Shown: piece by piece, positions 1 through 64,000 of the stretch
Position numbering within the stretch: position 1 is the first letter of the stretch
Layout: each line of letters starts with the position of its first letter
Assembly: GCF_036186745.1 (NCBI RefSeq)
Contig: NZ_CP108086.1
Span: 2,728,001 to 2,792,000, forward strand
Direction: 5' to 3'
Source of the DNA: Microbispora hainanensis
GTDB lineage: Bacteria > Actinomycetota > Actinomycetes > Streptosporangiales > Streptosporangiaceae
DNA length: 64,000 nt
Program-made: the position numbers and the translations under genes
Notes under the pieces: generated by a model
What the model was told of the DNA's origin: nothing
Database searches by the model: none
Seen by the model: the letters and a program-made list of their open reading frames with translations, nothing else

Positions 1-96
1 TTCAGGGTTCGCATCGCGCCGCTGCGCGTACCGATTGATAACCAGCGACATCCGCTCCAGCTGTACGGCCAGCGCGAGCATGGCTCTGTAGATCAT
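1..96 (-). CDS. Small hypothetical protein at the end of the Tad operon (partial, 3' end off window)
   Basis: An ATG at 96-94 is preceded by a GGAGG ribosome binding site (107-111, minus strand) at good spacing. The 32 visible residues begin MIYRAMLALAVQLERM and run off the window edge. It follows the TadC-like gene by about 20 bp, so it should be the next gene of the same operon. The visible part has a short hydrophobic stretch and then charged residues. I do not recognise a family; a pilin-like or small structural protein is possible but not shown. Confidence 0.55.
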   Translation of the reverse strand, partial: MIYRAMLALAVQLERMSLVINRYAQRRDANPE

Positions 97-117
97 TGGT
101 GGGTACCTCCGGAAGGG

Positions 118-987
118 TCAGCCGCCGGTCATTCGCGCGAAGGCGGGATAGCCGAGCAGCAGCAGGAACCCGAGGACCGACAGGGCCATCGGGACGGTCA
201 TGGTCTCGGTACGGGATTTGGCCTTGGACACCTCGGCCGACAGTTCGACCTCGCGCAGGGATTGGGCCTTGGCCATGAGGGTGTCGAGAATGCCGGCGCC
301 GTGGGTTCCGGCGAGCCGGGCGATGGCGGCCAGGTCGGCGAGCTCGGGAACGCGAATCTCCTCGGACAGCCGGGTGAGCTCATCCCATGCGCTCGCGGTA
401 ACCCGCCGTGCGGGATCCAGCGCGAGGCACAACCGCTGGAATGTCCACCCTCCGCCGACCTTGGCGGCCGACTCCAGCGCCTCGGCCGGCCCGGATCCTG
501 CCGCGCGAGCGAGCGCCACCAGATCCAGGTACGCCACGATGGCCTGCCGGAATGCCGCCCGCGCGTCGGCGGCCTGGCCGCGTATCGAGGCGTCGGGAGC
601 GAAGAACGCCGCGACAGCGAAGGCCAGGCATGCTCCCCAGGAGACCGGCCAGGGAAGGGCGATGCCGAGCAGTGCGCACCACGCCCAGAAGACGACCGGA
701 CCAGCCGCCCCGAGCCCGATCATCGCGCCCTTCTGGATGAGGTAGTAATCGGCCGTCTTGCCGAGCACTGCCAGATCCGCCTGCGGGAGCCGCGCGCCGA
801 TTACTGTTCCGGACAGTTTTCGCGCCATGCGCGACCGCCAGTCCCCATCCGGCTCGCTGCGGCTCCCACCCGGCCTGAGCCGTTCCATCGCCGATGCGAG
901 CGCGGGCGGAGCGGGGAAGACCGCCACGATGGCGAGGGCTCCGCCGAGGCCGATCAATGCGCCGCAGGTCAGAACCAGCGCTATCAC
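118..987 (-). CDS. Type II secretion system F-family membrane protein, TadC-like
   Basis: This 289-residue protein is an inner-membrane platform subunit of a Tad/Flp-type pilus or secretion machine. It has an N-terminal hydrophobic segment (about residues 2-28), a central pair of membrane segments (about 90-140) and a C-terminal one (about 265-285), enclosing the helical T2SSF domain with the usual region around residues 150-260. It starts with GTG and overlaps the stop of the TadB-like gene by four bases (GTGA), which indicates translational coupling. TadB and TadC paralogs normally occur together and interact with the TadA ATPase. Which partner is called B or C is inferred from gene order. 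Confidence 0.8.
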   Translation of the reverse strand: MIALVLTCGALIGLGGALAIVAVFPAPPALASAMERLRPGGSRSEPDGDWRSRMARKLSGTVIGARLPQADLAVLGKTADYYLIQKGAMIGLGAAGPVVFWAWCALLGIALPWPVSWGACLAFAVAAFFAPDASIRGQAADARAAFRQAIVAYLDLVALARAAGSGPAEALESAAKVGGGWTFQRLCLALDPARRVTASAWDELTRLSEEIRVPELADLAAIARLAGTHGAGILDTLMAKAQSLREVELSAEVSKAKSRTETMTVPMALSVLGFLLLLGYPAFARMTGG

Positions 988-1817
988 GATGGATCACCTG
1001 TCGGGTTGAGGAAGCGATGTCCCTTCGGCGCTCTGGTCAGGCGGTGCAGCCACATGAAGGCTCCCGCGTACAGCGCGATCACGACGCCGAGAACGAGCTG
1101 GCCGCCGACCGTTCCGAATGGGGCGACATAAGCCTGGTTGACCAGCGCGAAGGCGGTGTATCCCAGCAGCGCGCCGATGACCCATCGGGCGGTCGTGCGA
1201 TGGGTGGCGCGCTCGGCGTCGATCTCCCGCCGTGCGGCCACGTCCTTGGCCACCGTACGGGCAAGGCCCTGGAGCACCTCTCGCAGTCCCTTGCCGCGGG
1301 CGCGGCAGGCCAGGATCAGCGCTGCGGCGATCACATCCCCGGTCGGGTCGTTCAGGTCATCGGCGAACGCTCGCAAGGCCTGCTCGGTCGGGGTGCGATA
1401 GGCGAGCCGCCGCGCGAGCGCCCGCACTTCGGCGGCGATCGCTGGCGGCGGGTTGTCCGCGCTGGACTGCAACGCCTCCTCAATGCCCGCACTGCCGCCC
1501 AGCACGTCGCTTAGATGACGGGTCCACGCCTGCAGCGCCTCCAGGCGCTCGATCCGCCGCCCGCTGTCGCGGGCGCTGAGCATCCGCGGCAGCGTCACAG
1601 CGCCCACGGCAGCCCCGAGGGCGGCGACCGGCCAGCCCGTAAGCCACCACGTCAGCATGAGAACTCCCGCAGCCACGGTCGCGGGAATCGCCGGTATCCG
1701 TGGCAGCCGCCGTGCCGGGCGCGGAGGCCGTATCGGGGCTCGGCGCATTCCCGTGATGGCGAACAGAGGTCCCGCGACGAGCACCGCGCCGGCCAGCGCG
1801 GCGAGCCAGCCGGTCAT
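984..1817 (-). CDS. Type II secretion system F-family membrane protein, TadB-like
   Basis: I chose the ATG at 1817 because it overlaps the TadA stop as ATGA; a longer open frame begins at 1892 but lies inside tadA. The 277-residue product starts MTGWLAALAGAVLVAG, a membrane segment. It has a second hydrophobic pair near residues 55-85 and a C-terminal pair near 225-260 around a cytoplasmic T2SSF domain. It should form the inner-membrane platform with the TadC-like protein encoded just downstream. Confidence 0.8.
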   Translation of the reverse strand: MTGWLAALAGAVLVAGPLFAITGMRRAPIRPPRPARRLPRIPAIPATVAAGVLMLTWWLTGWPVAALGAAVGAVTLPRMLSARDSGRRIERLEALQAWTRHLSDVLGGSAGIEEALQSSADNPPPAIAAEVRALARRLAYRTPTEQALRAFADDLNDPTGDVIAAALILACRARGKGLREVLQGLARTVAKDVAARREIDAERATHRTTARWVIGALLGYTAFALVNQAYVAPFGTVGGQLVLGVVIALYAGAFMWLHRLTRAPKGHRFLNPTGDPS

Positions 1818-3127
1818 GCGTACCCTCGATCCCAGCCCCGAGGCGCGAACAGGTCCGGATCGAACCCCGCCGCCACCAGTTCCTCCATGCACTGCGGGAT
1901 CGTGTTCGGTACGGCCCGCCCGTCCGGCCCGGGGACATAGACGTGGTTGACCGCCGGTTCCAGTCCGTCTCCCGGCGGTAGCACCTCGTTCACCTCGGCG
2001 ACGTAGCGGCGGTTGACCATGCCGTCGATGTCGTGGCGGAGTTCGTGCCGCAGGTGGACGACGAAGTCCACGGCCATGCCGATCGTGCGGAACAGGGTGT
2101 CCGGCGCGATGGAAAGGCCGCCCGATCCGGCGAGGATCAGCATCCGGGCGAACACCTGGTCGGCCGAGTCGGCGTGCATGGTGCAGATGGAGCCGGAGCC
2201 GCCGGTGTTCATCGCCTCCAGCATCGGCACCAGCTCGTCGCCGCGGACCTCGCCGACGATGATCCGGCGTGCGTTGAACCGAAGCGCGTCCTCGATGAGC
2301 TGGCGCATCGTGATCGCGCCCAAGCCTTCGGTGTTGCCCTCCCGGGCCTCCATCGCGAGCACGTCACGGTGCCGGTCGGTCTGCAGGTGAAGGAAGAGCT
2401 CGTACTCCTTCTCCACGGTGGCGATCCGCTCGTCCGGGTCGATTTCGGCGGCCAGTGCCCGGGCGAATGTGGTCTTGCCGTCGCCCATCCCACCCGTGAT
2501 CACGATGTCCTTGTGGGCGCGTACGGCGGCGGCGAGGAACGCGCGAAGCCCTTTGTCCACGGTGCCGTTCACCATCAGGTCGTCCAGGTCGGCCTCGAGC
2601 AGGCCGTGTCTGCGGATGGACAGGCACGGTCGTGGCGTAACTCCCATCAGCGCGGCGATGCGGGTCCGGTGTCCGACGGACAGGTGAAGACGCGGCCGGG
2701 CGATCGAGAAATCCCGGGCGGTCTGTCCCTGGTAGGCGGCCCACCGGCGGACGTTGCCCACCAACTCCTCATCACTGTCGGCGATCGGTGGTCCGAGTAC
2801 TTTGCGGCCGTCCCGGTAGGTGATCCACACCTGGTCACAGCCGTTGACGTCGATGTTCTCCACCTCGGGGTCGTCGACGAACGGCTGTAGGCGCCCCAGC
2901 GCGAAGATCTCGTTGTATACCGCTTCCGCGAGCCGGCGCTCCTCCTGCAGCGTCGGAGTATCCCTACCTGCCAGCGCCCTGCTGTCCACGTGCTCGCGGA
3001 CCAGGTCGGTGATGACTGCTCTCGCGTACTCGCGTACGGCCTCGTCCCCGGTGACCGCTGCGGCATCAAGCGCTTGCGTGACCGTGGGCAGGACCTCGCG
3101 CACCGCCTGCTGAACGTCGAAGCTCAC
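1814..3127 (-). CDS. TadA/CpaF-family secretion ATPase
   Basis: This 437-residue cytoplasmic ATPase powers pilus assembly or secretion. It has an N-terminal helical domain and a conserved segment near 95-130 (DDPEVENIDVNG). The Walker A motif is GGMGDGKTTFA, the Walker B-like segment is RRIIVGEVRGDE, and the distal box is GGSGSICTMHADSA. Its length is typical for CpaF. It starts four bases inside the end of the MinD-like gene and ends overlapping tadB. This locus is separate from the second TadA at 57 kb and is more like the accessory Tad-like loci of Streptomyces than the conserved one near ssd. Confidence 0.9.
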   Translation of the reverse strand: MSFDVQQAVREVLPTVTQALDAAAVTGDEAVREYARAVITDLVREHVDSRALAGRDTPTLQEERRLAEAVYNEIFALGRLQPFVDDPEVENIDVNGCDQVWITYRDGRKVLGPPIADSDEELVGNVRRWAAYQGQTARDFSIARPRLHLSVGHRTRIAALMGVTPRPCLSIRRHGLLEADLDDLMVNGTVDKGLRAFLAAAVRAHKDIVITGGMGDGKTTFARALAAEIDPDERIATVEKEYELFLHLQTDRHRDVLAMEAREGNTEGLGAITMRQLIEDALRFNARRIIVGEVRGDELVPMLEAMNTGGSGSICTMHADSADQVFARMLILAGSGGLSIAPDTLFRTIGMAVDFVVHLRHELRHDIDGMVNRRYVAEVNEVLPPGDGLEPAVNHVYVPGPDGRAVPNTIPQCMEELVAAGFDPDLFAPRGWDRGYA

Positions 3128-3876
3128 GATACTGTCACCTCGGTACGTGCCGGTTCCTCATAGAGGTGATCGGCCAGCGAACGAGCGGCCCGAATCAGTG
3201 GAGAACGGGGGACGTATCGCTCGTTGCCGATGCCATGCGACAACACCGTGGCGGCCCGCGGATCGTGGGGAAGGTGGTCGACCACCTCCACGCCGAGCGT
3301 CTTCGCCACCTCCTTGCGGCCGTACGGCCCGGCCCCGACGAGCAGAACCCGCGGACCGGACCGACGACCGCGCAGGGCTCGAATCTCAGTGAGGCGGGGA
3401 GCCAGCGCGGACAGGTCCACGAGCGTGGGACGTGCGACCACGAGGACCTGGTCCGCGTCGACGAGCAGCGGGGTAGGCGTGTCCGATCCGCCGACGCGTC
3501 CGACGTCGGCGATCACATCCCCGGGCGTCGCGGTGAAGGTCTTGGTGATGTCCACCCAGAGTTGCCGGACCGAGGCCACCTGAGCAGGGTCGGCGAGACC
3601 TGGCAGGATCCGGCGGGCCCCGGCACCGGCCAGATGCAGGACCTGCTCGCGAAGCGTGGTGGCGGCGTCGGCGCCGCGGCGGAGTTGGACCGCCCACTCG
3701 CCCAGGCCGCGTTCCTGCGGCTGGCCGACGAGGTATCCGGACAGGACGCTGCCACCGGCAGGATCGCACTCGGCGAACAAAACCTCACGCGGCCAGGCGA
3801 GCGTGAGAGCGAGTCCGGTCGTCGTGACGCCCGGGCTGTGGCCGCCCGAGCACAAGACGGTGAGCATCTGGTTCAC
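3124..3876 (-). CDS. MinD/ParA-like P-loop protein with atypical Walker A
   Basis: The 250-residue product has a SIMIBI/ParA-like fold signature: a first strand followed by GGHSPGVTTT, the EcDPAGGS segment near residue 40, and a DQVLVVARPT segment near 130. In canonical MinD/ParA the deviant Walker A is KGGxGKTT. Here both lysines are absent, so ATP hydrolysis may be weak or lost. It sits between CpaB and TadA, where CpaE-like proteins usually occur, and so probably localises the secretion machine. Both ends overlap neighbours by four bases. Confidence 0.65.
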   Translation of the reverse strand: MNQMLTVLCSGGHSPGVTTTGLALTLAWPREVLFAECDPAGGSVLSGYLVGQPQERGLGEWAVQLRRGADAATTLREQVLHLAGAGARRILPGLADPAQVASVRQLWVDITKTFTATPGDVIADVGRVGGSDTPTPLLVDADQVLVVARPTLVDLSALAPRLTEIRALRGRRSGPRVLLVGAGPYGRKEVAKTLGVEVVDHLPHDPRAATVLSHGIGNERYVPRSPLIRAARSLADHLYEEPARTEVTVS

Positions 3877-4520
3877 CTCGCCCGCGACTGGAGGATGAGC
3901 GCGATCTTCCCGTCCGCGGCCTGACGGGCCAGCGCACTGCCCTCGCCGGCCGGGACGACGAGGTCGACCACGATGAGCCCGTCAGCGTCGGGCTCGCCGA
4001 CGCGGTCCACCCGAGCCTGGTAATCGGCCGGGGCGCCCTGCCCGATCGAGATGGCGGGCGCCACGGCGGCCACGACGCGATCACCGGGCTGGATTCCCCT
4101 GGCAGGCAGTTGGCTGGGCTTGAGCGCCACCGGCACGACGACCTGCCCCGGTGCCGGAACGAGTGTCCCGGTCAGGTGCGCGGGTGCCAACAGGGTGCCG
4201 ACCTTCAGGTCCACAGCGGCGCGTTTGCCGATGACCGCGCCCTTGTCCGTGGCCTCCACGGCCCGTACTCCTGAGTCCAGGCCGAGCGCGACCGTCCGAA
4301 GGTCCTGTGCTTGCAACTGCTGGCCGATGGGAACGTCGCGCGCCATGACGAGAACCGGCGTCCGGTGCCCGGCGATGCCGTACACCTGCCAGGCGATCAG
4401 CGCGCCGAGAGCGGTCAGCGCGATGCTCACCACGAGCATCACCGGGCTGCGCCTGCTCGGTAGCGGGCGCACGTGTGTGGCCCGGCCCGCTTCCCTGCTC
4501 GGCGTGGAGCGCTGGAGCAT
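3873..4520 (-). CDS. CpaB/SAF-domain protein of the Tad-like system
   Basis: The ATG at 4520 (MLQRSTPSRE) was chosen over the open frame start at 4616, which lies inside the upstream gene. The 215-residue protein has a short basic cytoplasmic N terminus, one membrane helix at about residues 28-47, then a SAF domain (VLVMARDVPIGQQL and following) as in RcpC/CpaB. The remainder is periplasm-side. In Caulobacter CpaB belongs to the pilus assembly apparatus; a similar envelope role is inferred here from its place in the operon. Confidence 0.7.
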   Translation of the reverse strand: MLQRSTPSREAGRATHVRPLPSRRSPVMLVVSIALTALGALIAWQVYGIAGHRTPVLVMARDVPIGQQLQAQDLRTVALGLDSGVRAVEATDKGAVIGKRAAVDLKVGTLLAPAHLTGTLVPAPGQVVVPVALKPSQLPARGIQPGDRVVAAVAPAISIGQGAPADYQARVDRVGEPDADGLIVVDLVVPAGEGSALARQAADGKIALILQSRAR

Positions 4521-4524
4521 AGGG

Positions 4525-5328
4525 CTATCCCTTCGTGACGAGCGCCTGGGCTTCGATGACGCGGATCGGGAAGGTGACCGACTTCGTGATGGGCGGCAGC
4601 GTGCCGCCTGTGCCACCTGAACCGCGCCAGGTGCCGCTCCAGGTCACTGACACGGTCACCCGATAGGCGCTTGCCGGATGCTGGTACGTGTGCGAACAGG
4701 TGGAGCTCTGCTGGTCGGCAGGCCGAGTGGTGTCGTACGCGGTTCCGGGCCCGTCGCAGGTGAGCGTCTGGCCGTCGCCGGTACTGATGGTCATCCGCTC
4801 GGGAGTGGCGGTGGCCGCGGCCCAAACAGCGCCGATGTGCAGCCGCTTAGACTTGGGCGTCCACTGCCCGTCGGCTAGGAAGAACCACTGCGGGAGCCCG
4901 ACCAGCCCGTCCTGGCCGCGTGGCGGAGCGGTGAGCACTGTCGGCGGCGCGATCGGGATCAATTTGTACGCTCGACGAGCGAGCTGCTCAGGGGTTAGCG
5001 CACCACGCCGTTTCTTGATCCAGACCACGTCTCGATAGCCATCGGAGCACTCGACCAGGTAGTAGGCGCCCTTGCCGGTCGGCTCGCTGCTCAGGTTGCT
5101 GCCGGGATCGACGAACTCCAGACCACCGTTCTCCCGCCCGTCAGCGAACCACGGCTGGTAAGTACATCTGACCTTCGATCCCTTGCCAGCCGGGGCCGCT
5201 GACCCGGGACGGGGCAGGCGCTTGGCCGAAATGATGTAGCCCGTGTAGTCGCTCGACACGCCGACGCCGTCCCCGTCTCCGTCTCCGAGCGGGGCAATGG
5301 CAAGTCCGGCGACAAGGACATAAGTCAT
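4525..5328 (-). CDS. Secreted hypothetical protein of the Tad-like operon
   Basis: The ATG at 5328 overlaps the stop of the upstream lipoprotein gene (ATGA) and was preferred to a longer frame starting at 5559. The 267-residue product begins MTYVLVAGLAIAPLGDGDG, a short hydrophobic leader followed by an Asp/Gly stretch. It continues as a polar, Cys-containing extracellular protein with a Trp-rich C-terminal part resembling a beta-sandwich (TYQHPASAYRVTVSVTW). I do not recognise a catalytic motif. It is probably an envelope component co-produced with the Tad-like machine. Confidence 0.6.
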   Translation of the reverse strand: MTYVLVAGLAIAPLGDGDGDGVGVSSDYTGYIISAKRLPRPGSAAPAGKGSKVRCTYQPWFADGRENGGLEFVDPGSNLSSEPTGKGAYYLVECSDGYRDVVWIKKRRGALTPEQLARRAYKLIPIAPPTVLTAPPRGQDGLVGLPQWFFLADGQWTPKSKRLHIGAVWAAATATPERMTISTGDGQTLTCDGPGTAYDTTRPADQQSSTCSHTYQHPASAYRVTVSVTWSGTWRGSGGTGGTLPPITKSVTFPIRVIEAQALVTKG

Positions 5329-5795
5329 GCCGTAGGCGAACAAGGCTCTTTCACCTGCTCTACCTTCGACACTCGCCAGGCGCCATCCGCCCGCTTCGCA
5401 AGGGTGGCGACAAGATGAATGCGACTCGTTCCATGCGTGAGGCGCTTTCCTGTCCGATCGTCTGCCTGACCGCCTTTCCGGGCGTCTTGGCAGTCGTGGA
5501 GGGTGGCGCGATCTCTTTCGATCCGTACGTCGAACGGGTGATGTTCGGGATTTCCCCATGTCACCCGGTGCGTGGCGCGGAGCGCGGCGATTCCTCGCAA
5601 CATCCGGCTCAGGAGAGGCTGGGTGGCTACCTGTTCAAGGATCGCCTTGCGCTCTGCTGGGTAAGCCCGCTCGGCGCGTTGGCCGACGGGGTAGAGGTCG
5701 CGGTATACGGCAAGGACGGCATCCTCGCTCGTGGTGGCCGTCGGCGTGGGCGAGGGCGGCGTCATGGTGAGGGTTGGTTCTGGAGCGGTGCCGCT

Positions 5796-5805
5796 GGACT
5801 GGCAG
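5796..5805. repeat. Target-site duplication of the ISAs1 element (partner at 7160-7169)
   Basis: GGACTGGCAG occurs immediately outside both ends of the element with no mismatch. Collapsing the two copies restores the lipoprotein reading frame. The same decamer is present once more near 8932 in a decayed copy of this gene's leader. Confidence 0.92.
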
Positions 5806-7159
5806 CAGGGCTGAAGCGTTCTCAGGTTGTGAGACCGAGTAGCTGAAGTGCATCGGTGGGGTGGCTGCGGTAGTGGTCGGTGGCGGCGGCGATGTTGGTC
5901 CAGCCGATCAGGCGGGCCAGGCCGATGGCCAGATTGCGGAGGCTCGCCATGATCCGGGGTGCGGCCCCGGTCCTCATCGTGCAGGCGTCTTCGCGGTAGG
6001 TGACGTCGCGGATGTGGTGCAGGGCTTCGATGCTCCAGTGGCCGCGGATCAGTCCGGCGAGGTGGGCATGGGTGATCTGGCCGGGGTGCAGGCTGGTGAT
6101 GGCGTAGATGGTGACGATGGTGGTCTTCCCGGTGGCGTTGTTGGTGCGGCGTCGTTTGACCTGGATGGCCTGGGCGGCGTGGGGGAAGGGCAGGCCTGGG
6201 CGGACGGTGCAGATCTTCATGCGGCGGATCTCGCGGCGTCCGTGCCGGGTCTCGTCGGTGCGGTCGTTGAGGATGGCCTCGCGCCAGGGCAGGGCCTTGA
6301 GCCGGCGCAGCAGGGTGGGCTGGTTGCCCTTGACGATGAACACGTAGTGCCCTCCGGCCGCGACGATCTGCCTGGCGTGCTCGTGCTGGGTGTGCAGGGC
6401 GTCGGCGGTGATGACCACGCTGGTGAGGTCGAGCCCGGACAGCAGGGGCGTGAACGCGGGGATCTCGTTGCTTTTGGCTGCGACCTGGGCTTGAGCCATC
6501 ACCGTCTGGGTGTCGTGGCGGGTGGCGGCCAGCAGGTGGGTCACACGGTCGCCGGTGCGGCTGCCGCGCAGGGTTTTGCCGTCCACGGCCAGGCCGAGTA
6601 GCGCTGTTCTGCCGTTCGTGCCGTTCGTGCCGGTCGCTGGTGGCGCGGCGGCCAGCCTGGCCAGGTAGGCGCAGGTCGCAGCGTCGAAGTCGTCGCCGTC
6701 CAGGCGGGCCAGCAGCCGTCCCAGGGTGGAGGCGGCCAGCCGTACGGGGCCCGGGAGACCGATCCGGGCGCGTAGCTCGGGATCGTATCCGGCGATGAAC
6801 CGGGTGATCTTCGCCAGGGAAGTCGCTCCGCCGAGCACGGCGAGCAGGGCTAACGCGAGCAGCGGGCCGAGTCGGTAGCGGCGCCCGCGGCGGCTGCGAG
6901 GGTCCGGTATGGCATCCAGCACCTCGGCAAGGGTGGGCAGGTCGGACAGCGGATCGCAGATGGTGACGCGCTCCAGGTGGCGGGAGAGCACGTCGATCGG
7001 GGATGATGGCACGCGAACGCGACCCCTGTTCTTGATCGACTGGCTAGACACCGACGATCATGAGGGGTCGCGTTTGTCATCTCCGCACCGGGGCGCCCTC
7101 AACTACCCGTCCGTCCCAGGGCTGCGCCCATCTCACCAGCCGAGAACGCTTGGGCCCTG
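5806..7159 (-). mobile_element. Complete ISAs1-family insertion sequence, 1354 bp
   Basis: The ends are imperfect inverted repeats: CAGGGCTGAAGCGTTCTC at the left and CAGGGCCCAAGCGTTCTC read inward from the right. The element is flanked by perfect 10-bp direct repeats (GGACTGGCAG at 5796-5805 and 7160-7169), which fits the 8-10 bp duplications of this family. The transposase is intact, so the element may still be active and the insertion looks recent. Confidence 0.92.
5822..7051 (-). CDS. ISAs1-family transposase
   Basis: The 409-residue product has the layout of ISAs1 transposases: an N-terminal DUF4372-like segment ([22 protein letters not shown]), the [11 protein letters not shown] motif with the first acidic residue, [21 protein letters not shown], and the C-terminal [20 protein letters not shown] that carries the last acidic residue. 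It is transcribed in the same direction as the Tad-like operon, so read-through from the element could drive the downstream secretion genes. Confidence 0.93.
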
Positions 7160-7249
7160 GGACTGGCAGGCAGTCACAGCGCTTGCCGTGACGACGAACA
7201 TCGCCACCAAGGGCAAGGCTCGTTTTGGGCATCGCGAAACAACCCTCAC

Positions 7250-7666
7250 CGGCCAGCACCTTCACCTTAGAAATTGGTCCGCTACAAGCAGTCGCCAGAT
7301 TAGAGTAGTGGGTCGCCGTGGCGCCTAACGGTCTGGTCATTCAATCATTACCCGCGATTTATCAAAACGGCTAAGCCCTTATAGTGGCCGCCCTCTTGCG
7401 GTGCGAGAAATTGATCCCAAATCGCCAAAATTAAGTGATTCTCCGCCTGGTGAGCGCTCATCCTACATAGCGCCCTAAACGCACTCAGGAGTTCCGTGAA
7501 CGTCTCGAACCGCAGCCTTGAGGGCGGCAAGGTATACACCGCCAACGAGGGGCTACCTGCTCGCTAACAGTCCAGCCATCGCTGTCCGCAGCGGCTACTT
7601 ACTGCGCCCGCCGGCCCATGACGTACTGGCTGTGGCGCTGACCTACGCGCCCTCGCATACGTCCGG
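7250..7666. other. Upstream region of the split lipoprotein gene; no firm gene
   Basis: This 417-base stretch is poorer in GC than its surroundings. It should hold the original promoter of the Tad-like operon, reading leftward. A 65-codon frame (7348-7545, minus, TTG start, no ribosome site) encodes a helix-like peptide with an aromatic AIWDQF segment. It could be a gene remnant but I cannot support it as a gene. Confidence 0.4.
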
Positions 7667-8068
7667 CTACGGGAGCAGGCGGATGAGGCCGTCCTCCAGG
7701 TAAGCAGTCTGGCCGGCGTCTGCCGCCAAGACCGCCGCGTTCATCCTCCGCGCCAAGCCTGGCGGCAAGAGCTTGTCCAAGTCCGCGGGAGGAGCGAATA
7801 CGTATTCGTCGAGCTCCTCGGGCTGCAGGCGGAGCGCTGCGATTCGGGAGTCAGTGAGCACGCCTGTGTTGAAGACGAACATCAGCCCGGCGTCCCACGG
7901 CGGTGCCGGGGGCACCCAGTCGACACATGCGAGCTGACCCACCGGCGGCGCGATGCCCAACTCCTCCTGCAGTTCACGGAGCAGAGCACTGACGGGGGAC
8001 TCCCCTGCCTCGACGATCCCGCCAGGAATGTCCCATTCGTCCTTGTAGACCGGGTGTACGACAAGCAC
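7667..8068 (-). CDS. NUDIX hydrolase, probably frameshifted at its 5' end
   Basis: The 133-residue frame contains a full NUDIX box (GGIVEAGESPVSALLRELQE followed by ELGI), so it should hydrolyse a nucleoside diphosphate linked to another moiety; the substrate is unknown. In-frame homologous-looking sequence (RVIPGLRRLLRDDQGR) continues upstream of 8068 but has no start codon. An ATG at 8127 is one base out of phase with it. A single-base deletion between 8127 and about 8120 would explain this. The GTG at 8068 may still start a slightly short but catalytically complete domain. The gene diverges from the kinase gene at 8245. Confidence 0.7.
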   Translation of the reverse strand: MLVVHPVYKDEWDIPGGIVEAGESPVSALLRELQEELGIAPPVGQLACVDWVPPAPPWDAGLMFVFNTGVLTDSRIAALRLQPEELDEYVFAPPADLDKLLPPGLARRMNAAVLAADAGQTAYLEDGLIRLLP

Positions 8069-8244
8069 CCGCCCTTGGTCGTCTCGCAGCAGGCGACGTA
8101 GGCCAGGTATGACGCGGAGTCGCTCATGACGGCTCCGACACTATGAGCCGCGCACGGCCTGGCGCCGGGGTATTTCCAAACCTCACGTGGAAGCAACTCG
8201 TACACCACTGGGCGGGACGTCACCGGCCGGCAGGGGAAGACGGC

Positions 8245-8811
8245 GTGTCGCCCACGGACTGTTCATACCCTGAGCCGGTGCGTACCGGCTCTCTCGACAC
8301 CCATTTGATCGTTCTCCGCGGGAACTCCGGCTCTGGGAAGACCAGCGTCGCCCGTGCCGTGCGGGCCGCCTATGGCCGTGGCCTGGCGCTGGTCGGCCAG
8401 GACGTCGTACGGCGGGAACTGCTGCGAGAACGGGACGTGGACGGTGGTGTGAACATCGGCCTTATCGACACGATCGTCCGGTACTCCCTCGATCACGGGT
8501 ATCACGTCCTGCTCGAAGGCATCCTTACCGCCAGCCGGTACGGGGCGATGCTGCAGTCCCTACGCCGTGACCACGCCGGGACCAGCGCCTTCTTCTACCT
8601 GAACGTGTCCTTTCCCGAGACGCTCCGGCGGCATGACAGCCGCCCCCAGCGGTCGGAGTTCACCCCAGACCAGATGCGGGAGTGGTACCGCGAGCGCGAC
8701 CTGCTCCCTGACGGGTGCGAGACGGTCATCGGCGAGGAGAGCCCGCTGGAAGCGTCGGTGCGGCAGGTGCTGCGCCAAGCTCGCCTGACTCCAGCGCAGA
8801 CCAACCAGTGA
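8245..8811 (+). CDS. P-loop kinase / zeta-toxin-like AAA protein
   Basis: The GTG at 8245 is preceded by AGGGGAAG, so it was preferred to the frame start at 8143. The 188-residue product has Walker A GNSGSGKTS near residue 30, a VGQDVVRRELL segment, a Walker B-like HVLLEGIL, and a lid-like RPQRSEFTPDQMREWY. This pattern is shared by small-molecule kinases such as chloramphenicol phosphotransferase-like and zeta-type proteins. No antitoxin-like partner is adjacent, so a phosphotransferase role is more likely than a toxin. Confidence 0.7.
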   Translation: MSPTDCSYPEPVRTGSLDTHLIVLRGNSGSGKTSVARAVRAAYGRGLALVGQDVVRRELLRERDVDGGVNIGLIDTIVRYSLDHGYHVLLEGILTASRYGAMLQSLRRDHAGTSAFFYLNVSFPETLRRHDSRPQRSEFTPDQMREWYRERDLLPDGCETVIGEESPLEASVRQVLRQARLTPAQTNQ

Positions 8812-8924
8812 CAACGCCTCCTCACGACGACGACCGCCTCGATCGGCGATGATGCCCGCCATCGCGGCGGCGGACCCGATCCGCACCGCTTGGAGCCCTC
8901 TTGGTCGTCTCGTACGCGCCGTGC

Positions 8925-8990
8925 CGCCGGACTGGCAGGCAGCCACAGCGCTTGCTGTAACGCCACCAAGGGAAACAGGCCCGCGTGTAG
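8925..8990. repeat. Decayed second copy of the lipoprotein leader
   Basis: Bases 8928-8985 match the restored lipoprotein 5' region (across 5796-5805 and 7170-7220) at most positions, including the GGACTGGCAG decamer and the GCCACCAAGGG block, apart from a short internal gap of about 10 bases. Read on the minus strand it still spells VTASAVAACQSGGTA, against VTASAVTACQSSGTA in the split gene. The rest of the lipoprotein is not found beside it, so this is a fragment left by duplication or recombination. Confidence 0.65.
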
Positions 8991-9013
8991 ACCATCGGAA
9001 AAGAGACTCTGGC

Positions 9014-9708
9014 ATGGAGCCCACCTACCAACTGACGCCACGCCCGGGCATGGAGCTGGCCGCTGATTCGGACTTCACCCGCCACACTTTCGTGGTCATC
9101 GACTTCGAAGGGCTCACCCCGGTGGGGCGATCGCCGGTGCCGATCGAGGTCGCGGCCGTGGCACTGGTCCCCAAGGACGGCGAACTACAGGAGACCTGGC
9201 GGTTTGAGTCGCTGATCCGGCCGCCCGCGGACGTGCCGGTCACTGCCTTCGACACGCGCCAGACCGGCATCACGGCAGCGATGCTGGCCCGGGCGGCTGG
9301 GCCCGAGCACGTCATGGCCACCCTGGATGCCCTGCTGGACGCGCCGCCGTACCGGCTGGTCGCTCACGGCGCCGGCACCGAAGCCACCCTGATCGCCCAC
9401 CAAGCGGCGCACTGCCCAGCCCTGGCGGCCACCCCACTGCTGGACACCGTCCGCCTGGCCCGCACCGTCTACCCCGAGTTGCCTCGCACGGGCTGGATGC
9501 GTTGATGCGTTACCTGCGCATCCCGGTCCCCGCCGATCGGCACCGGGCGATGCCGGATGTAAGGGTCACCATCCAGGTGCTGCAACGCATCCTCGCCGAG
9601 AACGCCACGGCGGGCCGCTGGGCCAGCCTGCACGCCATGGACATGGTCGCCGGCCTGCCGCCCAAGCGACTGCCCGCCATCGAGGGCATCCAGGACGAAC
9701 TCTTCTGA
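9014..9708 (+). pseudogene. DEDD-type 3'-5' exonuclease, frameshifted
   Basis: The first part (ATG 9014 to 9505) has the ExoI motif as VVIDFEGLTP and an ExoII-like LVAHGAGTEATLI segment, as in DnaQ/RNase T-type exonucleases. It stops early after PELPRTGWMR. The matching C-terminal part continues in another frame (DALMRYLRIPVPADRHRAM and then PDVRVTIQ, the ExoIII H...D motif) to 9708. Reading CAC GGG CTG GAT from about 9497 joins the two if one base is restored near 9495, so a single-nucleotide deletion is the simplest explanation. A sequencing error cannot be excluded. Confidence 0.75.
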
Positions 9709-9890
9709 ATGCGATAGACACACTGGCGAGATCACGTGCGCGGCCGCTCGGACCGCCTCGGTGTCCTATAGCGGCCGGCTACGGCCGCCGCTGCGCAGGC
9801 CGCCGTGCACGTCCACCCGACGGGCTGTACCCTCGCGAACCACCACTGATCGCACACCGTATGACCGACGTAGCGGGCGAACCCGCGAAA

Positions 9891-10979
9891 TCACGCTTGA
9901 CGATTGGTCTCGAAGGGGAGTCGTCCCAGCCGCCTGGCCACGAAGCAGGCAAGGTATCCCGCGAAGACGTGATACAGCAGCGGGGAGAATTCCTCGCGTA
10001 CCTCGCCGTGTACCGGCAGTACCTCGTCAGCCGCCTTGACCAGCTCGTCATCGGCGGCGTCGGCTACGGCGATAACGGTCCTGCCGAAGGAGCGGGCTCT
10101 GTCGAGAACCGCGCGTGCGCGGTCGTGGCTGCGGCCCGGAGGCGCGATCACGAAGGTGGGCATGTCCCGTGGGCGGGCCAGGGCCTCGACGTGTTCCCAT
10201 TCCTCCAGATCCTGGCCAGCGGCGAACACTCCGGCCGCCTCGACGACCTTCGCCGCGGCGTACTGTGCGGTGCCGTACCCAGGACCGCTGCCGAGCGTGA
10301 TCATGATGGGTGCGTGGGCGATCCGCGCTGCGAGCTGTTCGCATCGCTCCCTTGCCACCGCCGCAGTGGCTTCAATGGAGCCGGCTGCGGCGAGCAACTC
10401 GCTGCGCAACTGCTCAGCTTCCGCCGCCGAGTATCGGTCCCGACGGTGGCCCAGGCCGATCGCGGTCAGGGCCATCCCCAGCAGGCTCGCCTGGTAGGTC
10501 CGAATCCCCGGTGACGGCTTGGCGCCGGTCAGCGGCAGCACGAGCGCATGATCAGCGGCACGAGTGATCGCGCTGCCGGGAGTGGTGGTGATGGCCAGGG
10601 TCAGTGCTCCATGCTCGCGGACCCGCTCCAGTGTCTGCAGGACCCGTTCAGTACGGCCCGAGGCCGACGCGGCGATCACGACCGTCCCCCTGGGAAGGGC
10701 AGGAGGACGGTCCCAAGCCGCGCCGTACCGAAGAAGCCGAAGCGCACTCAACGGGTCACAGGGGACATCGGCCAGCGACTTGAAGGCCAACTCCGAGGCG
10801 AGCGAGGAGTGGAAGGAGTCGCCGTCCCCCGTCAGGTAGATGCCGGACGCCGTCACCCAACGGGCGTCGTCCAGCAGCATCTCCACCTGCTCGGCGGTGG
10901 GGCCGATCAGAGTGCGAAGGTCTGCCGCCAGAGCGTCACCTTGAGCCAGCATCTCCTCCAGCGTGTAGGGGTGATGCAC
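9891..10979 (-). CDS. SIS-domain phosphosugar isomerase-like protein
   Basis: The 362-residue protein carries two tandem SIS-like halves, as in the isomerase half of GlmS and in AgaS. The first has GIYLTGDGDSFHSS and VVIAASASGRTERV; the second has MITLGSGPGYGTAQYAA. The conserved catalytic-type Glu segment is EEWEHVEAL. It probably acts on a phosphorylated keto- or aminosugar. It starts 53 bases after the btpA-like gene, and the two appear to form an operon. Confidence 0.8.
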   Translation of the reverse strand: MHHPYTLEEMLAQGDALAADLRTLIGPTAEQVEMLLDDARWVTASGIYLTGDGDSFHSSLASELAFKSLADVPCDPLSALRLLRYGAAWDRPPALPRGTVVIAASASGRTERVLQTLERVREHGALTLAITTTPGSAITRAADHALVLPLTGAKPSPGIRTYQASLLGMALTAIGLGHRRDRYSAAEAEQLRSELLAAAGSIEATAAVARERCEQLAARIAHAPIMITLGSGPGYGTAQYAAAKVVEAAGVFAAGQDLEEWEHVEALARPRDMPTFVIAPPGRSHDRARAVLDRARSFGRTVIAVADAADDELVKAADEVLPVHGEVREEFSPLLYHVFAGYLACFVARRLGRLPFETNRQA

Positions 10980-11032
10980 GGTGGTCCGCCTTCCGTCTCG
11001 TCAATCGAGGGGCACAGCCTGCGCGGCCGCCC

Positions 11033-11839
11033 TCACGGCTGCAGCCCGCGCACGATCTCTACGTACGCTTTGACCTTCCCGACATCGATGAGCCCGCCCC
11101 AGCCGCCGCGCTCCAGGCAGGTCCCGACGAAGGCACCGTCCGCCGCGCTCAGCAGCCGAGCGGCGTTGTCATGGTTGGTGTGGCCGGCCAGGATGATCGG
11201 CAGATCCGGCGTCGTGGCGCGGACCGCGGCGATCATCTCCAGCACGATCGCCTCATCCTCATGACACAGGGAGACCGCGTCCGCGCCGACCTGCCGGGCC
11301 GCCTTCGCCACCTGCCCGACTGTCTTGCCGCCGCCGAACCAGGTGTAATGCATCGACTCCACCTCGGCGATGATGCCGACGTTCCAGGCGTCGATCTTCT
11401 TGCGGTACTCCATCACGGACAGGGGATCGGCCTCGACCATGCCGTGCGTCGTCAAAGTTGCGCCCACCAAGGCGCCCGCGCGTACGAAGGAGCCGCCGGC
11501 GACCTTCGCCACAGCCAGCGACGCCTGCACCGCGTTGCGCATGAGCTGCACCCCGACATGGAACTCAGGACGGGTGACCTGCGCGACGGCGCGAGTGATG
11601 ACGCTCATCGCCGCGATCCGCGCCGGATCGGACTGCTCGCCGGTGCTGTAGACACGATCCACAGTCTGGATCAGACACCCGTCCGCACCGCCCTCGTCCA
11701 GCGCACGAGCCGAAGCGACGGCGTCGTCGAGTATCTGCTCGAAGGTGCCCTCGCGATGAAACGGCGTCCCCGGCAGAGGCTTCAAGTGAATCATTCCGAG
11801 GACAGCCTTGTGCCGCCCGAATGCCTCGAGGTTGTGCAC
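11033..11839 (-). CDS. BtpA/SgcQ-family TIM-barrel protein
   Basis: The 268-residue product begins with a GTG preceded by GGAGG. It matches the BtpA family pattern: VLGMIHLKPLPGTP near the N terminus, DEGGADGCLIQ, a central FHVGVQLMRNA, and the C-terminal ILAGHTNHDNAARLL and DGAFVGTCLE. The family was named for a photosystem I assembly factor but is widespread next to sugar-metabolism genes, where its biochemical role is uncertain. Pairing with a SIS isomerase here argues for carbohydrate metabolism. Confidence 0.85.
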   Translation of the reverse strand: MHNLEAFGRHKAVLGMIHLKPLPGTPFHREGTFEQILDDAVASARALDEGGADGCLIQTVDRVYSTGEQSDPARIAAMSVITRAVAQVTRPEFHVGVQLMRNAVQASLAVAKVAGGSFVRAGALVGATLTTHGMVEADPLSVMEYRKKIDAWNVGIIAEVESMHYTWFGGGKTVGQVAKAARQVGADAVSLCHEDEAIVLEMIAAVRATTPDLPIILAGHTNHDNAARLLSAADGAFVGTCLERGGWGGLIDVGKVKAYVEIVRGLQP

Positions 11840-11911
11840 GCCGCCTCCGATGATCAGTCGCTGCCGCGATGAACGTCGTGCTCGTCATGCCAAGATCGGC
11901 AAATCCGACCA

Positions 11912-11953
11912 TGTCACCTTCTCGGCAGACGGAACAGTGATGGGAAGGTGACA
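11912..11953. promoter_or_regulatory. Inverted repeat upstream of the BtpA/SIS operon
   Basis: TGTCACCTTC (11912-11921) and GAAGGTGACA (11944-11953) are perfect 10-bp complements separated by 22 bases, about 70-115 bp upstream of the BtpA-like start. There is no U-run, so an operator is more likely than a terminator. The regulator is unknown. The rest of 11840-12129 holds no gene I can support. Confidence 0.45.
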
Positions 11954-12129
11954 ACATCACATACGGTCGTGCGAGCCTGCGGCGTCCTTGGGATTCAGAT
12001 ATCGCGGCGGGAGCACCGATTATGACCCGCGAGGCCAATTCTGGATGAGGGCCGGAAAGGGGCTCCGGCGTGATCGTTACTTATGCAACGGATGCCGCGC
12101 GCGATGGGCGACCTCGTCGGCACGACTCT

Positions 12130-12366
12130 CTAGAGATCGAGAAGGAAGTCGAAGTTTCCCTCTTTCGCCCCCAACAGCCACGCCTTGGCTTCGGCGGGCG
12201 TGAACACATGGGGCTGACGATCGGGGTTCTGGGAGTCGCCGAGCAGGACGTAGCCATCTACGACGGCAACGCGCACGCAGTTTCCGCCACCTCCGCTGTG
12301 CCGGGAGACCGTCCACTCGACGTTGGTCAGGTCGAACGAAGACGGGTGCGGCTTGCGCGGTGTCAC
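12130..12366 (-). CDS. DUF397 small protein
   Basis: The 78-residue protein has the family pattern: a WTVSRHSGGGGNCVRVAV core and a C-terminal FTPAEAKAWLLGAKEGNFDF. DUF397 proteins are found in developmental actinobacteria, usually beside an XRE regulator, and several such pairs behave as regulator/antagonist modules. The GTG start overlaps the stop of the XRE gene (GTGA), indicating coupled expression. Confidence 0.85.
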   Translation of the reverse strand: MTPRKPHPSSFDLTNVEWTVSRHSGGGGNCVRVAVVDGYVLLGDSQNPDRQPHVFTPAEAKAWLLGAKEGNFDFLLDL

Positions 12367-13271
12367 TGCTGTAGCTCCTTGATCTTTTCCTTGAGAAGTG
12401 CACGTGTATCGTCGGGGCTGAGCGCCCGCTCCCACAAATCGGTGAAGACCTGGGTGTAGCGCCCGACGTCCGCCTCGTCGTCGAAGTACACCGAACTGGC
12501 CATGGTCTCCACCCATGCGACGGCACGGGCGGCTTCGGGGAAGTGCATGAGCACGAAGGGGCCCGCCATCCCGGGGTGGCATCCGGTCGAGTCCGGCAGG
12601 ACCCGGATTGTGTTTCGGGATCGCTCGGATTCGACGAGCAGCCGCTCCAGCTGTGTCTGAGTCACCGCCCGATCTCCGACGATAGGGCGGAGCGCGCCCT
12701 CGTCGATGAGAGCGCGGAAGTCCTTGAGTGCGCCGTCCGACATCTGCTGCTGCCGGTCCATACGAACGTCTACGAGGGCTCTGACCTCTGCGGGCCTCAG
12801 CTCGGGACGCATGCCAGCGATCACAATCCGGGCGTAGTCCGGAGTCTGGAGGAGCCCCGGAATGAGAGTTCTCTCGTAGTTGAAGAGTGCGGCGGCCCGA
12901 CGCTCCATTTTCAGGAAACCTTCGAACTGCATAGGGCCGAGCAGCGCCTCGTTTCGCCGCCACAGTGCAGGGCGTGGTCGGCCGGTCGGCATTGTGTCCG
13001 CGCTTACAAGCTGCAGGATCTCGGAGCGTTCGGTGGCGTCGGCCTGATAGCAGTCCAACAGGGCCTCGGCCAGCTCGCGCGAGACCCGGCGTCGTCGACC
13101 TCGCTCCAGCCTGCTCAGCCCGCTCTTGTCGATCCTTATGCCGCGTTCGCGCAGCACCGGGTGCTCGGCGACATCGCCCTGCGTCATGTTACGGCGCTCG
13201 CGCAATTCTTCGAAGCGTAGCCCGACCTCAGCGATGAGCAGCGACCACGGCGGTTGCTTCATTTCCGACAC
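12363..13271 (-). CDS. XRE-family regulator with DUF5753 (Scr1-like)
   Basis: The 302-residue protein has an N-terminal helix-turn-helix (about residues 12-75, with GIRIDKSGLSRLERGRRRRV). A DUF5753 domain follows (about 105-285, with FEGFLKMERRAAALFNYERT and VYFDDEADVGRYTQVF). This architecture with a downstream DUF397 gene is the standard actinobacterial pair. It diverges from the gene at 13473, leaving about 200 bases that should contain both promoters. Confidence 0.88.
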   Translation of the reverse strand: MSEMKQPPWSLLIAEVGLRFEELRERRNMTQGDVAEHPVLRERGIRIDKSGLSRLERGRRRRVSRELAEALLDCYQADATERSEILQLVSADTMPTGRPRPALWRRNEALLGPMQFEGFLKMERRAAALFNYERTLIPGLLQTPDYARIVIAGMRPELRPAEVRALVDVRMDRQQQMSDGALKDFRALIDEGALRPIVGDRAVTQTQLERLLVESERSRNTIRVLPDSTGCHPGMAGPFVLMHFPEAARAVAWVETMASSVYFDDEADVGRYTQVFTDLWERALSPDDTRALLKEKIKELQQ

Positions 13272-13472
13272 GGGGGCCAGTGTGACGGCTCTCCACGAGT
13301 CGATACAACCATCTATCGAGCAATTTGCTCGACCATGTTGCTAACCCTGAATGGAGGGAGGATCCTGGCTCGGGGGGGCACAGCGGGCGGGGAGCCCGTT
13401 GCTCCATCTGGCACCTGCCGCTCTTGCGCCGCTGGACACCTGTCCGACGTTCGACTCGGGAGGATTGACGCG

Positions 13473-14978
13473 ATGCCCCGCCCCACGTTGTTCCGCCTCC
13501 TGGTACAGGAGCGTCACTGGGACAACTGGGCGGTGTTCTGCGACCACTTCGAGGAGGCGGCACGGGCGCTCGCCAAGGAGGCTCGTGATCCTCGGCTTGC
13601 GAGCGTCACGGTGGCTCGGCGCACCTTCGACCGTTGGTTCGCCGGCGACTGGTACGGGCGCCCGCAGAAGGACGCGGCGCGGGTGCTGGAGCGTCTCCTG
13701 GGTTTTCCCCGGACGGAGTTGTTCGCGCCGGCGCCTGATGTCCTCGAAGCCCGAAAGACGGTCCACGACCGCGGCGGCTTACGGGCATCCATCGAAATCG
13801 GCCAGCGATGGCCCACGTCGCGGCTGTTCCTGTCCACAGCAGATGACGTCGCGGACTCTTGGGAACTGGCGGGCCGCAAGGTCCTGGACGGCACCACCTC
13901 CGCTGTCCACTTCCTTCCGGCGAAACGGCGCGATGACGAGGTCACTCTTCATCCTCCAGACCCTGGAGCCCTTGCGAGGTTCCTCCGGCAGGCTCGGCGT
14001 GGCCTGGTCGTCGGGGTGGAGGAGCAAGACGACGACCTGCGTCTCTACGTGATCGACTCCGTGAACGCCCGCAAGAACCTGGCCGCCTTCACCCCACAGG
14101 ATGAAGGACTTGCGGTCCCCGCTGCCCACGAGCTGGACGACCTGACGTACGGCATTCTGTGGTCCTTGGTGCAGCTCGACGACGGGCTCCTTGCAGACGA
14201 CCAGGTTCTGGATGAAGAGCAGCAGGTGCTCAAGACCTATCTGCAGCTCCCACGCTCGGCGCCCAGCCGAATGACACTGCCTCTGCTCACGTCGGTAGGG
14301 GCGAGATGGCTCGGCTCCTCGTTCTGCGCGCAGCACATCCAACGTCATCTCGATGGAGCGCCGGAACCGCCGCTGTTCTGGACCAGAGAGCAGACGGGTG
14401 AGGAGGCGGCTGCCTGGCTGTTCTTCCGGCATAAGATCGCGTACCTGCAAGGCCTTCGGCAGCGGTTCGGTGGCGCGGCCAGCCCACTGGCGCGGACGTT
14501 CTGCATCCCGGAGAACGAAATCGCCCGCACCGGCCGCTACGAGCGTGTGCTGCTGTTTCTGGCTATCGCGCTAATGGAGATGTACGGCATCCGCGTCCAG
14601 GTCACGACGCACCCCGAGTACTCCGCCGTTGACGGGTTCGCGCTGGTGCCCGGCAAGCGCGCGATCGTGGCGAACTGGGTGCGTACCGAAGCAATTTGGG
14701 TGGCGGACATCACCACTGCACGGGCTGACCTGCGTAGCTACCACGAGGCCGTCAGGGACGCCGCCGAGCAGACCATCCTGCAGGGCCCCGACCCCGAGAC
14801 GAGGCTGCGCGCCCTGGCTGGTTATCTCGACCTGGATTGGAATTGGGTCACCAACCGGTGCAACGACCTGGGTGATTGCGGCTTTGCCAACGTGGTGAGG
14901 CCGCGCAGCAGACTGCTCAGCATCGACGCCCTTGATGAGGTGCTGCGCTTTCTTGGAAGCCTTGCCCCCGATCGTTAG
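13473..14978 (+). CDS. Large regulator-like hypothetical protein
   Basis: I chose the ATG at 13473 for its GGGAGG ribosome site; the frame is open further upstream. The 501-residue protein begins MPRPTLFRLLVQERHW and has a segment (about 30-75) resembling a degenerate helix-turn-helix, of the type found in actinobacterial XRE-annotated proteins. The remaining 400 residues show no motif I recognise, though VDGFALVPGKRAIVANWV suggests an alpha/beta ligand-binding fold. It lies 54 bases before the asparaginase gene and may be co-transcribed with it. Confidence 0.55.
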   Translation: MPRPTLFRLLVQERHWDNWAVFCDHFEEAARALAKEARDPRLASVTVARRTFDRWFAGDWYGRPQKDAARVLERLLGFPRTELFAPAPDVLEARKTVHDRGGLRASIEIGQRWPTSRLFLSTADDVADSWELAGRKVLDGTTSAVHFLPAKRRDDEVTLHPPDPGALARFLRQARRGLVVGVEEQDDDLRLYVIDSVNARKNLAAFTPQDEGLAVPAAHELDDLTYGILWSLVQLDDGLLADDQVLDEEQQVLKTYLQLPRSAPSRMTLPLLTSVGARWLGSSFCAQHIQRHLDGAPEPPLFWTREQTGEEAAAWLFFRHKIAYLQGLRQRFGGAASPLARTFCIPENEIARTGRYERVLLFLAIALMEMYGIRVQVTTHPEYSAVDGFALVPGKRAIVANWVRTEAIWVADITTARADLRSYHEAVRDAAEQTILQGPDPETRLRALAGYLDLDWNWVTNRCNDLGDCGFANVVRPRSRLLSIDALDEVLRFLGSLAPDR

Positions 14979-15032
14979 GCCCGCAAGGCTGACCCTGTCC
15001 AGCAGTCGGCCCCTCCCACAGAAAGGCACCCT

Positions 15033-16019
15033 GTGCCAGACAAGAGCCGCATCCTGGTGGTTACCCTCGGCGGCACCATCGCGATGACCAAAACCTCCGG
15101 TGAGACCGGCGGGGTGACGCCACGCCTGACCGGAGCCGACCTCGTCGCCGCGGCGCCCGGCCTGGGTGAAGGAGCCGCGATCAGCGTCGAGGACTTCCGC
15201 CGGGTCCCGGGCGCGTCGCTCACCGTGGACGACATCGCCGAGCTTGCCGAGCGACTTCGCAAAGCTGCGGCCACCGGCTCGGACGGCTTCGTCGTCACAC
15301 AGGGAACCGACACCCTAGAAGAGACCGCCTTCCTGCTGGACCTTCTCTACGACGCCGACGCGCCCCTTGTGCTGACCGGGGCAATGCGCAACGCCGCCAT
15401 GCCGGGAGCCGATGGGCCGGCGAACCTGCTGGCGGCCGTGCGCACCGCCGCCAGCACCGATGCCCGCGGCCTGGGAGCACTCGTGGTGTTCGCCGATGAG
15501 ATTCACGCGGCACGCCACGTACGGAAGGTCCACTCCACCAGCATCGCCGCCTTCGCGTCACCGGGCGCCGGGCCAATCGGCCACATGATCGAAGGAATTC
15601 CGCGGCTGCACTTCGCGCTCGAACGTCAGGGCGCTGTGCCGCCGCCGGTACGGCCGGCCATCGTCGAGATCGTACACACCACCCTGGGGGGCGACAGCTG
15701 GGTGCTCGACGGCCTCGCGGGCCGCGCGGATGGTGCGGTCATTGCGGCATTCGGTGCTGGCCACGTGCCGAAGACCTGGGTCGAGCGTCTCCAGCGGCTG
15801 GCCGAGTGCATTCCGGTGGTGCTCGCCTCCCGGACCGGTGCAGGCAGCGTCCTTTCCGGCACCTACGCCTTCCCCGGCTCCGAGAGCGACCTGCTGGCCC
15901 GTGGACTGATCAGCGCCGGCCCGCTGGATCCGTATAAGGCGCGGCTGCTGCTCCTGGCCCAGTTGCGGGCAGGAGCCGACCGCGCGACGGTTGAGACCGC
16001 GTTCGCCGAACGCTGCTGA
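15033..16019 (+). CDS. L-asparaginase (type I/II family)
   Basis: The 328-residue protein has both catalytic threonine motifs of the asparaginase family: VTLGGTIAMT near the N terminus and VVTQGTDTLEETAF near residue 90, followed by VLTGAMRNAAMPGADG. It should hydrolyse asparagine to aspartate and ammonia, acting in the cytoplasm since no signal peptide is visible. It starts with GTG after an AGAAAGG-type site and is followed after 25 bases by the PPC-domain gene. Confidence 0.92.
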   Translation: MPDKSRILVVTLGGTIAMTKTSGETGGVTPRLTGADLVAAAPGLGEGAAISVEDFRRVPGASLTVDDIAELAERLRKAAATGSDGFVVTQGTDTLEETAFLLDLLYDADAPLVLTGAMRNAAMPGADGPANLLAAVRTAASTDARGLGALVVFADEIHAARHVRKVHSTSIAAFASPGAGPIGHMIEGIPRLHFALERQGAVPPPVRPAIVEIVHTTLGGDSWVLDGLAGRADGAVIAAFGAGHVPKTWVERLQRLAECIPVVLASRTGAGSVLSGTYAFPGSESDLLARGLISAGPLDPYKARLLLLAQLRAGADRATVETAFAERC

Positions 16020-16044
16020 TCACACTTACGAGCAGGAGATCCAC

Positions 16045-16524
16045 ATGCGCGCCGCCCAGTTCAGCCGGGGCCGGGAGTTCATCTTTGCCATCGACCACGG
16101 GGAAGACTTCTTTACCTCACTGGAGAAGCTCTGCGCCGAGCACGGGATCCGTGCCGGCTACATCCCCACCTTCATTGGAGGGTTCAGCTCCGCCAAGCTG
16201 GTCGGCACCTGCGGCCCTTTGGAGCATCCCGAGGCCCCACTGTGGGATCACGTCGAAGTGAAGACGCTCGAGGTGCTCGGCGGCGGAACGCTGGCCTGGG
16301 ATACCGACAGGGATTGCCTGGCGCCGCACATCCATGTCTCCGCCGGGCTGAAAGCCGACTCCGCCGACGGACGAACCAGCCACCTGCTCGCTGCTCAGGT
16401 GCAGTTCATCGCCGAGCTCGTCATCGTGGAGGTCACGGATCCCGCCCTTACCCGCCCCCGGCAGCCGAACCTGTTCGACGTCCCGCTTCTCACTTTCGGA
16501 CAGCAGCCGCAAAGGCCCAGGTAG
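16045..16524 (+). CDS. PPC (DUF296)-domain protein
   Basis: The ATG at 16045 follows AGGAG at ideal spacing. The 159-residue product is a single PPC/DUF296 domain: RGREFIFAIDHGEDF at the N terminus, an internal AGYIPTFIGGFSSAKL, and the metal-binding-like PHIHVSAG. Plant relatives are AT-hook DNA-binding proteins, but bacterial stand-alone PPC proteins lack the hook and their role is unclear. It probably shares an mRNA with the asparaginase gene. Confidence 0.8.
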   Translation: MRAAQFSRGREFIFAIDHGEDFFTSLEKLCAEHGIRAGYIPTFIGGFSSAKLVGTCGPLEHPEAPLWDHVEVKTLEVLGGGTLAWDTDRDCLAPHIHVSAGLKADSADGRTSHLLAAQVQFIAELVIVEVTDPALTRPRQPNLFDVPLLTFGQQPQRPR

Positions 16525-16614
16525 CGGGCTATTCATGTCTACGGCCCTGTTTCGCCGGTGAATCCCCCTTCCTAAGTTGAGGTCGCGAATGCCCAGCATC
16601 CTCCGCATAGCGGG

Positions 16615-16620
16615 CATAAT
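16615..16620 (+). promoter_or_regulatory. Candidate -10 box for a leaderless transcript
   Basis: CATAAT ends seven bases before the GTG at 16627. A transcript starting at the usual distance would begin at or next to the start codon, and no ribosome site is visible upstream. No convincing -35 is present at standard spacing. Confidence 0.4.
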
Positions 16621-16626
16621 GGCGGC

Positions 16627-17640
16627 GTGGGAGAGGTCGATCACCCAACGTCGCCTGGCGCGTGCCTGCTAGTAGAGGGGCCCGAAGATGTGCAGCTTCT
16701 GCGCCATGTGCTTGCATATGTGGACATACCGTTCACGGTCAAGTACGTCGGTAGTGACATAGCGCGCACACGCCCTCTGTTGGAGAGGCTCGCCGGCCAC
16801 AAGTTGATCATTGTCTCTATCCTGGGCCAGCGACCCCCTGCCGAGGTCATATCAACAATCGCGGAGGTGTCCCGCACCACGAGGCCGGTGCTTCTTCTGG
16901 CCGCCGATCGAGTGATCACGGCAGATTGGCCCGCAGCTCTGCATAACCTTCCCGTGGTCTTCGCTGACGGTGACCCTGAGGCCATCGGTAAGCGACTTCG
17001 CGCGACGGTCCAACTCCTGGTCAGCGACTATGAGAGAGATTTTGAGAAGGCGGTTGCAGCCCAAGTTCGGTCCGCACGAGCCAAGGAACCCGGCTACGGC
17101 GTAGATATAGAACAATTAGAGCCCACTCGAGTCCCCCCTGGAAATGACTTAGAAAGATTTGAGCCTGCGAGTGCGCTCGTCGACTACTCCGAGGCAAGCC
17201 TCAGTCAACTCGTGGTCCAGGCAAGGGAGGATTCCGGTTCATTTCTAGAGCGAAAATTCGGAGTCTGGCTTGTTCAGGATCTCGGGAATCGGGCCCTGGA
17301 GGTTCCCAGCGATGCCTCCAGCAGAGCAGTACTGGCTCCGCCACCCAGGCCTTGGGATGCGGCGATCTGGGTTGACGCGCTCGGCTCCCCCAGCTTCAAC
17401 CCCGTCCTTGTGAAGTACGGCCGCAATGAAATACAAAAATTCGACCTGCAGGAAAGCATGTTCGACCTGGATCTGCTTTTCGGCATCTTCATCCACGATG
17501 ATGGTGAGCCGGAATGGGAGATCGGCAACGACGCCATCGTCGTCAGTATCGGGATCCACCAACTGGCGCACTACAGCAAGCGCCAATTCCGCAAGCTTAT
17601 GGTGGAAACCCGCGACAGGCTGGTGCTCAGCCAGTCATGA
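16627..17640 (+). CDS. Protein of unknown function paired with a Mrr-like nuclease
   Basis: The 337-residue product opens with CLLVEGPEDVQLLRHVLAYV (about residues 13-32), which resembles the first strand and acidic motif of a TOPRIM-like fold. A Rossmann-like region follows to about residue 130. The C-terminal third (DAAIWVD at 244-250 and NPVLVKYG at 258-265) has the spacing of a PD-(D/E)XK nuclease core, but the expected acidic residue before the lysine is a leucine. Base use is unusual: ATA, AGA and two TTA codons (17116, 17149) point to horizontal transfer and possible bldA-dependent translation. It overlaps the next gene as ATGA. Function is not established. Confidence 0.6.
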   Translation: MGEVDHPTSPGACLLVEGPEDVQLLRHVLAYVDIPFTVKYVGSDIARTRPLLERLAGHKLIIVSILGQRPPAEVISTIAEVSRTTRPVLLLAADRVITADWPAALHNLPVVFADGDPEAIGKRLRATVQLLVSDYERDFEKAVAAQVRSARAKEPGYGVDIEQLEPTRVPPGNDLERFEPASALVDYSEASLSQLVVQAREDSGSFLERKFGVWLVQDLGNRALEVPSDASSRAVLAPPPRPWDAAIWVDALGSPSFNPVLVKYGRNEIQKFDLQESMFDLDLLFGIFIHDDGEPEWEIGNDAIVVSIGIHQLAHYSKRQFRKLMVETRDRLVLSQS

Positions 17641-18167
17641 GTATGACCTTTGCGGCGCGTCTACAGTTTGCCCTTAGCCAGCTGGATCAAGCGCCCAACA
17701 CCACCGGCAAGGGAATGCGTCTGCAGCAGGTCATGGAGCTGGTGATCAGTGCGGCCCCTGGATTCACGGTCGTTGATCGCAACAAATTGGACATGCCCAA
17801 GAGTGCGGAAATTGATTTGTGGATATCCCATGACAGGCGGCCCGTCATACCTTTCATCGATCCACTCGTCCCGATCGAGTGCAAGAACGAAAACGGAAAG
17901 GCTTCGGCCAGCCAGATCCGAGATTTTGCTGGAAAGATCCAGGCAACGGGCGGGTCAGACGGCCTGCTCGTGGCCCGCAAGGGCCTATCTGGGGAAGGCC
18001 TCGAAAGCGCGCATAACGCGATTCATGGCTTTCTGAACAACGGCATCAGAATCCTCGTCCTGACCGGCAATGACTTATCCAAGATGCGCAAACCTAGTGA
18101 CTTCGCACCTCTCCTGAAAGAGCGCTACGTAGAGCTCCGACTCAATCGCACCTACGTCACCTTGTAG
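17637..18167 (+). CDS. Mrr-like PD-(D/E)XK restriction endonuclease-fold protein
   Basis: The 176-residue protein has a recognisable nuclease core: D60 in AEIDLWI, E81 and K83 in PIECKNE. An IRDFAGKIQATGGSDGLLVA segment then parallels the region after the active site in Mrr-type enzymes. It therefore probably cleaves nucleic acid. It begins inside the stop of the preceding gene (ATGA), so the two products are likely made in fixed ratio. A TTA codon lies at 18075. No methyltransferase is adjacent. The next 130 bases hold nothing I recognise. Confidence 0.7.
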   Translation: MSMTFAARLQFALSQLDQAPNTTGKGMRLQQVMELVISAAPGFTVVDRNKLDMPKSAEIDLWISHDRRPVIPFIDPLVPIECKNENGKASASQIRDFAGKIQATGGSDGLLVARKGLSGEGLESAHNAIHGFLNNGIRILVLTGNDLSKMRKPSDFAPLLKERYVELRLNRTYVTL

Positions 18168-18297
18168 CTGAATTAAGGCGCGCTTTCCTGAGCTGGCCAG
18201 TGTGCACGGAAGTGAATACGTTTGTGGGGCGGCAGCCAGCCGTGGTGCCCTTGCCCATGTACTCGCACTTCCCGCAACGGGGCAATTTGCAGGCGGA

Positions 18298-19515
18298 TCA
18301 GCGGGTCGTTGTTGATTTAGGGGCCAGCTCAGGTCGGGCGGTGACGGTGTCGCGTAAGAAGCTCAGCTTGGAGTAGAACGTGTGCTGTTCTGCCAAGCCG
18401 CTTGTCGCAAGGTGGTCCGAGAGCCAGCGGTCGATGCGTTCCATCTCCCGCAGTACCTCATCTTCGTCATGCTCCAGAAGGCTCCGCGAGCGCCGGTACT
18501 CCAGCTCACACTGCGACAGGACCACCTCGGGTGCCGCCATAAGGGAGCAGTGATCGAAGAAGATGCCATAGACGTGGCCGGTGCGCATCGACTCGCACTG
18601 GACGTCGTAGCGGACGCGCCGGAAGGGCGGCATGGCCTGCACCTGGAGGCCGAGCCTTGAGCCCAGGTACTCTCCGAAGCCGTCTGGAGCAACCTCGATG
18701 TCGGCGTACAGCTGCTCACGGCGTGCGAAGGCGTCCTCCGCATACCACTTGCGCTTCAGCACGTGCTTCCCGTCGACAGTGGGGATGAAAGACGCGTAGC
18801 CGCGTTCCGCAGCGGGGGCTGTGACCTCGAATAGATGGTTCTCGAAGGAGTAGATCTGGAATTCGTCGCGGTACTCCGGCCGGCAGTCGGGTAGCTCGCC
18901 GTAACGGAGGGCCTTCAGCAGCTCCATCGAGGCCGCCCAGATGTCCGTGCCCAGCGCCAGGTTGTACTTGTACTCCAGTTCTGTGCCCGCGAAGTGGGTG
19001 TGGAAGTACCTCAGGTGGTTGTTGAGCCGGAGCGCCGACGTCCTGTGTGCGGCCAGCATCGGGTCCAGCCAGCGCAGCGCTTCCACCGAGCCTCCGCCGA
19101 CCGGCTCGCGAGTGACGCGGACGAAGCAGGCGTCCTCGGGGTGGAACCGGATCTGCGCGTACGCGTGGTATCCGTCAGGGTGTTCGGCCAGGTAGCACAG
19201 CGGTACCAGACCAGGAGCGGAGGCCTCGCCGATCATCTCGCGCAGGGCCGCGCCGGCCATGGCGTCGGGCAGCAGGGCACTGCCCTCAATCAGGCCGCCT
19301 CCGAGCGGGGTGCTTTCTGCGGTCAGGGCGGTGACCTGGCACATACCAAGCGCGTCCCACCTCACGACTACTGTGATGCTCGGGACGCAGACCTCCTGCG
19401 AAGGCACCCGGACCAGGACGATCGGTTCGTCCGGGCGGCGGGGCGCGATCCCATTCAGCAGATGGACTCCTCCCAGGACGACCCAGGTGCCTCGCGGCTG
19501 CGCGTCATTGTCCAT
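18298..19515 (-). CDS. CYTH-like domain protein of unknown function
   Basis: The 405-residue protein has an N-terminal domain without known motifs. A region from about residue 178 begins TELEYKYNL, matching the ExExK signature of CYTH enzymes (E179, E181, K183). Further CYTH-like elements follow in order: LKRKWY, RRVRYD, GIFFDHCSLM and CELEYRRS. CYTH proteins act on organic triphosphates or make cyclic nucleotides with divalent metal. The assignment rests on motif order only. It lies between the nuclease pair and the deazaguanine operon and diverges from the NUDIX gene at 19664. Confidence 0.55.
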   Translation of the reverse strand: MDNDAQPRGTWVVLGGVHLLNGIAPRRPDEPIVLVRVPSQEVCVPSITVVVRWDALGMCQVTALTAESTPLGGGLIEGSALLPDAMAGAALREMIGEASAPGLVPLCYLAEHPDGYHAYAQIRFHPEDACFVRVTREPVGGGSVEALRWLDPMLAAHRTSALRLNNHLRYFHTHFAGTELEYKYNLALGTDIWAASMELLKALRYGELPDCRPEYRDEFQIYSFENHLFEVTAPAAERGYASFIPTVDGKHVLKRKWYAEDAFARREQLYADIEVAPDGFGEYLGSRLGLQVQAMPPFRRVRYDVQCESMRTGHVYGIFFDHCSLMAAPEVVLSQCELEYRRSRSLLEHDEDEVLREMERIDRWLSDHLATSGLAEQHTFYSKLSFLRDTVTARPELAPKSTTTR

Positions 19516-19663
19516 GGCTGGTACCTCCTCCAGGAGCGGGCACGTCAGCGTGCCTCTCCATGTCGTCGCTCTGGTTTCCGCTCGCCGCCTACACGGTGCG
19601 CGCCCGGAGGGTCATCCGGCCGCATTCACGGACCGAGCCGGGTGGCGGCATAGGGTGTGGCGG

Positions 19664-20194
19664 GTGACTCACGGTGTGCCTGGACAAGTGACCTTGGACG
19701 CGGCGATCGCTGATGCTCGCCTCGCTGTACTGGAGTTCGACGACGCTCGGGCCTGGCTGGATCGGGCCCGTCAAAGGCCAATGGAGCCGCTGGCGGCGGA
19801 GGTCTGGGTGACCGACCCCACCTGCAAGCACGTCCTGCTTGTGAGGCATCGCTGGCGCGGTTGGGTGCCGCCCGGAGGCAAGGTCGAGCCAGGTGAGACA
19901 CCACGAGCCGCCGCGTCCCGCGAACTCGCTGAGGAGACCGGTCTGCGGGCTGAGCTGCTGCCAGTTCCGGCGGCGGTATCCGTACGTTCCTACCGTGCGG
20001 ACTGGTCGCCGACGCTGGGCCTGTCGTATGCCGCGATCATCGACCGTGATGTCCCGCTCCACGGACAGAGCGGCCAGCCGCCGAAGTGGTTCCAACTCGG
20101 CGACGAGTGGGAGAGCGTCTTCCCCGAGGATCGCGACCGTATCCAGACGCACGTGCGCAGCCTGGCGGCCGAGCACCTGGGCGAGGTGGGCTGA
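19664..20194 (+). CDS. NUDIX hydrolase
   Basis: The 176-residue product has an N-terminal helical part of about 45 residues and then a NUDIX domain with GGKVEPGETPRAAASRELAE followed by ETGL, a complete catalytic box. The GTG at 19664 is one of several possible starts; none has a strong ribosome site. It is convergent with the NUDIX gene ending the deazaguanine operon, separated by about 20 bases. Confidence 0.82.
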   Translation: MTHGVPGQVTLDAAIADARLAVLEFDDARAWLDRARQRPMEPLAAEVWVTDPTCKHVLLVRHRWRGWVPPGGKVEPGETPRAAASRELAEETGLRAELLPVPAAVSVRSYRADWSPTLGLSYAAIIDRDVPLHGQSGQPPKWFQLGDEWESVFPEDRDRIQTHVRSLAAEHLGEVG

Positions 20195-20214
20195 GCCCCG
20201 TCGCGGACCACCCA

Positions 20215-20748
20215 TCAGATGATCTTGTCGATCTGGGCGAGGACGTCGTATGGCAGCGTCAGAAGCCGAAGGTCGTGCAGGAAGCGGGCCCATACCGGCG
20301 TCAGCCCAGGTTGCTCCCTGAACTCCGGTTCGCTGATATGCCCGGTGGCGTAGGCAGCGGTGCGTTGCGCGTACCGCTGGAGCTGATCAGGGTGTATCCA
20401 TCGGGGAGCGCGTACCTCTCGAGCGGACGGGCGGAGTGGACCGGTTGTCTGAGCCTGGTAGATCCACCAGCGGTGGCCGACTTCGCCGCTGATCGAGCGA
20501 CGGCACCGGTTGAGCCGCCATGCGGTCAGCAGCAGGTCGAGGTGGGTGACTGCCATGCCTACTTCTTCGGCGACCTCCGCGATCGCGGCCTGCTCGGGGC
20601 TGCCGTGCTGGTCGATGTGACCGGCAACGGGGGCGATACCGGGGGGTGGCGTCCCCCGTTCGAACATCAGGAGTCCGGCCGGCGAGGAGATGAGCACCCC
20701 GACGCTTGTGCGGTCGCAAAGTGTGTCGGGGAAAGCCAGTGCGGTCAT
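20215..20748 (-). CDS. NUDIX-fold protein, last gene of the deazaguanine operon
   Basis: The ATG at 20748 overlaps the methyltransferase stop as ATGA and was preferred to a longer frame. In the 177-residue product the NUDIX helix is GHIDQHGSPEQAAIAEVAEE followed by VGM. The central AEVAEEVG core is present but the first glutamate of the box is replaced by glycine and the usual arginine by alanine, so activity may be altered. As the ninth translationally linked gene it may process a nucleotide intermediate or clean up a side product. Confidence 0.7.
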   Translation of the reverse strand: MTALAFPDTLCDRTSVGVLISSPAGLLMFERGTPPPGIAPVAGHIDQHGSPEQAAIAEVAEEVGMAVTHLDLLLTAWRLNRCRRSISGEVGHRWWIYQAQTTGPLRPSAREVRAPRWIHPDQLQRYAQRTAAYATGHISEPEFREQPGLTPVWARFLHDLRLLTLPYDVLAQIDKII

Positions 20749-21584
20749 GGCTTCTCCCCAGGCCGTTGGGCGACGACGACGAGCCAACTCGTCACGATCG
20801 GAGCTTCGGGGGTGGTCAGGGCATACGCCTTGTCCAGGATCTCCAGGCGCTGCTCGTGGGTGAAGTCGCCGACGGGCCGGGTGAAGATCGGGATCGAGAG
20901 CCATGCCTTCTTCTCCGCCATGGTGCTGTGCTGAGCGGTGACCTCGGTGTCCAGGACGGTCAGCCCTGCGGCGGCTAGGTGCTCGGTGGCGGCCTCCAGT
21001 GACAGCTTGGGTTGTGCCTCCATGGCTAGGGGCGGCGTGTGGCCGTACTCGCGGACGGCGATCTGGTGGATCAGTGTGGTGAGCGAGGGGCCAGTGTGCG
21101 CGGTCTTCTCGTCCGGGTGGGCGACTCCCGCGAAGCCACTGCCGACGTTGAACACGAACCGGCCGCCGGGCCGCAGAACGCTCCGAACCGCGGTGAACAC
21201 GGCCGGGACGTCGGTCTTCCAGATCGCCGAGTTACACACCACGGCGTCGACCATGCGGGGGACGTGCTCAGCAAGCTCCTCGGCCTGGGCGGTGACCCAT
21301 GACAGGCGCGGGTCGGTCACGATACGGCGACCAACTCGCTGCATGGCGGCGGCGTTGTCCAGGGAGATGACCCGGGCCTCGGCTGGGACCAGGGCGAGGA
21401 CCGCCTCGGCAGTGGCGCCGGCTCCGCCGCACAGGTCGACCACCAGGCGGCTGACGGAGAGGCCTGCGCGCCGGGCCAGGTCGCGGCTGGTAGCGCCGTA
21501 CATGGGGAAGTCGCGGGTGAAGGCGGCGTACGCCTCCGCGGTGGTGTCTTCGTCCCAGCCGAGAAGGGCGTCCTGGGGTGCCAT
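20745..21584 (-). CDS. Class I SAM-dependent methyltransferase
   Basis: The 279-residue protein has motif I as LVVDLCGGAGATAEAVLAL and motif II as RVISLDNAAAM. The post-motif is DAVVCNSAIWKTD, and RSVLRPGGRFVFNVG is the typical strand and turn after it. The substrate is unknown; the acidic/aromatic NPPY signature of DNA adenine/cytosine-N4 enzymes is absent, so a small molecule or RNA is more likely. It lies between DUF2797 and the NUDIX gene in the deazaguanine operon. Confidence 0.82.
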   Translation of the reverse strand: MAPQDALLGWDEDTTAEAYAAFTRDFPMYGATSRDLARRAGLSVSRLVVDLCGGAGATAEAVLALVPAEARVISLDNAAAMQRVGRRIVTDPRLSWVTAQAEELAEHVPRMVDAVVCNSAIWKTDVPAVFTAVRSVLRPGGRFVFNVGSGFAGVAHPDEKTAHTGPSLTTLIHQIAVREYGHTPPLAMEAQPKLSLEAATEHLAAAGLTVLDTEVTAQHSTMAEKKAWLSIPIFTRPVGDFTHEQRLEILDKAYALTTPEAPIVTSWLVVVAQRPGEKP

Positions 21585-21635
21585 GCTGTACCTCGCTTTG
21601 GGGAGAAGAGTCGCGCTCGGTCGCGGGGCCGAGGT

Positions 21636-22559
21636 TCAGAACAGGAAAGCCTGGACCGCGGCACTCGGGGAGGAGAACGGGCCGAGGACGATGCGGCGGC
21701 CGGTGAGCGCGCCGAGGTCGAGGACGTAGTGCATCTCCTCGTCTCGGTCGAGGACGGCGAGGATCTGTGAACCGATGCAGGAGACGGTGGCGAAGCCGTG
21801 CTCACCTTTCCGTAGGTCGTACAGATAGAGCGCCCGCTTACTCCTGCCCGTGCGAAGGAGGTCCCCTTCGGCTGGCGGGGTCCATGCCTCCAGCACCAGC
21901 GGAGCGTTCATATCAGTGAGCGCGTCGGCGGCGCGCGCGACATGCTCCTCATGGGCAGTGCGGGCGGCAGCCAGGTCGATCAGGCCGGTCAGGGCTTGGA
22001 GCTTGGCCGCGGCCCGTACGATCTGCGGCAGTTGCAGGCGGCGGGCGAGCGCGTCTTCGAGATAGCGAACGGCGCGGCCGTCGGGGCTCTTGGTCACGTA
22101 GGTAGCGAAAAGTGCGCCCTGTTCGTCGAGGCGGGAGCGCTTGCGTGGCTCGGCGGCGGTGCCGACCTTGGTCGCTCCGTCGGCGAAGGTCGCCAGGTAC
22201 AGCCAATGCGGCTGGGCCATGTAGCGGACGAGCGCCTCAGGGGCGTGGCCGCCCTGATGGAACTGGTGGGCGAAGCGGAAATCGTCCTGCCGAGCGCACC
22301 GGGCGCACTGCCCGCTCTGCTCTGCAGGCGCGCGGTCGGGGCAGGCAAGGGCCTCCACACGGACGGACCCGGCGAACTGGTACCGACCCGTGCACCAACG
22401 GCCGGCAACGGCCACCCGGAAGCCGAGGCGCTGGCCCATGAACTCGGCGTACGCCAGCGACCCACCGGGAAGCGGAGCGAGCAGCAGCCGGGGATCGCCG
22501 GTCGCCCACGTGACGCCGTGGCACACGTACTCGGCGGCTTCGAATAAAGGCACTGGCAC
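21636..22559 (-). CDS. DUF2797 / GIY-YIG-like protein
   Basis: The GTG at 22559 follows GAGGAA at good spacing. The 307-residue protein has a Cys-containing N-terminal half (CARCARQDDFRFAH, a possible metal site with an upstream cysteine). It also has a GIY-YIG-like strand pair (HWLYLATFADGATKVGTA, then RKRSRLDEQGA). These match the DUF2797 family, whose function is not established. Its position inside the operon suggests a nucleic-acid-facing role, but that is inference. Confidence 0.7.
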   Translation of the reverse strand: MPVPLFEAAEYVCHGVTWATGDPRLLLAPLPGGSLAYAEFMGQRLGFRVAVAGRWCTGRYQFAGSVRVEALACPDRAPAEQSGQCARCARQDDFRFAHQFHQGGHAPEALVRYMAQPHWLYLATFADGATKVGTAAEPRKRSRLDEQGALFATYVTKSPDGRAVRYLEDALARRLQLPQIVRAAAKLQALTGLIDLAAARTAHEEHVARAADALTDMNAPLVLEAWTPPAEGDLLRTGRSKRALYLYDLRKGEHGFATVSCIGSQILAVLDRDEEMHYVLDLGALTGRRIVLGPFSSPSAAVQAFLF

Positions 22560-22590
22560 GATGTGTTCCTCGTCGTGGGGTGAGGGTGGT

Positions 22591-23292
22591 TCAGATGGCG
22601 AGCTCGAGGCGGCCGGCAAGGGCGTCGGCTACGGTCTTGAACACGGTGTCGCGGTCCATGTCGGTGACGTCCAGGGACAGCCAGTTGCCGCGTTGTTCCT
22701 GTTCGTTCAGTTGGGCCAGGACGGTGTCCTGGTAGCGGATGAAGTCCTCGTCGCCGCTGCCGGAGTGGCCGGTCTCCAGCGAGGTGAACTCGCCCTTGCG
22801 CCGCAGAGCTTCGCGGGCGCCGAGGCGCAGAAAGATCACAAGGTCGGGTTCGGTGAGGTGGGCGAAAACCTGCTCGGCGAGGTGCGTGGAGACGGCCGGG
22901 TTGACCGCGTAGCGGGCGAGGATCTTGTGGTGCGCGTTGTCGAGAATGACGTGGGTACCGGCGGCCAGCGCGGGCTGGATAACGAGCTTGTCCTGGAGGG
23001 AATACCAGGCAGCCAGCGCCAGCAGCCAGTAGTGGTCGCCGCAGGCCTGGGCGACCCGCACGTCGCGGCGGTAGACGAGTTCGTTGAGCCGGTCCAGATA
23101 GGCGGACAGATCAGGGTCCATGGGGACGTCGGTGGTGTGCTTGCCGACGAGGATGGCCGGGTGGCCGGTGTCGAGCAGGGCAAGGTGCAGGCGAGCGGCG
23201 AGAGTGGACTTGCCCGCCCCGTCGATGCCGGTGACCGTGATCTGCCGCCCGCGGGCGGCCCCGTGGGTGGCAGGGTGTGCTGCGACCGTCAT
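22591..23292 (-). CDS. Thymidylate kinase-like P-loop protein
   Basis: The 233-residue protein has Walker A GIDGAGKSTLAARL, the same as dTMP kinase. A downstream region contains an aspartate-rich LTEPDLVIFLRLGAREALRR, matching the DR/LID-proximal strand of that family. The DRY motif typical of dTMP kinase (substrate base specificity) is replaced by LDNAHHKILAR. A different nucleotide substrate, possibly a deazaguanine nucleotide, is therefore plausible. It is gene six of the operon, 17 bases after the phosphorylase-like gene. Confidence 0.75.
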   Translation of the reverse strand: MTVAAHPATHGAARGRQITVTGIDGAGKSTLAARLHLALLDTGHPAILVGKHTTDVPMDPDLSAYLDRLNELVYRRDVRVAQACGDHYWLLALAAWYSLQDKLVIQPALAAGTHVILDNAHHKILARYAVNPAVSTHLAEQVFAHLTEPDLVIFLRLGAREALRRKGEFTSLETGHSGSGDEDFIRYQDTVLAQLNEQEQRGNWLSLDVTDMDRDTVFKTVADALAGRLELAI

Positions 23293-23309
23293 GGTCGTAT
23301 CCCTCCGTT

Positions 23310-24377
23310 TCAGATGAGGCGGGCTGCCAGCCGGTTCGTGAGGATGTCGCGGATGCGGCCGACCAAGAGGGCGCGCCGCCGGACGACGTCACCGTGACGC
23401 TCATTCGACAGGTCCGCGGGGTAGTGGCGGGCGAGGTTGTTGGAGATGACGTGGAGGTAGCCGAAGCCAATCCCCGCGTTGCGCGCAGCCGCCCCCATCG
23501 AGCCGATCTCGGGATCCACGAAGGCGTGCTCGGCGTGCCTGGCCAGCCAGTCGCGGTTCTCCAGCAGGATCGATGGGGAAGTCACGTGGAGGCCCGTGTG
23601 CACACCGGGCTGGGCGACGGCGAAGTCGCCGAAGAAGTCGTTCCACGTGACGAGCTCACCGTCGACGAGGCTGGCATTGCCGGTCGCGAGCATCGTGTTG
23701 GGCTCGATCTGGGGTGCCAGAGCGCCGACCTTGCCCACGTAGACAAGGTCGCTGGCCCCGAGCTCGGCCAGTCGGTGGACCACGCGGCCGGCAACGTCGC
23801 CCCAGATACTGTGCCGGAAGCCGAGGTAGACCACACGACGGCCGTGCATCGTGGCCCGGTGCCAGGCATAGCCCGGCCCGTGCGTCCATACCGCGTCGGC
23901 AGGTGCCAGATGCTCCAGCGCCCAACCGACGATGACCAGGTCGCCGTCGAGCCCGAGGTTGAGCTGCGCGACGGCCGCACGGCACAGAGCTGGGTCGGGC
24001 AGTTGGTATGTGACGTTGTCAGTGGGACGACCGGTCATCGCGAGGTACGTCGCAATGATCAGCCCGTAGTGGTGGATGTAGTCGGTGCCGGGGAACGCCT
24101 TGACCAGCAGGTCTCGGCCGTGGGCCTCTGCCGTGGGGCGCTCCCAGTTGAAGAGCTTGCCGTCCTTCTCGTACCGGGAGATCTCCGCTCGGCGGTCATA
24201 TCCGCCAATGACCCGGATGTTGTCCCAGGACTGTTCCTGAACGAGGTGGTGGACCTTGATCTGCAGGTAGCGCAGCAGGCGGCCCGGGCTCATCGTGTGC
24301 CCGTCCACATTGATCGGCGCCGCGGGCAGAACCGCACTGGTGCTGCCGGCGAGCATCTGGTCGGGCGCGAGGCTCAT
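23310..24377 (-). CDS. Nucleoside phosphorylase-superfamily-like protein
   Basis: The 355-residue protein has no clear family, but its C-terminal half follows the PNP/UDP-phosphorylase layout. A strand ends in LVYVGKVGALAPQIEPNTML, comparable to the glycine-rich turn plus the SP/GD segment of PNP. FVDPEIGSMGAAARNAGI sits where the base-contacting Glu helix lies, and HVISNNLA where the catalytic Asp/Asn strand lies. If correct it could join or release a sugar from a deazaguanine base. The N-terminal 130 residues are unassigned. It overlaps the transglycosylase gene (ATGA). Confidence 0.5.
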   Translation of the reverse strand: MSLAPDQMLAGSTSAVLPAAPINVDGHTMSPGRLLRYLQIKVHHLVQEQSWDNIRVIGGYDRRAEISRYEKDGKLFNWERPTAEAHGRDLLVKAFPGTDYIHHYGLIIATYLAMTGRPTDNVTYQLPDPALCRAAVAQLNLGLDGDLVIVGWALEHLAPADAVWTHGPGYAWHRATMHGRRVVYLGFRHSIWGDVAGRVVHRLAELGASDLVYVGKVGALAPQIEPNTMLATGNASLVDGELVTWNDFFGDFAVAQPGVHTGLHVTSPSILLENRDWLARHAEHAFVDPEIGSMGAAARNAGIGFGYLHVISNNLARHYPADLSNERHGDVVRRRALLVGRIRDILTNRLAARLI

Positions 24378-25192
24378 GAGCGAGCCTCCGGGATCCGCAC
24401 ACTGCTGCCCGCTGCCGATCGGACGACGGCGATGTTCCGCCGGATCAGGTCGAACCGCTCCTCCGGGATCGGCCCGAGGTGTTCGATGCGCGGAGTCTTG
24501 GGCTTCTCATACGGCCCGTCGAGGAGCATCGCGATGCCCAGCGCGCCGAGCACGACTGGGGCGGCGCCGTCGACGGAGGCAATCCACTCATGCTCGCGCT
24601 GTTCGACCAGCTCCAGATGTCCGGTTCGGCCGAGGCCCAGCAGCCGGTAGACGATCCGCTCGTCGACCATGCCACGGTCCTCCAGGTAGCGGGTGGCTGT
24701 CCACCGCGTACGGCACAACTGCTCCTCGGGAGCGGGATGCCGGGAAGCGGGCAGTGCGATCGCGCCAACGTAGTCGCTGGAGACGAAGTGGTCGTAGCAG
24801 CGCAGCCACTCTTCGTCGTCCGCCGCGTGCAGTACTGCGCACAGGCGGAACTCATCGCTCATATCGTGGATCTCACGAGCGGCCTCGTCGCTGGCCTTGA
24901 TAGTCGCGGCTCCGTCCCGCATGACGTCCGGAAGGATGATCTCGCGGGCGCCGACCGCGCAAGCAGCCGCAACCAGATCGGCGGCCGGCAGAGCGTGGCC
25001 GAGATCGAAGACGCCATTGTCGACGATGATCTCCGCGCCACGTTCGGCCTCCCGACGGAAGAACGCCCGATAGGTGGAGTCGGACAAGACGCGCTGGGCG
25101 GCCACATGGTGCACGCGGGCCGGCTCCTGGGCGACGAACATCTCCAAGTATTCGGGCGGCGCGATCACCGAAAAGTCGATGGTCTTGGCCAT
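24374..25192 (-). CDS. tRNA-guanine transglycosylase superfamily protein, DpdA-like
   Basis: The 272-residue product starts at the ATG 25192, which overlaps the folE stop (TGATG). It has the TGT barrel pattern: IIVDNGVFDLG (first catalytic-type Asp), REIILPDVMRDGAAT, and WIASVDGAAPVVLGALG in the place of the nucleophile Asp. It lacks the CXCXXC zinc site of classical bacterial TGT and is short, which resembles phage and island DpdA enzymes that insert deazaguanines into DNA. The substrate here is unproven and could be DNA, tRNA or a small molecule. Confidence 0.65.
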   Translation of the reverse strand: MAKTIDFSVIAPPEYLEMFVAQEPARVHHVAAQRVLSDSTYRAFFRREAERGAEIIVDNGVFDLGHALPAADLVAAACAVGAREIILPDVMRDGAATIKASDEAAREIHDMSDEFRLCAVLHAADDEEWLRCYDHFVSSDYVGAIALPASRHPAPEEQLCRTRWTATRYLEDRGMVDERIVYRLLGLGRTGHLELVEQREHEWIASVDGAAPVVLGALGIAMLLDGPYEKPKTPRIEHLGPIPEERFDLIRRNIAVVRSAAGSSVRIPEARS

Positions 25193-25890
25193 CACACCGC
25201 TCCCCGCTGCCCCGAGGCGATGGTGAGGAATTGCTGGGAGAGGACCGGATCGTGCTTGAAAAGGCCGCCGACCTGCAGGGTGGTGGTGCGGGCGGCTTCC
25301 ATCCGCACCCCTCGCATACTCATGCACAAGTGGGTTCCGCGGACGGCGACCGCCACATCTTTGCCGCCGACCACGCGGGCGATCTCCTTGGCGACCTGCC
25401 GGGTGAACCGCTCCTGCACCTGGAGCCGTCCGGCGTAGTGCTGAGCGATCCGCCCGAACTTCGACAGCCCGATCACCTCACCGTCCGGCAGGTAACCGAT
25501 CGCGACCTCCAGGTTCATGGGCAGCAGGTGATGCTCGCACAGGGACCACACGCTCATGCCGCCAACCACGACGAGCTGAGCGCTGAGGCGGGTCTCCGTG
25601 AAGGACGTGACCATGGCACAGGGCTCGGGCATCAAGAATGAGCTCCACCAGGACGCGACCCGGGCCGGCGTGTCGACCAGGCCCTCCCGCTCGGGGTCCT
25701 CGCCGAGCGCGGCCAGCAGTTGGCCGATCAGCTCGGTGACGCGCTTGGTGTCGACCGGTCTCGGCGCTGCAGGGCCAGGCTGTGCTGGCACGGTCGCACT
25801 TTGACCGGGCGTGGAACCGTAGACGGCGTTCGTCATGGACGTCGCCTCGGTTGCAATGGTGGGGGAATTGAACATGGGGTGGGCGCTCAT
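25192..25890 (-). CDS. folE: GTP cyclohydrolase I
   Basis: The 232-residue protein is type IA GTP cyclohydrolase I, which converts GTP to dihydroneopterin triphosphate. The zinc and catalytic residues are visible in SLCEHHLLPM and RGTHLCMSMRG. A less conserved 45-residue N terminus precedes the core. It overlaps queD (ATGA) and the transglycosylase gene, so it is dedicated to this pathway rather than to general folate synthesis. Confidence 0.93.
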   Translation of the reverse strand: MSAHPMFNSPTIATEATSMTNAVYGSTPGQSATVPAQPGPAAPRPVDTKRVTELIGQLLAALGEDPEREGLVDTPARVASWWSSFLMPEPCAMVTSFTETRLSAQLVVVGGMSVWSLCEHHLLPMNLEVAIGYLPDGEVIGLSKFGRIAQHYAGRLQVQERFTRQVAKEIARVVGGKDVAVAVRGTHLCMSMRGVRMEAARTTTLQVGGLFKHDPVLSQQFLTIASGQRGAV

Positions 25891-26297
25891 CGCTCCTCCA
25901 CGTCGAAGCGAGCCCAGCTGTGCTCCGTCTCCCGGACCTGGACGGCGACCAGTCGGCCGGGGATACCCGGCTCGACGTTCTGGATGAACCAGCCAGCCAA
26001 GAACTGAGCCAGATGCTCAGAAGTCGGCTCGACGGGCATGATCTCGTGCAGGTTGTGGTGGTCAAGCTCGGTATCCAGGAACCTTCTGAACGGCGCGAGG
26101 TCCCCGAAGTCGGTGACGAAGCCTGGGCCTTCCAGGACCGCCGCAGTGAGGATCAACTCGACCTCGTAGCTGTGCCCGTGCTGCCGCGAGCACTTGTGCT
26201 CCGGCGCGAGGCTGGGGAGCCGGTGCCCGGCCTCGAAGTCGAACAACTTGCCGATGGTGTGCTTGCCCGGCGGGAGCGATACCGAGCTGAAGTCCAT
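25887..26297 (-). CDS. queD: 6-carboxytetrahydropterin synthase
   Basis: The ATG at 26297 follows GGGGAG; the longer frame to 26435 lies outside the family's usual length. The 136-residue product has the zinc histidines in FEAGHRL and QHGHSYEV, with the QueD-type catalytic cysteine in CSRQHGH. It makes 6-carboxy-5,6,7,8-tetrahydropterin from dihydroneopterin triphosphate, the substrate of QueE. It lies 140 bases downstream of queE and overlaps folE. Confidence 0.9.
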   Translation of the reverse strand: MDFSSVSLPPGKHTIGKLFDFEAGHRLPSLAPEHKCSRQHGHSYEVELILTAAVLEGPGFVTDFGDLAPFRRFLDTELDHHNLHEIMPVEPTSEHLAQFLAGWFIQNVEPGIPGRLVAVQVRETEHSWARFDVEER

Positions 26298-26437
26298 GGA
26301 CTCCCCCTGAACGTGAGTTTCGGCGATATGAGCGGCTGGGGACCGCAAGCCAGGTGACTGCTGGTTGTGGGTTCTCGGGAAATGACGTGAGAGCGCACCT
26401 GACCTGCGGTTCTGTCGAAGAAGGTTCATCCACAAGG

Positions 26438-27172
26438 TCAGCGGCCTCGCTTGTCACCCCACAGCAGTACGTGAAGGCGTTGGGTCATCGACCAGCCGCG
26501 GGCGATTACGTCGTCGGCCAGCTCGCGGGCCCGAGAGATGACCGCGTCGGGAGTCGTGCCCTCCGGCATCACGTACACCGGAGTCAGCCCGTAGCGCTGC
26601 ACCAGATCCTCGATCTCGTCCAGGTCCGACCTGTCGGTAGCGACGAACTTGAAGGTCGAGCGACCGCTTTCGGCCAGGGCGGTCAACGCCTCGGGGACGA
26701 TGCGCACTCTCTGTGGCACGCTGGCGTTGGACAGCTTGGGCGAGACATTGAAGCGGACACCGTCGATGAGGAGTCCGGAGAGCGGCGCGAATGTGCCATT
26801 CGTCTCGAACTCCACTCGGCGGCCGGCGTCGACCAGGCGGCGCACCAACGGGACGAGCTTCCTCTGCTGGATCAGTGGTTCCCCGCCGGTGATCACCACG
26901 AGCGGCGTATCCAGAAGCAGCAGTTCGTCTCCCACCTCCATGACGCTGCGCCGCGACGACTCGTTGCGCAGGTCGTATCGGACGTTGTCCCAGGTGTAGG
27001 GGGTGTCGCACGGCATCCGCCCGCTACAGGTCAGGTTGCACCGAGAAAGGCGGAGGAAGGCCGCCCGCGTGCCGAGGCTGGGCCCTTCGCCCTGGAATGT
27101 GGGGCCGAACAGTTCCGCGACGATCAGGCCGGTTTCCCGTATCGAGATGGCAGCGGTGCTTTGCTCGCTCAT
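26438..27172 (-). CDS. queE: 7-carboxy-7-deazaguanine synthase (radical SAM) with atypical cysteine spacing
   Basis: The ATG at 27172 has AGGAG upstream. The 244-residue protein has the QueE start LFGPTFQGEGPSLGTRAAFL, the SAM-binding TGGEP, and ETNGT. It converts carboxytetrahydropterin to 7-carboxy-7-deazaguanine. The cluster motif reads RCNLTCSGRMPCDTPYTW, with cysteines at 45, 49 and 55 (CX3CX5C). The usual form is CX3CX2C, so there are three extra residues before the last cysteine. It is the first gene of a nine-gene operon; the 211 bases upstream should hold the promoter, but I see no clear box or riboswitch. Confidence 0.88.
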   Translation of the reverse strand: MSEQSTAAISIRETGLIVAELFGPTFQGEGPSLGTRAAFLRLSRCNLTCSGRMPCDTPYTWDNVRYDLRNESSRRSVMEVGDELLLLDTPLVVITGGEPLIQQRKLVPLVRRLVDAGRRVEFETNGTFAPLSGLLIDGVRFNVSPKLSNASVPQRVRIVPEALTALAESGRSTFKFVATDRSDLDEIEDLVQRYGLTPVYVMPEGTTPDAVISRARELADDVIARGWSMTQRLHVLLWGDKRGR

Positions 27173-27383
27173 GGTTCTCCTGCTCGCATCAAGCCACGTG
27201 ATGTAAGGCCTGAGATGTTCGGGACGCTCCACCGCGCGGCGTAGTCCGTCACGAAAGCGTGATCGTTTCCGCAGTTGCGGACGGCTGTCGCGCCAAGCGC
27301 TGCTCGGCGGCTGCGCGGCGGACACACAAGGGACGTGTGGTCACGCCGCGGCAGGTATCGCGGCGGCCGGTAGGACGCCTGCG

Positions 27384-27839
27384 TCACAGGGCACTGCCGG
27401 TCAGGTCGAAAACGGCCACGACGGCTTTTCCCCCTTGAACCGCCTGGACCATCCAGGCAGTCGCGAACTGCGCGACCAGGAACAGGCCGCGACCGCCCTC
27501 GTTTTCGACATTGCCAACTTGGTCCACCGATGGAGCCGTCGGGATTGCACTGATGTCAGTTCCGCGGTCGAGGACGCTTACCGTGACGCCTTTCTCGTAG
27601 ACGTCCAAGGTCATGGAGACGACTCCGTAACCGTGCTGTAGGGCGTTGCCGACCAATTCGTCGGCCACGAGCACCGCGTCGTCGATCTGCTCCCTACTGG
27701 CACGGCCAGACAGTGCAGTCCGTGCCTGCTGTCGGGCGACTGACTGGGGAGCGGCGATGCCACTGAGGTCGAAGTCGAAATGGTCAACCAGTTCTCCCAG
27801 AACGTAGTCGTGGACCAACGCGGCGGTCGTCGGGGACAC
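27384..27839 (-). CDS. ATP-binding protein of the anti-sigma factor kinase type (HATPase_c)
   Basis: The GTG at 27839 follows GAGGAG; a longer open frame reaches into the adjacent IS3 element and is not native. The 151-residue product has the GHKL pattern: AVLVADELVGNALQHGYG (N box), VSVLDRGTDIS (G1 box), and GGRGLFLVAQFATAW (G2 box), as in the RsbW-like regulators common in actinobacteria. The IS3 left end lies only 17 bases upstream of the start, so its native promoter has probably been replaced. Confidence 0.8.
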   Translation of the reverse strand: MSPTTAALVHDYVLGELVDHFDFDLSGIAAPQSVARQQARTALSGRASREQIDDAVLVADELVGNALQHGYGVVSMTLDVYEKGVTVSVLDRGTDISAIPTAPSVDQVGNVENEGGRGLFLVAQFATAWMVQAVQGGKAVVAVFDLTGSAL

Positions 27840-27928
27840 CCTCGTCTCCTCGCGGTTGAACCACTCCGACTTTCGTGGAGGCCCTGAAGCCAGCATCATC
27901 TGCTGGCGGAAGGGAGAATCACGTCACG

Positions 27929-28248
27929 ATGCCAGCCCCGAGGAAGTATCCCCAAGAGCTTCGAGAGCGCGCGGTCCGGATGGTGTTTGAGGTTCGCCGG
28001 CAGACCGGCGGTGCCCCCGGCGCGATCGCCCGGGTGGCCGATCAGCTCGGTGTTCACCGCGAGGCGCTGCGCGGGTGGGTGCGCCAGGCCGAGATCGACG
28101 AGGGACAGCGTCCCGGCACCTCGACCGCTGATGCGCAGCGGATCGCCGAGCTGGAGCGTGAGGTGCGCGAGCTGCGCCGCGCCAACGAGATCCTCAAGGC
28201 CGCGGCCGCTTTTTCGCGGCCGAACTCGACCCACGGCCGCCCAGGTAG
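27929..28248 (+). pseudogene. IS3 OrfA, probably frameshifted near its end
   Basis: The N-terminal helix-turn-helix (PRKYPQELRERAVRMVFEVR) and leucine-zipper region (AELEREVRELRRANEILKAA) are typical. At 28209-28215 the run GCTTTTTC has five T. Six T would give the expected AAAFFAAELDPRP ending and a stop at 28246-28248, with orfB in the -1 phase. With five T the frame runs on without a stop to 28927. This suggests a one-base loss in the slippery run, although transcript slippage on the T-run could repair it. Confidence 0.6.
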
Positions 28249-29150
28249 TTGCCTTCATCGACGCTCACCGCGGCGCTTTCGGCGTCGAGCCGATCTGCCA
28301 AGTGTTGCAGGTGGCGACGTCGACGTACTACGCGGCCAAGTCCCGCCCGCCCTCCGCGAGGGCGGTGCGGGACGCCCAGCTCATGGCCGAGATCACCACG
28401 GTGTGGAACGAGAACTTCGAGGTGTATGGCGTGCGCAAGATGTGGAAAGAGCTCAACCGGCGCGGCACCCGCGTGGCGCGGTGCACCGTGGCCCGGCTGA
28501 TGAAGCGCCTGGGGCTTGCCGGGGCGGTGCGCGGGGATCACAAGCGGCCCACGACAACGATCTCCGAAGCCCTCACCGAGCGGACCGAAGACCTGGTCAA
28601 ACGCGACTTCACCGCCCCCGCCCCGAACCGGTTGTGGGTCGCCGACCTGACCTACATCCCCACCGCGTCGGGGTTCGTGTACGCGGCGCTGGTGATCGAC
28701 GCGTTCTCGCGGATGATCGTCGGCTGGCGTCTGGCCGATCATCTGCGCACCGACCTGGCGCTGGACGCGCTGGAGATGGCCATCTGGCGTCGCGGAGACG
28801 GACGGCGGCTGGAAGGGCTGGTGCACCACTCCGACCGCGGCTGCCAGTATCTGTCGATTCGCTACACCGAGCGCCTGTCGGGTGCCGGGGCGGTCTGCTC
28901 GGTCGGCTCCCGTGGGGACAGCTATGACAACGCCCTGGCCGAAAGCACCATCGGGCTGTACAAAACCGAGCTGATCCACCGGCGCGGCCCGTGGAACGGC
29001 CTGGACGACGTCGAGATCGCCACCATGGAATGGGTCGACTGGTACAACAACCGGCGCCTCCACAGCGCCTGCAACGACCTCCCACCAGCCGAATTCGAGA
29101 CCCACTACCGAACACAAACCGCCACGGCTATCCTCACCCCAGCCAGCTAA
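28203..29150 (+). CDS. IS3 OrfB transposase (integrase core)
   Basis: This DDE integrase has an HTH_21-like start (AFIDAHRGAFGVEPICQVLQ), WVADLTYIPTASGF (first D), VHHSDRGCQYLS (second D), and NALAESTIGLYKTELI (E), ending in the WYNNRRLHSACNDLPPAEFE motif. It is expressed in this family as a fusion with OrfA, so the exact start is not defined by a normal initiation codon. Confidence 0.85.
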   Translation, partial: RPLFRGRTRPTAAQVVAFIDAHRGAFGVEPICQVLQVATSTYYAAKSRPPSARAVRDAQLMAEITTVWNENFEVYGVRKMWKELNRRGTRVARCTVARLMKRLGLAGAVRGDHKRPTTTISEALTERTEDLVKRDFTAPAPNRLWVADLTYIPTASGFVYAALVIDAFSRMIVGWRLADHLRTDLALDALEMAIWRRGDGRRLEGLVHHSDRGCQYLSIRYTERLSGAGAVCSVGSRGDSYDNALAESTIGLYKTELIHRRGPWNGLDDVEIATMEWVDWYNNRRLHSACNDLPPAEFETHYRTQTATAILTPAS

Positions 29151-29180
29151 CCCGGCCTCCACGAAACTCGGCGCGGTTCA

Positions 29181-30577
29181 GGGTGTACCTTCCCGATGAT
29201 CATGTAGGTCTCATGCATGACCGACGCGCCAACGTCGGTCGGGAAGGCACACCCGTGCTCACCGTAGTCCCTGACCCCGCTGACGGCGACCGCCGTACCG
29301 CAGACGCCCCGGTCTCCTCCTCCCTGATCGACGAGATCGTCCGGGAAGGCGCCCGCAGGATGCTCGCCGAAGCGCTCAAAGCCGAGGTCGATGCCTATAT
29401 CGCCCAGTTCTCCGATCAGCGTGACGACGATGGGCGCCGTCTGGTGGTGCGTAACGGCTACCACCAGGCGCGCGAGGTGCTGACCGCGGCCGGCGCGATC
29501 GAGGTCAAGGCGCCCAGGGTCAACGACAGGCGCGTCGATGAGGTCACCGGCGAGCGCAAGCGCTTCTCCTCGGCGATCCTGCCGCCCTGGGCGCGCAAGA
29601 CACCGAAGATCACCGAGGTGCTGCCACTTCTCTACCTGCACGGCCTGTCCTCCGGTGACTTCGTCCCAGCGCTGGGGCAGTTCCTCGGCTCGGCGGCCGG
29701 CCTGTCGGCGCCGGTCATCACGAAGCTGACCGAGCAGTGGAAGGCCGAGCAGCGTGCCTTCGCCGACCGTGACCTGTCGGGCGTGGACTACGTCTACCTG
29801 TGGGCCGACGGGGTGCACGTCAACGTCCGCCTGGAGGAGCACCGTTTGTGCCTGCTGGTGATGATCGGCGTGCGCGCCGACGGCCGTAAGGAGCTCATCG
29901 CGCTGTCCGACGGCTACCGCGAGTCGACCGAGTCGTGGGCCGACCTGCTGCGCGATTGCAAACGGCGGGGGATGCGCGCGCCGGTGCTGGCCGTCGGGGA
30001 CGGCGCACTGGGGTTCTGGGCCGCCCTCGGTGAGGTGTTCCCGCGGGCCAGGGCTCAAAGGTGCTGGTTTCACAAAATCGCCAACGTGCTGGGAGCCATG
30101 CCGAAGTCCGCACAGAGCGGCGCGAAGAAGGCGTTGGCGGAGATCTGGAACGCCGAGGACAAAGACCACGCCCTGGCGGCGGTGAAGGCGTTCCAGGCCG
30201 CTTACGGGGCCAAGTACGGCAAGGCCGTGGCCAAGGTCGTCGACGACGTGGACGAGTTGCTAGCGTTCTACGACTTCCCAGCCGAGCATTGGGTGCATCT
30301 GCGCACGACCAACCCCATCGAGTCGACGTTCGCCACCGTGCGGCACCGCACCAAGGTCACCAAAGGCCCCGGTTCACGGGCGGCCGGGCTGGCCATGGCG
30401 TTCAAGCTGATCGAGTCAGCCCAGGCCCGCTGGCGCGCGGTCAACGCACCCCACCTCGTCGCCCTGGTCCGCGCCGGGGCCACCTTCGTCAACGGCAAGC
30501 TCGTCGAACGCCCCGACGATCAGCCCTCACCAGCAGCTGCTTAGGAACTCGTGATCCACAGGTCTTGACGATTGCTC
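29181..30577 (+). mobile_element. IS256-family element, copy 1, left end missing
   Basis: It is nearly identical to the complete copy at 31677-33108, but the first 35 bp, which include the left inverted repeat, are absent. The IS3 element abuts this point. The right end (GATTGCTC at 30577) is intact and cuts the propeller-like gene after its codon for Trp. Having lost one terminus the copy is probably immobile, though its transposase gene is full length. Confidence 0.85.
29213..30544 (+). CDS. IS256-family (Mutator) transposase, copy 1
   Basis: The 443-residue product has the family motifs: VYLWADGVHVNVR (first D), ADGRKELIALSDGYRES, VLAVGDGALGFWAALGEVFP (second D), RCWFHKIANVL (C/H pair), and TTNPIESTFATVRHRTKVTK (E). 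It differs from copy 2 by only a few residues (for example RARAQRC against QARAQKC). An alternative GTG start lies at 29254. Confidence 0.92.
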   Translation: MHDRRANVGREGTPVLTVVPDPADGDRRTADAPVSSSLIDEIVREGARRMLAEALKAEVDAYIAQFSDQRDDDGRRLVVRNGYHQAREVLTAAGAIEVKAPRVNDRRVDEVTGERKRFSSAILPPWARKTPKITEVLPLLYLHGLSSGDFVPALGQFLGSAAGLSAPVITKLTEQWKAEQRAFADRDLSGVDYVYLWADGVHVNVRLEEHRLCLLVMIGVRADGRKELIALSDGYRESTESWADLLRDCKRRGMRAPVLAVGDGALGFWAALGEVFPRARAQRCWFHKIANVLGAMPKSAQSGAKKALAEIWNAEDKDHALAAVKAFQAAYGAKYGKAVAKVVDDVDELLAFYDFPAEHWVHLRTTNPIESTFATVRHRTKVTKGPGSRAAGLAMAFKLIESAQARWRAVNAPHLVALVRAGATFVNGKLVERPDDQPSPAAA

Positions 30578-31676
30578 CAGGGCACCTGCTGCAGCCCAAT
30601 CGACAGGTCGAGGTTCCACCGGGGGGTACTGGGCGTGACGGCCGAGGTCACCGACGTTATCTTGGCTCGCGCCGGGTATGGGGTAGGACCGGGATCTACG
30701 GTGACTGTTGCTCGGACTGCGTCTTCGGGATACGTGCGGCCGAGGTCGGAGCCCGCGAAGGCGAGAACGCTGCCATGGCCGTACTCCTTCCCGTCCACGC
30801 GTCTGGTTGAGGCATAGAAGCGGTCGCCTTCGACCGCCAAGCTGCCCGTGAAGGCGTAATACTCGGTGCTGTCGGCCCCGCCCACCTGGGCGATGGTGGA
30901 GACTTTGTCTCCCGTTTTCTGATCATATGTAGCAAAGACGAGCTGAACACAACCCCATGGGGAGGAGCTGTCGCAGCTGGAGCCGTCAGCGGCACCCACG
31001 ATGAAGCGGCCGTTACTGGTACCGTGAAGCGCGACCACGTTGCCACTGAGCGAGTGTCTGGTCCACGAATTGCCGCCATCGGGCGCGAATTTGGTCACTG
31101 CGGAGGCCATGCCATCTGTCCATCCCGCGGAACTGCCTGCGACCAGGGCGCCGCCGTCAGCGGTGGTGGCGACAAGGGGATCGGTGAAGCCAACACTTTG
31201 CATGACGTCCGGCAACAGCTTGATCCAGTTCATGCCGTTGTCAGGAGAGAAGGCCGCGATACTCGTCCGATTCCTGTCATCTCGGGCACTTACAAGGGCG
31301 TAAGCCCTCCCGTCTGCGGTGACTGCGGCTTCTTCACCGATATAGTTCTCCGGCACCGTGTGGGTGGTGACGGTCCGACCATCTGCGCTCATGTACGCGA
31401 CGGCCGTTCCCGTGTCAACCGCGAACACTCCGCCGTCGAAGGGCATGAGCCTCTGGGTGTGGAAGCCGGTTGGAAAGCGCGCGGTACGAAGAAGGTCGCC
31501 GGTGTCCGCCTTGTAGACATGAATGGCTTGGCCGTTGCGCCCTGAGCTGTCGGTCTCCAGCACGTATACGTGGTCGTTCCCGAGGGAGATGCCGTAGTGA
31601 CCTTCCGGGAGTGCGGCACTCCATTTAATGGCGGCAGCGGTGCGCAGCCGTAGTAGCGAGGCCACGGTGCCGCCGG

Positions 31677-33108
31677 GAGCAATGCTTAGAACCTGTGGAT
31701 CTTCAGGGAAGGGGTGTACCTTCCCGATGATCATGTAGGTCTCATGCATGACCGACGCGCCAACGTCGGTCGGGAAGGCACACCCGTGCTCACCGTAGTC
31801 CCTGACCCCGCTGACGGCGACCGCCGTACCGCAGACGCCCCGGTCTCCTCCTCCCTGATCGACGAGATCGTCCGGGAAGGCGCCCGCAGGATGCTCGCCG
31901 AAGCGCTCAAAGCCGAAGTCGACGCCTATATCGCCCAGTTCTCCGATCAGCGTGACGACGATGGGCGCCGTCTGGTCGTGCGTAACGGCTACCACCAGGC
32001 GCGCGAGGTGCTCACCGCGGCCGGCGCGATCGAGGTCAAGGCGCCCAGGGTCAACGACAGGCGCGTCGATGAGGTCACCGGCGAGCGCAAGCGCTTCTCC
32101 TCGGCGATCCTGCCGCCCTGGGCGCGCAAGACACCGAAGATCACCGAAGTGCTGCCACTTCTCTACCTGCACGGCCTGTCCTCCGGTGACTTCGTCCCAG
32201 CGCTGGGGCAGTTCCTCGGCTCGGCCGCCGGCCTGTCGGCGCCGGTCATCACGAAGCTGACCGAGCAGTGGAAGGCCGAACAGCGCGCCTTCGCCGACCG
32301 TGACCTGTCGGGCGTGGACTACGTCTACCTGTGGGCCGACGGCGTGCACGTCAACGTCCGCCTGGAGGAACACCGTTTGTGCCTGCTGGTGATGATCGGC
32401 GTGCGCGCCGACGGCCGCAAGGAACTCATCGCGCTGTCCGACGGCTACCGCGAGTCGACCGAGTCGTGGGCCGACCTGCTGCGCGATTGCAAACGGCGGG
32501 GGATGCGCGCGCCGGTGCTGGCCGTCGGGGACGGCGCACTGGGGTTCTGGGCCGCCCTCGGTGAGGTGTTCCCGCAGGCCAGGGCTCAAAAGTGCTGGTT
32601 TCACAAAATCGCCAACGTGCTGGGAGCCATGCCGAAGTCCGCACAGAGCGGCGCGAAGAAGGCGTTGGCGGAGATCTGGAACGCCGAGGACAAAGACCAC
32701 GCCCTGGCGGCGGTGAAGGCGTTCCAGGCCGCTTACGGGGCCAAGTACGGCAAGGCCGTGGCCAAGGTCGTCGACGACGTGGACGAACTGCTGGCCTTCT
32801 ACGACTTCCCAGCCGAGCATTGGGTGCATCTGCGCACGACCAACCCCATCGAGTCGACGTTCGCCACCGTCCGGCACCGCACCAAGGTCACCAAAGGCCC
32901 CGGATCCCGGGCGGCCGGGCTGGCCATGGCCTTCAAGCTGATCGAGTCGGCCCAGGCCCGATGGCGCGCGGTCAACGCACCCCACCTCGTCGCCCTGGTC
33001 CGCGCCGGGGCCACCTTCGTCAACGGCAAGCTCGTCGAACGCCCCGACGATCAGCCCTCACCAGCAGCTGCTTAGGAACTCGTGATCCACAGGTCTTGAC
33101 GATTGCTC
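31677..33108 (+). mobile_element. IS256-family element, copy 2, complete, 1432 bp
   Basis: The left end GAGCAATGCTTAGAACCTGT and the right end read inward (GAGCAATCGTCAAGACCTGT) form imperfect inverted repeats. Perfect 8-bp duplications GCCGCCGG flank it at 31669-31676 and 33109-33116, and their collapse restores the host reading frame. The element is in the same orientation as copy 1, so the two could recombine and delete the 1.1-kb segment between them. Confidence 0.93.
31744..33075 (+). CDS. IS256-family (Mutator) transposase, copy 2
   Basis: The 443-residue product is almost identical to copy 1 and retains the three acidic residues in ADGVHVNV, VGDGALGFW and NPIESTFATV. Since both element ends are present this copy could mobilise itself and, in trans, any element with matching ends. 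Confidence 0.93.
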   Translation: MHDRRANVGREGTPVLTVVPDPADGDRRTADAPVSSSLIDEIVREGARRMLAEALKAEVDAYIAQFSDQRDDDGRRLVVRNGYHQAREVLTAAGAIEVKAPRVNDRRVDEVTGERKRFSSAILPPWARKTPKITEVLPLLYLHGLSSGDFVPALGQFLGSAAGLSAPVITKLTEQWKAEQRAFADRDLSGVDYVYLWADGVHVNVRLEEHRLCLLVMIGVRADGRKELIALSDGYRESTESWADLLRDCKRRGMRAPVLAVGDGALGFWAALGEVFPQARAQKCWFHKIANVLGAMPKSAQSGAKKALAEIWNAEDKDHALAAVKAFQAAYGAKYGKAVAKVVDDVDELLAFYDFPAEHWVHLRTTNPIESTFATVRHRTKVTKGPGSRAAGLAMAFKLIESAQARWRAVNAPHLVALVRAGATFVNGKLVERPDDQPSPAAA

Positions 33109-33629
33109 GCCGCCGGTCGGGACACTGCGAATCTCGAAGATGTTACCGGCGCTGTCGGCAGCCGAGTCGCTGTAGTCGGCGTTGTCTGTGATGGTTGAGC
33201 TCAGCTGACCGTCGGCGTCGAAGCGCTGGTATACAGTCTGGTCCTCACCGTAAACCGCGAGCCTGGTCTGAATGGTCACTCCACGATCGTCAGCCATTAG
33301 GTTGAGATACTGGCTGCTCAGTCCGCTATTCCAGAGCGGATCGATCGAGCTTGTCGCGTACGCGGCCAGTGTGCCTCCCCCTGGGGCAAGGGTTGCCGCT
33401 GCCACCAGCATGCTGGTCGCAACGAAGGTACGTAATCGGCGCGAGACGAGTGGCATGCGTCTCCTCCTTGCATAAGGCCCGCGTGTGCGGGATATGAGAG
33501 CGCCGGCATGACCAGTGAGATCGCGATCAGGGCAAGGGTGAGGATTGCCCGTGGGTTTCTTGGTCGCGACCTGAAGATCTGCCGGGATCGGTCAGGTGGA
33601 AGGTGACGAACCGGGGAGCGGCAGGTATC

Positions 33630-34061
33630 TCACCCGGCGCTCATATTGGCCAGGCTGCGCGCCCGCCGGAAATGGGCCTCGAAGCGCTCGCCGTCCTCCG
33701 CCCAGACGTCGATCGAGCTATAGCCCGCGTCATCCTTCACGTACAGCATGCTGTAGTCGTCGTGCTTGCCGAAGAGCTTGTCCATCAGGGAGCGAGGGTA
33801 GGGAGTGATCGCGAAGAGGATCACGTCGGTGAGCACGTAGCCGGCCACGTCAAGGCTCTGGCTGATAATGAGGAGCCGCCGGTTGGTGAGCACGGTCAGG
33901 ACGGGGAATCGGTCCTTCGTCCCCCTGAGCAGCCGGAGGATTTTCTCGCCCGCCGGCAGGCTCTGATCGAGGAAGGACAGGTGCTCGCGGCATTCACCGG
34001 TGAGACGGGCTCTTTCCTCCGGAGATGTATTGTTCAGCGCGGTGTCCAGGTCGGTACGCAT
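33630..34061 (-). CDS. PH-like (YokE-type) domain protein
   Basis: The ATG at 34061 has AAGGAG nine bases upstream; in-frame ATGs exist further out (34094, 34181). The 143-residue product has an N-terminal helical stretch and then a bacterial PH-like core (PVLTVLTNRRLLIISQSLDV, later DDYSMLYVKDDAGYSSIDVW). Such domains often bind membranes or proteins. No signal peptide is present. The 170 bases to its right (33457-33629) contain no gene I can support. Confidence 0.6.
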   Translation of the reverse strand: MRTDLDTALNNTSPEERARLTGECREHLSFLDQSLPAGEKILRLLRGTKDRFPVLTVLTNRRLLIISQSLDVAGYVLTDVILFAITPYPRSLMDKLFGKHDDYSMLYVKDDAGYSSIDVWAEDGERFEAHFRRARSLANMSAG

Positions 34062-34265
34062 ACCTTCCGTCTCCTTCATGGCCGTGTTTGTCATGACTCG
34101 TCCGAAGTCCGGCCTTCTCGTCGACATTTCGAAACGCATGACCCACGCCGGGAAAGCGGGGGCGAGTATCTGTGACCACACCGATGGCTCCGGTGATCGA
34201 GCAGGGATCGGGGGCCGCCCGCAGGACGGCCAGAGCGCACCTCGCAGGACGCCTGAATGGCGTCG

Positions 34266-34523
34266 TCATCCTTCCTGGCGACGCATGGCGAGGATCTCCC
34301 GAGCTCTGTTGCGCGCCGCTATATGCACCATGTGGTAGCAGGGGCTGGGGTTACGGACCCGCGCGAGGAAGATCGTGATCGGCCATGCCAGCCCGATGTA
34401 TCCGGCGGTACCGGTTCCAGGGCCGCCCGTAGATCCGGGGACTCCGTGACGACGCAGGTAGTAGCGCTTGGCCATGGCGATTGAGATGACCAGGTAGACG
34501 AAGAAGAAGATTGCCCAGCCCAT
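34266..34523 (-). CDS. Small membrane protein, hypothetical
   Basis: The ATG at 34523 has GAGG upstream. The 85-residue product begins MGWAIFFFVYLVISIAMAKR, one membrane helix followed by a basic turn. A second hydrophobic stretch (YIGLAWPITIFLARV) follows near residue 50. Two-helix membrane topology is likely. I do not recognise the family. Confidence 0.55.
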   Translation of the reverse strand: MGWAIFFFVYLVISIAMAKRYYLRRHGVPGSTGGPGTGTAGYIGLAWPITIFLARVRNPSPCYHMVHIAARNRAREILAMRRQEG

Positions 34524-35054
34524 ACCGGCCTCGCTTCTCATGGAGTCGTGGGAAAAAGGACCGGAGCGGCTTTTCCATCCGGCCGGGCCCGCGCTTCGGG
34601 CCCAACTCAGCCTGACCCGACGAACTGCCGAAGTCATGTCCCCCGAACGGGGGACGTCGAGCGGGCGGCGTCGTAAGCAGACGTGGCGATCGCGCTGCCT
34701 TCCCATGAATACCTCAGGTCTCAGCTTCTGCCACCGGGATCGGTGACATGCGCCGGCGATCGCCGAGGTCCCCATGGACCGAGCAGCGCCTCGGCCCGAC
34801 TCGCCGCCTGGCAGTGCTGCACGCGGGCGGCGATCCTCCGGCGAACGTCACCGTCCCCGGCTGGGCGACCCCGATCTCCGGCCGGCCGTACACGACCGTG
34901 ACCGCCGGGACCATTGAGGTCTTCGGGTCGCCGACACAGCACGTATCAGATCGGTCACTCTCGAGAATTCGCCGATATGCCCGCGCCACAATCGAAACCC
35001 CAAATCTCTCGGTGGCAAGCGACTCAGTGGCCGGCGATCGTCAGGAGGGATCCA
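34524..35054. other. Stretch without a supported gene
   Basis: Several frames are open on both strands because of high GC, but none has a ribosome site together with a sensible product. A minus-strand frame near 34714-34989 contains a plausible strand-like run (AVTVVYGRPEIGVAQPGTV) and might be the remnant of a gene. Confidence 0.4.
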
Positions 35055-35246
35055 GTGCGGGCGAGGATCGGGGTCGACGCGGGCGACGCGGAACACCTGT
35101 GGGATTGGCTCGGGACCGCCGCTCGCACCGTCGCCCTGATCGACGCCTTGGTCGGCGCCGACGTTCAGGCGACGCCGCCATCGTCCGCGGCTGTCGCGCG
35201 AGGAAAACCAGGCGGCGGCATACGCAGTAGCCGCTCATTGCTTTGA
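35055..35246 (+). CDS. Small protein, possibly EACC1-like
   Basis: The GTG at 35055 has a perfect AGGAGG at 35043-35048. The 63-residue product (VRARIGVDAGDAEHLWDWLG at its start) resembles the N-terminal half of effector-associated constant component 1, a small actinobacterial protein that accompanies conflict effectors. It is shorter than that family (usually over 100 residues) and the last 20 residues look random, so this may be a truncated gene. Confidence 0.35.
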   Translation: MRARIGVDAGDAEHLWDWLGTAARTVALIDALVGADVQATPPSSAAVARGKPGGGIRSSRSLL

Positions 35247-35341
35247 ACCACCAGAGATGGCAGACGGGCACCGATTCGACGATCAAGGTGCCCAGGTGAA
35301 CTCATTTGAACCCGTCAGTGCCCCCTGGCGGCGTTCAGACC

Positions 35342-35362
35342 GACGGTCAAATGACGGTCAAA
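35342..35362. repeat. Direct repeat next to the tRNA-Pro gene
   Basis: GACGGTCAAA occurs twice with an 11-bp period (35342-35351 and 35353-35362). It sits between the accessory DNA and the tRNA terminator. Short direct repeats next to tRNA 3' ends can be integrase arm sites, but no integrase gene is present in the window to support that. Confidence 0.4.
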
Positions 35363-35365
35363 CGA

Positions 35366-35405
35366 TCAAGGGCCCGATCACTGTCTCCAGCGATCAGGCC
35401 CTTGA
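35366..35405 (-). terminator. Hairpin downstream of tRNA-Pro
   Basis: TCAAGGGCC (35366-35374) and GGCCCTTGA (35397-35405) are perfect 9-bp complements with a 22-base loop that itself contains a CGATCA/TGATCG pair. On the minus strand it lies 13 bases after the tRNA 3' end and fits an intrinsic terminator, though the following U-run is weak. Confidence 0.55.
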
Positions 35406-35417
35406 CCTGCAACTACC

Positions 35418-35494
35418 TGGTCGGGGTGGCGGGATTTGAACCCACGGCCTCTTCGTCCCGAACGAAGCGCGCTGCCAAGCTGCGCTACACCCCG
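35418..35494 (-). tRNA. tRNA-Pro (anticodon CGG)
   Basis: On the minus strand the acceptor stem CGGGGTG pairs with CACCCCG, followed by A and an encoded CCA. The anticodon arm is CTTCGT-TCGGGA-type with loop TTCGGGA, anticodon CGG; the T arm contains GTTCAAATC. The 3' end faces the accessory half of the window, a common integration site for actinobacterial elements. Confidence 0.93.
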
Positions 35495-35529
35495 GTCGCT
35501 TGGACTTTTCGTCCTGCGCCTCGGCAAGT

Positions 35530-36462
35530 CTAGCGGACTTTGCGGCTGCTTGTGTCATCCGCCGCGACGGGGCGGCGGGGGACGAGCGTCAGCAGGGTCG
35601 CCTCTGGCGGGCAGGCGAATCGCGCGGGTGCGTACGGCGAGGTGCCGAGCCCGGCAGACACGTGCAGCCAGGAGCTCTCGTGCCTGCTCAGCCCCTTGAC
35701 CCGGGCGCGGTCGATGCCGCAGTTGGTCACCAGAGCGCCGTAGAAGGGGATGCAGAGCTGTCCGCCGTGGGTGTGCCCGGCCAGCAGCAACTGATATCCG
35801 TCCTGGGCGAAGCGGGACATGTTGCGCGGCTCGGGCGAATGCATGACACCGAGCCGCAGATCGGCGTCCATCGGGGCCTGGCCCGCGATCTCGTCGTACC
35901 GGTCCCTGTCGATGTGGGAGTCGTGGATGCCACCCACGTGGACGTCGAGATCGGCCACCTTGAGGCGGGCCGTGGTGTTGTTCATGTCCAGCCAGCCGGC
36001 CTCCCGCATCGCGGCGCCCAGCTCGGCCCACGGCAGGGTCGGCACGTGCTGCCGGGAGTCCCCCTTGGACGTACGCCACAGGTAGCGGGCGGGGTTCTTC
36101 GGCCGAGGGGCGTAGAGGTCGTTGGAGCCGTAGACGAACAGACCCGGCCGGTCGAGCAGGGGCTCCACGGCGTACATGTACGACTCGACGGCGTCGGGGT
36201 GCGCCAGCGTGTCGCCGGTGTTGACGACGAGGTCGGGGTTGAGCGCGGCCAGCGACCGTACCCATGAGATCAGCCGGTGGCGCCGGGGCGTGAGGTGCAG
36301 GTCGGAGATCTGCAGGATCCGGACCGGCCGCTGACCCGGGGCCAGGACGGGGACATCGAACCGGCGCAGCCGGAACCAGTTTCGTTCGATCACCGAGGCG
36401 TAGCCGACACCGGCAATGCCGAGGCCGAGCACGGACAGGGGAATCGCGGCTGCTTTCCTCAC
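35530..36462 (-). CDS. Calcineurin-like metallophosphoesterase, membrane-anchored
   Basis: The GTG at 36462 gives 310 residues beginning with a membrane segment ([20 protein letters not shown]). Metal-binding motifs follow: [30 protein letters not shown] (in place of GNHD) and [17 protein letters not shown]. It matches the Rv3683-like family that precedes the penicillin-binding protein in actinobacteria. The substrate is unknown. It diverges from the yqeY-like gene. Confidence 0.88.
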
Positions 36463-36542
36463 ACAGCCATGATGCCCGACGTATGGCCCGCCTCCCGCAT
36501 AACCTGGCGAAGACGGGAGCCCGAGCACGGCAAGATGGACGC

Positions 36543-36998
36543 ATGAGTGCGTTGAAGGACAAGCTGAAGGCCGACCTCGCGGCCTCGATGAAGGCCCGTG
36601 ACGAGGTTCGGGTCCGGACCATCCGGATGGCTCTGGCCGCCGTCAACGTCGAGGAGGTCGCCGGCAAGGAGGCTCGCGAGCTCTCCGACGACGAGGTGAT
36701 CAAGGTGCTGACCCGCGAGGCCAAGAAGCGCCGGGAGGCCTCCGAGGCGTTCGCGGGCGCCGGGCGGGCGGAGCAGGCCCAGGCGGAGCTGGACGAGCAG
36801 GCGGTGCTGGAGGAGTACCTTCCCGCCCAGCTCAGCGACGACGAGCTGAACGCGCTCGTCGACGCGGCGATCGCCGAGAGCGGCGCGGAGGGCCCCAAGG
36901 CCATGGGCCAGGTCATGAAGATCCTGAACCCGAAGGTCGCGGGCCGCGCCGAGGGCGGCCGGGTCGCCCAGGCCGTACGCGCCCGTCTGTCCGCCTGA
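36543..36998 (+). CDS. GatB/YqeY domain protein
   Basis: The 151-residue product has the YqeY pattern: MSALKDKLKADLAASMKARD, then RTIRMALAAVNVEEV, and a C-terminal QVMKILNPKVAGRAEGGRVA. It resembles the tail domain of the GatB amidotransferase subunit and may bind tRNA. Its length is typical. It converges with the penicillin-binding protein gene. Confidence 0.9.
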   Translation: MSALKDKLKADLAASMKARDEVRVRTIRMALAAVNVEEVAGKEARELSDDEVIKVLTREAKKRREASEAFAGAGRAEQAQAELDEQAVLEEYLPAQLSDDELNALVDAAIAESGAEGPKAMGQVMKILNPKVAGRAEGGRVAQAVRARLSA

Positions 36999-37325
36999 GG
37001 GCCGGGGACTCCGGCCGGAAGCCCGAGGCAGGAGATCCCCGTCCGAAAGGGTTAGAACTCCGCTGGACCGCCGCGAATCGGCCGACGCCGGAAGGGGCCC
37101 GGCAGGGGACTCGGCGATAAGGCCAGGGCGGGGAAACTCCGCCTTACGGCCCGCGAAGCTCACGGCCCGGAAGCCTCACGGCCCGCAAAGCTCACGGGCC
37201 GGAAAAACTCACGGGCCGAGAACCTCACGGCCGCAAACCGTACGGCCGGATATCTCATGGCCGGAAACGGCGATGGGCCGCTCCTCGGCGAGAGGAGCGG
37301 CCCATCAGGGGACATCAGGGGAAGA
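36999..37325. repeat. Intergenic region with short imperfect repeats and a hairpin
   Basis: Between 37145 and 37265 the unit CTCACGGCCCG-AA and close variants recur about seven times at 15-20 base spacing. No gene is visible. A strong hairpin (separate entry) lies at its right end. Confidence 0.6.
37272..37306. terminator. Bidirectional hairpin between convergent genes
   Basis: GATGGGCCGCTCCTC (37272-37286) and its perfect complement (37292-37306) form a 15-bp stem with a 5-base loop. It lies between the ends of the yqeY-like and penicillin-binding protein genes and can serve both. Confidence 0.75.
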
Positions 37326-39644
37326 TCACCCGAACGGGTCGAAGGGCGCGTCGCCGCCACCCGGACCGCGGCCACCGCCGGGCCCGCCACCGTGCCCGCC
37401 GCCACGGCCGCCGGGGCCACCGCCGCCAGGACCGCCGCCGGGACCGCCTCCGCGACCGTCACCGGGTCCGTCGCCGTCGCCCCGCTCGGACTTCGGCTTC
37501 GGCGGGGGAGCGCACTGGTGGGCGCAGCCGCCGAACCTCTCCATGTCCGGCTTGACGAACGACGAGGGTTCGACGCCCTTGAGCGCCGCGAGGAAGGTGT
37601 CCTTCCAGATCGGGCCCGGGATGCTGGCGCCGAAGACCGAGCCGTACGACCGGCCGCCGATGACGCGGTTGCTCAGCGGGTAGCGGACCGGGCCGCGCGG
37701 GTCGCCGAGGCTGACCGCGCCCGCGAGGTCGGGGGTGAACCCGGCGAACCAGACGGTGCGGGAGACGTCGCCCGTACCGGTCTTGCCGGCCGCGTCCCTG
37801 CCGATGCCGCCGACGCCGGACATGGTGCCCTTGGTGAACACGCCCGACAGGATGTTCGTGGCCGCGTCGGCGACCGCGGCCTCGACGACCTGCTTGCACT
37901 TGGGCTTGAACGAGGTCACCTTGTTGAAGCGGTCGGTGATCTCGGTGATGGCCATCGGTGCGCAGTACTTGCCACGGGCGCCCAGCGTCGCGTACGCCGT
38001 GGCGACGGTGACCGGGTCCATCTCGTTGAAGCCGAGCGTGAACGGCTCGAACTCCTGGAGCTTGCCGCCGTCGGCGCGCTTGATGCCGAAGTCCTTGGCG
38101 GTCTTCACGACGTCGCAGAGGCCGACCTTCTGCTCAAGGGTGAGGAAGAAGGTGTTGACCGAGCCCCACGTGCCGGTCTGCAGGGTCAGGAACCCGCCGT
38201 GGCCCTCCGCGTTGTGCAGCGGGGTCTTGATGTCGCCGACGTTGTTGCCCTTGCAGTCCTTGAACGCGGAGTAGCTGGGCGCCGTATAGGTGCTGCCGAC
38301 GTTGAAGCCGTCTTTGAACTTGTAGCCTTCCTTCAGCGCCGTCACCAGCGTGAACATCTTGAAGGTCGATCCGGCCTGGAAGCCCGTGCCGCCGCCGTGC
38401 GCGGCGTCCGCGACGACGTTGATCGACATCTCGTTCTTCTTCTTGCTGGTGCCGAACTTCCGGCTGGAGGCCATCGCCTTGATGGCTCCGGTGCCGGGCT
38501 CGACGAGCGCCTCGGAGGCGACCGGCTTGTCGCTCGGGAAGACGTACTTCTTGATGGCCTTCTCCGCGGCCTTCTGCATCTTCGGGTCGAGCGTGGTCCT
38601 GATCGTCAGGCCGCCGCGTGCCAGGAAGTCCTGCCGGGCCTTCTGCGTCTTGCCGAACTGCGGGTCGTTGAGGATCTCATTGCGCACGTACAGGCAGAAG
38701 TACGGGTAGTCGCTCTCCTCGCAGCCGCCGGGGATCTCCTTGTCCTTCCACCCCAGCTTCTTCTTCTTGGCCGCGTCGCGCTCGGCCTCGGTGATGATGT
38801 TCAGCTCTTTCATGCGGTCGAGCACGACGTTGCGCCGGGCCAGCAGCCGGTCGCGGAACTCCTTGCCCCGGTTGGGGTCGGTGGCGTTCGGGTCCTGTAC
38901 GGCTCCCGCCAGCGTGGCGGCCTCGGCAAGGTTCAGTTCGGAGGCGTGCTTGCCGAAGAAGCGCTTGGACGCCGCCTCGATGCCGTACGCGCTGGCGCCG
39001 AAGTAGGCGATGTTGAGATAGCGGTTGAGGATCTCGTCCTTGCTGTACTTCTGCTCGATCCCCATGGCGTAGCGGATCTCGTTGAGCTTGCGGCCGACGG
39101 TCGGCGCGACGGCGGCGGCCTTCTGCTCGTCGGTCTCCGCCTTGTTGTACAGCACCTGCTTCACGTACTGCTGAGTGATGGACGAGCCGCCCTGTGTGAC
39201 CCCGCCCGTGGTGATGTTCCTGACGAGGGCGCGGGTGGTGCCCTCGACGTCGAGCGGGCCGTGTTCGTAGAAGCGGAAGTCCTCGATCGCCACGATCGCT
39301 TTCCGCATGATCGGTGCGATACGGTCCATCGAGACCGATTCCCGGTTCTCGAAGTAGAACTGGGCGATCTGCTTGCCGTGCGCGTCGAGCAGGACCGTCT
39401 TCTCGGGAAGTGGCGGTTCGTCGAGCTTCGCCGGCTTGAGGCTCAGGGTCTCGATGCTCGATTTGACCGTGACGCCGGCCCCGCCCACGGCGGGTAGCGC
39501 AATCGCCGCCGCCAGCACTCCCGCGACGCCCGCGGCGCCGACGAGGCGCAGGGCAGCACCTGTCCGGGATGCCAGAGATTTGCCGTGAGCTTGCACGGAT
39601 CCAAGGGTACGTCCGTTTGGTGACTCTCCCGGCATCGACCTCAC
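37326..39644 (-). CDS. Class A penicillin-binding protein (PonA2-like)
   Basis: This is a bifunctional peptidoglycan synthase of up to 772 residues; the start is uncertain (GTG 39644, ATG 39635 or GTG 39596). It has one membrane helix at about residues 33-55. The transglycosylase domain has EDFRFYEHGPLD and TQQYVKQVLYNK. The transpeptidase domain has STFKMFT (S..K), SVNTF (SxN) and AGKTGTGD (KTG). The C-terminal tail is Gly/Pro-rich (residues about 715-772) and low complexity. A PASTA domain is not seen. Confidence 0.93.
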   Translation of the reverse strand: MRSMPGESPNGRTLGSVQAHGKSLASRTGAALRLVGAAGVAGVLAAAIALPAVGGAGVTVKSSIETLSLKPAKLDEPPLPEKTVLLDAHGKQIAQFYFENRESVSMDRIAPIMRKAIVAIEDFRFYEHGPLDVEGTTRALVRNITTGGVTQGGSSITQQYVKQVLYNKAETDEQKAAAVAPTVGRKLNEIRYAMGIEQKYSKDEILNRYLNIAYFGASAYGIEAASKRFFGKHASELNLAEAATLAGAVQDPNATDPNRGKEFRDRLLARRNVVLDRMKELNIITEAERDAAKKKKLGWKDKEIPGGCEESDYPYFCLYVRNEILNDPQFGKTQKARQDFLARGGLTIRTTLDPKMQKAAEKAIKKYVFPSDKPVASEALVEPGTGAIKAMASSRKFGTSKKKNEMSINVVADAAHGGGTGFQAGSTFKMFTLVTALKEGYKFKDGFNVGSTYTAPSYSAFKDCKGNNVGDIKTPLHNAEGHGGFLTLQTGTWGSVNTFFLTLEQKVGLCDVVKTAKDFGIKRADGGKLQEFEPFTLGFNEMDPVTVATAYATLGARGKYCAPMAITEITDRFNKVTSFKPKCKQVVEAAVADAATNILSGVFTKGTMSGVGGIGRDAAGKTGTGDVSRTVWFAGFTPDLAGAVSLGDPRGPVRYPLSNRVIGGRSYGSVFGASIPGPIWKDTFLAALKGVEPSSFVKPDMERFGGCAHQCAPPPKPKSERGDGDGPGDGRGGGPGGGPGGGGPGGRGGGHGGGPGGGRGPGGGDAPFDPFG

Positions 39645-39854
39645 AGGTCCGCATTACCCTTCGGCGGGGGGGACTAGTCATTCCCGGCCACATGGCCTGA
39701 CATGACCATGCACGAATTTGGTCCCCCCGGGGTATGTCGGTTCGATCGTTTCGTTGCGTACTTTCTCCTCTGCGGCTACTGCAACCAGGAGGCCCGACGC
39801 CCGCGCCCGTCGGCCGAAACGACGACTGACCACCTAAGGGGAGTGGGGTCGAAC

Positions 39855-40151
39855 ATGTGGATCACGGATTGGACCTCCCGTGCCGCCTGCCGAGGTGCGG
39901 ATCCTGACGCACTCTTCGTGCAAGGCGCCGCCCAGAACCGGGCAAAGCTCATCTGCCGTGGATGCCCCGTCCGTACCGAGTGCCTCGCCGATGCGCTGGA
40001 CAACCGCATCGAGTTCGGGGTGTGGGGCGGGATGACGGAGCGGGAACGGCGTGCGCTGCTCAGGCGCAGGCCGGACGTGGAGTCCTGGCGGGACCTGCTG
40101 GAGTCCGCCAAGGAAGAGTACGAGCGCACCAACGAGCTGATCGCCGGCTGA
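39855..40151 (+). CDS. WhiB-family transcriptional regulator
   Basis: The ATG at 39855 follows a GGGGAG region; in-frame codons upstream to 39702 are not needed. The 98-residue protein has the four iron-sulfur cysteines (AACRGAD, then LICRGCPVRTECL) and the GVWGGMTERERR turn. By position between the penicillin-binding protein and ArsA genes it corresponds to the WhiB4-type of mycobacteria (synteny inference), a redox-responsive regulator. Confidence 0.93.
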   Translation: MWITDWTSRAACRGADPDALFVQGAAQNRAKLICRGCPVRTECLADALDNRIEFGVWGGMTERERRALLRRRPDVESWRDLLESAKEEYERTNELIAG

Positions 40152-40160
40152 GCCCGGCGC

Positions 40161-40186
40161 GGCGTCCCGCGGCGAAGCGGGACGCC
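40161..40186. terminator. Hairpin after whiB
   Basis: GGCGTCCCGC and GCGGGACGCC form a 10-bp perfect stem with a 6-base loop just after the whiB stop, before the converging ArsA-type gene. Confidence 0.65.
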
Positions 40187-40235
40187 GGATGTCGCGTCCT
40201 CGAAGAACGTCGCGTCTTCAGAAGACGTCGCGGCT

Positions 40236-41375
40236 TCAGGACGCGAGGAGTTGCCCGATCTGGCGAAGTCCCGCCAGATCGTGCACGTCCTCGGGCATGG
40301 CGGGCACCTGTGCGATGGGCACCGTCGGGTGCGCCGAGGTGAAGTGCTCCTGCTGACGCTGCTCCCGTGAGGCGAGCTGCATCCTTCCGGCGTGCAACCG
40401 CAGCACGGCCGCGGTGAGATCGTGCTCGCCCCTGGCGGCCAGGTCCTCCGCGGCGGCGGAGCTGCGCGCCGCCGACAGTGACGGCGCCAGCGGCCGGTGT
40501 ACGCGGTTGACGACCAGCCCGGCCAGCGGCATGCGCTCGTCGGCCAGCCGCTCCACGAAGTAGGACGCCTCACGCATCGCGTCGCGCTCGGGCGCGGCGA
40601 CGACGAGGAACGCCGTGCCCGGCGCCTGGAGCAGCCGGTAGGTCTGCTCGGCGCGCTGGCGGAAACCGCCGAACACCGCGTCGAGCGCGGTGACGAACAT
40701 CTGGATGTCGCGCAGCACCTGGGCGCCGATCACCTTGGTCAGGATGCCCGCGACCATGCCGAAACCGGCGTTGAGCAGCTTGAACGCGCTGCGCCCGCCC
40801 GCCTTCGCCGGTGCCGTGAGAATGCGGATCAGCCTGCCGTCCAGGAACCGGCCGAGGCGTTCGGGGGCGTCGAGGAAGTCGAGCGCCGACCGCGACGGCG
40901 GGGTGTCCACCACGATCAGGTCCCACTCGTTCGAACGGCGCAGCTGGCCCAGCTTCTCCATGGCCATGTATTCCTGCGTGCCGGAGAAGCTGGACGACAA
41001 CGACTGATAGAAGGGGTTCGTCAGGATCTGCTGGGCGCGCTCCGGGTCGGCGTGGGCCTCGATGATCTCGTCGAAGGTCCGCTTCATGTCGAGCATCATG
41101 GCGTGCAGCTCGCCGCCGGCCTCTCCGGCGCCGTCCACGCCGTCGACGCGCCTGGGGGTGTTGTCGAGCTCGGTCAGGCCCATGGCCTGGGCCAGCCGCC
41201 TGGCGGGGTCCACGGTCAGGACGACCACCGAACGGCCACGTTCGGCGGCGCGCAGCCCGAGGGCCGCGGCCGTCGTGGTCTTGCCGACGCCGCCCGAGCC
41301 GCAGCACACGATGATTCGGGTGTCCGGATCATCCAAAATCGCGTCGATGTCCAGCGCGGGCGCCGTCCTGGTCAC
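40236..41375 (-). CDS. ArsA/Get3-family ATPase (second of pair)
   Basis: The 379-residue protein has the deviant Walker A CGSGGVGKTTTAAALG, LTVDPARRLAQAMG as the switch segment, and VVDTPPSRSALDFLD. These mark anion-transporting ATPase-like/Get3 proteins, which in actinobacteria occur as adjacent pairs (Rv3679/Rv3680-like). A tail-anchored-protein or anion role is not established. It follows the other ArsA gene by about 35 bases. Confidence 0.88.
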   Translation of the reverse strand: MTRTAPALDIDAILDDPDTRIIVCCGSGGVGKTTTAAALGLRAAERGRSVVVLTVDPARRLAQAMGLTELDNTPRRVDGVDGAGEAGGELHAMMLDMKRTFDEIIEAHADPERAQQILTNPFYQSLSSSFSGTQEYMAMEKLGQLRRSNEWDLIVVDTPPSRSALDFLDAPERLGRFLDGRLIRILTAPAKAGGRSAFKLLNAGFGMVAGILTKVIGAQVLRDIQMFVTALDAVFGGFRQRAEQTYRLLQAPGTAFLVVAAPERDAMREASYFVERLADERMPLAGLVVNRVHRPLAPSLSAARSSAAAEDLAARGEHDLTAAVLRLHAGRMQLASREQRQQEHFTSAHPTVPIAQVPAMPEDVHDLAGLRQIGQLLAS

Positions 41376-41410
41376 AGCTCAGCCTTTCGCTCTTGCGTTC
41401 GGTCGGAAGG

Positions 41411-42451
41411 TCACGCGGCACCCTGGGCGCGCAGGGCGTCGGCCAGCTCGTAGAGCCCGGCCAGGTCGGCGCCGTCGGGCAGCAGCGGCAGGTCATACCG
41501 CGGCACGCCGGCCTCCTCCAGCGCGACGCGCTCGCGCTTTTCCAGCTCGGTCCGCAGGGCGTGCTCGGTCACCTCGCGGGCGAGCGCCTCGGCGACCGCG
41601 GAGGCGTCGGCCGTGGCGTCCGTCAGCCCGGCCGCCTTGAGGCCGAGCGCGAGTTCGGCGGAGTCGAACCGTCCCTGGGCGGCCGCCTCCAGCACGCCCT
41701 CGGGCAGCCCGGCGGGGCGCACCATGTTGACGAACACGCCGCCCACCGGCAGGCCGGTCGCGCGCAGCTCCTCGATGCCGTCGAGCGTCTCCTGGACGGG
41801 CATCTCCTCCAGCAGCGTCACGAAGTGGACCGCCGTCTCGGGGGAGGCGAGGACGCCCCGCACCAGGTCGGCGTGGTTCTTGATGGGCCCGACCCGGGCC
41901 AGCCCGGCGACCTCCTGGGTCACGTTCAGGAACCGGGCGATCCGGCCGGTCGGGGGCGCGTCCATGACGATCGCGTCGTACACCCTGCGGCCCTGCTTGT
42001 CGCGGCGCCGTACGGCCTCGCTGGTCTTGCCGGTGACCAGGACGTCCCGCAGGCCGGGGGCGATGGTCGTGGCGAAGTCGACCACGCCCATGCGGGTCAG
42101 CGCCTTGCCCACGCGCTTGATGCCGTAGAACATCTCGAGATATTCGAGCATGGCCTCTTCGGGGTCGACGGCCAGCGCGTACACGTCCCCGCCGCCGGGG
42201 GCCACGGCGATCTTGCGTTCCTCGTACGGCAGCGGCGGCAGGTCGAACGCCTGGGCGATGCCCTGCCGTCCCTCGACCTCGACGAGCAGCACCTTGCGCC
42301 CGCCCGCCGCGAGGGCGAGCGCGAGCGCGGCGGCGATCGTCGTCTTCCCCGTGCCGCCCTTGCCGCTCACTATGTGCAGGCGCACGCCGTCCCAGTCGGT
42401 GTCACGGGCCTCCCCGTTGCTCCCGCCGCGACTGCCGGTCGGCTGACTCAC
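41411..42451 (-). CDS. ArsA/Get3-family ATPase (first of pair)
   Basis: The GTG at 42451 has GGAGG upstream. The 346-residue product has Walker A VSGKGGTGKTTIAAALA, LLVEVEGRQGIAQAF, and VMDAPPTGRIARFL. Its pairing with the downstream homolog suggests a heteromeric ATPase. About 320 bases separate its start from the next gene (42770); this gap holds no gene I can support and should contain its promoter. Confidence 0.88.
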   Translation of the reverse strand: MSQPTGSRGGSNGEARDTDWDGVRLHIVSGKGGTGKTTIAAALALALAAGGRKVLLVEVEGRQGIAQAFDLPPLPYEERKIAVAPGGGDVYALAVDPEEAMLEYLEMFYGIKRVGKALTRMGVVDFATTIAPGLRDVLVTGKTSEAVRRRDKQGRRVYDAIVMDAPPTGRIARFLNVTQEVAGLARVGPIKNHADLVRGVLASPETAVHFVTLLEEMPVQETLDGIEELRATGLPVGGVFVNMVRPAGLPEGVLEAAAQGRFDSAELALGLKAAGLTDATADASAVAEALAREVTEHALRTELEKRERVALEEAGVPRYDLPLLPDGADLAGLYELADALRAQGAA

Positions 42452-42769
42452 CGTGCCTCCTCCGGACGGCCGGCGAGATCGCGTCCGCGGATCGTCGCGC
42501 GGTGGTTCCCGTCGGCGTGCCTGCTCCACTCGCCCACGTGAGGAAGGCTACCCAAGCGTCACATGCCGATTCGCGCCGGTCGTCCACAGTCGGAACCCCG
42601 AGGTACGGCTTGCGCGTGGATCGGGTAAGAGTTCGCCAATGGGTGCATTCCCGGCACGGCCGGCGGAGAAGGCGCCGGCCGTGGAATCGGTGCTGTTGAC
42701 GCCGCTCGTGGTCCTGGGTTTCGCGTTCCTGAGCGTCCCCGGCGCGCCGCGCATCGATAGCCTTTGCCC

Positions 42770-42922
42770 ATGACCAAGTGGGAATACGTCACCGTGCCGT
42801 TGCTCACGCACGCCACGAAGCAAATTCTGGACAACTGGGGCGAAGACGGGTGGGAGCTCGTCTCGGTCATTCCGGGGCCCAACCCCGAGCAGCTCGTCGC
42901 CTACATGAAGCGGCCGAAGTGA
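42770..42922 (+). CDS. DUF4177-like mini-protein, 50 residues
   Basis: ATG 42770 opens a 50-codon frame, MTKWEYVTVPLL then DNWGEDGWELVSVIPG, which is the typical DUF4177 pattern (short W-E-Y start and GWELV core). Its TGA stop overlaps the ATG of the RidA gene (TGATG), so it is a genuine coupled gene even though it is very short. Function unknown. Confidence 0.85.
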   Translation: MTKWEYVTVPLLTHATKQILDNWGEDGWELVSVIPGPNPEQLVAYMKRPK

Positions 42923-43383
42923 TGGCCACCCCGGAGGAGAGGCTCGCCGAGCTCGGGCTCACGCTGCCCGAGGTCGTGCCCCCGCTGGCCGCGTACGTGC
43001 CCGCCGTACGGACGGGTGACCACGTCTACACCTCGGGCCAGCTTCCGCTCGTGAAGGGCGAGCTGGGCGTCACCGGCAAGGTCGGCGCGGAGGTCTCGGC
43101 CGAGGAGGCCAAGGAGCAGGCGCGCATCTGCGCGGTCAACGCCCTGGCGGCCATCAAGGCGCTGGTGGGCGACCTGTCGAAGGTCGTGCGGATCGTGAAG
43201 GTGGTCGGGTTCGTCGCGAGCGCTCCCGGCTTCACCGGGCAGCCGCAGGTCGTCAACGGCGCCAGCGAACTGCTCGGCGAGGTGTTCGGCGAGGCGGGCA
43301 AGCACGCGAGGAGCGCGGTCGGCGTGGCGGTCCTCCCGCTCGACGCCCCGGTCGAGGTGGAGGTCATCGCGGAGGTCCGCTGA
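42922..43383 (+). CDS. RidA/YjgF-family protein
   Basis: The 153-residue product matches the RidA fold: DHVYTSGQLPLV, QARICAVNALAAIKALVGDL, VVRIVKVVGFVAS, and the C-terminal ARSAVGVAVLPLDAPVEVEV containing the usual arginine. RidA enzymes deaminate reactive enamine/imine by-products of amino-acid metabolism; whether this member does is inferred. Confidence 0.9.
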   Translation: MATPEERLAELGLTLPEVVPPLAAYVPAVRTGDHVYTSGQLPLVKGELGVTGKVGAEVSAEEAKEQARICAVNALAAIKALVGDLSKVVRIVKVVGFVASAPGFTGQPQVVNGASELLGEVFGEAGKHARSAVGVAVLPLDAPVEVEVIAEVR

Positions 43384-43475
43384 CCGTACGGCCGGCCGGA
43401 ACCGGGGTTTGCGGTTCCGCGAACGCGTGGGAGAGCATGGGGTCCGGTCGACCGATTGTTGTTCTGGAGGGCCTC

Positions 43476-44360
43476 ATGGGGTTTCCGCTGCCCGGCGAGG
43501 TCGGCGAGCGGGCGCGGGAGATCCTCGCCGGCCGCCTGGCTCCCGCCCCCGCCAGGGACGCGGCCACGGTCGTGCTGCTGCGTGACGACCCCCTGGAGGT
43601 GTACCTCCTCAGGCGCAAGACCACGATGGCCTTCGCCGCCGGCGCCTACGTGTTCCCCGGCGGATCGGTCGACCCCCGGGACGCCGATCACCGCGTGGCC
43701 TGGGCGGGCCCGTCGCCCGCCGAGTGGGGCGAGGTCTTCCGGGCCGGCGAGAGCACGGCCCGGGGCCTCGTCTGCGCCGCCGTACGCGAGACGTTCGAGG
43801 AGTCGGGCGTGCTCCTGGCCGGGCCCGGCCGTGACACGGTGGTGACCGACACGACGGGCCCGGACTGGGAGTCCGACCGCCTCGCGCTGATCGCGCGCAC
43901 GCTGTCGTTCGCCGAGTTCCTCGACCGGCGGGGTCTCGTGCTCAGGTCCGACCTGCTCAAGGCGTGGGCGCACTGGATCACGCCCGCCGTGGAGCCCCGG
44001 CGCTTCGACACCCGCTTCTTCGTGGCGGCCCTGCCCCCCGGGCAGCGTACGCGTGACGTGGGCGGGGAGGCGTCGGGCGTGGCCTGGATGCGGCCGGGTG
44101 ACGCGCTGGCCGCCGTGCGGGCGGGTACGGCGCACATGCTGCCGCCCACCTTCCGGACGCTGGCCGAGATGGCGGCGTTCGAGTCGGCCGGCGACGTGCT
44201 CGCCTGCCCCCGGACGATCACGACCATCCTGCCGGAGGCCGCCGAGGTGGACGGGCGGATGGTGCTGATGATCCCGGAAACGATCCCGGAAACGATCCCC
44301 GAGACGATCCCTGAGACGATCTCCGGGACGGACCCCGACTCAGGAAGGACGGGCGAGTGA
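43476..44360 (+). CDS. NUDIX hydrolase with a C-terminal IPET repeat
   Basis: The ATG at 43476 follows GGAGGG; an alternative ATG lies at 43437. The 294-residue protein has the large-NUDIX layout (AAGAYVFPGGSVDPRD, then AAVRETFEESGVLLAG) seen in Rv3678-adjacent proteins. The C terminus holds four to five IPET units coded by a 12-bp tandem repeat (44270-44330). Substrate unknown. It overlaps the metallo-beta-lactamase gene (GTGA). Confidence 0.85.
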   Translation: MGFPLPGEVGERAREILAGRLAPAPARDAATVVLLRDDPLEVYLLRRKTTMAFAAGAYVFPGGSVDPRDADHRVAWAGPSPAEWGEVFRAGESTARGLVCAAVRETFEESGVLLAGPGRDTVVTDTTGPDWESDRLALIARTLSFAEFLDRRGLVLRSDLLKAWAHWITPAVEPRRFDTRFFVAALPPGQRTRDVGGEASGVAWMRPGDALAAVRAGTAHMLPPTFRTLAEMAAFESAGDVLACPRTITTILPEAAEVDGRMVLMIPETIPETIPETIPETISGTDPDSGRTGE

Positions 44361-45160
44361 GCGGGCTGCGCATCCCCGGACCGGACACGTCCGGCGGCCT
44401 CGACGGCGCGGGCACGGCGAGCACCGTGAACGTGCTGGCGCCCAACCCGTCGCCGATGACTCTCGACGGCACCAACACGTGGATCGTCGGCGGGGCGGAT
44501 GCCGTACTGGTCGTGGATCCCGGCCCGGACGACGAGGCGCACCTGCGGCGGGTCGCCGAGCGGGTGGACGGCCGCCGGGTGACCGCCGTCCTGCTCACGC
44601 ACGGCCACCCCGACCACAGCGAGGGCGCGGCGACGCTCGCGCGCCTGCTCGGCGCGCCGGTGCGGGCGCTCGACCCGCGCCTCCGCCTGGGCGAGGAGGG
44701 GCTGGCCGACGGCGACGTGGTGACGGCGGGCGATGTGGAGGTCCGGGTCGTCGGCACGCCCGGGCACTCGTTCGACTCGCTGTGCTTCTGGCTGCCCGGC
44801 GATCGGGCGATGCTGACCGGCGACACGATCCTCGGCCGGGGAACGACGGTCATCGCACCGGACGGGGACCTCGGCGACTACCTGCGCAGCCTCGACAGGC
44901 TCAGGCAGGGCGCCGAGATGCTGGAGGCCGCGGCGCTGCTGCCGGGACACGGGCCCGTACTGCCCGATCCGTCCGCGGTGCTCGACGCGTACATCGCCCA
45001 CCGGCGCGAGCGGCTTGAGCAGATCCGCGAGGCGATCCGCAGGGGTGCGAGAGACGCACGCGAGATCGTCGAGATGGTCTACGCCGACGTGGACCGGTCA
45101 CTGTGGCCGGCCGCCGAGATGTCGGTGGCGGCGCAGCTCAACTACCTCAAGACGCTCTAG
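44357..45160 (+). CDS. Metallo-beta-lactamase fold hydrolase
   Basis: The 267-residue protein has the zinc motif THGHPDHSEG and downstream GTPGHSFDSL, TGDTILGRGT and LLPGHGPVL. The C-terminal winged helix region resembles LACTB2-type enzymes, which are RNases or thioesterases. It corresponds to Rv3677c by synteny. It starts with GTG coupled to the NUDIX gene. Confidence 0.9.
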   Translation: MSGLRIPGPDTSGGLDGAGTASTVNVLAPNPSPMTLDGTNTWIVGGADAVLVVDPGPDDEAHLRRVAERVDGRRVTAVLLTHGHPDHSEGAATLARLLGAPVRALDPRLRLGEEGLADGDVVTAGDVEVRVVGTPGHSFDSLCFWLPGDRAMLTGDTILGRGTTVIAPDGDLGDYLRSLDRLRQGAEMLEAAALLPGHGPVLPDPSAVLDAYIAHRRERLEQIREAIRRGARDAREIVEMVYADVDRSLWPAAEMSVAAQLNYLKTL

Positions 45161-45167
45161 CGTCGCG

Positions 45168-45848
45168 TCAGCGGGAGCGGTTGAAGAGCCGCTCCCTGTC
45201 CATGATCACCACGGCCTTGGCCTCGATGCGCAGCCAGCCGCGCTGGGCGAAGTCGGCCAGGGCCTTGTTGACCGTCTCCCGCGAGGCGCCCACGAGCTGG
45301 GCGAGCTCCTCCTGGGTGAGGTCGTGGTGCACCCGGATGCCGTCGTCGGTCTTCTGCCCGAAGCGGTCGGCCAGGTCGAGGAGCTGCTTGGCGACACGGC
45401 CGGGCACGTCGGTGAAGACGAGGTCCGCGAGCACGTCGTTGGTGCGGCGCAGCCGCTGGGCCAGGGCGCGCAGCAGGTGGAGGGCGACCTCGGGCCGGCC
45501 GGTCAGCCACGGCCGCAGGTCGTCGTGGCCGAGCCCGGCCAGGCGCACGTCGGTCAGCGCGATGGCCGAGGCCGTACGCGGGCGGGGGTCGAACAGCGAC
45601 AGCTCGCCGAACATCTCGCCGGGGCCGAGCACGCTCAGCAGGTTCTCCCGGCCGTCCGGAGCGGTGCGCGCCAGCTTGATCTTGCCTTCGAGCACCACGT
45701 AGAGCCGGTCGCCCGTCTCGTTCTCGCTGAAGAGGGTGCGGCCCTTGGGCAGCTCCACCTCTGTGATGCTCGTACGCAGAGCCGCGGCGCTCTCACGGTC
45801 GAGCGCGGAGAACAGCGGCGCCTTGCTCAGTACTTCCTCGGTGCTCAC
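45168..45848 (-). CDS. Crp/Fnr-family regulator
   Basis: The 226-residue protein has a cyclic-nucleotide-binding domain (LFSENETGDRLYVVLEGKIK, GEMFGELSLFDPRPRTASA). A DNA-binding helix-turn-helix follows (TQEELAQLVGASRETVNKAL). Length and position match Rv3676-type Crp, a cAMP-responsive global regulator in mycobacteria. It converges with the metallo-beta-lactamase gene. Confidence 0.93.
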   Translation of the reverse strand: MSTEEVLSKAPLFSALDRESAAALRTSITEVELPKGRTLFSENETGDRLYVVLEGKIKLARTAPDGRENLLSVLGPGEMFGELSLFDPRPRTASAIALTDVRLAGLGHDDLRPWLTGRPEVALHLLRALAQRLRRTNDVLADLVFTDVPGRVAKQLLDLADRFGQKTDDGIRVHHDLTQEELAQLVGASRETVNKALADFAQRGWLRIEAKAVVIMDRERLFNRSR

Positions 45849-45987
45849 GGTGCCTCCTTGCTGCGGGCGCGCTCGGTCGCCGGCTCCGTGCTAGCCATTG
45901 TGACCCACGCCTTCCACGACGTATTGCGGGGTGTCCCGTTACGTCGCATGGGCGTGGCTCCCGGCTCACACGTGTGTGCGTCGTGCC

Positions 45988-46140
45988 TGGCGAAACAACA
46001 CAATCTTGGCGGAAACCTATCCTTACGCCCATTGCGCGCTCGACCGGCTCGGGCGTCCGGTCGTCCCCCTACCGGCACAGTGTATTGCGCAGCGTAGGGA
46101 CAAATTGGCAAATACAGGCTGGATATGTGGCATGTGTGGC
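45988..46140 (+). pseudogene. Relic of an endonuclease III gene start
   Basis: Bases 45988-46042 align with 46270-46322 of the real nth gene at about four in five positions. The translation of the relic, TILAETYPYAHCALD, parallels [16 protein letters not shown] weaker [11 protein letters not shown] segment parallels AQCTDKR. The surrounding DNA is poorer in GC than its neighbours. It lies in the crp-nth intergenic region and appears to be a decayed partial duplication, not a functional gene. Confidence 0.6.
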
Positions 46141-46190
46141 AAGCCATGACCAGGGAGCGGACCGGGGACGCGAGGCCCTACGCTTGCGGC

Positions 46191-46928
46191 ATGGCGACGA
46201 ACACGGCCGCTCCCCGACGGCGTCAGCGCCAGGCCGAGACCCGCCTGGGGCTCGTGCGGCGGGCGAGGCGGATGAACCGGATCCTGGCCGAGACCTACCC
46301 TGACGCCCATTGCGAGCTCGACTTCGGCAACCCGCTGGAGCTGCTGGTCGCCACGATCCTCTCGGCGCAGTGCACCGACAAGAGGGTCAACATGGTCACT
46401 CCGGTGCTCTTCGCGAAGTACCGCACCGCGGCCGACTACGCCGGGGCCGACCGCGCCGAGCTGGAAGAGATCATCAGGTCCACCGGGTTCTTCCGGGCGA
46501 AGGCCAACAGCATCATCGGCATGGCGCAGACCCTCTGCGAACGCCACAACGGCGAGGTTCCGGGCAGGCTGGAAGACCTCGTCAAGCTCCCCGGCGTGGG
46601 CCGCAAGACCGCGAACGTCGTGCTCGGCAACGCCTTCGGCGTCCCCGGCATCACCGTCGACACGCACTTCCAGCGGCTGACGAGGCGCTTCGGCTGGACG
46701 ACCGAGACCGATCCCGTGAAGATCGAGCACGAGGTCGGCGAGCTGATCCCCAAGTCCGAGTGGACGATGTTGTCGCATCGGCTGATCTGGCACGGACGGC
46801 GCATCTGCCACGCCAGGAAGCCCGCCTGCGGGGTGTGCCCCCTCGCCGCGCTCTGCCCGTCGTACGGCACCGGCCCCACCGATCCGGAGGAGGCGCGCAA
46901 GCTCGTGCGACCGGGGCCTTTCTCATGA
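46191..46928 (+). CDS. nth: Endonuclease III
   Basis: The 245-residue DNA glycosylase/AP lyase excises oxidised pyrimidines. It has [11 protein letters not shown], the helix-hairpin-helix [13 protein letters not shown] with the catalytic lysine, the catalytic Asp in [10 protein letters not shown], and a C-terminal 4Fe-4S cysteine set [17 protein letters not shown]. The length is typical. Confidence 0.95.
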
Positions 46929-46991
46929 GTGCCCGTTAGTCGGGAAGTTCGGACGCTCTCGCGTGGTTGTACGGCACGCCCGGGTCCGCGC

Positions 46992-47693
46992 ATGCCCTAT
47001 GTGACGGTGTGGTGTGACGACACGGGTGACGATGTGGAGGTGGTCGTGGCTCCCCCTTGGCTGACGGAGCTGGCCGCGAAGGCCGCGCACAGCCCTGTCC
47101 CCACCGCGTTGCGGCCTCCCGCGAACGGCGCCGGCCGTTCGGCCGCGGTGCTGCTGCTGTTCGGCGAGGGGCCCGAGGGGCCCGACATCCTTCTCATCCA
47201 GCGCAGTTCGAAGGGCCGCACGCACGCCGGCCAGCCCGCGTTCCCCGGCGGCGGCGTCGATCCCGATGACGACGGCCCGATCGGCGCGGCCCTGCGCGAG
47301 GCCCAGGAGGAGACCGGGCTCGACCCCTCGGGCGTCGAGGTCGTCGGCACCATGCCCGAGCTCTACGTCTGGCGCAGCGACAACCGGGTGACGCCCGTGC
47401 TCGCCTGGTGGCACACGCCCTGCGCCGTGCACGCCGCGTCCCCCGACGAGGTCGAGATCGTCGAGCGCGTCCCGGTCGCGGAGCTGGTGGACCCCGCCAA
47501 CCGGCTGCGGCTGCGCCACCCGCGCGGCGTCGGCCCGTCCGTGGCGTTCCGCGTACGCGGCCTGCTCGTGTGGGGGTTCACCGCCGGCGTGCTGGACGGC
47601 GTGCTGACCGCGGCCGGCTTCGAGCGTCCCTGGGACCGCTCACGGATCGAGGATCTTCCCCCCGAGGTCGTCGACCTGGCCGCGCGAGGCTGA
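46992..47693 (+). CDS. NUDIX hydrolase, CoA pyrophosphatase type
   Basis: The 233-residue product has the extended box GGGVDPDDDGPIGAALREAQ followed by EETGL, with upstream SSKGRTHAGQPAFPGG matching the NuCoA signature of CoA diphosphatases. It corresponds to Rv3672c by synteny. The next 139 bases hold a GC-rich imperfect repeat (CCCGCGGGGCTGAG, twice). Confidence 0.88.
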   Translation: MPYVTVWCDDTGDDVEVVVAPPWLTELAAKAAHSPVPTALRPPANGAGRSAAVLLLFGEGPEGPDILLIQRSSKGRTHAGQPAFPGGGVDPDDDGPIGAALREAQEETGLDPSGVEVVGTMPELYVWRSDNRVTPVLAWWHTPCAVHAASPDEVEIVERVPVAELVDPANRLRLRHPRGVGPSVAFRVRGLLVWGFTAGVLDGVLTAAGFERPWDRSRIEDLPPEVVDLAARG

Positions 47694-47832
47694 GCCCGCG
47701 GGGCTGAGCCCGCGGGGCGCCCGTACGCGGCATATGCGGGGACATGTGCCCACGTAAGCGGGGTGTTCGTACGCCGCGTATGGCGACGAGACCCGGCAGA
47801 GGCCCGCACACGACGACTGGCGTGCCTATACC

Positions 47833-49032
47833 GTGGAAACTGTGCGCGGCGATCTTCTCGATCTCATCCTGATCGGCCTGGTGGTGGCCTTCGCGGTATC
47901 CGGTTACCGGCAGGGCTTCATCATCGGGGCCTTCAGCTTCATCGGATTCGTCGGCGGCGCCATCCTGGGCCTGTTCATCGCACCGCCCCTGGCCGGAGCG
48001 ATCGTCAGCGGTGACATCGAGAGGGCCCTGTTAGCCATCGTCATCGTCTTCCTGGCCGCGACGATCGGGCAGTTCGCGTCCTCGACCATCGGCGCGGTGG
48101 CCCGCAGCCACGTCACCTGGGAGCCGGCCAAGGCGGTCGACGCCTTCGGCGGCTCGGTCGCCAGCGGTCTTTCGGTTCTGGTCATCGCCTGGCTGATCGG
48201 CTCCCTGATGGTCTCGATGAGCATCGGCCAGCCGCTGATCAAGGACCAGATCAACGGATCGGTCGTGTGGCAGACGGTCGACGAGGCCATCCCCGACGGC
48301 GTGGGGGCACTGCAGAAGCAGTTCAGGGACTTCGTCAACACCTCGGAGTGGCCGCAGGTCATCACCTCCATCGGCGGCCAGAACGTGCCCCCGCCCGACC
48401 AGACCCTGATCAACAGCAGCCCCGCACTCGTGCGGGCCCGCAGGGCGATCGTCAAGGTGCAGGGCACCGCCCCGAGCTGCCGCAAGCGCATCGAGGGCAC
48501 CGGGTTCGTCTACGCGCGCCAGCGGATCATGACCAACGCGCACGTCGTCGCCGGAGTCACCGAGGGCCTGAAGGTCACCGACTACGACGGCAACCAATAC
48601 GACGCCCGGGTCGTCCTGTACAACCCCGAGCGCGACATCGCCGTGCTGTTCGTCCCCGGCCTCCCGATCAACGCGCTGCGCTTCGACATGGAAGCCGACA
48701 AGGGCGACAGCGCGATCATCGCGGGGTATCCGAAGGGACACCCCTTCACACCGCTCGCCGCGCGCATCAGGATCAAGCAGCGCGCCGAGTCGTACGACAT
48801 CTACAACCAGCGCAAGGTCGAGCGCGAGGTCTATGCCATCCGGGGCAAGGTCCAGCCGGGCAACTCGGGCGGGCCGCTGCTGAGCCCGGACGGCCGCGTG
48901 TTCGGCGTGATCTTCGCTGCCGCGACCGACCAGCCCGAGACGGGTTACGCCCTCACGGCGGAGGAGGTCATGCCCGACGCCAAGGACGGCAGCGCCGCCG
49001 TCGTCCGCGTGGGCACCCAGGACTGCGACTAG
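47833..49032 (+). CDS. MarP-like membrane serine protease (CvpA plus trypsin-like)
   Basis: The 399-residue protein starts with GTG. The first 160 residues hold four membrane helices of CvpA type (DLILIGLVVAFAVSGYRQGF and following). The C-terminal half is a chymotrypsin-like protease with catalytic His in TNAHVVAG, Asp in ERDIAVLF and Ser in GNSGGPLL. The mycobacterial homolog Rv3671c is needed for acid and oxidative-stress resistance; the same role is inferred here. Confidence 0.92.
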   Translation: METVRGDLLDLILIGLVVAFAVSGYRQGFIIGAFSFIGFVGGAILGLFIAPPLAGAIVSGDIERALLAIVIVFLAATIGQFASSTIGAVARSHVTWEPAKAVDAFGGSVASGLSVLVIAWLIGSLMVSMSIGQPLIKDQINGSVVWQTVDEAIPDGVGALQKQFRDFVNTSEWPQVITSIGGQNVPPPDQTLINSSPALVRARRAIVKVQGTAPSCRKRIEGTGFVYARQRIMTNAHVVAGVTEGLKVTDYDGNQYDARVVLYNPERDIAVLFVPGLPINALRFDMEADKGDSAIIAGYPKGHPFTPLAARIRIKQRAESYDIYNQRKVEREVYAIRGKVQPGNSGGPLLSPDGRVFGVIFAAATDQPETGYALTAEEVMPDAKDGSAAVVRVGTQDCD

Positions 49033-49041
49033 GGAGCGTCC

Positions 49042-49521
49042 CTACGCGGGGGTGAGCCGGGTCAGGATGGCGGTGATGGCGGAGCCGGCGTCGGCGTTTC
49101 CCTCATCGATGGCGGTCGTGACCGCGTCGGCCTCCACGGCCAGGGCCCGCAGGTCCAGCCGGTAGGGCCGCGTGGAGCCGTACGCGCCGAGCCGGGCGGA
49201 CCCGCGGGTCAGCAGTGCGGCGGCGCCGGAGAGGTTGCCGCGCTGGATGTGCGTCAGACCGACGCATATCTGCGCGAGACCCTGCCACAACTCGCGTTCC
49301 TCGTCGGGGCCGGTCTTCCAGCGGGCCTCCAGCACCTCGTGGGCGTGGAACGGCCGGCCCGCCGCGAGCAGCTTCCTGGCCTCCTCCAGCGCCTCCTCGG
49401 CGGCGGGGGCGTAGTCGTCCGGCACCCGGGGCACTCCCTCTGTGCCTCTGGGAAGCGGCCTGCCGTACTCGTCGCGAGGGCGTGCATTGCGGGGGCGACC
49501 CGCTTCGTCACGGTCACGCAT
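49042..49521 (-). CDS. DUF309 protein
   Basis: The ATG at 49521 is chosen from several in-frame possibilities. The 159-residue product has the DUF309 helix-turn pattern FHAHEVLEARWK and ICVGLTHIQRGN. The N-terminal 40 residues are polar and low in complexity. Function unknown. It converges with the MarP-like gene. Confidence 0.8.
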   Translation of the reverse strand: MRDRDEAGRPRNARPRDEYGRPLPRGTEGVPRVPDDYAPAAEEALEEARKLLAAGRPFHAHEVLEARWKTGPDEERELWQGLAQICVGLTHIQRGNLSGAAALLTRGSARLGAYGSTRPYRLDLRALAVEADAVTTAIDEGNADAGSAITAILTRLTPA

Positions 49522-49596
49522 GGTCTCTCCGCAGGGCGCGTGGGCGGTTCCAAGCGGCCGAAGCCCCCGGCGACTCCCGGATAGCCCGGAGATCAA

Positions 49597-49954
49597 CCAG
49601 GAAGTTGAGCCACTTCAGGGCACATTTCTACTATCTTCTACAAGATCACGGGTACCGATCCGGCAGCCGGGGCGGCCGCCTGGGAGCGGTCACGCTGTGG
49701 AGGGACGCGTGCGGGACCGGCGTCGGCGGACCATTCCTGACGCCGAACGGCACGTCAGAGGCCCGATTCGACGGCGAGGCCGCAAAGCGGGGGCTCAGCG
49801 GCGGGCGTGGGTCTGACCGGGTTCGGGGGTGTGCCTTGGATGGGCTGGCGGTAGCGGCCGGGCTTCAGGGGTGGGACCCCAGGCGGGGCTCGGCGGTGGG
49901 TCCGTGATCGGGGCGCGGTCGGGCCGCTCGGCGGTCGTAGCCCGGTTCCGCGGC
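49597..49954. other. Intergenic stretch without a supported gene
   Basis: This 358-base region lies between the DUF309 start and the tandem repeat. An AT-richer segment (49610-49650) should carry the DUF309 promoter. High GC leaves long open frames, but none has a ribosome site and sensible product. Confidence 0.45.
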
Positions 49955-50045
49955 AGGGCTGAGCGGCGGGGCTGAGCGGCGGGGCTGAGCGGCGGGGCTG
50001 AGCGGCGGGGCTGAGCGGCGGGGCTCAGCGGCGGGGCTCAGCGGT
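49955..50045. repeat. Seven tandem 13-bp repeats over the hydrolase stop codon
   Basis: The unit GGGGCTGAGCGGC occurs seven times with substitutions (first unit begins A; last two have CTCAGC). The hydrolase stop lies inside the last unit (50038-50040), so a unit count change could not alter the protein, but the array may form structure in the 3' region. Confidence 0.85.
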
Positions 50046-50958
50046 CGGGCTCGGGGTCGGAGAGCCAGGAGATGAGCTCGGTGTTGAACTGCTCCGGGCG
50101 CTCTTCGTGCGGGAAATGCCCGGCGCCCTCGATCAGCCGCCACCGGTACGGCGCGGCCACGAACCTGCTGGAACCCTGGGCGGTCCGCGGCAGGATGCAC
50201 GGGTCGAGCGCGCCGTGCAACTGCAGCGTCGGCGCCTCGATCTCCGCGCGCATCTGCCGGGCGTAGCGGAAGCCGTCGGCGCGGAGCTGCGACCGGGCGA
50301 ACCAGCGGTAGTACTCCAGCGCGCAGTGCGCCACCGCCGGGAGCCGCATCGCCTCCCGGTATGCCCGTGTGACGCCGTCGCCGGGCCACTGCGGTCCGGC
50401 CCACCTCTCGACGAGCTTGCCCACCGCGGCGCCGCCCTTGCGGGTCAGCTTCCGCTCCGGCAGGAAGGGGAGCTGGAACCCCAGGGCGTAGCGGCTGGCC
50501 TTGAGCTGCCCGAGCGGGTCGGTGAACAGCGCGGAGCGCATGCGCAGCGGATGCGGCGCCGAGACGGGCACCAGCCGCCGCACCACCTTCGGGTCGAGGA
50601 CGCTCATCGTCCAGCCCAGCAGCCCGCCCCAGTCATGGCCCACCACGATCGCGCTCGTCTCGCCGAGCGCGCGCACCAGGCCCGCCGCGTCGACGGCCAA
50701 CGTGGGCAGGTCGTAGCCGCGCGGCGGCTTGTCGCTGGTGCCGTAACCGCGCAGGTCGACGGCGACGGCGCGGTAGCCGGCCTCCGCCAGCGCCGGAAGC
50801 TGGTGCCGCCAGGTCCACCAGAACTGGGGGAACCCGTGCAGCAGCAGGACCAGCGGCCCTTCACCGGCCTCGGCCACGTGGAACCGCACACCGCCCGCGT
50901 GCACCGCACGGTGTGTCCAGGGGCCCTCGACCTCGATCAGCGTCTCGTCAACCGGCAT
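50038..50958 (-). CDS. Alpha/beta hydrolase, epoxide hydrolase-like
   Basis: The 306-residue protein has the oxyanion HGFPQFWW, nucleophile VGHDWGGLLG (Asp), and the catalytic His in GAGHFPHEERPEQF near the C terminus, all typical of the soluble epoxide hydrolase group. It matches EphE by synteny. No signal peptide is seen. It overlaps the holin-like gene by about 10 bases. Confidence 0.88.
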   Translation of the reverse strand: MPVDETLIEVEGPWTHRAVHAGGVRFHVAEAGEGPLVLLLHGFPQFWWTWRHQLPALAEAGYRAVAVDLRGYGTSDKPPRGYDLPTLAVDAAGLVRALGETSAIVVGHDWGGLLGWTMSVLDPKVVRRLVPVSAPHPLRMRSALFTDPLGQLKASRYALGFQLPFLPERKLTRKGGAAVGKLVERWAGPQWPGDGVTRAYREAMRLPAVAHCALEYYRWFARSQLRADGFRYARQMRAEIEAPTLQLHGALDPCILPRTAQGSSRFVAAPYRWRLIEGAGHFPHEERPEQFNTELISWLSDPEPDR

Positions 50959-51448
50959 CGCTCACGGACTCCCGGTGGGCGCCCACCTGCCCGGCGGTCG
51001 GGCCCGTGTACGGCGGGGGCGCCGGGGCCGCGGGCCTTGCCGCGGGAGCCGGAACCCTCTCCGGCAGCCCGTCCTCCGCCTCCTCCGGGCCGGCCAGGCC
51101 ACGCAGGCTCCGTCTCGTGCGCTTCATGCCGGTCAGCCCCTTGAGCCGTCGATAGCCGACGAGGACCAGCAGCCCGGCCACCACGAGGTAGAACACCGTG
51201 ACGATCGTGAACGCCAGCCAGGTGGCCAGACCCACGGCCACGAGGGCGTACGCGATCGCGAACGAGGCCAGGATGAGGCACAGGTGCCCCATGAAGGCCG
51301 CGGCGCCGAACAGCCCGGCGGCCACGCCGACCCGCTTCGCGTCGAATTTGAGCTCGGCCTTCGCCAGCTCGATCTCCGACCGTACGAGGGTCGAGATGTG
51401 ATGGCTCGCCTGGGCGACCAGCGCACCGAGCGATTCGTCCTCGGGCAT
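50948..51448 (-). CDS. Phage holin-like (DUF1469) membrane protein
   Basis: The ATG at 51448 follows AGGAG. The 166-residue product has an N-terminal amphipathic region (LVRSEIELAKAELKFDAKRV) and two membrane helices (about 45-70 and 75-100). The C-terminal tail is Pro/Ala-rich. This fold is common in actinobacterial cores and is not evidence for a prophage. Confidence 0.8.
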   Translation of the reverse strand: MPEDESLGALVAQASHHISTLVRSEIELAKAELKFDAKRVGVAAGLFGAAAFMGHLCLILASFAIAYALVAVGLATWLAFTIVTVFYLVVAGLLVLVGYRRLKGLTGMKRTRRSLRGLAGPEEAEDGLPERVPAPAARPAAPAPPPYTGPTAGQVGAHRESVSDAG

Positions 51449-51589
51449 GAGCGATCTCCTATCTGCGACTATCAAACATCATCTCGTGCCCGTCCGCGCA
51501 CGTGTACGTCAAGCCCCCTGCCTGGGGATAACCCGGTTCGAAGGACGCGGCACGCGGAGACCTGCCCGCGCACGGCCGGAATATGACGG

Positions 51590-51790
51590 CTCGAACGATT
51601 CGTGCGCACCGTGCTCTGCCTGGCACCGCGCTCTGCCTGGCACCGTGTCCCGCCTCACCGCGCGGCGCCGGGCTTTACAGCGCCTCCCCCGCCTCGCACC
51701 GCACCCTGCCTGGCACCGTGCCCCGCCGGGCCTCACAGCGCCTCGCCCTATCCGCTCCGCGCCGTGCCCTGCCGCGCCGTGGCCGGTGGC
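51590..51790. repeat. Imperfect repeats between acs and the holin-like gene
   Basis: The unit CTCTGCCTGGCACCG and variants recur at least four times, with CGCCTC and CTTACAGCG-type blocks between. The rest of 51449-51861 has no gene I can support apart from the acs terminator. Confidence 0.6.
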
Positions 51791-51804
51791 CGGTGCGGAG
51801 ATGC

Positions 51805-51837
51805 GGAAGGCGTGGACGTCGTGCGTCCACGCCTTCC
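51805..51837 (-). terminator. Hairpin downstream of acs
   Basis: GGAAGGCGTGGAC and GTCCACGCCTTCC are perfect 13-bp complements around a 7-base loop, starting 24 bases after the acs stop. Confidence 0.8.
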
Positions 51838-51861
51838 TTCACGCGGTCAGGCGGCTCGCGA

Positions 51862-53838
51862 TCAGTCCTCGCTCTTGGCGGTGGGCAGCTTCTGCGCGAT
51901 CAGGTTCATGACGGAGTCGTCGGTCAGCGTGGTGACGTCGCCGAGCGAACGGTTCTCCGCCACGTCGCGCAGCAGGCGGCGCATGATCTTGCCGGAGCGG
52001 GTCTTCGGCAGCTCGGGCACGACCAGGATCTGCCGCGGCTTGGCGATCGGGCCGAGCGTCTTGGACACGTGGGCGCGCAGCTCGGCCGCGATGTCGTCGC
52101 TCTCCTCCGCGGTGCCGCGCAGGATCACGAAGGCCACGATGGCCTGGGTGGTCACCGGGTCGGTGGCGCCCACGACGGCCGCCTCGGCCACCTTCGGGTG
52201 GCTGACGAGCGCGCTCTCGACCTCGGTCGTGGAGATGTTGTGTCCCGAGACGAGCATGACGTCGTCCACGCGGCCGAGCAGCCACAGGTCGCCGTCCTCG
52301 TCGCGCTTGGCGCCGTCGCCGGGGAAGTACATCCCGTCGAACCGCGACCAGTAGGTGTCGATGTAGCGCTTGTCGTCGCCCCAGATGGTCCGGAGCATGG
52401 ACGGCCACGGCTCGCGGACCACGAGGAAACCGCCACCGCCGTTCGGCACCGAGTTGCCCTGGTCGTCGACCACGTCGGCCGCGATGCCGGGCAGCGGCTG
52501 CATGGCGGCGCCGGGCTTGGCGGCCGTGACGCCCGGGAGCGGGCTGATCATGATGCCGCCGGTCTCCGTCTGCCACCACGTGTCCACGACGGGGCAGCGG
52601 TTGGCGCCGATGTGCTCGCGATACCAGACGTACGCCTCGGGGTTGATGGGCTCGCCGACCGACCCGAGCACCCGCAGGGACGACATGTCGTACTTCGCGG
52701 GGATGTCGTCGCCCCACTTCATGAACGTACGGATCGCGGTGGGGGCGGTGTAGAGGATCGTGACCTTGTACTTCTGCACGATCTCCCAGAAACGGCCGCG
52801 GTGCGGGGTGTCCGGGGTGCCCTCGTAGATCACGCTGGTCGCGCCGTTGGCGAGCGGGCCGTACACGATGTACGAGTGCCCGGTCACCCAGCCGATGTCG
52901 GCGGTGCACCAGTAGATGTCGCTGTCGGGCTTGAGGTCGAAGACCGCGTGGTGGGTCCAGGCGACCTGGGTGAGGTAGCCGCCGGTGGTGTGCAGGATGC
53001 CCTTCGGCTTCCCGGTGGTGCCGCTGGTGTAGAGGATGTACAGCGGGTCTTCGGCGTCGTGCGGCACCGGCTCGTGCTCGGCGGGCTGACGGTCCACGAG
53101 GTCGTGCCACCAGATGTCCCGCTCGGTGACCGCGACGTCCTGACCGGTCCTGCGTACGACGAGGACGTGCTCGACGCCGGGGCACTCGGCGACCGCCTCG
53201 TCGACCGTCGGCTTGAGCGCGCTGGGCGCGCCGCGGCGGAAGCCGCCGTCGGCCGTGACGACGACCTTCGCGTCCGCGTCGTGGATGCGGCTCTTGAGAG
53301 CGGAGGAGGAGAAGCCGCCGAAGACCACCGAGTGGATCGCCCCGATCCTGGCGCAGGCCAGCAGGGTGATCGGCAGCTCGGGGATCATCGGCATGTAGAC
53401 CGCGACCCTGTCGCCCTTGCCCACCCCCAGCTCCTGCAGGGCATTGGCGGCCTTCGCGACCTCCTTCTGCAGGTCGGCGTAGGTGATCGTGCGGCTGTCG
53501 CCCTCGGGCTCGCCCTCCCAGTAGTAGGCGACCTTGTCGCCACGGCCGGCCTCGACGTGCCGGTCGACGCAGTTGTAGGCGACGTTCAGCTTGCCGCCGA
53601 TGAACCACTTGGCGAAGGGCGGCTTCCACTCAAGGGTGGTGTCCCAGCGCTCCGCCCACGTCAGCCGCTCCGCGGCGCGCTCCCAGAAGGCGAGCCGGTC
53701 CTGTGCGGCCTCCTCGTAGGCGTCCGCTTTGACGTTCGCGGCCGACGCCAGGTCCGCCGGGGGCTCGAACCGGCGCGTCTCGCTCAGCAGGTTCGACAGC
53801 GTCTCCTGGGTTTCCTGACCGGGGGTCTCGGTGGCCAC
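51862..53838 (-). CDS. acs: Acetyl-CoA synthetase
   Basis: The GTG at 53838 is chosen because AAGGAG lies just upstream. The 658-residue protein has the adenylate-forming motif [24 protein letters not shown], and the C-terminal [15 protein letters not shown] containing the lysine acetylated in regulation. It activates acetate to acetyl-CoA. It diverges from the Fic-like gene; the 261-base gap should hold both promoters. Confidence 0.95.
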
Positions 53839-54099
53839 TCCGTACTCCTTCGTAGCTTCTAAAAGGTTGTCTCTCGTTCGGCCGCCTCGGCCAAGCTGGG
53901 GTATGTCGTGTCCCACTTCACCAGGCGAGCGGTGTGAAGTACAAGTAATCGGGGTGGGGGCGTTTTGTCTGGTTACCGCCTATAACCTGCCAACTTATCG
54001 ATAGGCGACAAACTGGCCGAGACCGGCGTCGCCTTCGTGCGCTGAACGGCCGCACCTCTTCGGCGAACGACCCCCTACCGGCGGGTATGGTCGGAGGCT

Positions 54100-54873
54100 G
54101 TGAGCGATCCCCTGGCCGTGATCGCCGGGCTGCCCGGCGTGCCCGAGGCCGTACAGGAGGCACGAGAGGCCGTCGACCGGCTCTACCGGCACCGGGTGCT
54201 GCGCCGGCGCGGACCCGAGGTGTCGGCCGAGTCGGCGCTGCGTGGCGCGCGCGCCTCCGCCGCGATCGAGGGCGTCGACGTGCCGCTGGAGCCGCTGCGC
54301 ATGGGCGAGGTGACCGATCCCGTCGTACAGGGTGCGCTGCGTGCCTCGGCCGAGCTCGGCCGGCTGGCCCCCACGTGGCGTTCGGCGCCGCGGCAGGTCC
54401 TCGCCCGGCTGCACGCGCTGGCGGCGGCGGGGCTGACCGCCGACCCCGGCAGGCCCAGGACCGCGCCCACGACCGCAGATCCGCTCGGGCTCGGCCCGGC
54501 GCCCGGGCCGGAGGAGACCGCGGCCCGCATGTCGGCACTCGCCGGGCTGGTCACGAATTCCACCGCGCCCGCTCTCGTGCTCGCCGCGATCGTGCACGCG
54601 GAGCTGGTGGTGCTGCGCCCGTTCGGCGTGGCCGACGGCCTGGTCGCCCGCGCCGCCGAGCGGCTCACGCTGGTGGAACTCGGCCTCGATCCCAAGTCGC
54701 TCGCCGTGGTGGAGGTGGGCCACGCCGACCTCGGCGACGCGTACGCCGAGGGCCTCAGGGCCTACCTCAAGGGCACGGGGGAGGGCGTCGGCACCTGGGT
54801 GAGGCACTGCGCCTCGGCGGTCGTCCACGGCGTCCGCGAGACGACGGCGATCTGCGAGGCCATGTCCCGCTGA
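54100..54873 (+). CDS. Fic-fold protein with a degenerate active site
   Basis: The 257-residue protein has a Fic-like N-terminal region (ARASAAIEGVDVPLEPL) and a helix pair around VLAAIVHAELVVLRPFGVAD followed by GLVARAAERL. This occupies the position of the HxFx(D/E)GNGRxxR motif, but the histidine and GNGR are not retained. Catalytic AMP transfer is therefore unlikely. It precedes the Ssd/Tad locus. The assignment depends on motif position. Confidence 0.6.
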   Translation: MSDPLAVIAGLPGVPEAVQEAREAVDRLYRHRVLRRRGPEVSAESALRGARASAAIEGVDVPLEPLRMGEVTDPVVQGALRASAELGRLAPTWRSAPRQVLARLHALAAAGLTADPGRPRTAPTTADPLGLGPAPGPEETAARMSALAGLVTNSTAPALVLAAIVHAELVVLRPFGVADGLVARAAERLTLVELGLDPKSLAVVEVGHADLGDAYAEGLRAYLKGTGEGVGTWVRHCASAVVHGVRETTAICEAMSR

Positions 54874-55666
54874 TCCGCCCCTGTCCCGTACGGCCGCCGC
54901 GTACGGCGGGCACATGGCGGGCCGCGTGGCCGACCGGCGCGGTGGGTGTTCGCGGGGGTGATGGCGCGGTGCCGGGTTCGCGGTTGTGGCGGTGTGGTGG
55001 GCGGCTGCTGGAGGCGGCGGTTCACCGCTGGTGTCGCGAGGCCGCTTGGGGCACGGTAGGCGTTCGCAGCGGTGCTGAGGCAGTGCCTGGTTCGTGGTCG
55101 CGGCGGTGCGGGGGGCGGCTGCTGGACCGGTGCTGCGTCGGGGCCTCGCCCTGGCGTACGGGGGTCGTGATGCGCACGCGGTGCGGACAAAGCGGACGGC
55201 GTCCCTGGTGTGGAACGCCGTCGCCGGTACGTGTCACCGGGCTACCAAGCGTGCACCTGATCTGTCGGAGCGGGTCAAGCCCGTCTCGACACGCCTCCCG
55301 CGGCTGGTCGCGCGTGGGTACCCGATGTCGTACACGAACCCGCAGGTCCGTAATCCCTTTTTACGTCCGTTTCCCCGGGATGGAAACCCCTAGGTCCAAG
55401 AGCTTTACGCGTCACCTTGGTCATTCCTGTATTTCTGTCCACATTCATACCGTTTGTCGCATACCAAGGGGTGAACGGTGACTCCTTGTGGCCGGTCCCC
55501 ACACGCGTTGCGACCGCACCTGTCGACCTGACGCGCTGACTGTGGGAAAAATTTTTACTCAGACCGGCGAGGACCTCGACGTACCTCTCGTGATCAGGCA
55601 GCATACGGTGTGTCTCCATCCGGAATGACGTGGCTTGAGGGGGTTCGAACCCTTGCCATGTCCTGG
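54874..55666. repeat. Long intergenic region with two imperfect copies of a ~100-bp unit
   Basis: Two blocks near 54960-55040 and 55075-55145 share GGTTCGCGGT/GTTGTGGCGG and GGGCGGCTGCTGGA at corresponding positions, about 112 bases apart. A minus-strand frame across them codes two similar peptides (QQPPPAPPRPRTRH and QQPPTTPPQPRTRH), but it has no convincing start. The rest of the 793 bases holds no gene. Confidence 0.6.
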
Positions 55667-55694
55667 TTACTTGTTTAAAGCTTTCTTGTAATAC
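55667..55694 (+). promoter_or_regulatory. Candidate promoter of the 6C RNA
   Basis: TTACTT (55667-55672), a 16-base spacer and TAATAC (55689-55694) precede the RNA. The start would be about 55700, near the base of its first hairpin. Confidence 0.6.
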
Positions 55695-55698
55695 GGGA

Positions 55699-55775
55699 CC
55701 GGCTCTACCCCCCCAGAGCCGGACCGCAAGGCGACCCCCGCTCTCCCCCCCCGGCGGGGGTCGCCCTTTTTCTCG
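55699..55775 (+). ncRNA. 6C small RNA
   Basis: Two GC-rich hairpins are visible. The first is CCGGCTCT/AGAGCCGG with a loop of seven C (55708-55714). The second is GGCGACCCCCG/CGGGGGTCGCC with a loop containing a run of C, followed by TTTTT. This is the actinobacterial 6C RNA: conserved position upstream of the ssd gene and C-rich loops that, in mycobacteria, pair with GG-rich mRNA sites. The second hairpin with the T-run also acts as its terminator. Confidence 0.9.
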
Positions 55776-55936
55776 ACCCCGTCCATGGTCTATAGCGGAC
55801 GACCCGAACTGCCCCGGTCCTGTCCACAGGCCGGGCTTCGTCCACAGAACGGCGTTCGCTCGCCCGGGCCGGTCGCGGCCTCTCGCATCGTGGTCCTCCC
55901 AACCGCCGAGTCGTCCCGGACGACAGGGAGACGCCG

Positions 55937-57106
55937 ATGCCACGCCCACTGGCCATAACCGACGATCAGGAACTTCTCGACGATCTGCTCCGCATCGCCG
56001 CCGCCGCGGGCGTCGAACTCGACGTCGCCCACGCGGCCGCCCAGGCCCGCCCGCACTGGATGAGGGCCCCGCTGGTCGTGGTCGGTGGCGACCTGGCCGA
56101 CGATCTCGCCGCCACGGGTCCGCCACCCCGGCAGAACGTGGTGGTCGTGACGCGGGCGGCCGACGACCCCGACATGTGGCGCAGATGCGTCGCGGTCGGG
56201 GCGCACACCGTGCTGGAGCTGCCCGAGGCCGAACGGCTTCTCGTGGAGGAGTTCGGCGACGCCGCCGAGCCCGTGACCAGGGCCGGCACGGTCTTGTGCG
56301 TCGTGGGAGGGAAGGGCGGAGCCGGTGCCACAGTCCTCGCGTCCTCCCTCGCGCTGACGGCGTCCCGCGGCGGGCTGCGCACACTCCTCGTCGACGCCGA
56401 CCCGCTCGGCGGCGGCGTCGACGTGCTGCTCGGTCAGGAGGAGGCCCAGGGTGCCCGCTGGCCCGACGTCGTCGGGAGGGAAGGCAGGGTGAGCTTCGCC
56501 GCCCTTCAGGAGGCGCTGCCCACCTTCGGGGAGCTCACGGTGTTGTCGGCGCATCGCGGTGAGCCGGTGCGCATACCCCGGGAGGCGATGCGTGTCGTGC
56601 TCGACGCCGCGCAGCGCGGCTGCGACCTGATCGTGGTCGATTTGCCCCGCAATCTCGGCGAAGGCGAGGCCGAGGCGCTCGCCCGGGCCGCCGCGACGAT
56701 CGTCGTCGTTCCCGCGGACCTGCGCGGAGCGCTCGCGGCGGCTCAGACGGTGACGCTGCTCCGGCCGGGGACCGGCGACCTGCGCCTGGTGATGCGCGCC
56801 GGGGCGCTCGATCCCGAGGTCGTCGCGGCCTCTCTGTCCGTCCCGTGCGTCGGTGTGCTCCCGGAGGTGCGCGGGCTCGTGGAGACGCTCGATCGGGGAG
56901 ATCCGCCGCCACTGCGCCGCTCTCCGCTGGGCCGCTTCTGCGCCGAACTGCTCGACTCCCTCCTCGCCGGGTCTTCCTCACCCGACCCGGCCGACCCGGC
57001 CGACCGGGCCGACCGGGCCGAGCGGGCCGGCCGGGTCCGCCGAAGTGACCGGAGCCATCGGACCGACCAGAGCGGTCGGCCGTTCACCGGGGCGGGCGGC
57101 TCATGA
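55937..57106 (+). CDS. ssd: Septum site-determining protein Ssd (CpaE-like)
   Basis: The 389-residue protein has an N-terminal receiver-like region (LLDDLLRIAAAAGVELDVAH) and a CpaE/MinD P-loop domain with CVVGGKGGAGATVLASSLAL and VDADPLGGGVDVL. The C-terminal tail (about 345-389) is charged and repetitive (DPADPADRADRAERA). The mycobacterial homolog Rv3660c affects septum placement and stress responses. It overlaps tadA (ATGA). Confidence 0.88.
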   Translation: MPRPLAITDDQELLDDLLRIAAAAGVELDVAHAAAQARPHWMRAPLVVVGGDLADDLAATGPPPRQNVVVVTRAADDPDMWRRCVAVGAHTVLELPEAERLLVEEFGDAAEPVTRAGTVLCVVGGKGGAGATVLASSLALTASRGGLRTLLVDADPLGGGVDVLLGQEEAQGARWPDVVGREGRVSFAALQEALPTFGELTVLSAHRGEPVRIPREAMRVVLDAAQRGCDLIVVDLPRNLGEGEAEALARAAATIVVVPADLRGALAAAQTVTLLRPGTGDLRLVMRAGALDPEVVAASLSVPCVGVLPEVRGLVETLDRGDPPPLRRSPLGRFCAELLDSLLAGSSSPDPADPADRADRAERAGRVRRSDRSHRTDQSGRPFTGAGGS

Positions 57107-58311
57107 CCCGTGAAGGCCCCGTGACCGTTCCCGGAGTCGCCGCCGATCTCGTTGAGGCGGTGCGCGTACGGCTCTCGCAGACCGGTGCCGCCCCCACCGC
57201 GGCCCAGGTGGCGGCGGCCCTGCGCGCGGAGCGGGCCGTGCTCGGCGACGCCGAGGTCCTCGCCGTCGCCCGAAAGCTGCGCGCTCATCTCATCGGCGCG
57301 GGCCCGCTCGAAGCCCTGCTGGCCGAGCCGGGTGTCACGGACATCCTGGTCAACGGGCCGCGCGAGGTGTGGGTGGACGACGGGGACGGCCTGCGCAGGA
57401 CGAGCGTGACGTTTCCGGGAGACGACGAGGTCCGCAGGCTCGCCCAGCGCCTGGCCGCGGCTGCCGGACGCCGTCTCGACGACGCGTGCCCTTATGTGGA
57501 CGCCCGGCTCGCGGGCGGCGTGCGCCTGCATGCGGTGCTCCCGCCGATCGCGGCCGAGGGAACCTGCCTGTCCCTGCGGCTGCCGTCACGGCGGGCGTTC
57601 ACGGTGGAAGAACTCGCCGCGGAGGGCGGAGCCGCCGTGCTCCGCGCGATCATGGCGGCCCGGCTGGCATTCCTGGTCACGGGCGGCACCGGCACAGGAA
57701 AAACAACGATGTTGAGCGCCATGCTCTCACTCGCCGGCCCGGCGGAGCGTCTGCTGCTGGTCGAGGACTCCGCCGAGCTGCAGCCCGTGCACCCGCACGT
57801 CGTACGGCTGGAGGCACGGCCGCCGAACCTGGAAGGCGCGGGCGGGGTCGGGCTGCGCGATCTCGTACGGCAGGCCCTCCGGATGCGGCCCGATCGCCTC
57901 GTCGTGGGCGAGGTGCGAGGAGCCGAGGTTGTCGATCTCCTTGCCGCCCTCAACACGGGCCACGAGGGAGGCTGCGGCACGCTGCACGCGAACAACGCCG
58001 CCGACGTGCCCGCGAGGCTGGAGGCTCTGGCCTGTGCGGCCGGGCTGTCGCGGGAGGCGGTGCACAGTCAGATCGCCGCCGCGCTCGATCTCGTCATCCA
58101 CCTCGCGCGGGAGGCCGGGGGAGGCCGCCGCCGCGTCGCCGAGATCTGCGTGCTCGAACGCGGCCCGTCCGGCCTGGTGACCGCGGCTCCGGCCCTGACC
58201 TTCGATCCGGACGGCCGGGCACGCCGGGGCCCGTCTTTCGAGACGTTGCGCGCACGCTGCCCGTCCTTCGAGGCGGTGGGAGCGCGCTGCCCGGCCTCGT
58301 GGCCGTCATGA
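57103..58311 (+). CDS. TadA-family ATPase of the conserved Tad locus
   Basis: The 402-residue ATPase has Walker A VTGGTGTGKTTMLSAML, the Glu-bearing LLVEDSAELQPVHP, RPDRLVVGEVRGAEV and GGCGTLHANNAAD. It is clearly distinct from the accessory-locus TadA at 1814 (different length and motif variants). It corresponds to Rv3659c by synteny. Its last codons overlap the TadB-like start. Confidence 0.92.
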   Translation: MTREGPVTVPGVAADLVEAVRVRLSQTGAAPTAAQVAAALRAERAVLGDAEVLAVARKLRAHLIGAGPLEALLAEPGVTDILVNGPREVWVDDGDGLRRTSVTFPGDDEVRRLAQRLAAAAGRRLDDACPYVDARLAGGVRLHAVLPPIAAEGTCLSLRLPSRRAFTVEELAAEGGAAVLRAIMAARLAFLVTGGTGTGKTTMLSAMLSLAGPAERLLLVEDSAELQPVHPHVVRLEARPPNLEGAGGVGLRDLVRQALRMRPDRLVVGEVRGAEVVDLLAALNTGHEGGCGTLHANNAADVPARLEALACAAGLSREAVHSQIAAALDLVIHLAREAGGGRRRVAEICVLERGPSGLVTAAPALTFDPDGRARRGPSFETLRARCPSFEAVGARCPASWPS

Positions 58312-59048
58312 CGCCGCCGGGCGGGCTGGTCCCGGCACTGGTCGCGATGCTCGCCGCCGCCCTCGCCGCCTGGGAGTGGACCGGGCCGGACGCCGGGACG
58401 ACACGGCTGACGTCGCTCACACGGAGACGGCGGCCAAGGGATATGCGCGGGTTCTGGACCGCGCTCACCCGCCGCCCACGGCCGGGGGCGACGGCGGCGG
58501 CCTGGCGCGCGGCGTCCATCGAGCTGTGCCAGAGCCTGGCAGCCGAGCTGTCGGCGGGCAGGACTCCGGGAGACGCCCTCGCGCGGGCGGTCTCCTCGGT
58601 CGACCCACCCGACCCGGCGGCGCTCGCCCCGGTGGTCGCCGCCGCCCGGGACGGCGGGGATGTCGCCCAGGCGCTGCTGAACGCCGCTCCCGCCCGCGGC
58701 GGCGAGGGCCTGGCCCGGCTGGCCGCGTGCTGGCGGGTGAGCGTGGCCGTGGGCGGAGGCCTTACCGCACTGGTGGAACGGGTGTGCGCGTCTCTTCGGG
58801 AAGCACAGGCTCATCGGGAGGAGGTCGCCGCCCAGCTTTCCGGCCCCCGGGCGACCGCCCGGATGCTGGCGGGCCTGCCCGTGCTCGGCCTGCTGATGGC
58901 CGCCGGGCTCGGCATGGATCCGCTGGCGTTCCTGTTCGGCGGCCCGGCGGGGTTCGTCTGCCTGGCCGTGGGGCTCGCCCTCGACGCCGCCGGCGTCTGG
59001 TGGACCCACAGGCTCGTCACCCGGGCGGAGGAGCTGACGCTGCCGTGA
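58308..59048 (+). CDS. TadB-like membrane protein of the conserved Tad locus
   Basis: The 246-residue protein has an N-terminal membrane helix (about 5-22) and a central T2SSF helical domain (ELCQSLAAELSAGRTPGDAL). Two C-terminal helices flank FLFGGPAGFVCLAVGLALDA. It forms the platform with the TadC-like protein. Confidence 0.82.
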   Translation: MTPPGGLVPALVAMLAAALAAWEWTGPDAGTTRLTSLTRRRRPRDMRGFWTALTRRPRPGATAAAWRAASIELCQSLAAELSAGRTPGDALARAVSSVDPPDPAALAPVVAAARDGGDVAQALLNAAPARGGEGLARLAACWRVSVAVGGGLTALVERVCASLREAQAHREEVAAQLSGPRATARMLAGLPVLGLLMAAGLGMDPLAFLFGGPAGFVCLAVGLALDAAGVWWTHRLVTRAEELTLP

Positions 59049-59090
59049 ACGACGGCCCCGCACGGTTGTCTGCTGAGGAGGGAGCGGGAC

Positions 59091-59846
59091 ATGATCGCTG
59101 TACTGGCCGGGCTCCTGACCACGCTGGCCATGCTGACGTGGCCGGTTGCCCGTTCGCCGGCGGCGCGGCTGAACTCCATCGTTTCGACGGCGGCGTCGGA
59201 GACGCCGGTAAGGGGGTCACCAGGCCCCGGGTCGATGAGCGAGAGCGCGGCACGCCGGGGGATGGCCGTCGCGGCGCCCGTGGGGGTCGCGCTGTTCCTG
59301 TTTCTCGGCGGCCTGATGGGGGCGTGCGCGGGGACGGTGGCGGCCATCGGCCTGTTCGTCGCCGTCCGCAGGCGGGAGCCGGCCGAGGTCAGGCGCCGCA
59401 GAGAGCGCATGGGGGCCGACCTTCCGTTCGCCGTCGATTTGATCGTCGCCTGTCTCCGGGCGGGACAGCCGATGAGCGGGGCCGTCGAGACGACCGCCGT
59501 CGCGATCGCGGGCCCGGTGGGCGAGCGCCTCTCGTGGGTGGGGGCTCAGATGCGCCTGGGCGCGCCTCCCGAGGAGGCGTGGGCCGCGCTGTCCGATGAG
59601 CCGGCGCTCGGGGCTCTGGCCAGAACGATGATCAGGGCCGCCCAGAGCGGCGCGCCGGTCGCCGACGTCCTCACCCGGCTCGCCGACGATGCCCGGCGTA
59701 CGGCTCAGGCGACGGCGTCGGCCGCGGCGCGGAGGGTGGGCGTCCACGCCGTCGCGCCGCTCGGGCTCTGCTTCCTGCCGGCCTTCGTCTTCCTGGGGAT
59801 CGTCCCCATGGTCGCGGGCCTGGCGGGCCAGATCCTCCTGCCGTGA
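59091..59846 (+). CDS. TadC-like membrane protein of the conserved Tad locus
   Basis: The ATG at 59091 follows GGAGGGAG. The 251-residue product has an N-terminal membrane helix, a second pair near 60-90, the T2SSF stretch FAVDLIVACLRAGQPMSGAV, and a C-terminal helix ending in PMVAGLAGQILLP. About 290 bases separate it from the pilin-like gene; they contain no gene I can support and should include the next promoter. Confidence 0.82.
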   Translation: MIAVLAGLLTTLAMLTWPVARSPAARLNSIVSTAASETPVRGSPGPGSMSESAARRGMAVAAPVGVALFLFLGGLMGACAGTVAAIGLFVAVRRREPAEVRRRRERMGADLPFAVDLIVACLRAGQPMSGAVETTAVAIAGPVGERLSWVGAQMRLGAPPEEAWAALSDEPALGALARTMIRAAQSGAPVADVLTRLADDARRTAQATASAAARRVGVHAVAPLGLCFLPAFVFLGIVPMVAGLAGQILLP

Positions 59847-60133
59847 GCGACAGGCCGGTTCCTCCTCCTGTGAACAAGGGGCAGAGCTCCTGCCGTGAAC
59901 AGCCTGTGGACAACTTCATCCACACCTGTGGACAGCGAGCGGAGCAAATGACCCAAGAGCTCACCATTCGCTAGTCGTCTCTCCATATTCGGGGGTGCTG
60001 TCGTTGTGGACAACTACGGCTGCGGCGTTCTTGTCCACAGAACCGTGCTCGGTCCGAATTCGGCCATGCGCGATCCCGCAGTCTGACCCCAGCACGGGCG
60101 GAGTGGCCGCCCCGAGCGGGATCAGGAGGACCG

Positions 60134-60811
60134 ATGAGCAAGCACGCCGCGACCGGCCGGAGGAGCCAGACGGGCACGACCCTCCGGCGGCGAGACAGTG
60201 GCGCTGTGGGTCGTCACAGGGCGCGGCCGGCACGATGGGCGGTGCTCGTGCGCTCCGCACGAAGGGCACTGCTCGGCCGCTCCGGGCCCACATCCGCGTT
60301 CAGTCGCCCCGGGCGCGCGCCCGTGCTCAGGCGCGTCGTCCGCTCTGGGCGCACGTTCCTGTCCACCCGCTTCAGCCGCACGTCCGCGTTCACCCGCTTC
60401 GGCTGCCCCGGGCGCATATCCGCGCTCACGGGCGTCGTCTCGGCGCGTATGTCCGTGCTCACCAGCTTGGGCCGGTCCGGACGTACGTCCCTGTTCACAG
60501 GCTTCGGCCGTTGGGCGGGATTCGGCCGGCTCCGGAACGCCGTGCGAGCGATGGGTGGCGTCTCGCGGAGGTCGTACGCCGCGCTGCGGCGATCGGTCGC
60601 CACGGCCTCGCGCCGTGCTCGGGAGCTGTCCGTTCAGTGGGCGGTGCAGGCCCGGACGAGGGCCGACGCGGGCATGTCCACGGCGGAGTACGCCGTCGGC
60701 ACGATAGCCGCCTGCGGGTTCGCCGCACTGCTCTGGAAGGTGGTCACCAGTGCCGAGGTGAGGTCGATGCTCGCCGCGCTCATCCAGAAGGCGCTGAAGC
60801 TGGCCGCCTGA
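60134..60811 (+). CDS. DUF4244 pilin-like protein with an expanded repetitive N terminus
   Basis: The C-terminal 45 residues (MSTAEYAVGTIAACGFAALL and following) match the DUF4244/Flp-pilin-like family, which is normally 60-90 residues long. Here a strong AGGAGG before ATG 60134 gives 225 residues. Residues about 40-135 are a basic array of 11-12 residue units such as GRTSLFTGFG, RTSAFTRFG and RMSVLTSLG. An in-frame ATG at 60551 would give an 86-residue product of normal size. The helix is presumably the membrane/pilin core. Confidence 0.75.
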   Translation: MSKHAATGRRSQTGTTLRRRDSGAVGRHRARPARWAVLVRSARRALLGRSGPTSAFSRPGRAPVLRRVVRSGRTFLSTRFSRTSAFTRFGCPGRISALTGVVSARMSVLTSLGRSGRTSLFTGFGRWAGFGRLRNAVRAMGGVSRRSYAALRRSVATASRRARELSVQWAVQARTRADAGMSTAEYAVGTIAACGFAALLWKVVTSAEVRSMLAALIQKALKLAA

Positions 60812-60822
60812 GTCTTCCGGCG

Positions 60823-61458
60823 ATGCGCTGCTGTGCGTGGCTGCCGCGACGCCGTGTGGCGGACGTGCGGCTCTGGCGGAGGCTCCGGCGGGATCGTTGG
60901 GCGACTCGGCCTGGGTCACGGAGGCTTCGTAGCGCAGCCAGAGGGTCGGTGACGGCGGAGACCGCTGTCGCGCTTCCGGCCCTCGTGCTGGTGCTGACCG
61001 CCGCACTGTGGGTGGTGGCGATCGTGGGCGCGCAACTGCGATGTGTCGACGCGGCCCGGGCCGGCGCACGGGCGGCGGCGCGCGGAGAGGTGGCCGAAGA
61101 GGTGCGCGAGGCAGTCCTGCGACTGGCTCCGGAGGGCGCCACGGTGACGATTCGCGTGGGGGCGGACACCACCCGGGTCGAGGTCGTGGCGACCGTCCGG
61201 CCGCCTTTCAGGACGCCGCTCCCGCCGGCTCGCCTCCGGGCCGCCGCTGTCTCGAGCACCGAACCCGGCGTTCTTCCGCCGCTGTCCGCGCCCGCGCGGG
61301 TGACCCGGTCTCCGGGCTTCCGGGAAGACCTGGCCGCTCCGAGACCAGGCGTACGCGACCGACCAGGCGCGACCGACCAGGCATGCGCGGCTGACGGGGC
61401 GAACGCGGATGACGAAGCGGCGGCGAAGCCACAAGAACGCAGCCGAGAGCGGCCCTGA
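60823..61458 (+). CDS. TadE-family pseudopilin-like protein
   Basis: The 211-residue product begins at ATG 60823, 11 bases after the pilin-like gene. After a basic leader it has a single helix in SVTAETAVALPALVLVLTAA, the TadE signature, then an extracytoplasmic beta-rich domain (ATVTIRVGADTTRVEV) and a Pro/Arg-rich tail. The tail (about 140-211) is low complexity. It corresponds to Rv3655c. Confidence 0.8.
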   Translation: MRCCAWLPRRRVADVRLWRRLRRDRWATRPGSRRLRSAARGSVTAETAVALPALVLVLTAALWVVAIVGAQLRCVDAARAGARAAARGEVAEEVREAVLRLAPEGATVTIRVGADTTRVEVVATVRPPFRTPLPPARLRAAAVSSTEPGVLPPLSAPARVTRSPGFREDLAAPRPGVRDRPGATDQACAADGANADDEAAAKPQERSRERP

Positions 61459-61521
61459 GTCCGCAGGAACCGACTCAAGGATCGGCTCACCATGCACTCG
61501 GCGCGAATACAAGACCACGTG

Positions 61522-61700
61522 GCCCCAGACACGGAGGCCCAGACGCGGAGGCCCAGACGCGGAGGCCCGGACATGGGGCCCGGACATGGGGCCCGGACAT
61601 GGGGCCCGGACATGGAGCCCTGGCATGAAGACCTGGACACGAGGCCCGGACACGAGGCCCGGACATGGGGGCTCGGACCCGGAGGCCCGGACTCGGACGA
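61522..61700. repeat. 12-bp tandem repeat array after the TadE-like gene
   Basis: The unit CCCGGACATGGG and variants (CCCAGACGCGGA, CCCGGACACGAG) recur roughly a dozen times. Because the period is a multiple of three, several frames stay open across it, but none has a sensible start. It separates the TadE-like gene from the helicase/secretion-neighbour TadE-like gene. Confidence 0.85.
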
Positions 61701-61741
61701 TCTGGCATTGGGCCGACCTGGAGGATCGCGGATAGCGGGGC

Positions 61742-62137
61742 ATGTGGATGAGCAGATCGCAGGCATGCAGGGGTCCGGCGAGCTTCGGGCGGGAACGCGG
61801 CTCGGCGACCATCTGGACGATCGCCCTCATGATCTCCGTCTGGGCGGCGGCGATGGTCGTCGTCCAGGTGGGCGTCGCTCGGGTCGCGCGACACCGAGCG
61901 CAGAGCGCCGCCGACCTCAGCGCGCTCGGGGCCGCTCGCGTGGCGCTGGCCGTGCCGGACGAGGCGTGTCATCGAGCGGAAGCGATCACGGTCGCCAACG
62001 GCGCGGTGCTGCGGTCGTGCTCGCTGTCGGGTGGTGTCGCCGAGATCGTGGTGACCATGCGGTTCGCGGTCCCCCTCCTCGGTTCCGCGACGGCCACCGC
62101 CTCCGCATCCGCCGGTCCGGTCGGTGCCCCGGCATGA
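61742..62137 (+). CDS. Rv3654c-like TadE-type protein (helicase/secretion-neighbourhood family)
   Basis: The 131-residue product has the ERGSATIWTIALMISVWAAA helix typical of this family. A VARVARHRAQSAADLSALGA segment and a Cys-containing domain (DEACHRAEAITVANGAVLRS) follow. Family members are small secreted or anchored proteins that end the Tad locus. An alternative ATG lies six bases downstream. Confidence 0.8.
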   Translation: MWMSRSQACRGPASFGRERGSATIWTIALMISVWAAAMVVVQVGVARVARHRAQSAADLSALGAARVALAVPDEACHRAEAITVANGAVLRSCSLSGGVAEIVVTMRFAVPLLGSATATASASAGPVGAPA

Positions 62138-62202
62138 GTCGGTGCCCCGGCATGCGAAGACCGGCCCGGTGGGCGGATCAGCGTGCGGCGAAGAACAAGA
62201 CT

Positions 62203-62238
62203 GCTCTCTCCCGGAGATCCGCTCTCTCCCGGAGATCC
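62203..62238. repeat. Exact tandem duplication of 18 bp
   Basis: GCTCTCTCCCGGAGATCC occurs twice without mismatch (62203-62220, 62221-62238), just before the amidase relic. Confidence 0.85.
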
Positions 62239-62279
62239 GCCCTAGGTTCGGCAGCCATGGCGGGCGAAAGGAGTGCACG

Positions 62280-62548
62280 GTGACGGAGCTCTGGGAGATG
62301 GCGGCGAGCGACCTGGCCGAGCTCGTCAGGGGCGGGGAGGTGTCGTGCCGCGAGGCGATCGAGGCCCATCTGCGACGCATCGAGGCGGTGAACCCACGGG
62401 TGAACGCGGTGGCGGTGCCGATCGCCGAACGCGGCGGGTTCCACAGGCGGTGCAGATCATCGGTCCCCGATTCCGAAAGGATCTCTGCCTCGCGGCGGTG
62501 GCCGCCATCGAAGCCGCGGGCCCGCCGCTGACACCCGTTGAGCCGTGA
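62280..62548 (+). pseudogene. Amidase remnant with a large internal deletion
   Basis: The first 50 or so codons from GTG 62280 (TELWEMAASDLAELVRGGEV, then RIEAVNPRVNAVAVP) are the N terminus of an amidase-signature (GatA-type) enzyme. From about 62445 the sequence jumps, in another frame, to the C terminus (VQIIGPRFRKDLCLAAVAAI, ending PLTPVEP). The entire catalytic core with the GGSSGG motif is missing, so about 1.1-1.2 kb was deleted. Confidence 0.85.
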
Positions 62549-62758
62549 TGAGGCCTTATCGGCCGGTCAGGCGCGACCTGGCACAGAGCGCATCTGGATC
62601 TTCCGCATCTGGGGCTGCTTCTGTCGCAATAGAATCACGACTTCTTAGACACAAGGTCCAAGAGCGGACGGCTGGCGTAAAGTGCCGCGTACTCTCAGTC
62701 GCCGTTCGTGTTCGGCCGATGCAGCCGGGGCGGACGGTTCTGTACGAAGGGATGCGTC

Positions 62759-64000
62759 GTGACCAGGGTTCGCAGGCTGGGCACAACGGCGTTGATCGGT
62801 CTGGCGGCTCTGACGTGCACGCCGATGATCGGTGCCGCACCCGCGAACGCGGCCGACGCCGAGATCCTGTCTCCCGCGGACGGGGAGGTCGTCAAGTCGT
62901 CCGGCGCGGTGGCCGTGTCCGCGAAGACGGACTGGTACCAGATCAGCATGGCCCTGTACGTCGAGGGACCGTCCATATCCCGGCAGAAGATCGCTTCGGG
63001 TGGCGCGAACCAGACGATCAGCGGAGCCTTCGACCCTGGCAACGCCCCCAACGGCACGTTCACGGTCAGTCTGTTCGGCGAGGTCACGCACAAGACCTAC
63101 GCCACCTCGACCTTTGTGCTCAGCCGCCCGCCGGAGGCTCCCGCCGGGGTCGAGGCGCAGCTCAAGAATCCTTCGACAGTCCTGGTCCGCTGGGCGAAGG
63201 GCGCCGAGCCGGATCTCCAGTCGTACGAGATCGCCTCGGTCAAGGCCGGTAAGTCCGGCTCCGTTTCCGCCGACTCCGCCTGCTCCGGTTCGATCTGTCA
63301 GACGAGCATGGCGCTTCCGGCCGGCCTGGGCGGGCAGAAGGTGGACGTCTCCGTCCGTGCGTACCGATCGGACGGCACAGGCGGCACCGTCGCCTCTCAG
63401 CGCTCCTCGGCCGCGTACGTGACCATTCCCGCTCCGAAGGCGTCCCCGAGCCCCTCGCCGAAGCCGTCGAAGAAGCCGGTCCGGTCGGCGGCCAGGCCAC
63501 CCGCCGTCCACACTCCGAAGACGCATCAGTCCGCCGCCGTGCCGAACCCGGAACCGGCACTGCCCAAGGACACCAAGCTGCCGAAGCTCACGCTGCCGGA
63601 GGCGAACGGCGGCAGTGACCAGACCGAGCCGGTGGTCGTCCCGGAGAAGGCCGACGACCCGAAGATGACGGCTCAGTCGTCTTTCCTGCCGCTCGGCGGG
63701 CTGAGCTTCGGCGTGTACGTCGCCCTCGCCGTCGTCCTGCTCCTCACAGGCGCGAACCTGGGCGCCTGGCTGCGGCGCAAGGGCCTGACGAGTGACAGCG
63801 CGGGCGCGGGACGATCCGGCGGTCCGGAGCCGCGGCCGCTGACAGGACAGACGGGCGCCTCACCTGAGGCCGCCATGGTGGCGAGTGGCGCGGCCGCGTT
63901 GAGTGCCGGCGCCACGGCGAAGGCCCGGGGGAAGGCGCCCCTGCGACGTCCCTCCGTCATCCTGGCCAGGCCGAAGGCCCGCGAGAGTCTCCCGGAGACG
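62759..64000 (+). CDS. Secreted wall/membrane-anchored protein with FN3-like domain (partial)
   Basis: GTG 62759 follows GAAGGG. The 414 visible codons run off the window without a stop. A signal peptide (ALIGLAALTCTPMIGAAPAN) is followed by an Ig-like segment (about 35-115) and an FN3-like domain (RPPEAPAGVEAQLKNPSTVL onward). A Pro/Lys/Ser-rich linker (about 225-300) and a membrane helix (GVYVALAVVLLLTGANLGAW) follow, ending in a basic cytoplasmic tail. It is probably an envelope protein of unknown role. Confidence 0.75.
   Translation, partial: MTRVRRLGTTALIGLAALTCTPMIGAAPANAADAEILSPADGEVVKSSGAVAVSAKTDWYQISMALYVEGPSISRQKIASGGANQTISGAFDPGNAPNGTFTVSLFGEVTHKTYATSTFVLSRPPEAPAGVEAQLKNPSTVLVRWAKGAEPDLQSYEIASVKAGKSGSVSADSACSGSICQTSMALPAGLGGQKVDVSVRAYRSDGTGGTVASQRSSAAYVTIPAPKASPSPSPKPSKKPVRSAARPPAVHTPKTHQSAAVPNPEPALPKDTKLPKLTLPEANGGSDQTEPVVVPEKADDPKMTAQSSFLPLGGLSFGVYVALAVVLLLTGANLGAWLRRKGLTSDSAGAGRSGGPEPRPLTGQTGASPEAAMVASGAAALSAGATAKARGKAPLRRPSVILARPKARESLPET

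Follow-up and report, generated by a model that had tools for sequence, protein, structure and literature searches.

The locus consists of nine genes on the minus strand, all read in one direction, at positions 20215 to 27172 of a 64,000-nt stretch of Microbispora hainanensis DNA (the window), where they were identified through open reading frames and profile searches. The original prediction of a nine-gene operon was borne out in coordinates and content; gene starts were set by conservation among homologues, which revised the coordinates of the TGT-like, queD and last NUDIX genes and probably fixes the extent of the DUF2797 gene (Table 1). A gap of 140 bp separates queE from queD, whereupon queD overlaps folE by 4 bp, folE the TGT-like gene by 1 bp and the latter the gene of the phosphorylase-like (PNP-like) protein by 4 bp. 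Gaps of 17 bp, 31 bp and 51 bp then lead to the thymidylate-kinase-like (TMPK-like), DUF2797 and methyltransferase genes, the last overlapping the NUDIX gene by 4 bp. No deazaguanine riboswitch was found in the window with Rfam at the gathering threshold. An Mrr-like gene lies in the window past the 3' end of the operon, and some genes of the window we take to encode transposases.

Table 1. Genes of the operon and associated genes, with the matches and the number of homologous loci that support them
Feature	Position	Strand	Evidence
queE	26438..27172	-	PHROG 2076 QueE 6.1e-56; 37/37 loci
queD, 6-carboxytetrahydropterin synthase	25887..26297	-	PF01242 1.2e-24; 37/37 loci
folE, GTP cyclohydrolase I	25192..25890	-	PF01227 8.8e-52; 37/37 loci
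DpdA/TGT-superfamily base-exchange enzyme (predicted), 272 aa	24374..25192	-	D58, D89, D208 invariant; 37/37 loci
Nucleoside-phosphorylase-like (PNP-like) protein, unique N-terminal region	23310..24377	-	37/37 loci
Thymidylate-kinase-like (TMPK-like) P-loop kinase	22591..23292	-	PF02223 3.2e-9; 36/37 loci
DUF2797 protein	21636..22559 (probable)	-	PF10977 1.3e-7; 36/37 loci
Class I SAM-dependent methyltransferase	20745..21584	-	PF13649 1.5e-11; 36/37 loci
NUDIX hydrolase B, last gene of the operon	20215..20748	-	PF00293 5.6e-12 (longer start); 26/37 loci
NUDIX hydrolase A, convergent with the operon	19646..20194 (start approximate)	+	PF00293 1.7e-16; 34/37 loci
405-aa protein, optional member	18298..19515	-	16/37 loci; no Pfam match

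The search for the same gene order in other genomes, proposed with the original prediction, found 38 loci, of which 37 were compared, a fragment (L038) being left out and L039-L041 being repeats of known places or near copies. The maintenance of gene content and order across these loci excludes chance; some of them are near-identical (L007, L008 and L037), so the counts do not represent independent events. In one locus (L016) nothing follows a truncated PNP-like gene. The nine genes stand as predicted, but the conserved unit is wider, since it generally includes NUDIX A and, less often, the 405-aa protein. NUDIX A is located on the strand opposite to the operon in all loci having it except Frankia L036, where the 405-aa and methyltransferase genes share 4 bp. 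The operon is patchily distributed, being present in three of 100 relatives (own genome included), and it is carried also by four Streptomyces plasmids; the set is thus mobile as well as conserved among actinomycetes. Upstream genes in Streptomyces presumably encode an acyl-CoA dehydrogenase, a roadblock protein and the like, and a gene in L096-L098 presumably a reverse transcriptase. The operon is undescribed in the open-licence papers searched, and the gene set is new as far as these searches show.

FolE, QueD and QueE would convert GTP into CDG. Among solved structures, the operon QueE matches best the CDG synthase 5tgs (1.7e-17); it scores 92 bits with TIGR03365 (3e-26), under the cut-off of 206, and its identity to the top 40 phage QueE proteins is 38-43%. 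The operon folE, which falls 157 bits short of the TIGR00063 cut-off, is one of three folE matches in its genome, the other two being over that cut-off. No queC match was obtained in the 8.8-Mb single-contig genome, with a search that detects 12 of 14 controls, nor by tblastn in the 37 loci. The genome count covered 36 of the 38 loci, leaving out L038 and L013 (same organism as L010), and 27 of these genomes contain no queC over the cut-off. Among the remaining nine, the distance between queC and the operon is about 17 kb in G760 and G731, and about 58 kb in Microbispora triticiradicis. Seven stretches around queC were inspected in six of the nine (all but G730, G731 and G732): in five genomes the gene stands outside the operon, in other islands, and in the sixth it belongs to a variant cluster (L099). 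No co-conservation of queC elsewhere was seen. Without QueC, CDG would not be converted into preQ0, and the distribution of queC makes it most likely that the base supply stops at CDG, as originally proposed. Moreover, a bacterial TGT over the cut-off occurs in one of 37 operon genomes, and the M. hainanensis genome has no match to PF01702.

The 272-aa product of the fourth gene was predicted to be TGT/DpdA-like, and structural and profile matches support its assignment to the DpdA/TGT superfamily. Its predicted fold is a TGT-type β/α barrel, for which the DNA preQ0 insertase DpdA ranks first in VIA-align, while the best Foldseek matches are tRNA-guanine transglycosylases. All 30 sequences compared, drawn from operons, variants, phages and viruses, retain the three aspartates in Table 1, and D208, aligned with the nucleophile region of Escherichia coli TGT, is probably the nucleophile. 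With hhalign, P was 4e-4 for two TGTs together, 2e-3 for one actinobacterial TGT and 1e-3 for bacterial DpdA; the values for E. coli TGT alone (0.038) and the Mycobacterium phage Bipper enzyme (0.078) do not stand above the best of six controls (0.007-0.74). The protein has no Pfam match, PF01702 included, as is also the case for the Bipper and Flavobacterium phage immuto enzymes with PF01702, and sequence searches of the PDB gave no useful match. Its closest sequence relatives are found in phages and viral contigs, within queD-queE-folE modules; queE and folE lie upstream in 12 of 19 viral loci, though L058-L060 look alike and independent cases are fewer. The immuto homologue is annotated DpdA, and one phage relative inspected, that of Bacillus BSP7, carries a QueC gene. 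As predictions, CDG synthesis and base exchange have good support.

Of the labels proposed for the remaining proteins, those of DUF2797, methyltransferase and NUDIX agree with the Pfam matches of Table 1, and that of dTMP kinase also with the profile match to thymidylate kinase 1e9f (1.3e-11). The phosphorylase-like label holds less firmly: with hhalign the family matches E. coli uridine phosphorylase at 79%, across 70 columns, and does not match E. coli mtn, but PF01048 (6e-4) and HpnG remained under their cut-offs. The DUF2797 protein contains conserved Cys residues, and its AF2 model (pLDDT 68 overall) arranges residues 118-175 as strand-strand-helix-strand-helix, an order suggestive of the GIY-YIG fold; a profile search of the PDB gave nothing convincing, the best hit (5ag8, E 0.0085) being judged chance. 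In the 405-aa protein, which gave no convincing PDB profile match, E179, E181 and K183 (E-x-E-x-K) are invariant in 12 of 12 sequences, a motif that we take to be CYTH-like. The methyltransferase matches PADLOC mad2 over part of its length (3e-12); PADLOC matches were weak or generic. A plain phage or prophage remnant was rejected because the PNP-like family lacks relatives in viral contigs, and neither its L099 homologue nor the TMPK-like protein has phage relatives.

Two further clusters contain some of these components. In Amycolatopsis (L099) the TGT-, phosphorylase- and TMPK-like and DUF2797 genes are kept together with a Gat-QueC gene, a guanylate-kinase-like protein and a HIT protein, and Lamassu genes adjoin the cluster. 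A compact Streptomyces cluster (L062) consists of queD-queE-folE-DpdA-like-NUDIX, adjoined by an MFS transporter and a LacI regulator, and its stretch contains no queC by tblastn. Clusters of the latter type were searched for in 396 Actinomycetota genomes, where three matched, own included. Matches to the L062 protein occur in nine of 246 Streptomyces genomes; the sole strong one (60%) is a fragment whose surroundings lack que genes, and the full reading of three more (L081-L083) showed the operon described here.

Cadeguomycin is the riboside of CDG, and would be the simplest nucleoside product of the operon pathway. It is produced by S. hygroscopicus according to PMC6112128, and PMC12648386 lists it among compounds without an identified cluster. 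One operon locus (L025) comes from a strain titled S. hygroscopicus, possibly a coincidence. In the tubercidin route of Streptomyces tubercidicus, as PMC6112128 describes it, GCH I, CPH4 synthase and CDG synthase supply the CDG, which TubE ribosylates. Hence the suggestion that CDG itself is the donor stands as to the supply but was overstated as to novelty, since CDG glycosylation is known, CDG has been suggested for the queC-less phage Bipper, and the use of CDG alone is not new. Both sets have folE, queD and queE homologues predicted to supply CDG without QueC (for the tub cluster, as far as the table excerpt of PMC6112128 shows), and a NUDIX hydrolase; the PRPP transferase TubE, the GMP-reductase-like TubD, a UbiD decarboxylase and an MFS transporter belong to the tub cluster only, none of the four being found by Pfam among the operon proteins. 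The toyocamycin and huimycin clusters of actinomycetes likewise contain FolE/QueD/QueE homologues but, unlike the operon, include QueC (ToyM, HuiB), and the accessible text of PMC7439116 names no DpdA-like gene.

As originally stated, the gene set differs both from the classical queuosine operon and from the dpd island, as judged from Pfam, NCBIfam, PADLOC and PF01702 searches. It shares with the bacterial dpd island (dpdA-K) a DpdA fold, 7-deazaguanine supply and patchiness, but lacks QueC, restriction genes and both DpdB and DpdC, found neither in the nine operon proteins with Pfam and NCBIfam nor in eight of them with PADLOC; membership of the island was rejected on these grounds. A separate dpd-like island, with genes that we take to be dpdB and dpdC, lies about 58 kb from the operon in one genome (L093). 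As for phages, dCDG was reportedly found in phage DNA in 2023. The immuto and Bipper modules combine the same base-supply genes with a DpdA-type enzyme, whereas the operon resides in host chromosomes or plasmids and adds the PNP-like, TMPK-like, DUF2797, methyltransferase and NUDIX genes; the Bipper enzyme also differs, belonging to phrog_887 and not aligning to the operon enzyme above controls. Bipper lacks queC, and CDG was suggested as its base (PMC6884629).

We infer the activities, exchange substrate, order of steps and product as follows. The DpdA-like enzyme would replace the guanine of a guanosine-containing substrate with CDG, with Asp208 probably acting as nucleophile, and the resulting CDG nucleoside or nucleotide would be processed by the methyltransferase, the NUDIX hydrolases, the TMPK-like kinase and the phosphorylase-like protein. 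We therefore consider a small CDG-derived nucleoside or nucleotide the most likely output, possibly cadeguomycin or a methylated form of it, with the operon acting as a mobile accessory cluster; we favour it tentatively, and narrowly, over DNA modification. In its favour are: (i) the scarcity of queC and of bacterial TGT in operon genomes, together with the structural and profile match of the fourth protein to TGT/DpdA; (ii) the resemblance of the accessory genes to nucleoside and nucleotide enzymes, to which L099 adds two more; (iii) the tubercidin route, with its ribosylated CDG and NUDIX enzyme; (iv) the title of the L025 strain, and (v) the transporter and regulator beside the queC-less L062. 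Against it, to our knowledge TGT/DpdA enzymes act only on the polymers tRNA and DNA, the closest relatives are viral, Pfam scans of the operon proteins showed no PRPP transferase or exporter, the PNP-like protein is weakly assigned, and no compound is linked here to any operon strain. Moreover, keeping the same four genes with another base supply in L099 would be odd for one product. A bolder version, which we regard as rather unlikely, is that a TGT-superfamily enzyme was recruited to small molecules, with CDG placed either on a free guanine nucleotide or in nucleic acid that the operon enzymes then degrade, to give cadeguomycin-type nucleosides; the DpdA-like, PNP-like, TMPK-like and DUF2797 core would be exchangeable, using CDG here and the Gat-QueC product in L099.

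DNA modification is a serious competitor, though also short of an even chance. The DpdA-like enzyme would replace guanine by CDG in the DNA of the host or of plasmids, yielding dCDG, perhaps methylated, as a self mark or part of a restriction-modification-like system; the other genes would recycle or sanitise CDG nucleotides, and DUF2797 may be a nuclease. The top rank of DpdA in VIA-align, the phage and viral modules, the immuto annotation, the base suggested for Bipper and the plasmid-borne, patchy distribution argue for it, as do the Mrr-like gene and the Lamassu genes, neighbours of this kind being present in few loci. However, no DpdB, DpdC or helicase-nuclease set occurs among the scanned proteins, the PADLOC matches are weak or generic, the BSP7 relative has QueC, and we know of no role for NUDIX, PNP-like or kinase genes in dpd systems. 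A TGT has been reported in a BREX-related system (PMC12839542), which also speaks for DNA. Incorporation of CDG or a derivative into tRNA or other RNA is improbable: the Foldseek matches and the general lack of bacterial TGT would fit, but no RNA-binding domain exists besides the barrel, the closest relatives are viral, and a patchy, plasmid-borne distribution suits tRNA modification poorly. Ordinary preQ0/queuosine supply with queC elsewhere, to which the nine queC genomes would lend themselves, is largely refuted and very improbable, queC and bacterial TGT being mostly missing and queC, where inspected, belonging to other islands or to variant L099.

If a CDG nucleoside or nucleotide metabolite is the product, the operon would represent a new biosynthetic route to deazaguanine nucleosides, for which cadeguomycin is an obvious candidate; if DNA is the substrate, it would constitute a CDG-based system of host DNA modification.

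The nine genes were found where the original prediction had placed them, tightly packed on the minus strand, in a source genome that is a single contig of 8.8 Mb. In a Pfam scan of the window proteins FolE and QueD match PF01227 and PF01242; QueE matches PHROG 2076 (6.1e-56) and scores 92 bits against TIGR03365, under the cut-off of 206. The QueE cysteine pattern is CX3CX5C in the window and in loci L001-L003, with three extra residues ahead of the third cluster cysteine, and CX3CX2C in 32 other loci, two giving no pattern match. Thirteen of 37 loci have a QueD of 221-230 aa; of these, the three inspected as sequences (L007, L013 and L014) resemble a tandem duplicated QueD. Two folE matches besides the operon folE occur in the genome, so the housekeeping folE is not missing. 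The TGT-like (DpdA-like) protein matched no Pfam family, and the nucleoside-phosphorylase-like (PNP-like) protein matched PF01048 weakly, under cut-off. The sixth product is a thymidylate-kinase-like (TMPK-like) P-loop protein, and the remaining ones are DUF2797, a class I methyltransferase (MT) and a NUDIX protein.

A gene-level comparison covered 37 of the 38 loci that a scan for the TGT-like protein detected in genome contigs. All 37 have queE, queD, folE and the TGT-like and PNP-like genes, and 36 have the TMPK-like, DUF2797 and MT genes. The terminal NUDIX gene occurs in 26, a second one (NUDIX A) in 34, and a gene for a 405-aa protein in 16. Compared with the window, the median identity is 80% (TGT-like), 79% (TMPK-like), 76% (queD), 73% (PNP-like), 72% (MT), 69% (folE), 67% (DUF2797) and 56% (queE). 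The lowest identities are 63% (TGT-like), 59% (TMPK-like), 58% (PNP-like), 51% (MT) and 49% (DUF2797), falling to 40% for queE, 38% for queD and 33% for folE; hence the base-supply genes diverge most or get replaced. Their order also varies, and the search for the same arrangement in other genomes, proposed originally, recovered the order TGT-PNP-TMPK-DUF2797-MT in those compared loci that hold these genes.

The operon is accessory. With its own genome counted, it occurs in 3/100 relatives and in 3/396 genomes across the phylum; a PNP-like protein search gave 19/297 genomes in the family of one Amycolatopsis, a count in which the seed genomes and some weak fragments are included. Four Streptomyces plasmid records, one fully read, carry the TGT-like gene (72-83% identity) and are matched by the PNP-like and 405-aa proteins. 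Lentzea pudingi has two operon copies (L010 and L013), and a Streptomyces clavifer plasmid holds NUDIX A and the 405-aa protein without the rest, adjoining ABC and MFS transporter genes. A family of ~428 aa, presumably an acyl-CoA dehydrogenase, clustered in 14/38 sequences, most often ahead of a Streptomyces operon, and is absent from the window. There, two plus-strand genes lie past the operon 3′ end; the second has an Mrr_cat match slightly under cut-off, and in ORF clustering both group with L002 genes, the first also with one L003 gene. Directly upstream of the operon, reading by eye, stand an apparent duplicated insertion sequence and ORFs that we take to be transposase-like.

No queC was found in the own genome by a search that rings in 12/14 controls, nor, by tblastn with three QueC proteins, in the window, the 37 loci or the plasmid and Streptomyces operon copies read. 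These absences back the proposal that CDG, which QueC would turn into preQ0, may itself be the donor base. Among 36 operon genomes queC passes the family cut-off in nine and matches at E 0.001 in 16, weak partial matches counted; bacterial TGT passes its cut-off in 1/37 genomes. From this scarcity of both, most operon genomes are expected to use CDG rather than preQ0 as the base. However, queC is merely ~17 kb from the operon in two of them (G760 and G731).

Seven queC stretches were viewed, from six of the nine positive genomes. In L093-L095 queE and queD accompany queC, separate from the operon (L094 and L095 by tblastn only); in Microbispora triticiradicis (L093) queC-queE-queD lies ~58 kb from it on the same contig, followed by genes that we take to be dpd-like. 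In L096-L098, from two genomes, queC adjoins a presumably reverse-transcriptase-like ORF, and in L097 and L098 ORFs that we label DUF6884-like and glycosyltransferase-like stand beside the queC-like gene. queE- and queD-like sequence is found 6-7 kb from queC in L097 and was not found with it in stretches L096 and L098. The queC-like and reverse-transcriptase-like ORFs possibly form a separate island.

The remaining stretch, L099, is a second cluster in Amycolatopsis saalfeldensis, which also holds the standard operon. It comprises a Gat-QueC fusion, guanylate-kinase-like, TGT-like (43% identity), PNP-like (56%), HIT, TMPK-like (37%), QueE, QueD and DUF2797 (39%; hhalign 99.8%) genes, adjoins matches to LmuC, LmuB and LmuA of a Lamassu system, and is the sole example of its kind found in this analysis. 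Because it pairs the TGT-like, PNP-like, TMPK-like and DUF2797 genes with another base supply, it suggests that these four are a core combinable in this way.

More distantly, a Streptomyces chartreusis plasmid carries a compact set of queD, queE, folE, a DpdA-like gene (27% identical) and a NUDIX gene, adjoining an MFS transporter, a LacI regulator and a HAD hydrolase; tblastn found no queC in this 20.7-kb stretch. In a Klebsiella pneumoniae plasmid (L078) a distant PNP-like gene precedes DMT transporter, NUDIX and DegT-type aminotransferase genes; four further Klebsiella plasmid records have this match (23-25% identity), L078 alone being read. In Flavobacterium phage immuto an annotated thymidylate kinase gene stands shortly past an annotated dpdA; the operon TMPK-like protein had no tblastn match among phages.

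Positions of features in the window and in the compared stretches
Feature	Sequence	Position	Source
Two genes past operon 3′ end	window	16627-18167 (+)	
queE	window	26438-27172 (-)	
Region directly upstream of operon	window	27875-32985	by eye
tRNA	window	35421-35494	Rfam
6C RNA element	window	55693-55769	Rfam
QueD resembling a tandem duplication	L007	5917-6606	
~428-aa family member	L022	2830-4116	
~428-aa family member	L081	9851-11461	
Thymidylate kinase gene past dpdA, phage immuto	L063	9385-9909	
NUDIX A and 405-aa protein, S. clavifer plasmid	L077	11330-13203	
Distant PNP-like to aminotransferase genes, K. pneumoniae plasmid	L078	7863-11349	
queC-queE-queD, M. triticiradicis	L093	9835-15180	
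Second cluster, A. saalfeldensis	L099	1-19001	

From families and fold, FolE, QueD and QueE are predicted to synthesise CDG, and the DpdA-like enzyme would swap guanine for it. We tentatively favour a small CDG-derived molecule as output, given the PNP-like protein, one or two kinases and NUDIX of the operon, the HIT added in the variant, the operon's hosts, and the existence of cadeguomycin, for which the portion of the source consulted reports no cluster (PMC12648386). Tubercidin provides a precedent: in the consulted part of its source, TubE ribosylates CDG and TubG is, as in the operon, a NUDIX hydrolase (PMC6112128). The nucleoside enzymes have to be weighed against the best VIA-align match of the DpdA-like protein and its viral relatives, both of which point to DNA modification, an output that we rate as only slightly less likely. 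RNA as the target of the base exchange is improbable. The precise roles of the PNP-like, DUF2797, MT and 405-aa proteins are ones that we infer.

Glycosylation of CDG is already known from tubercidin, and CDG in DNA has been suggested for phage Bipper in the part of that source consulted (PMC6884629). The literature search returned no description of a conserved cellular operon in which CDG supply is combined with a DpdA-like enzyme and these nucleoside enzymes; as far as searched, this union of the three is what is new.
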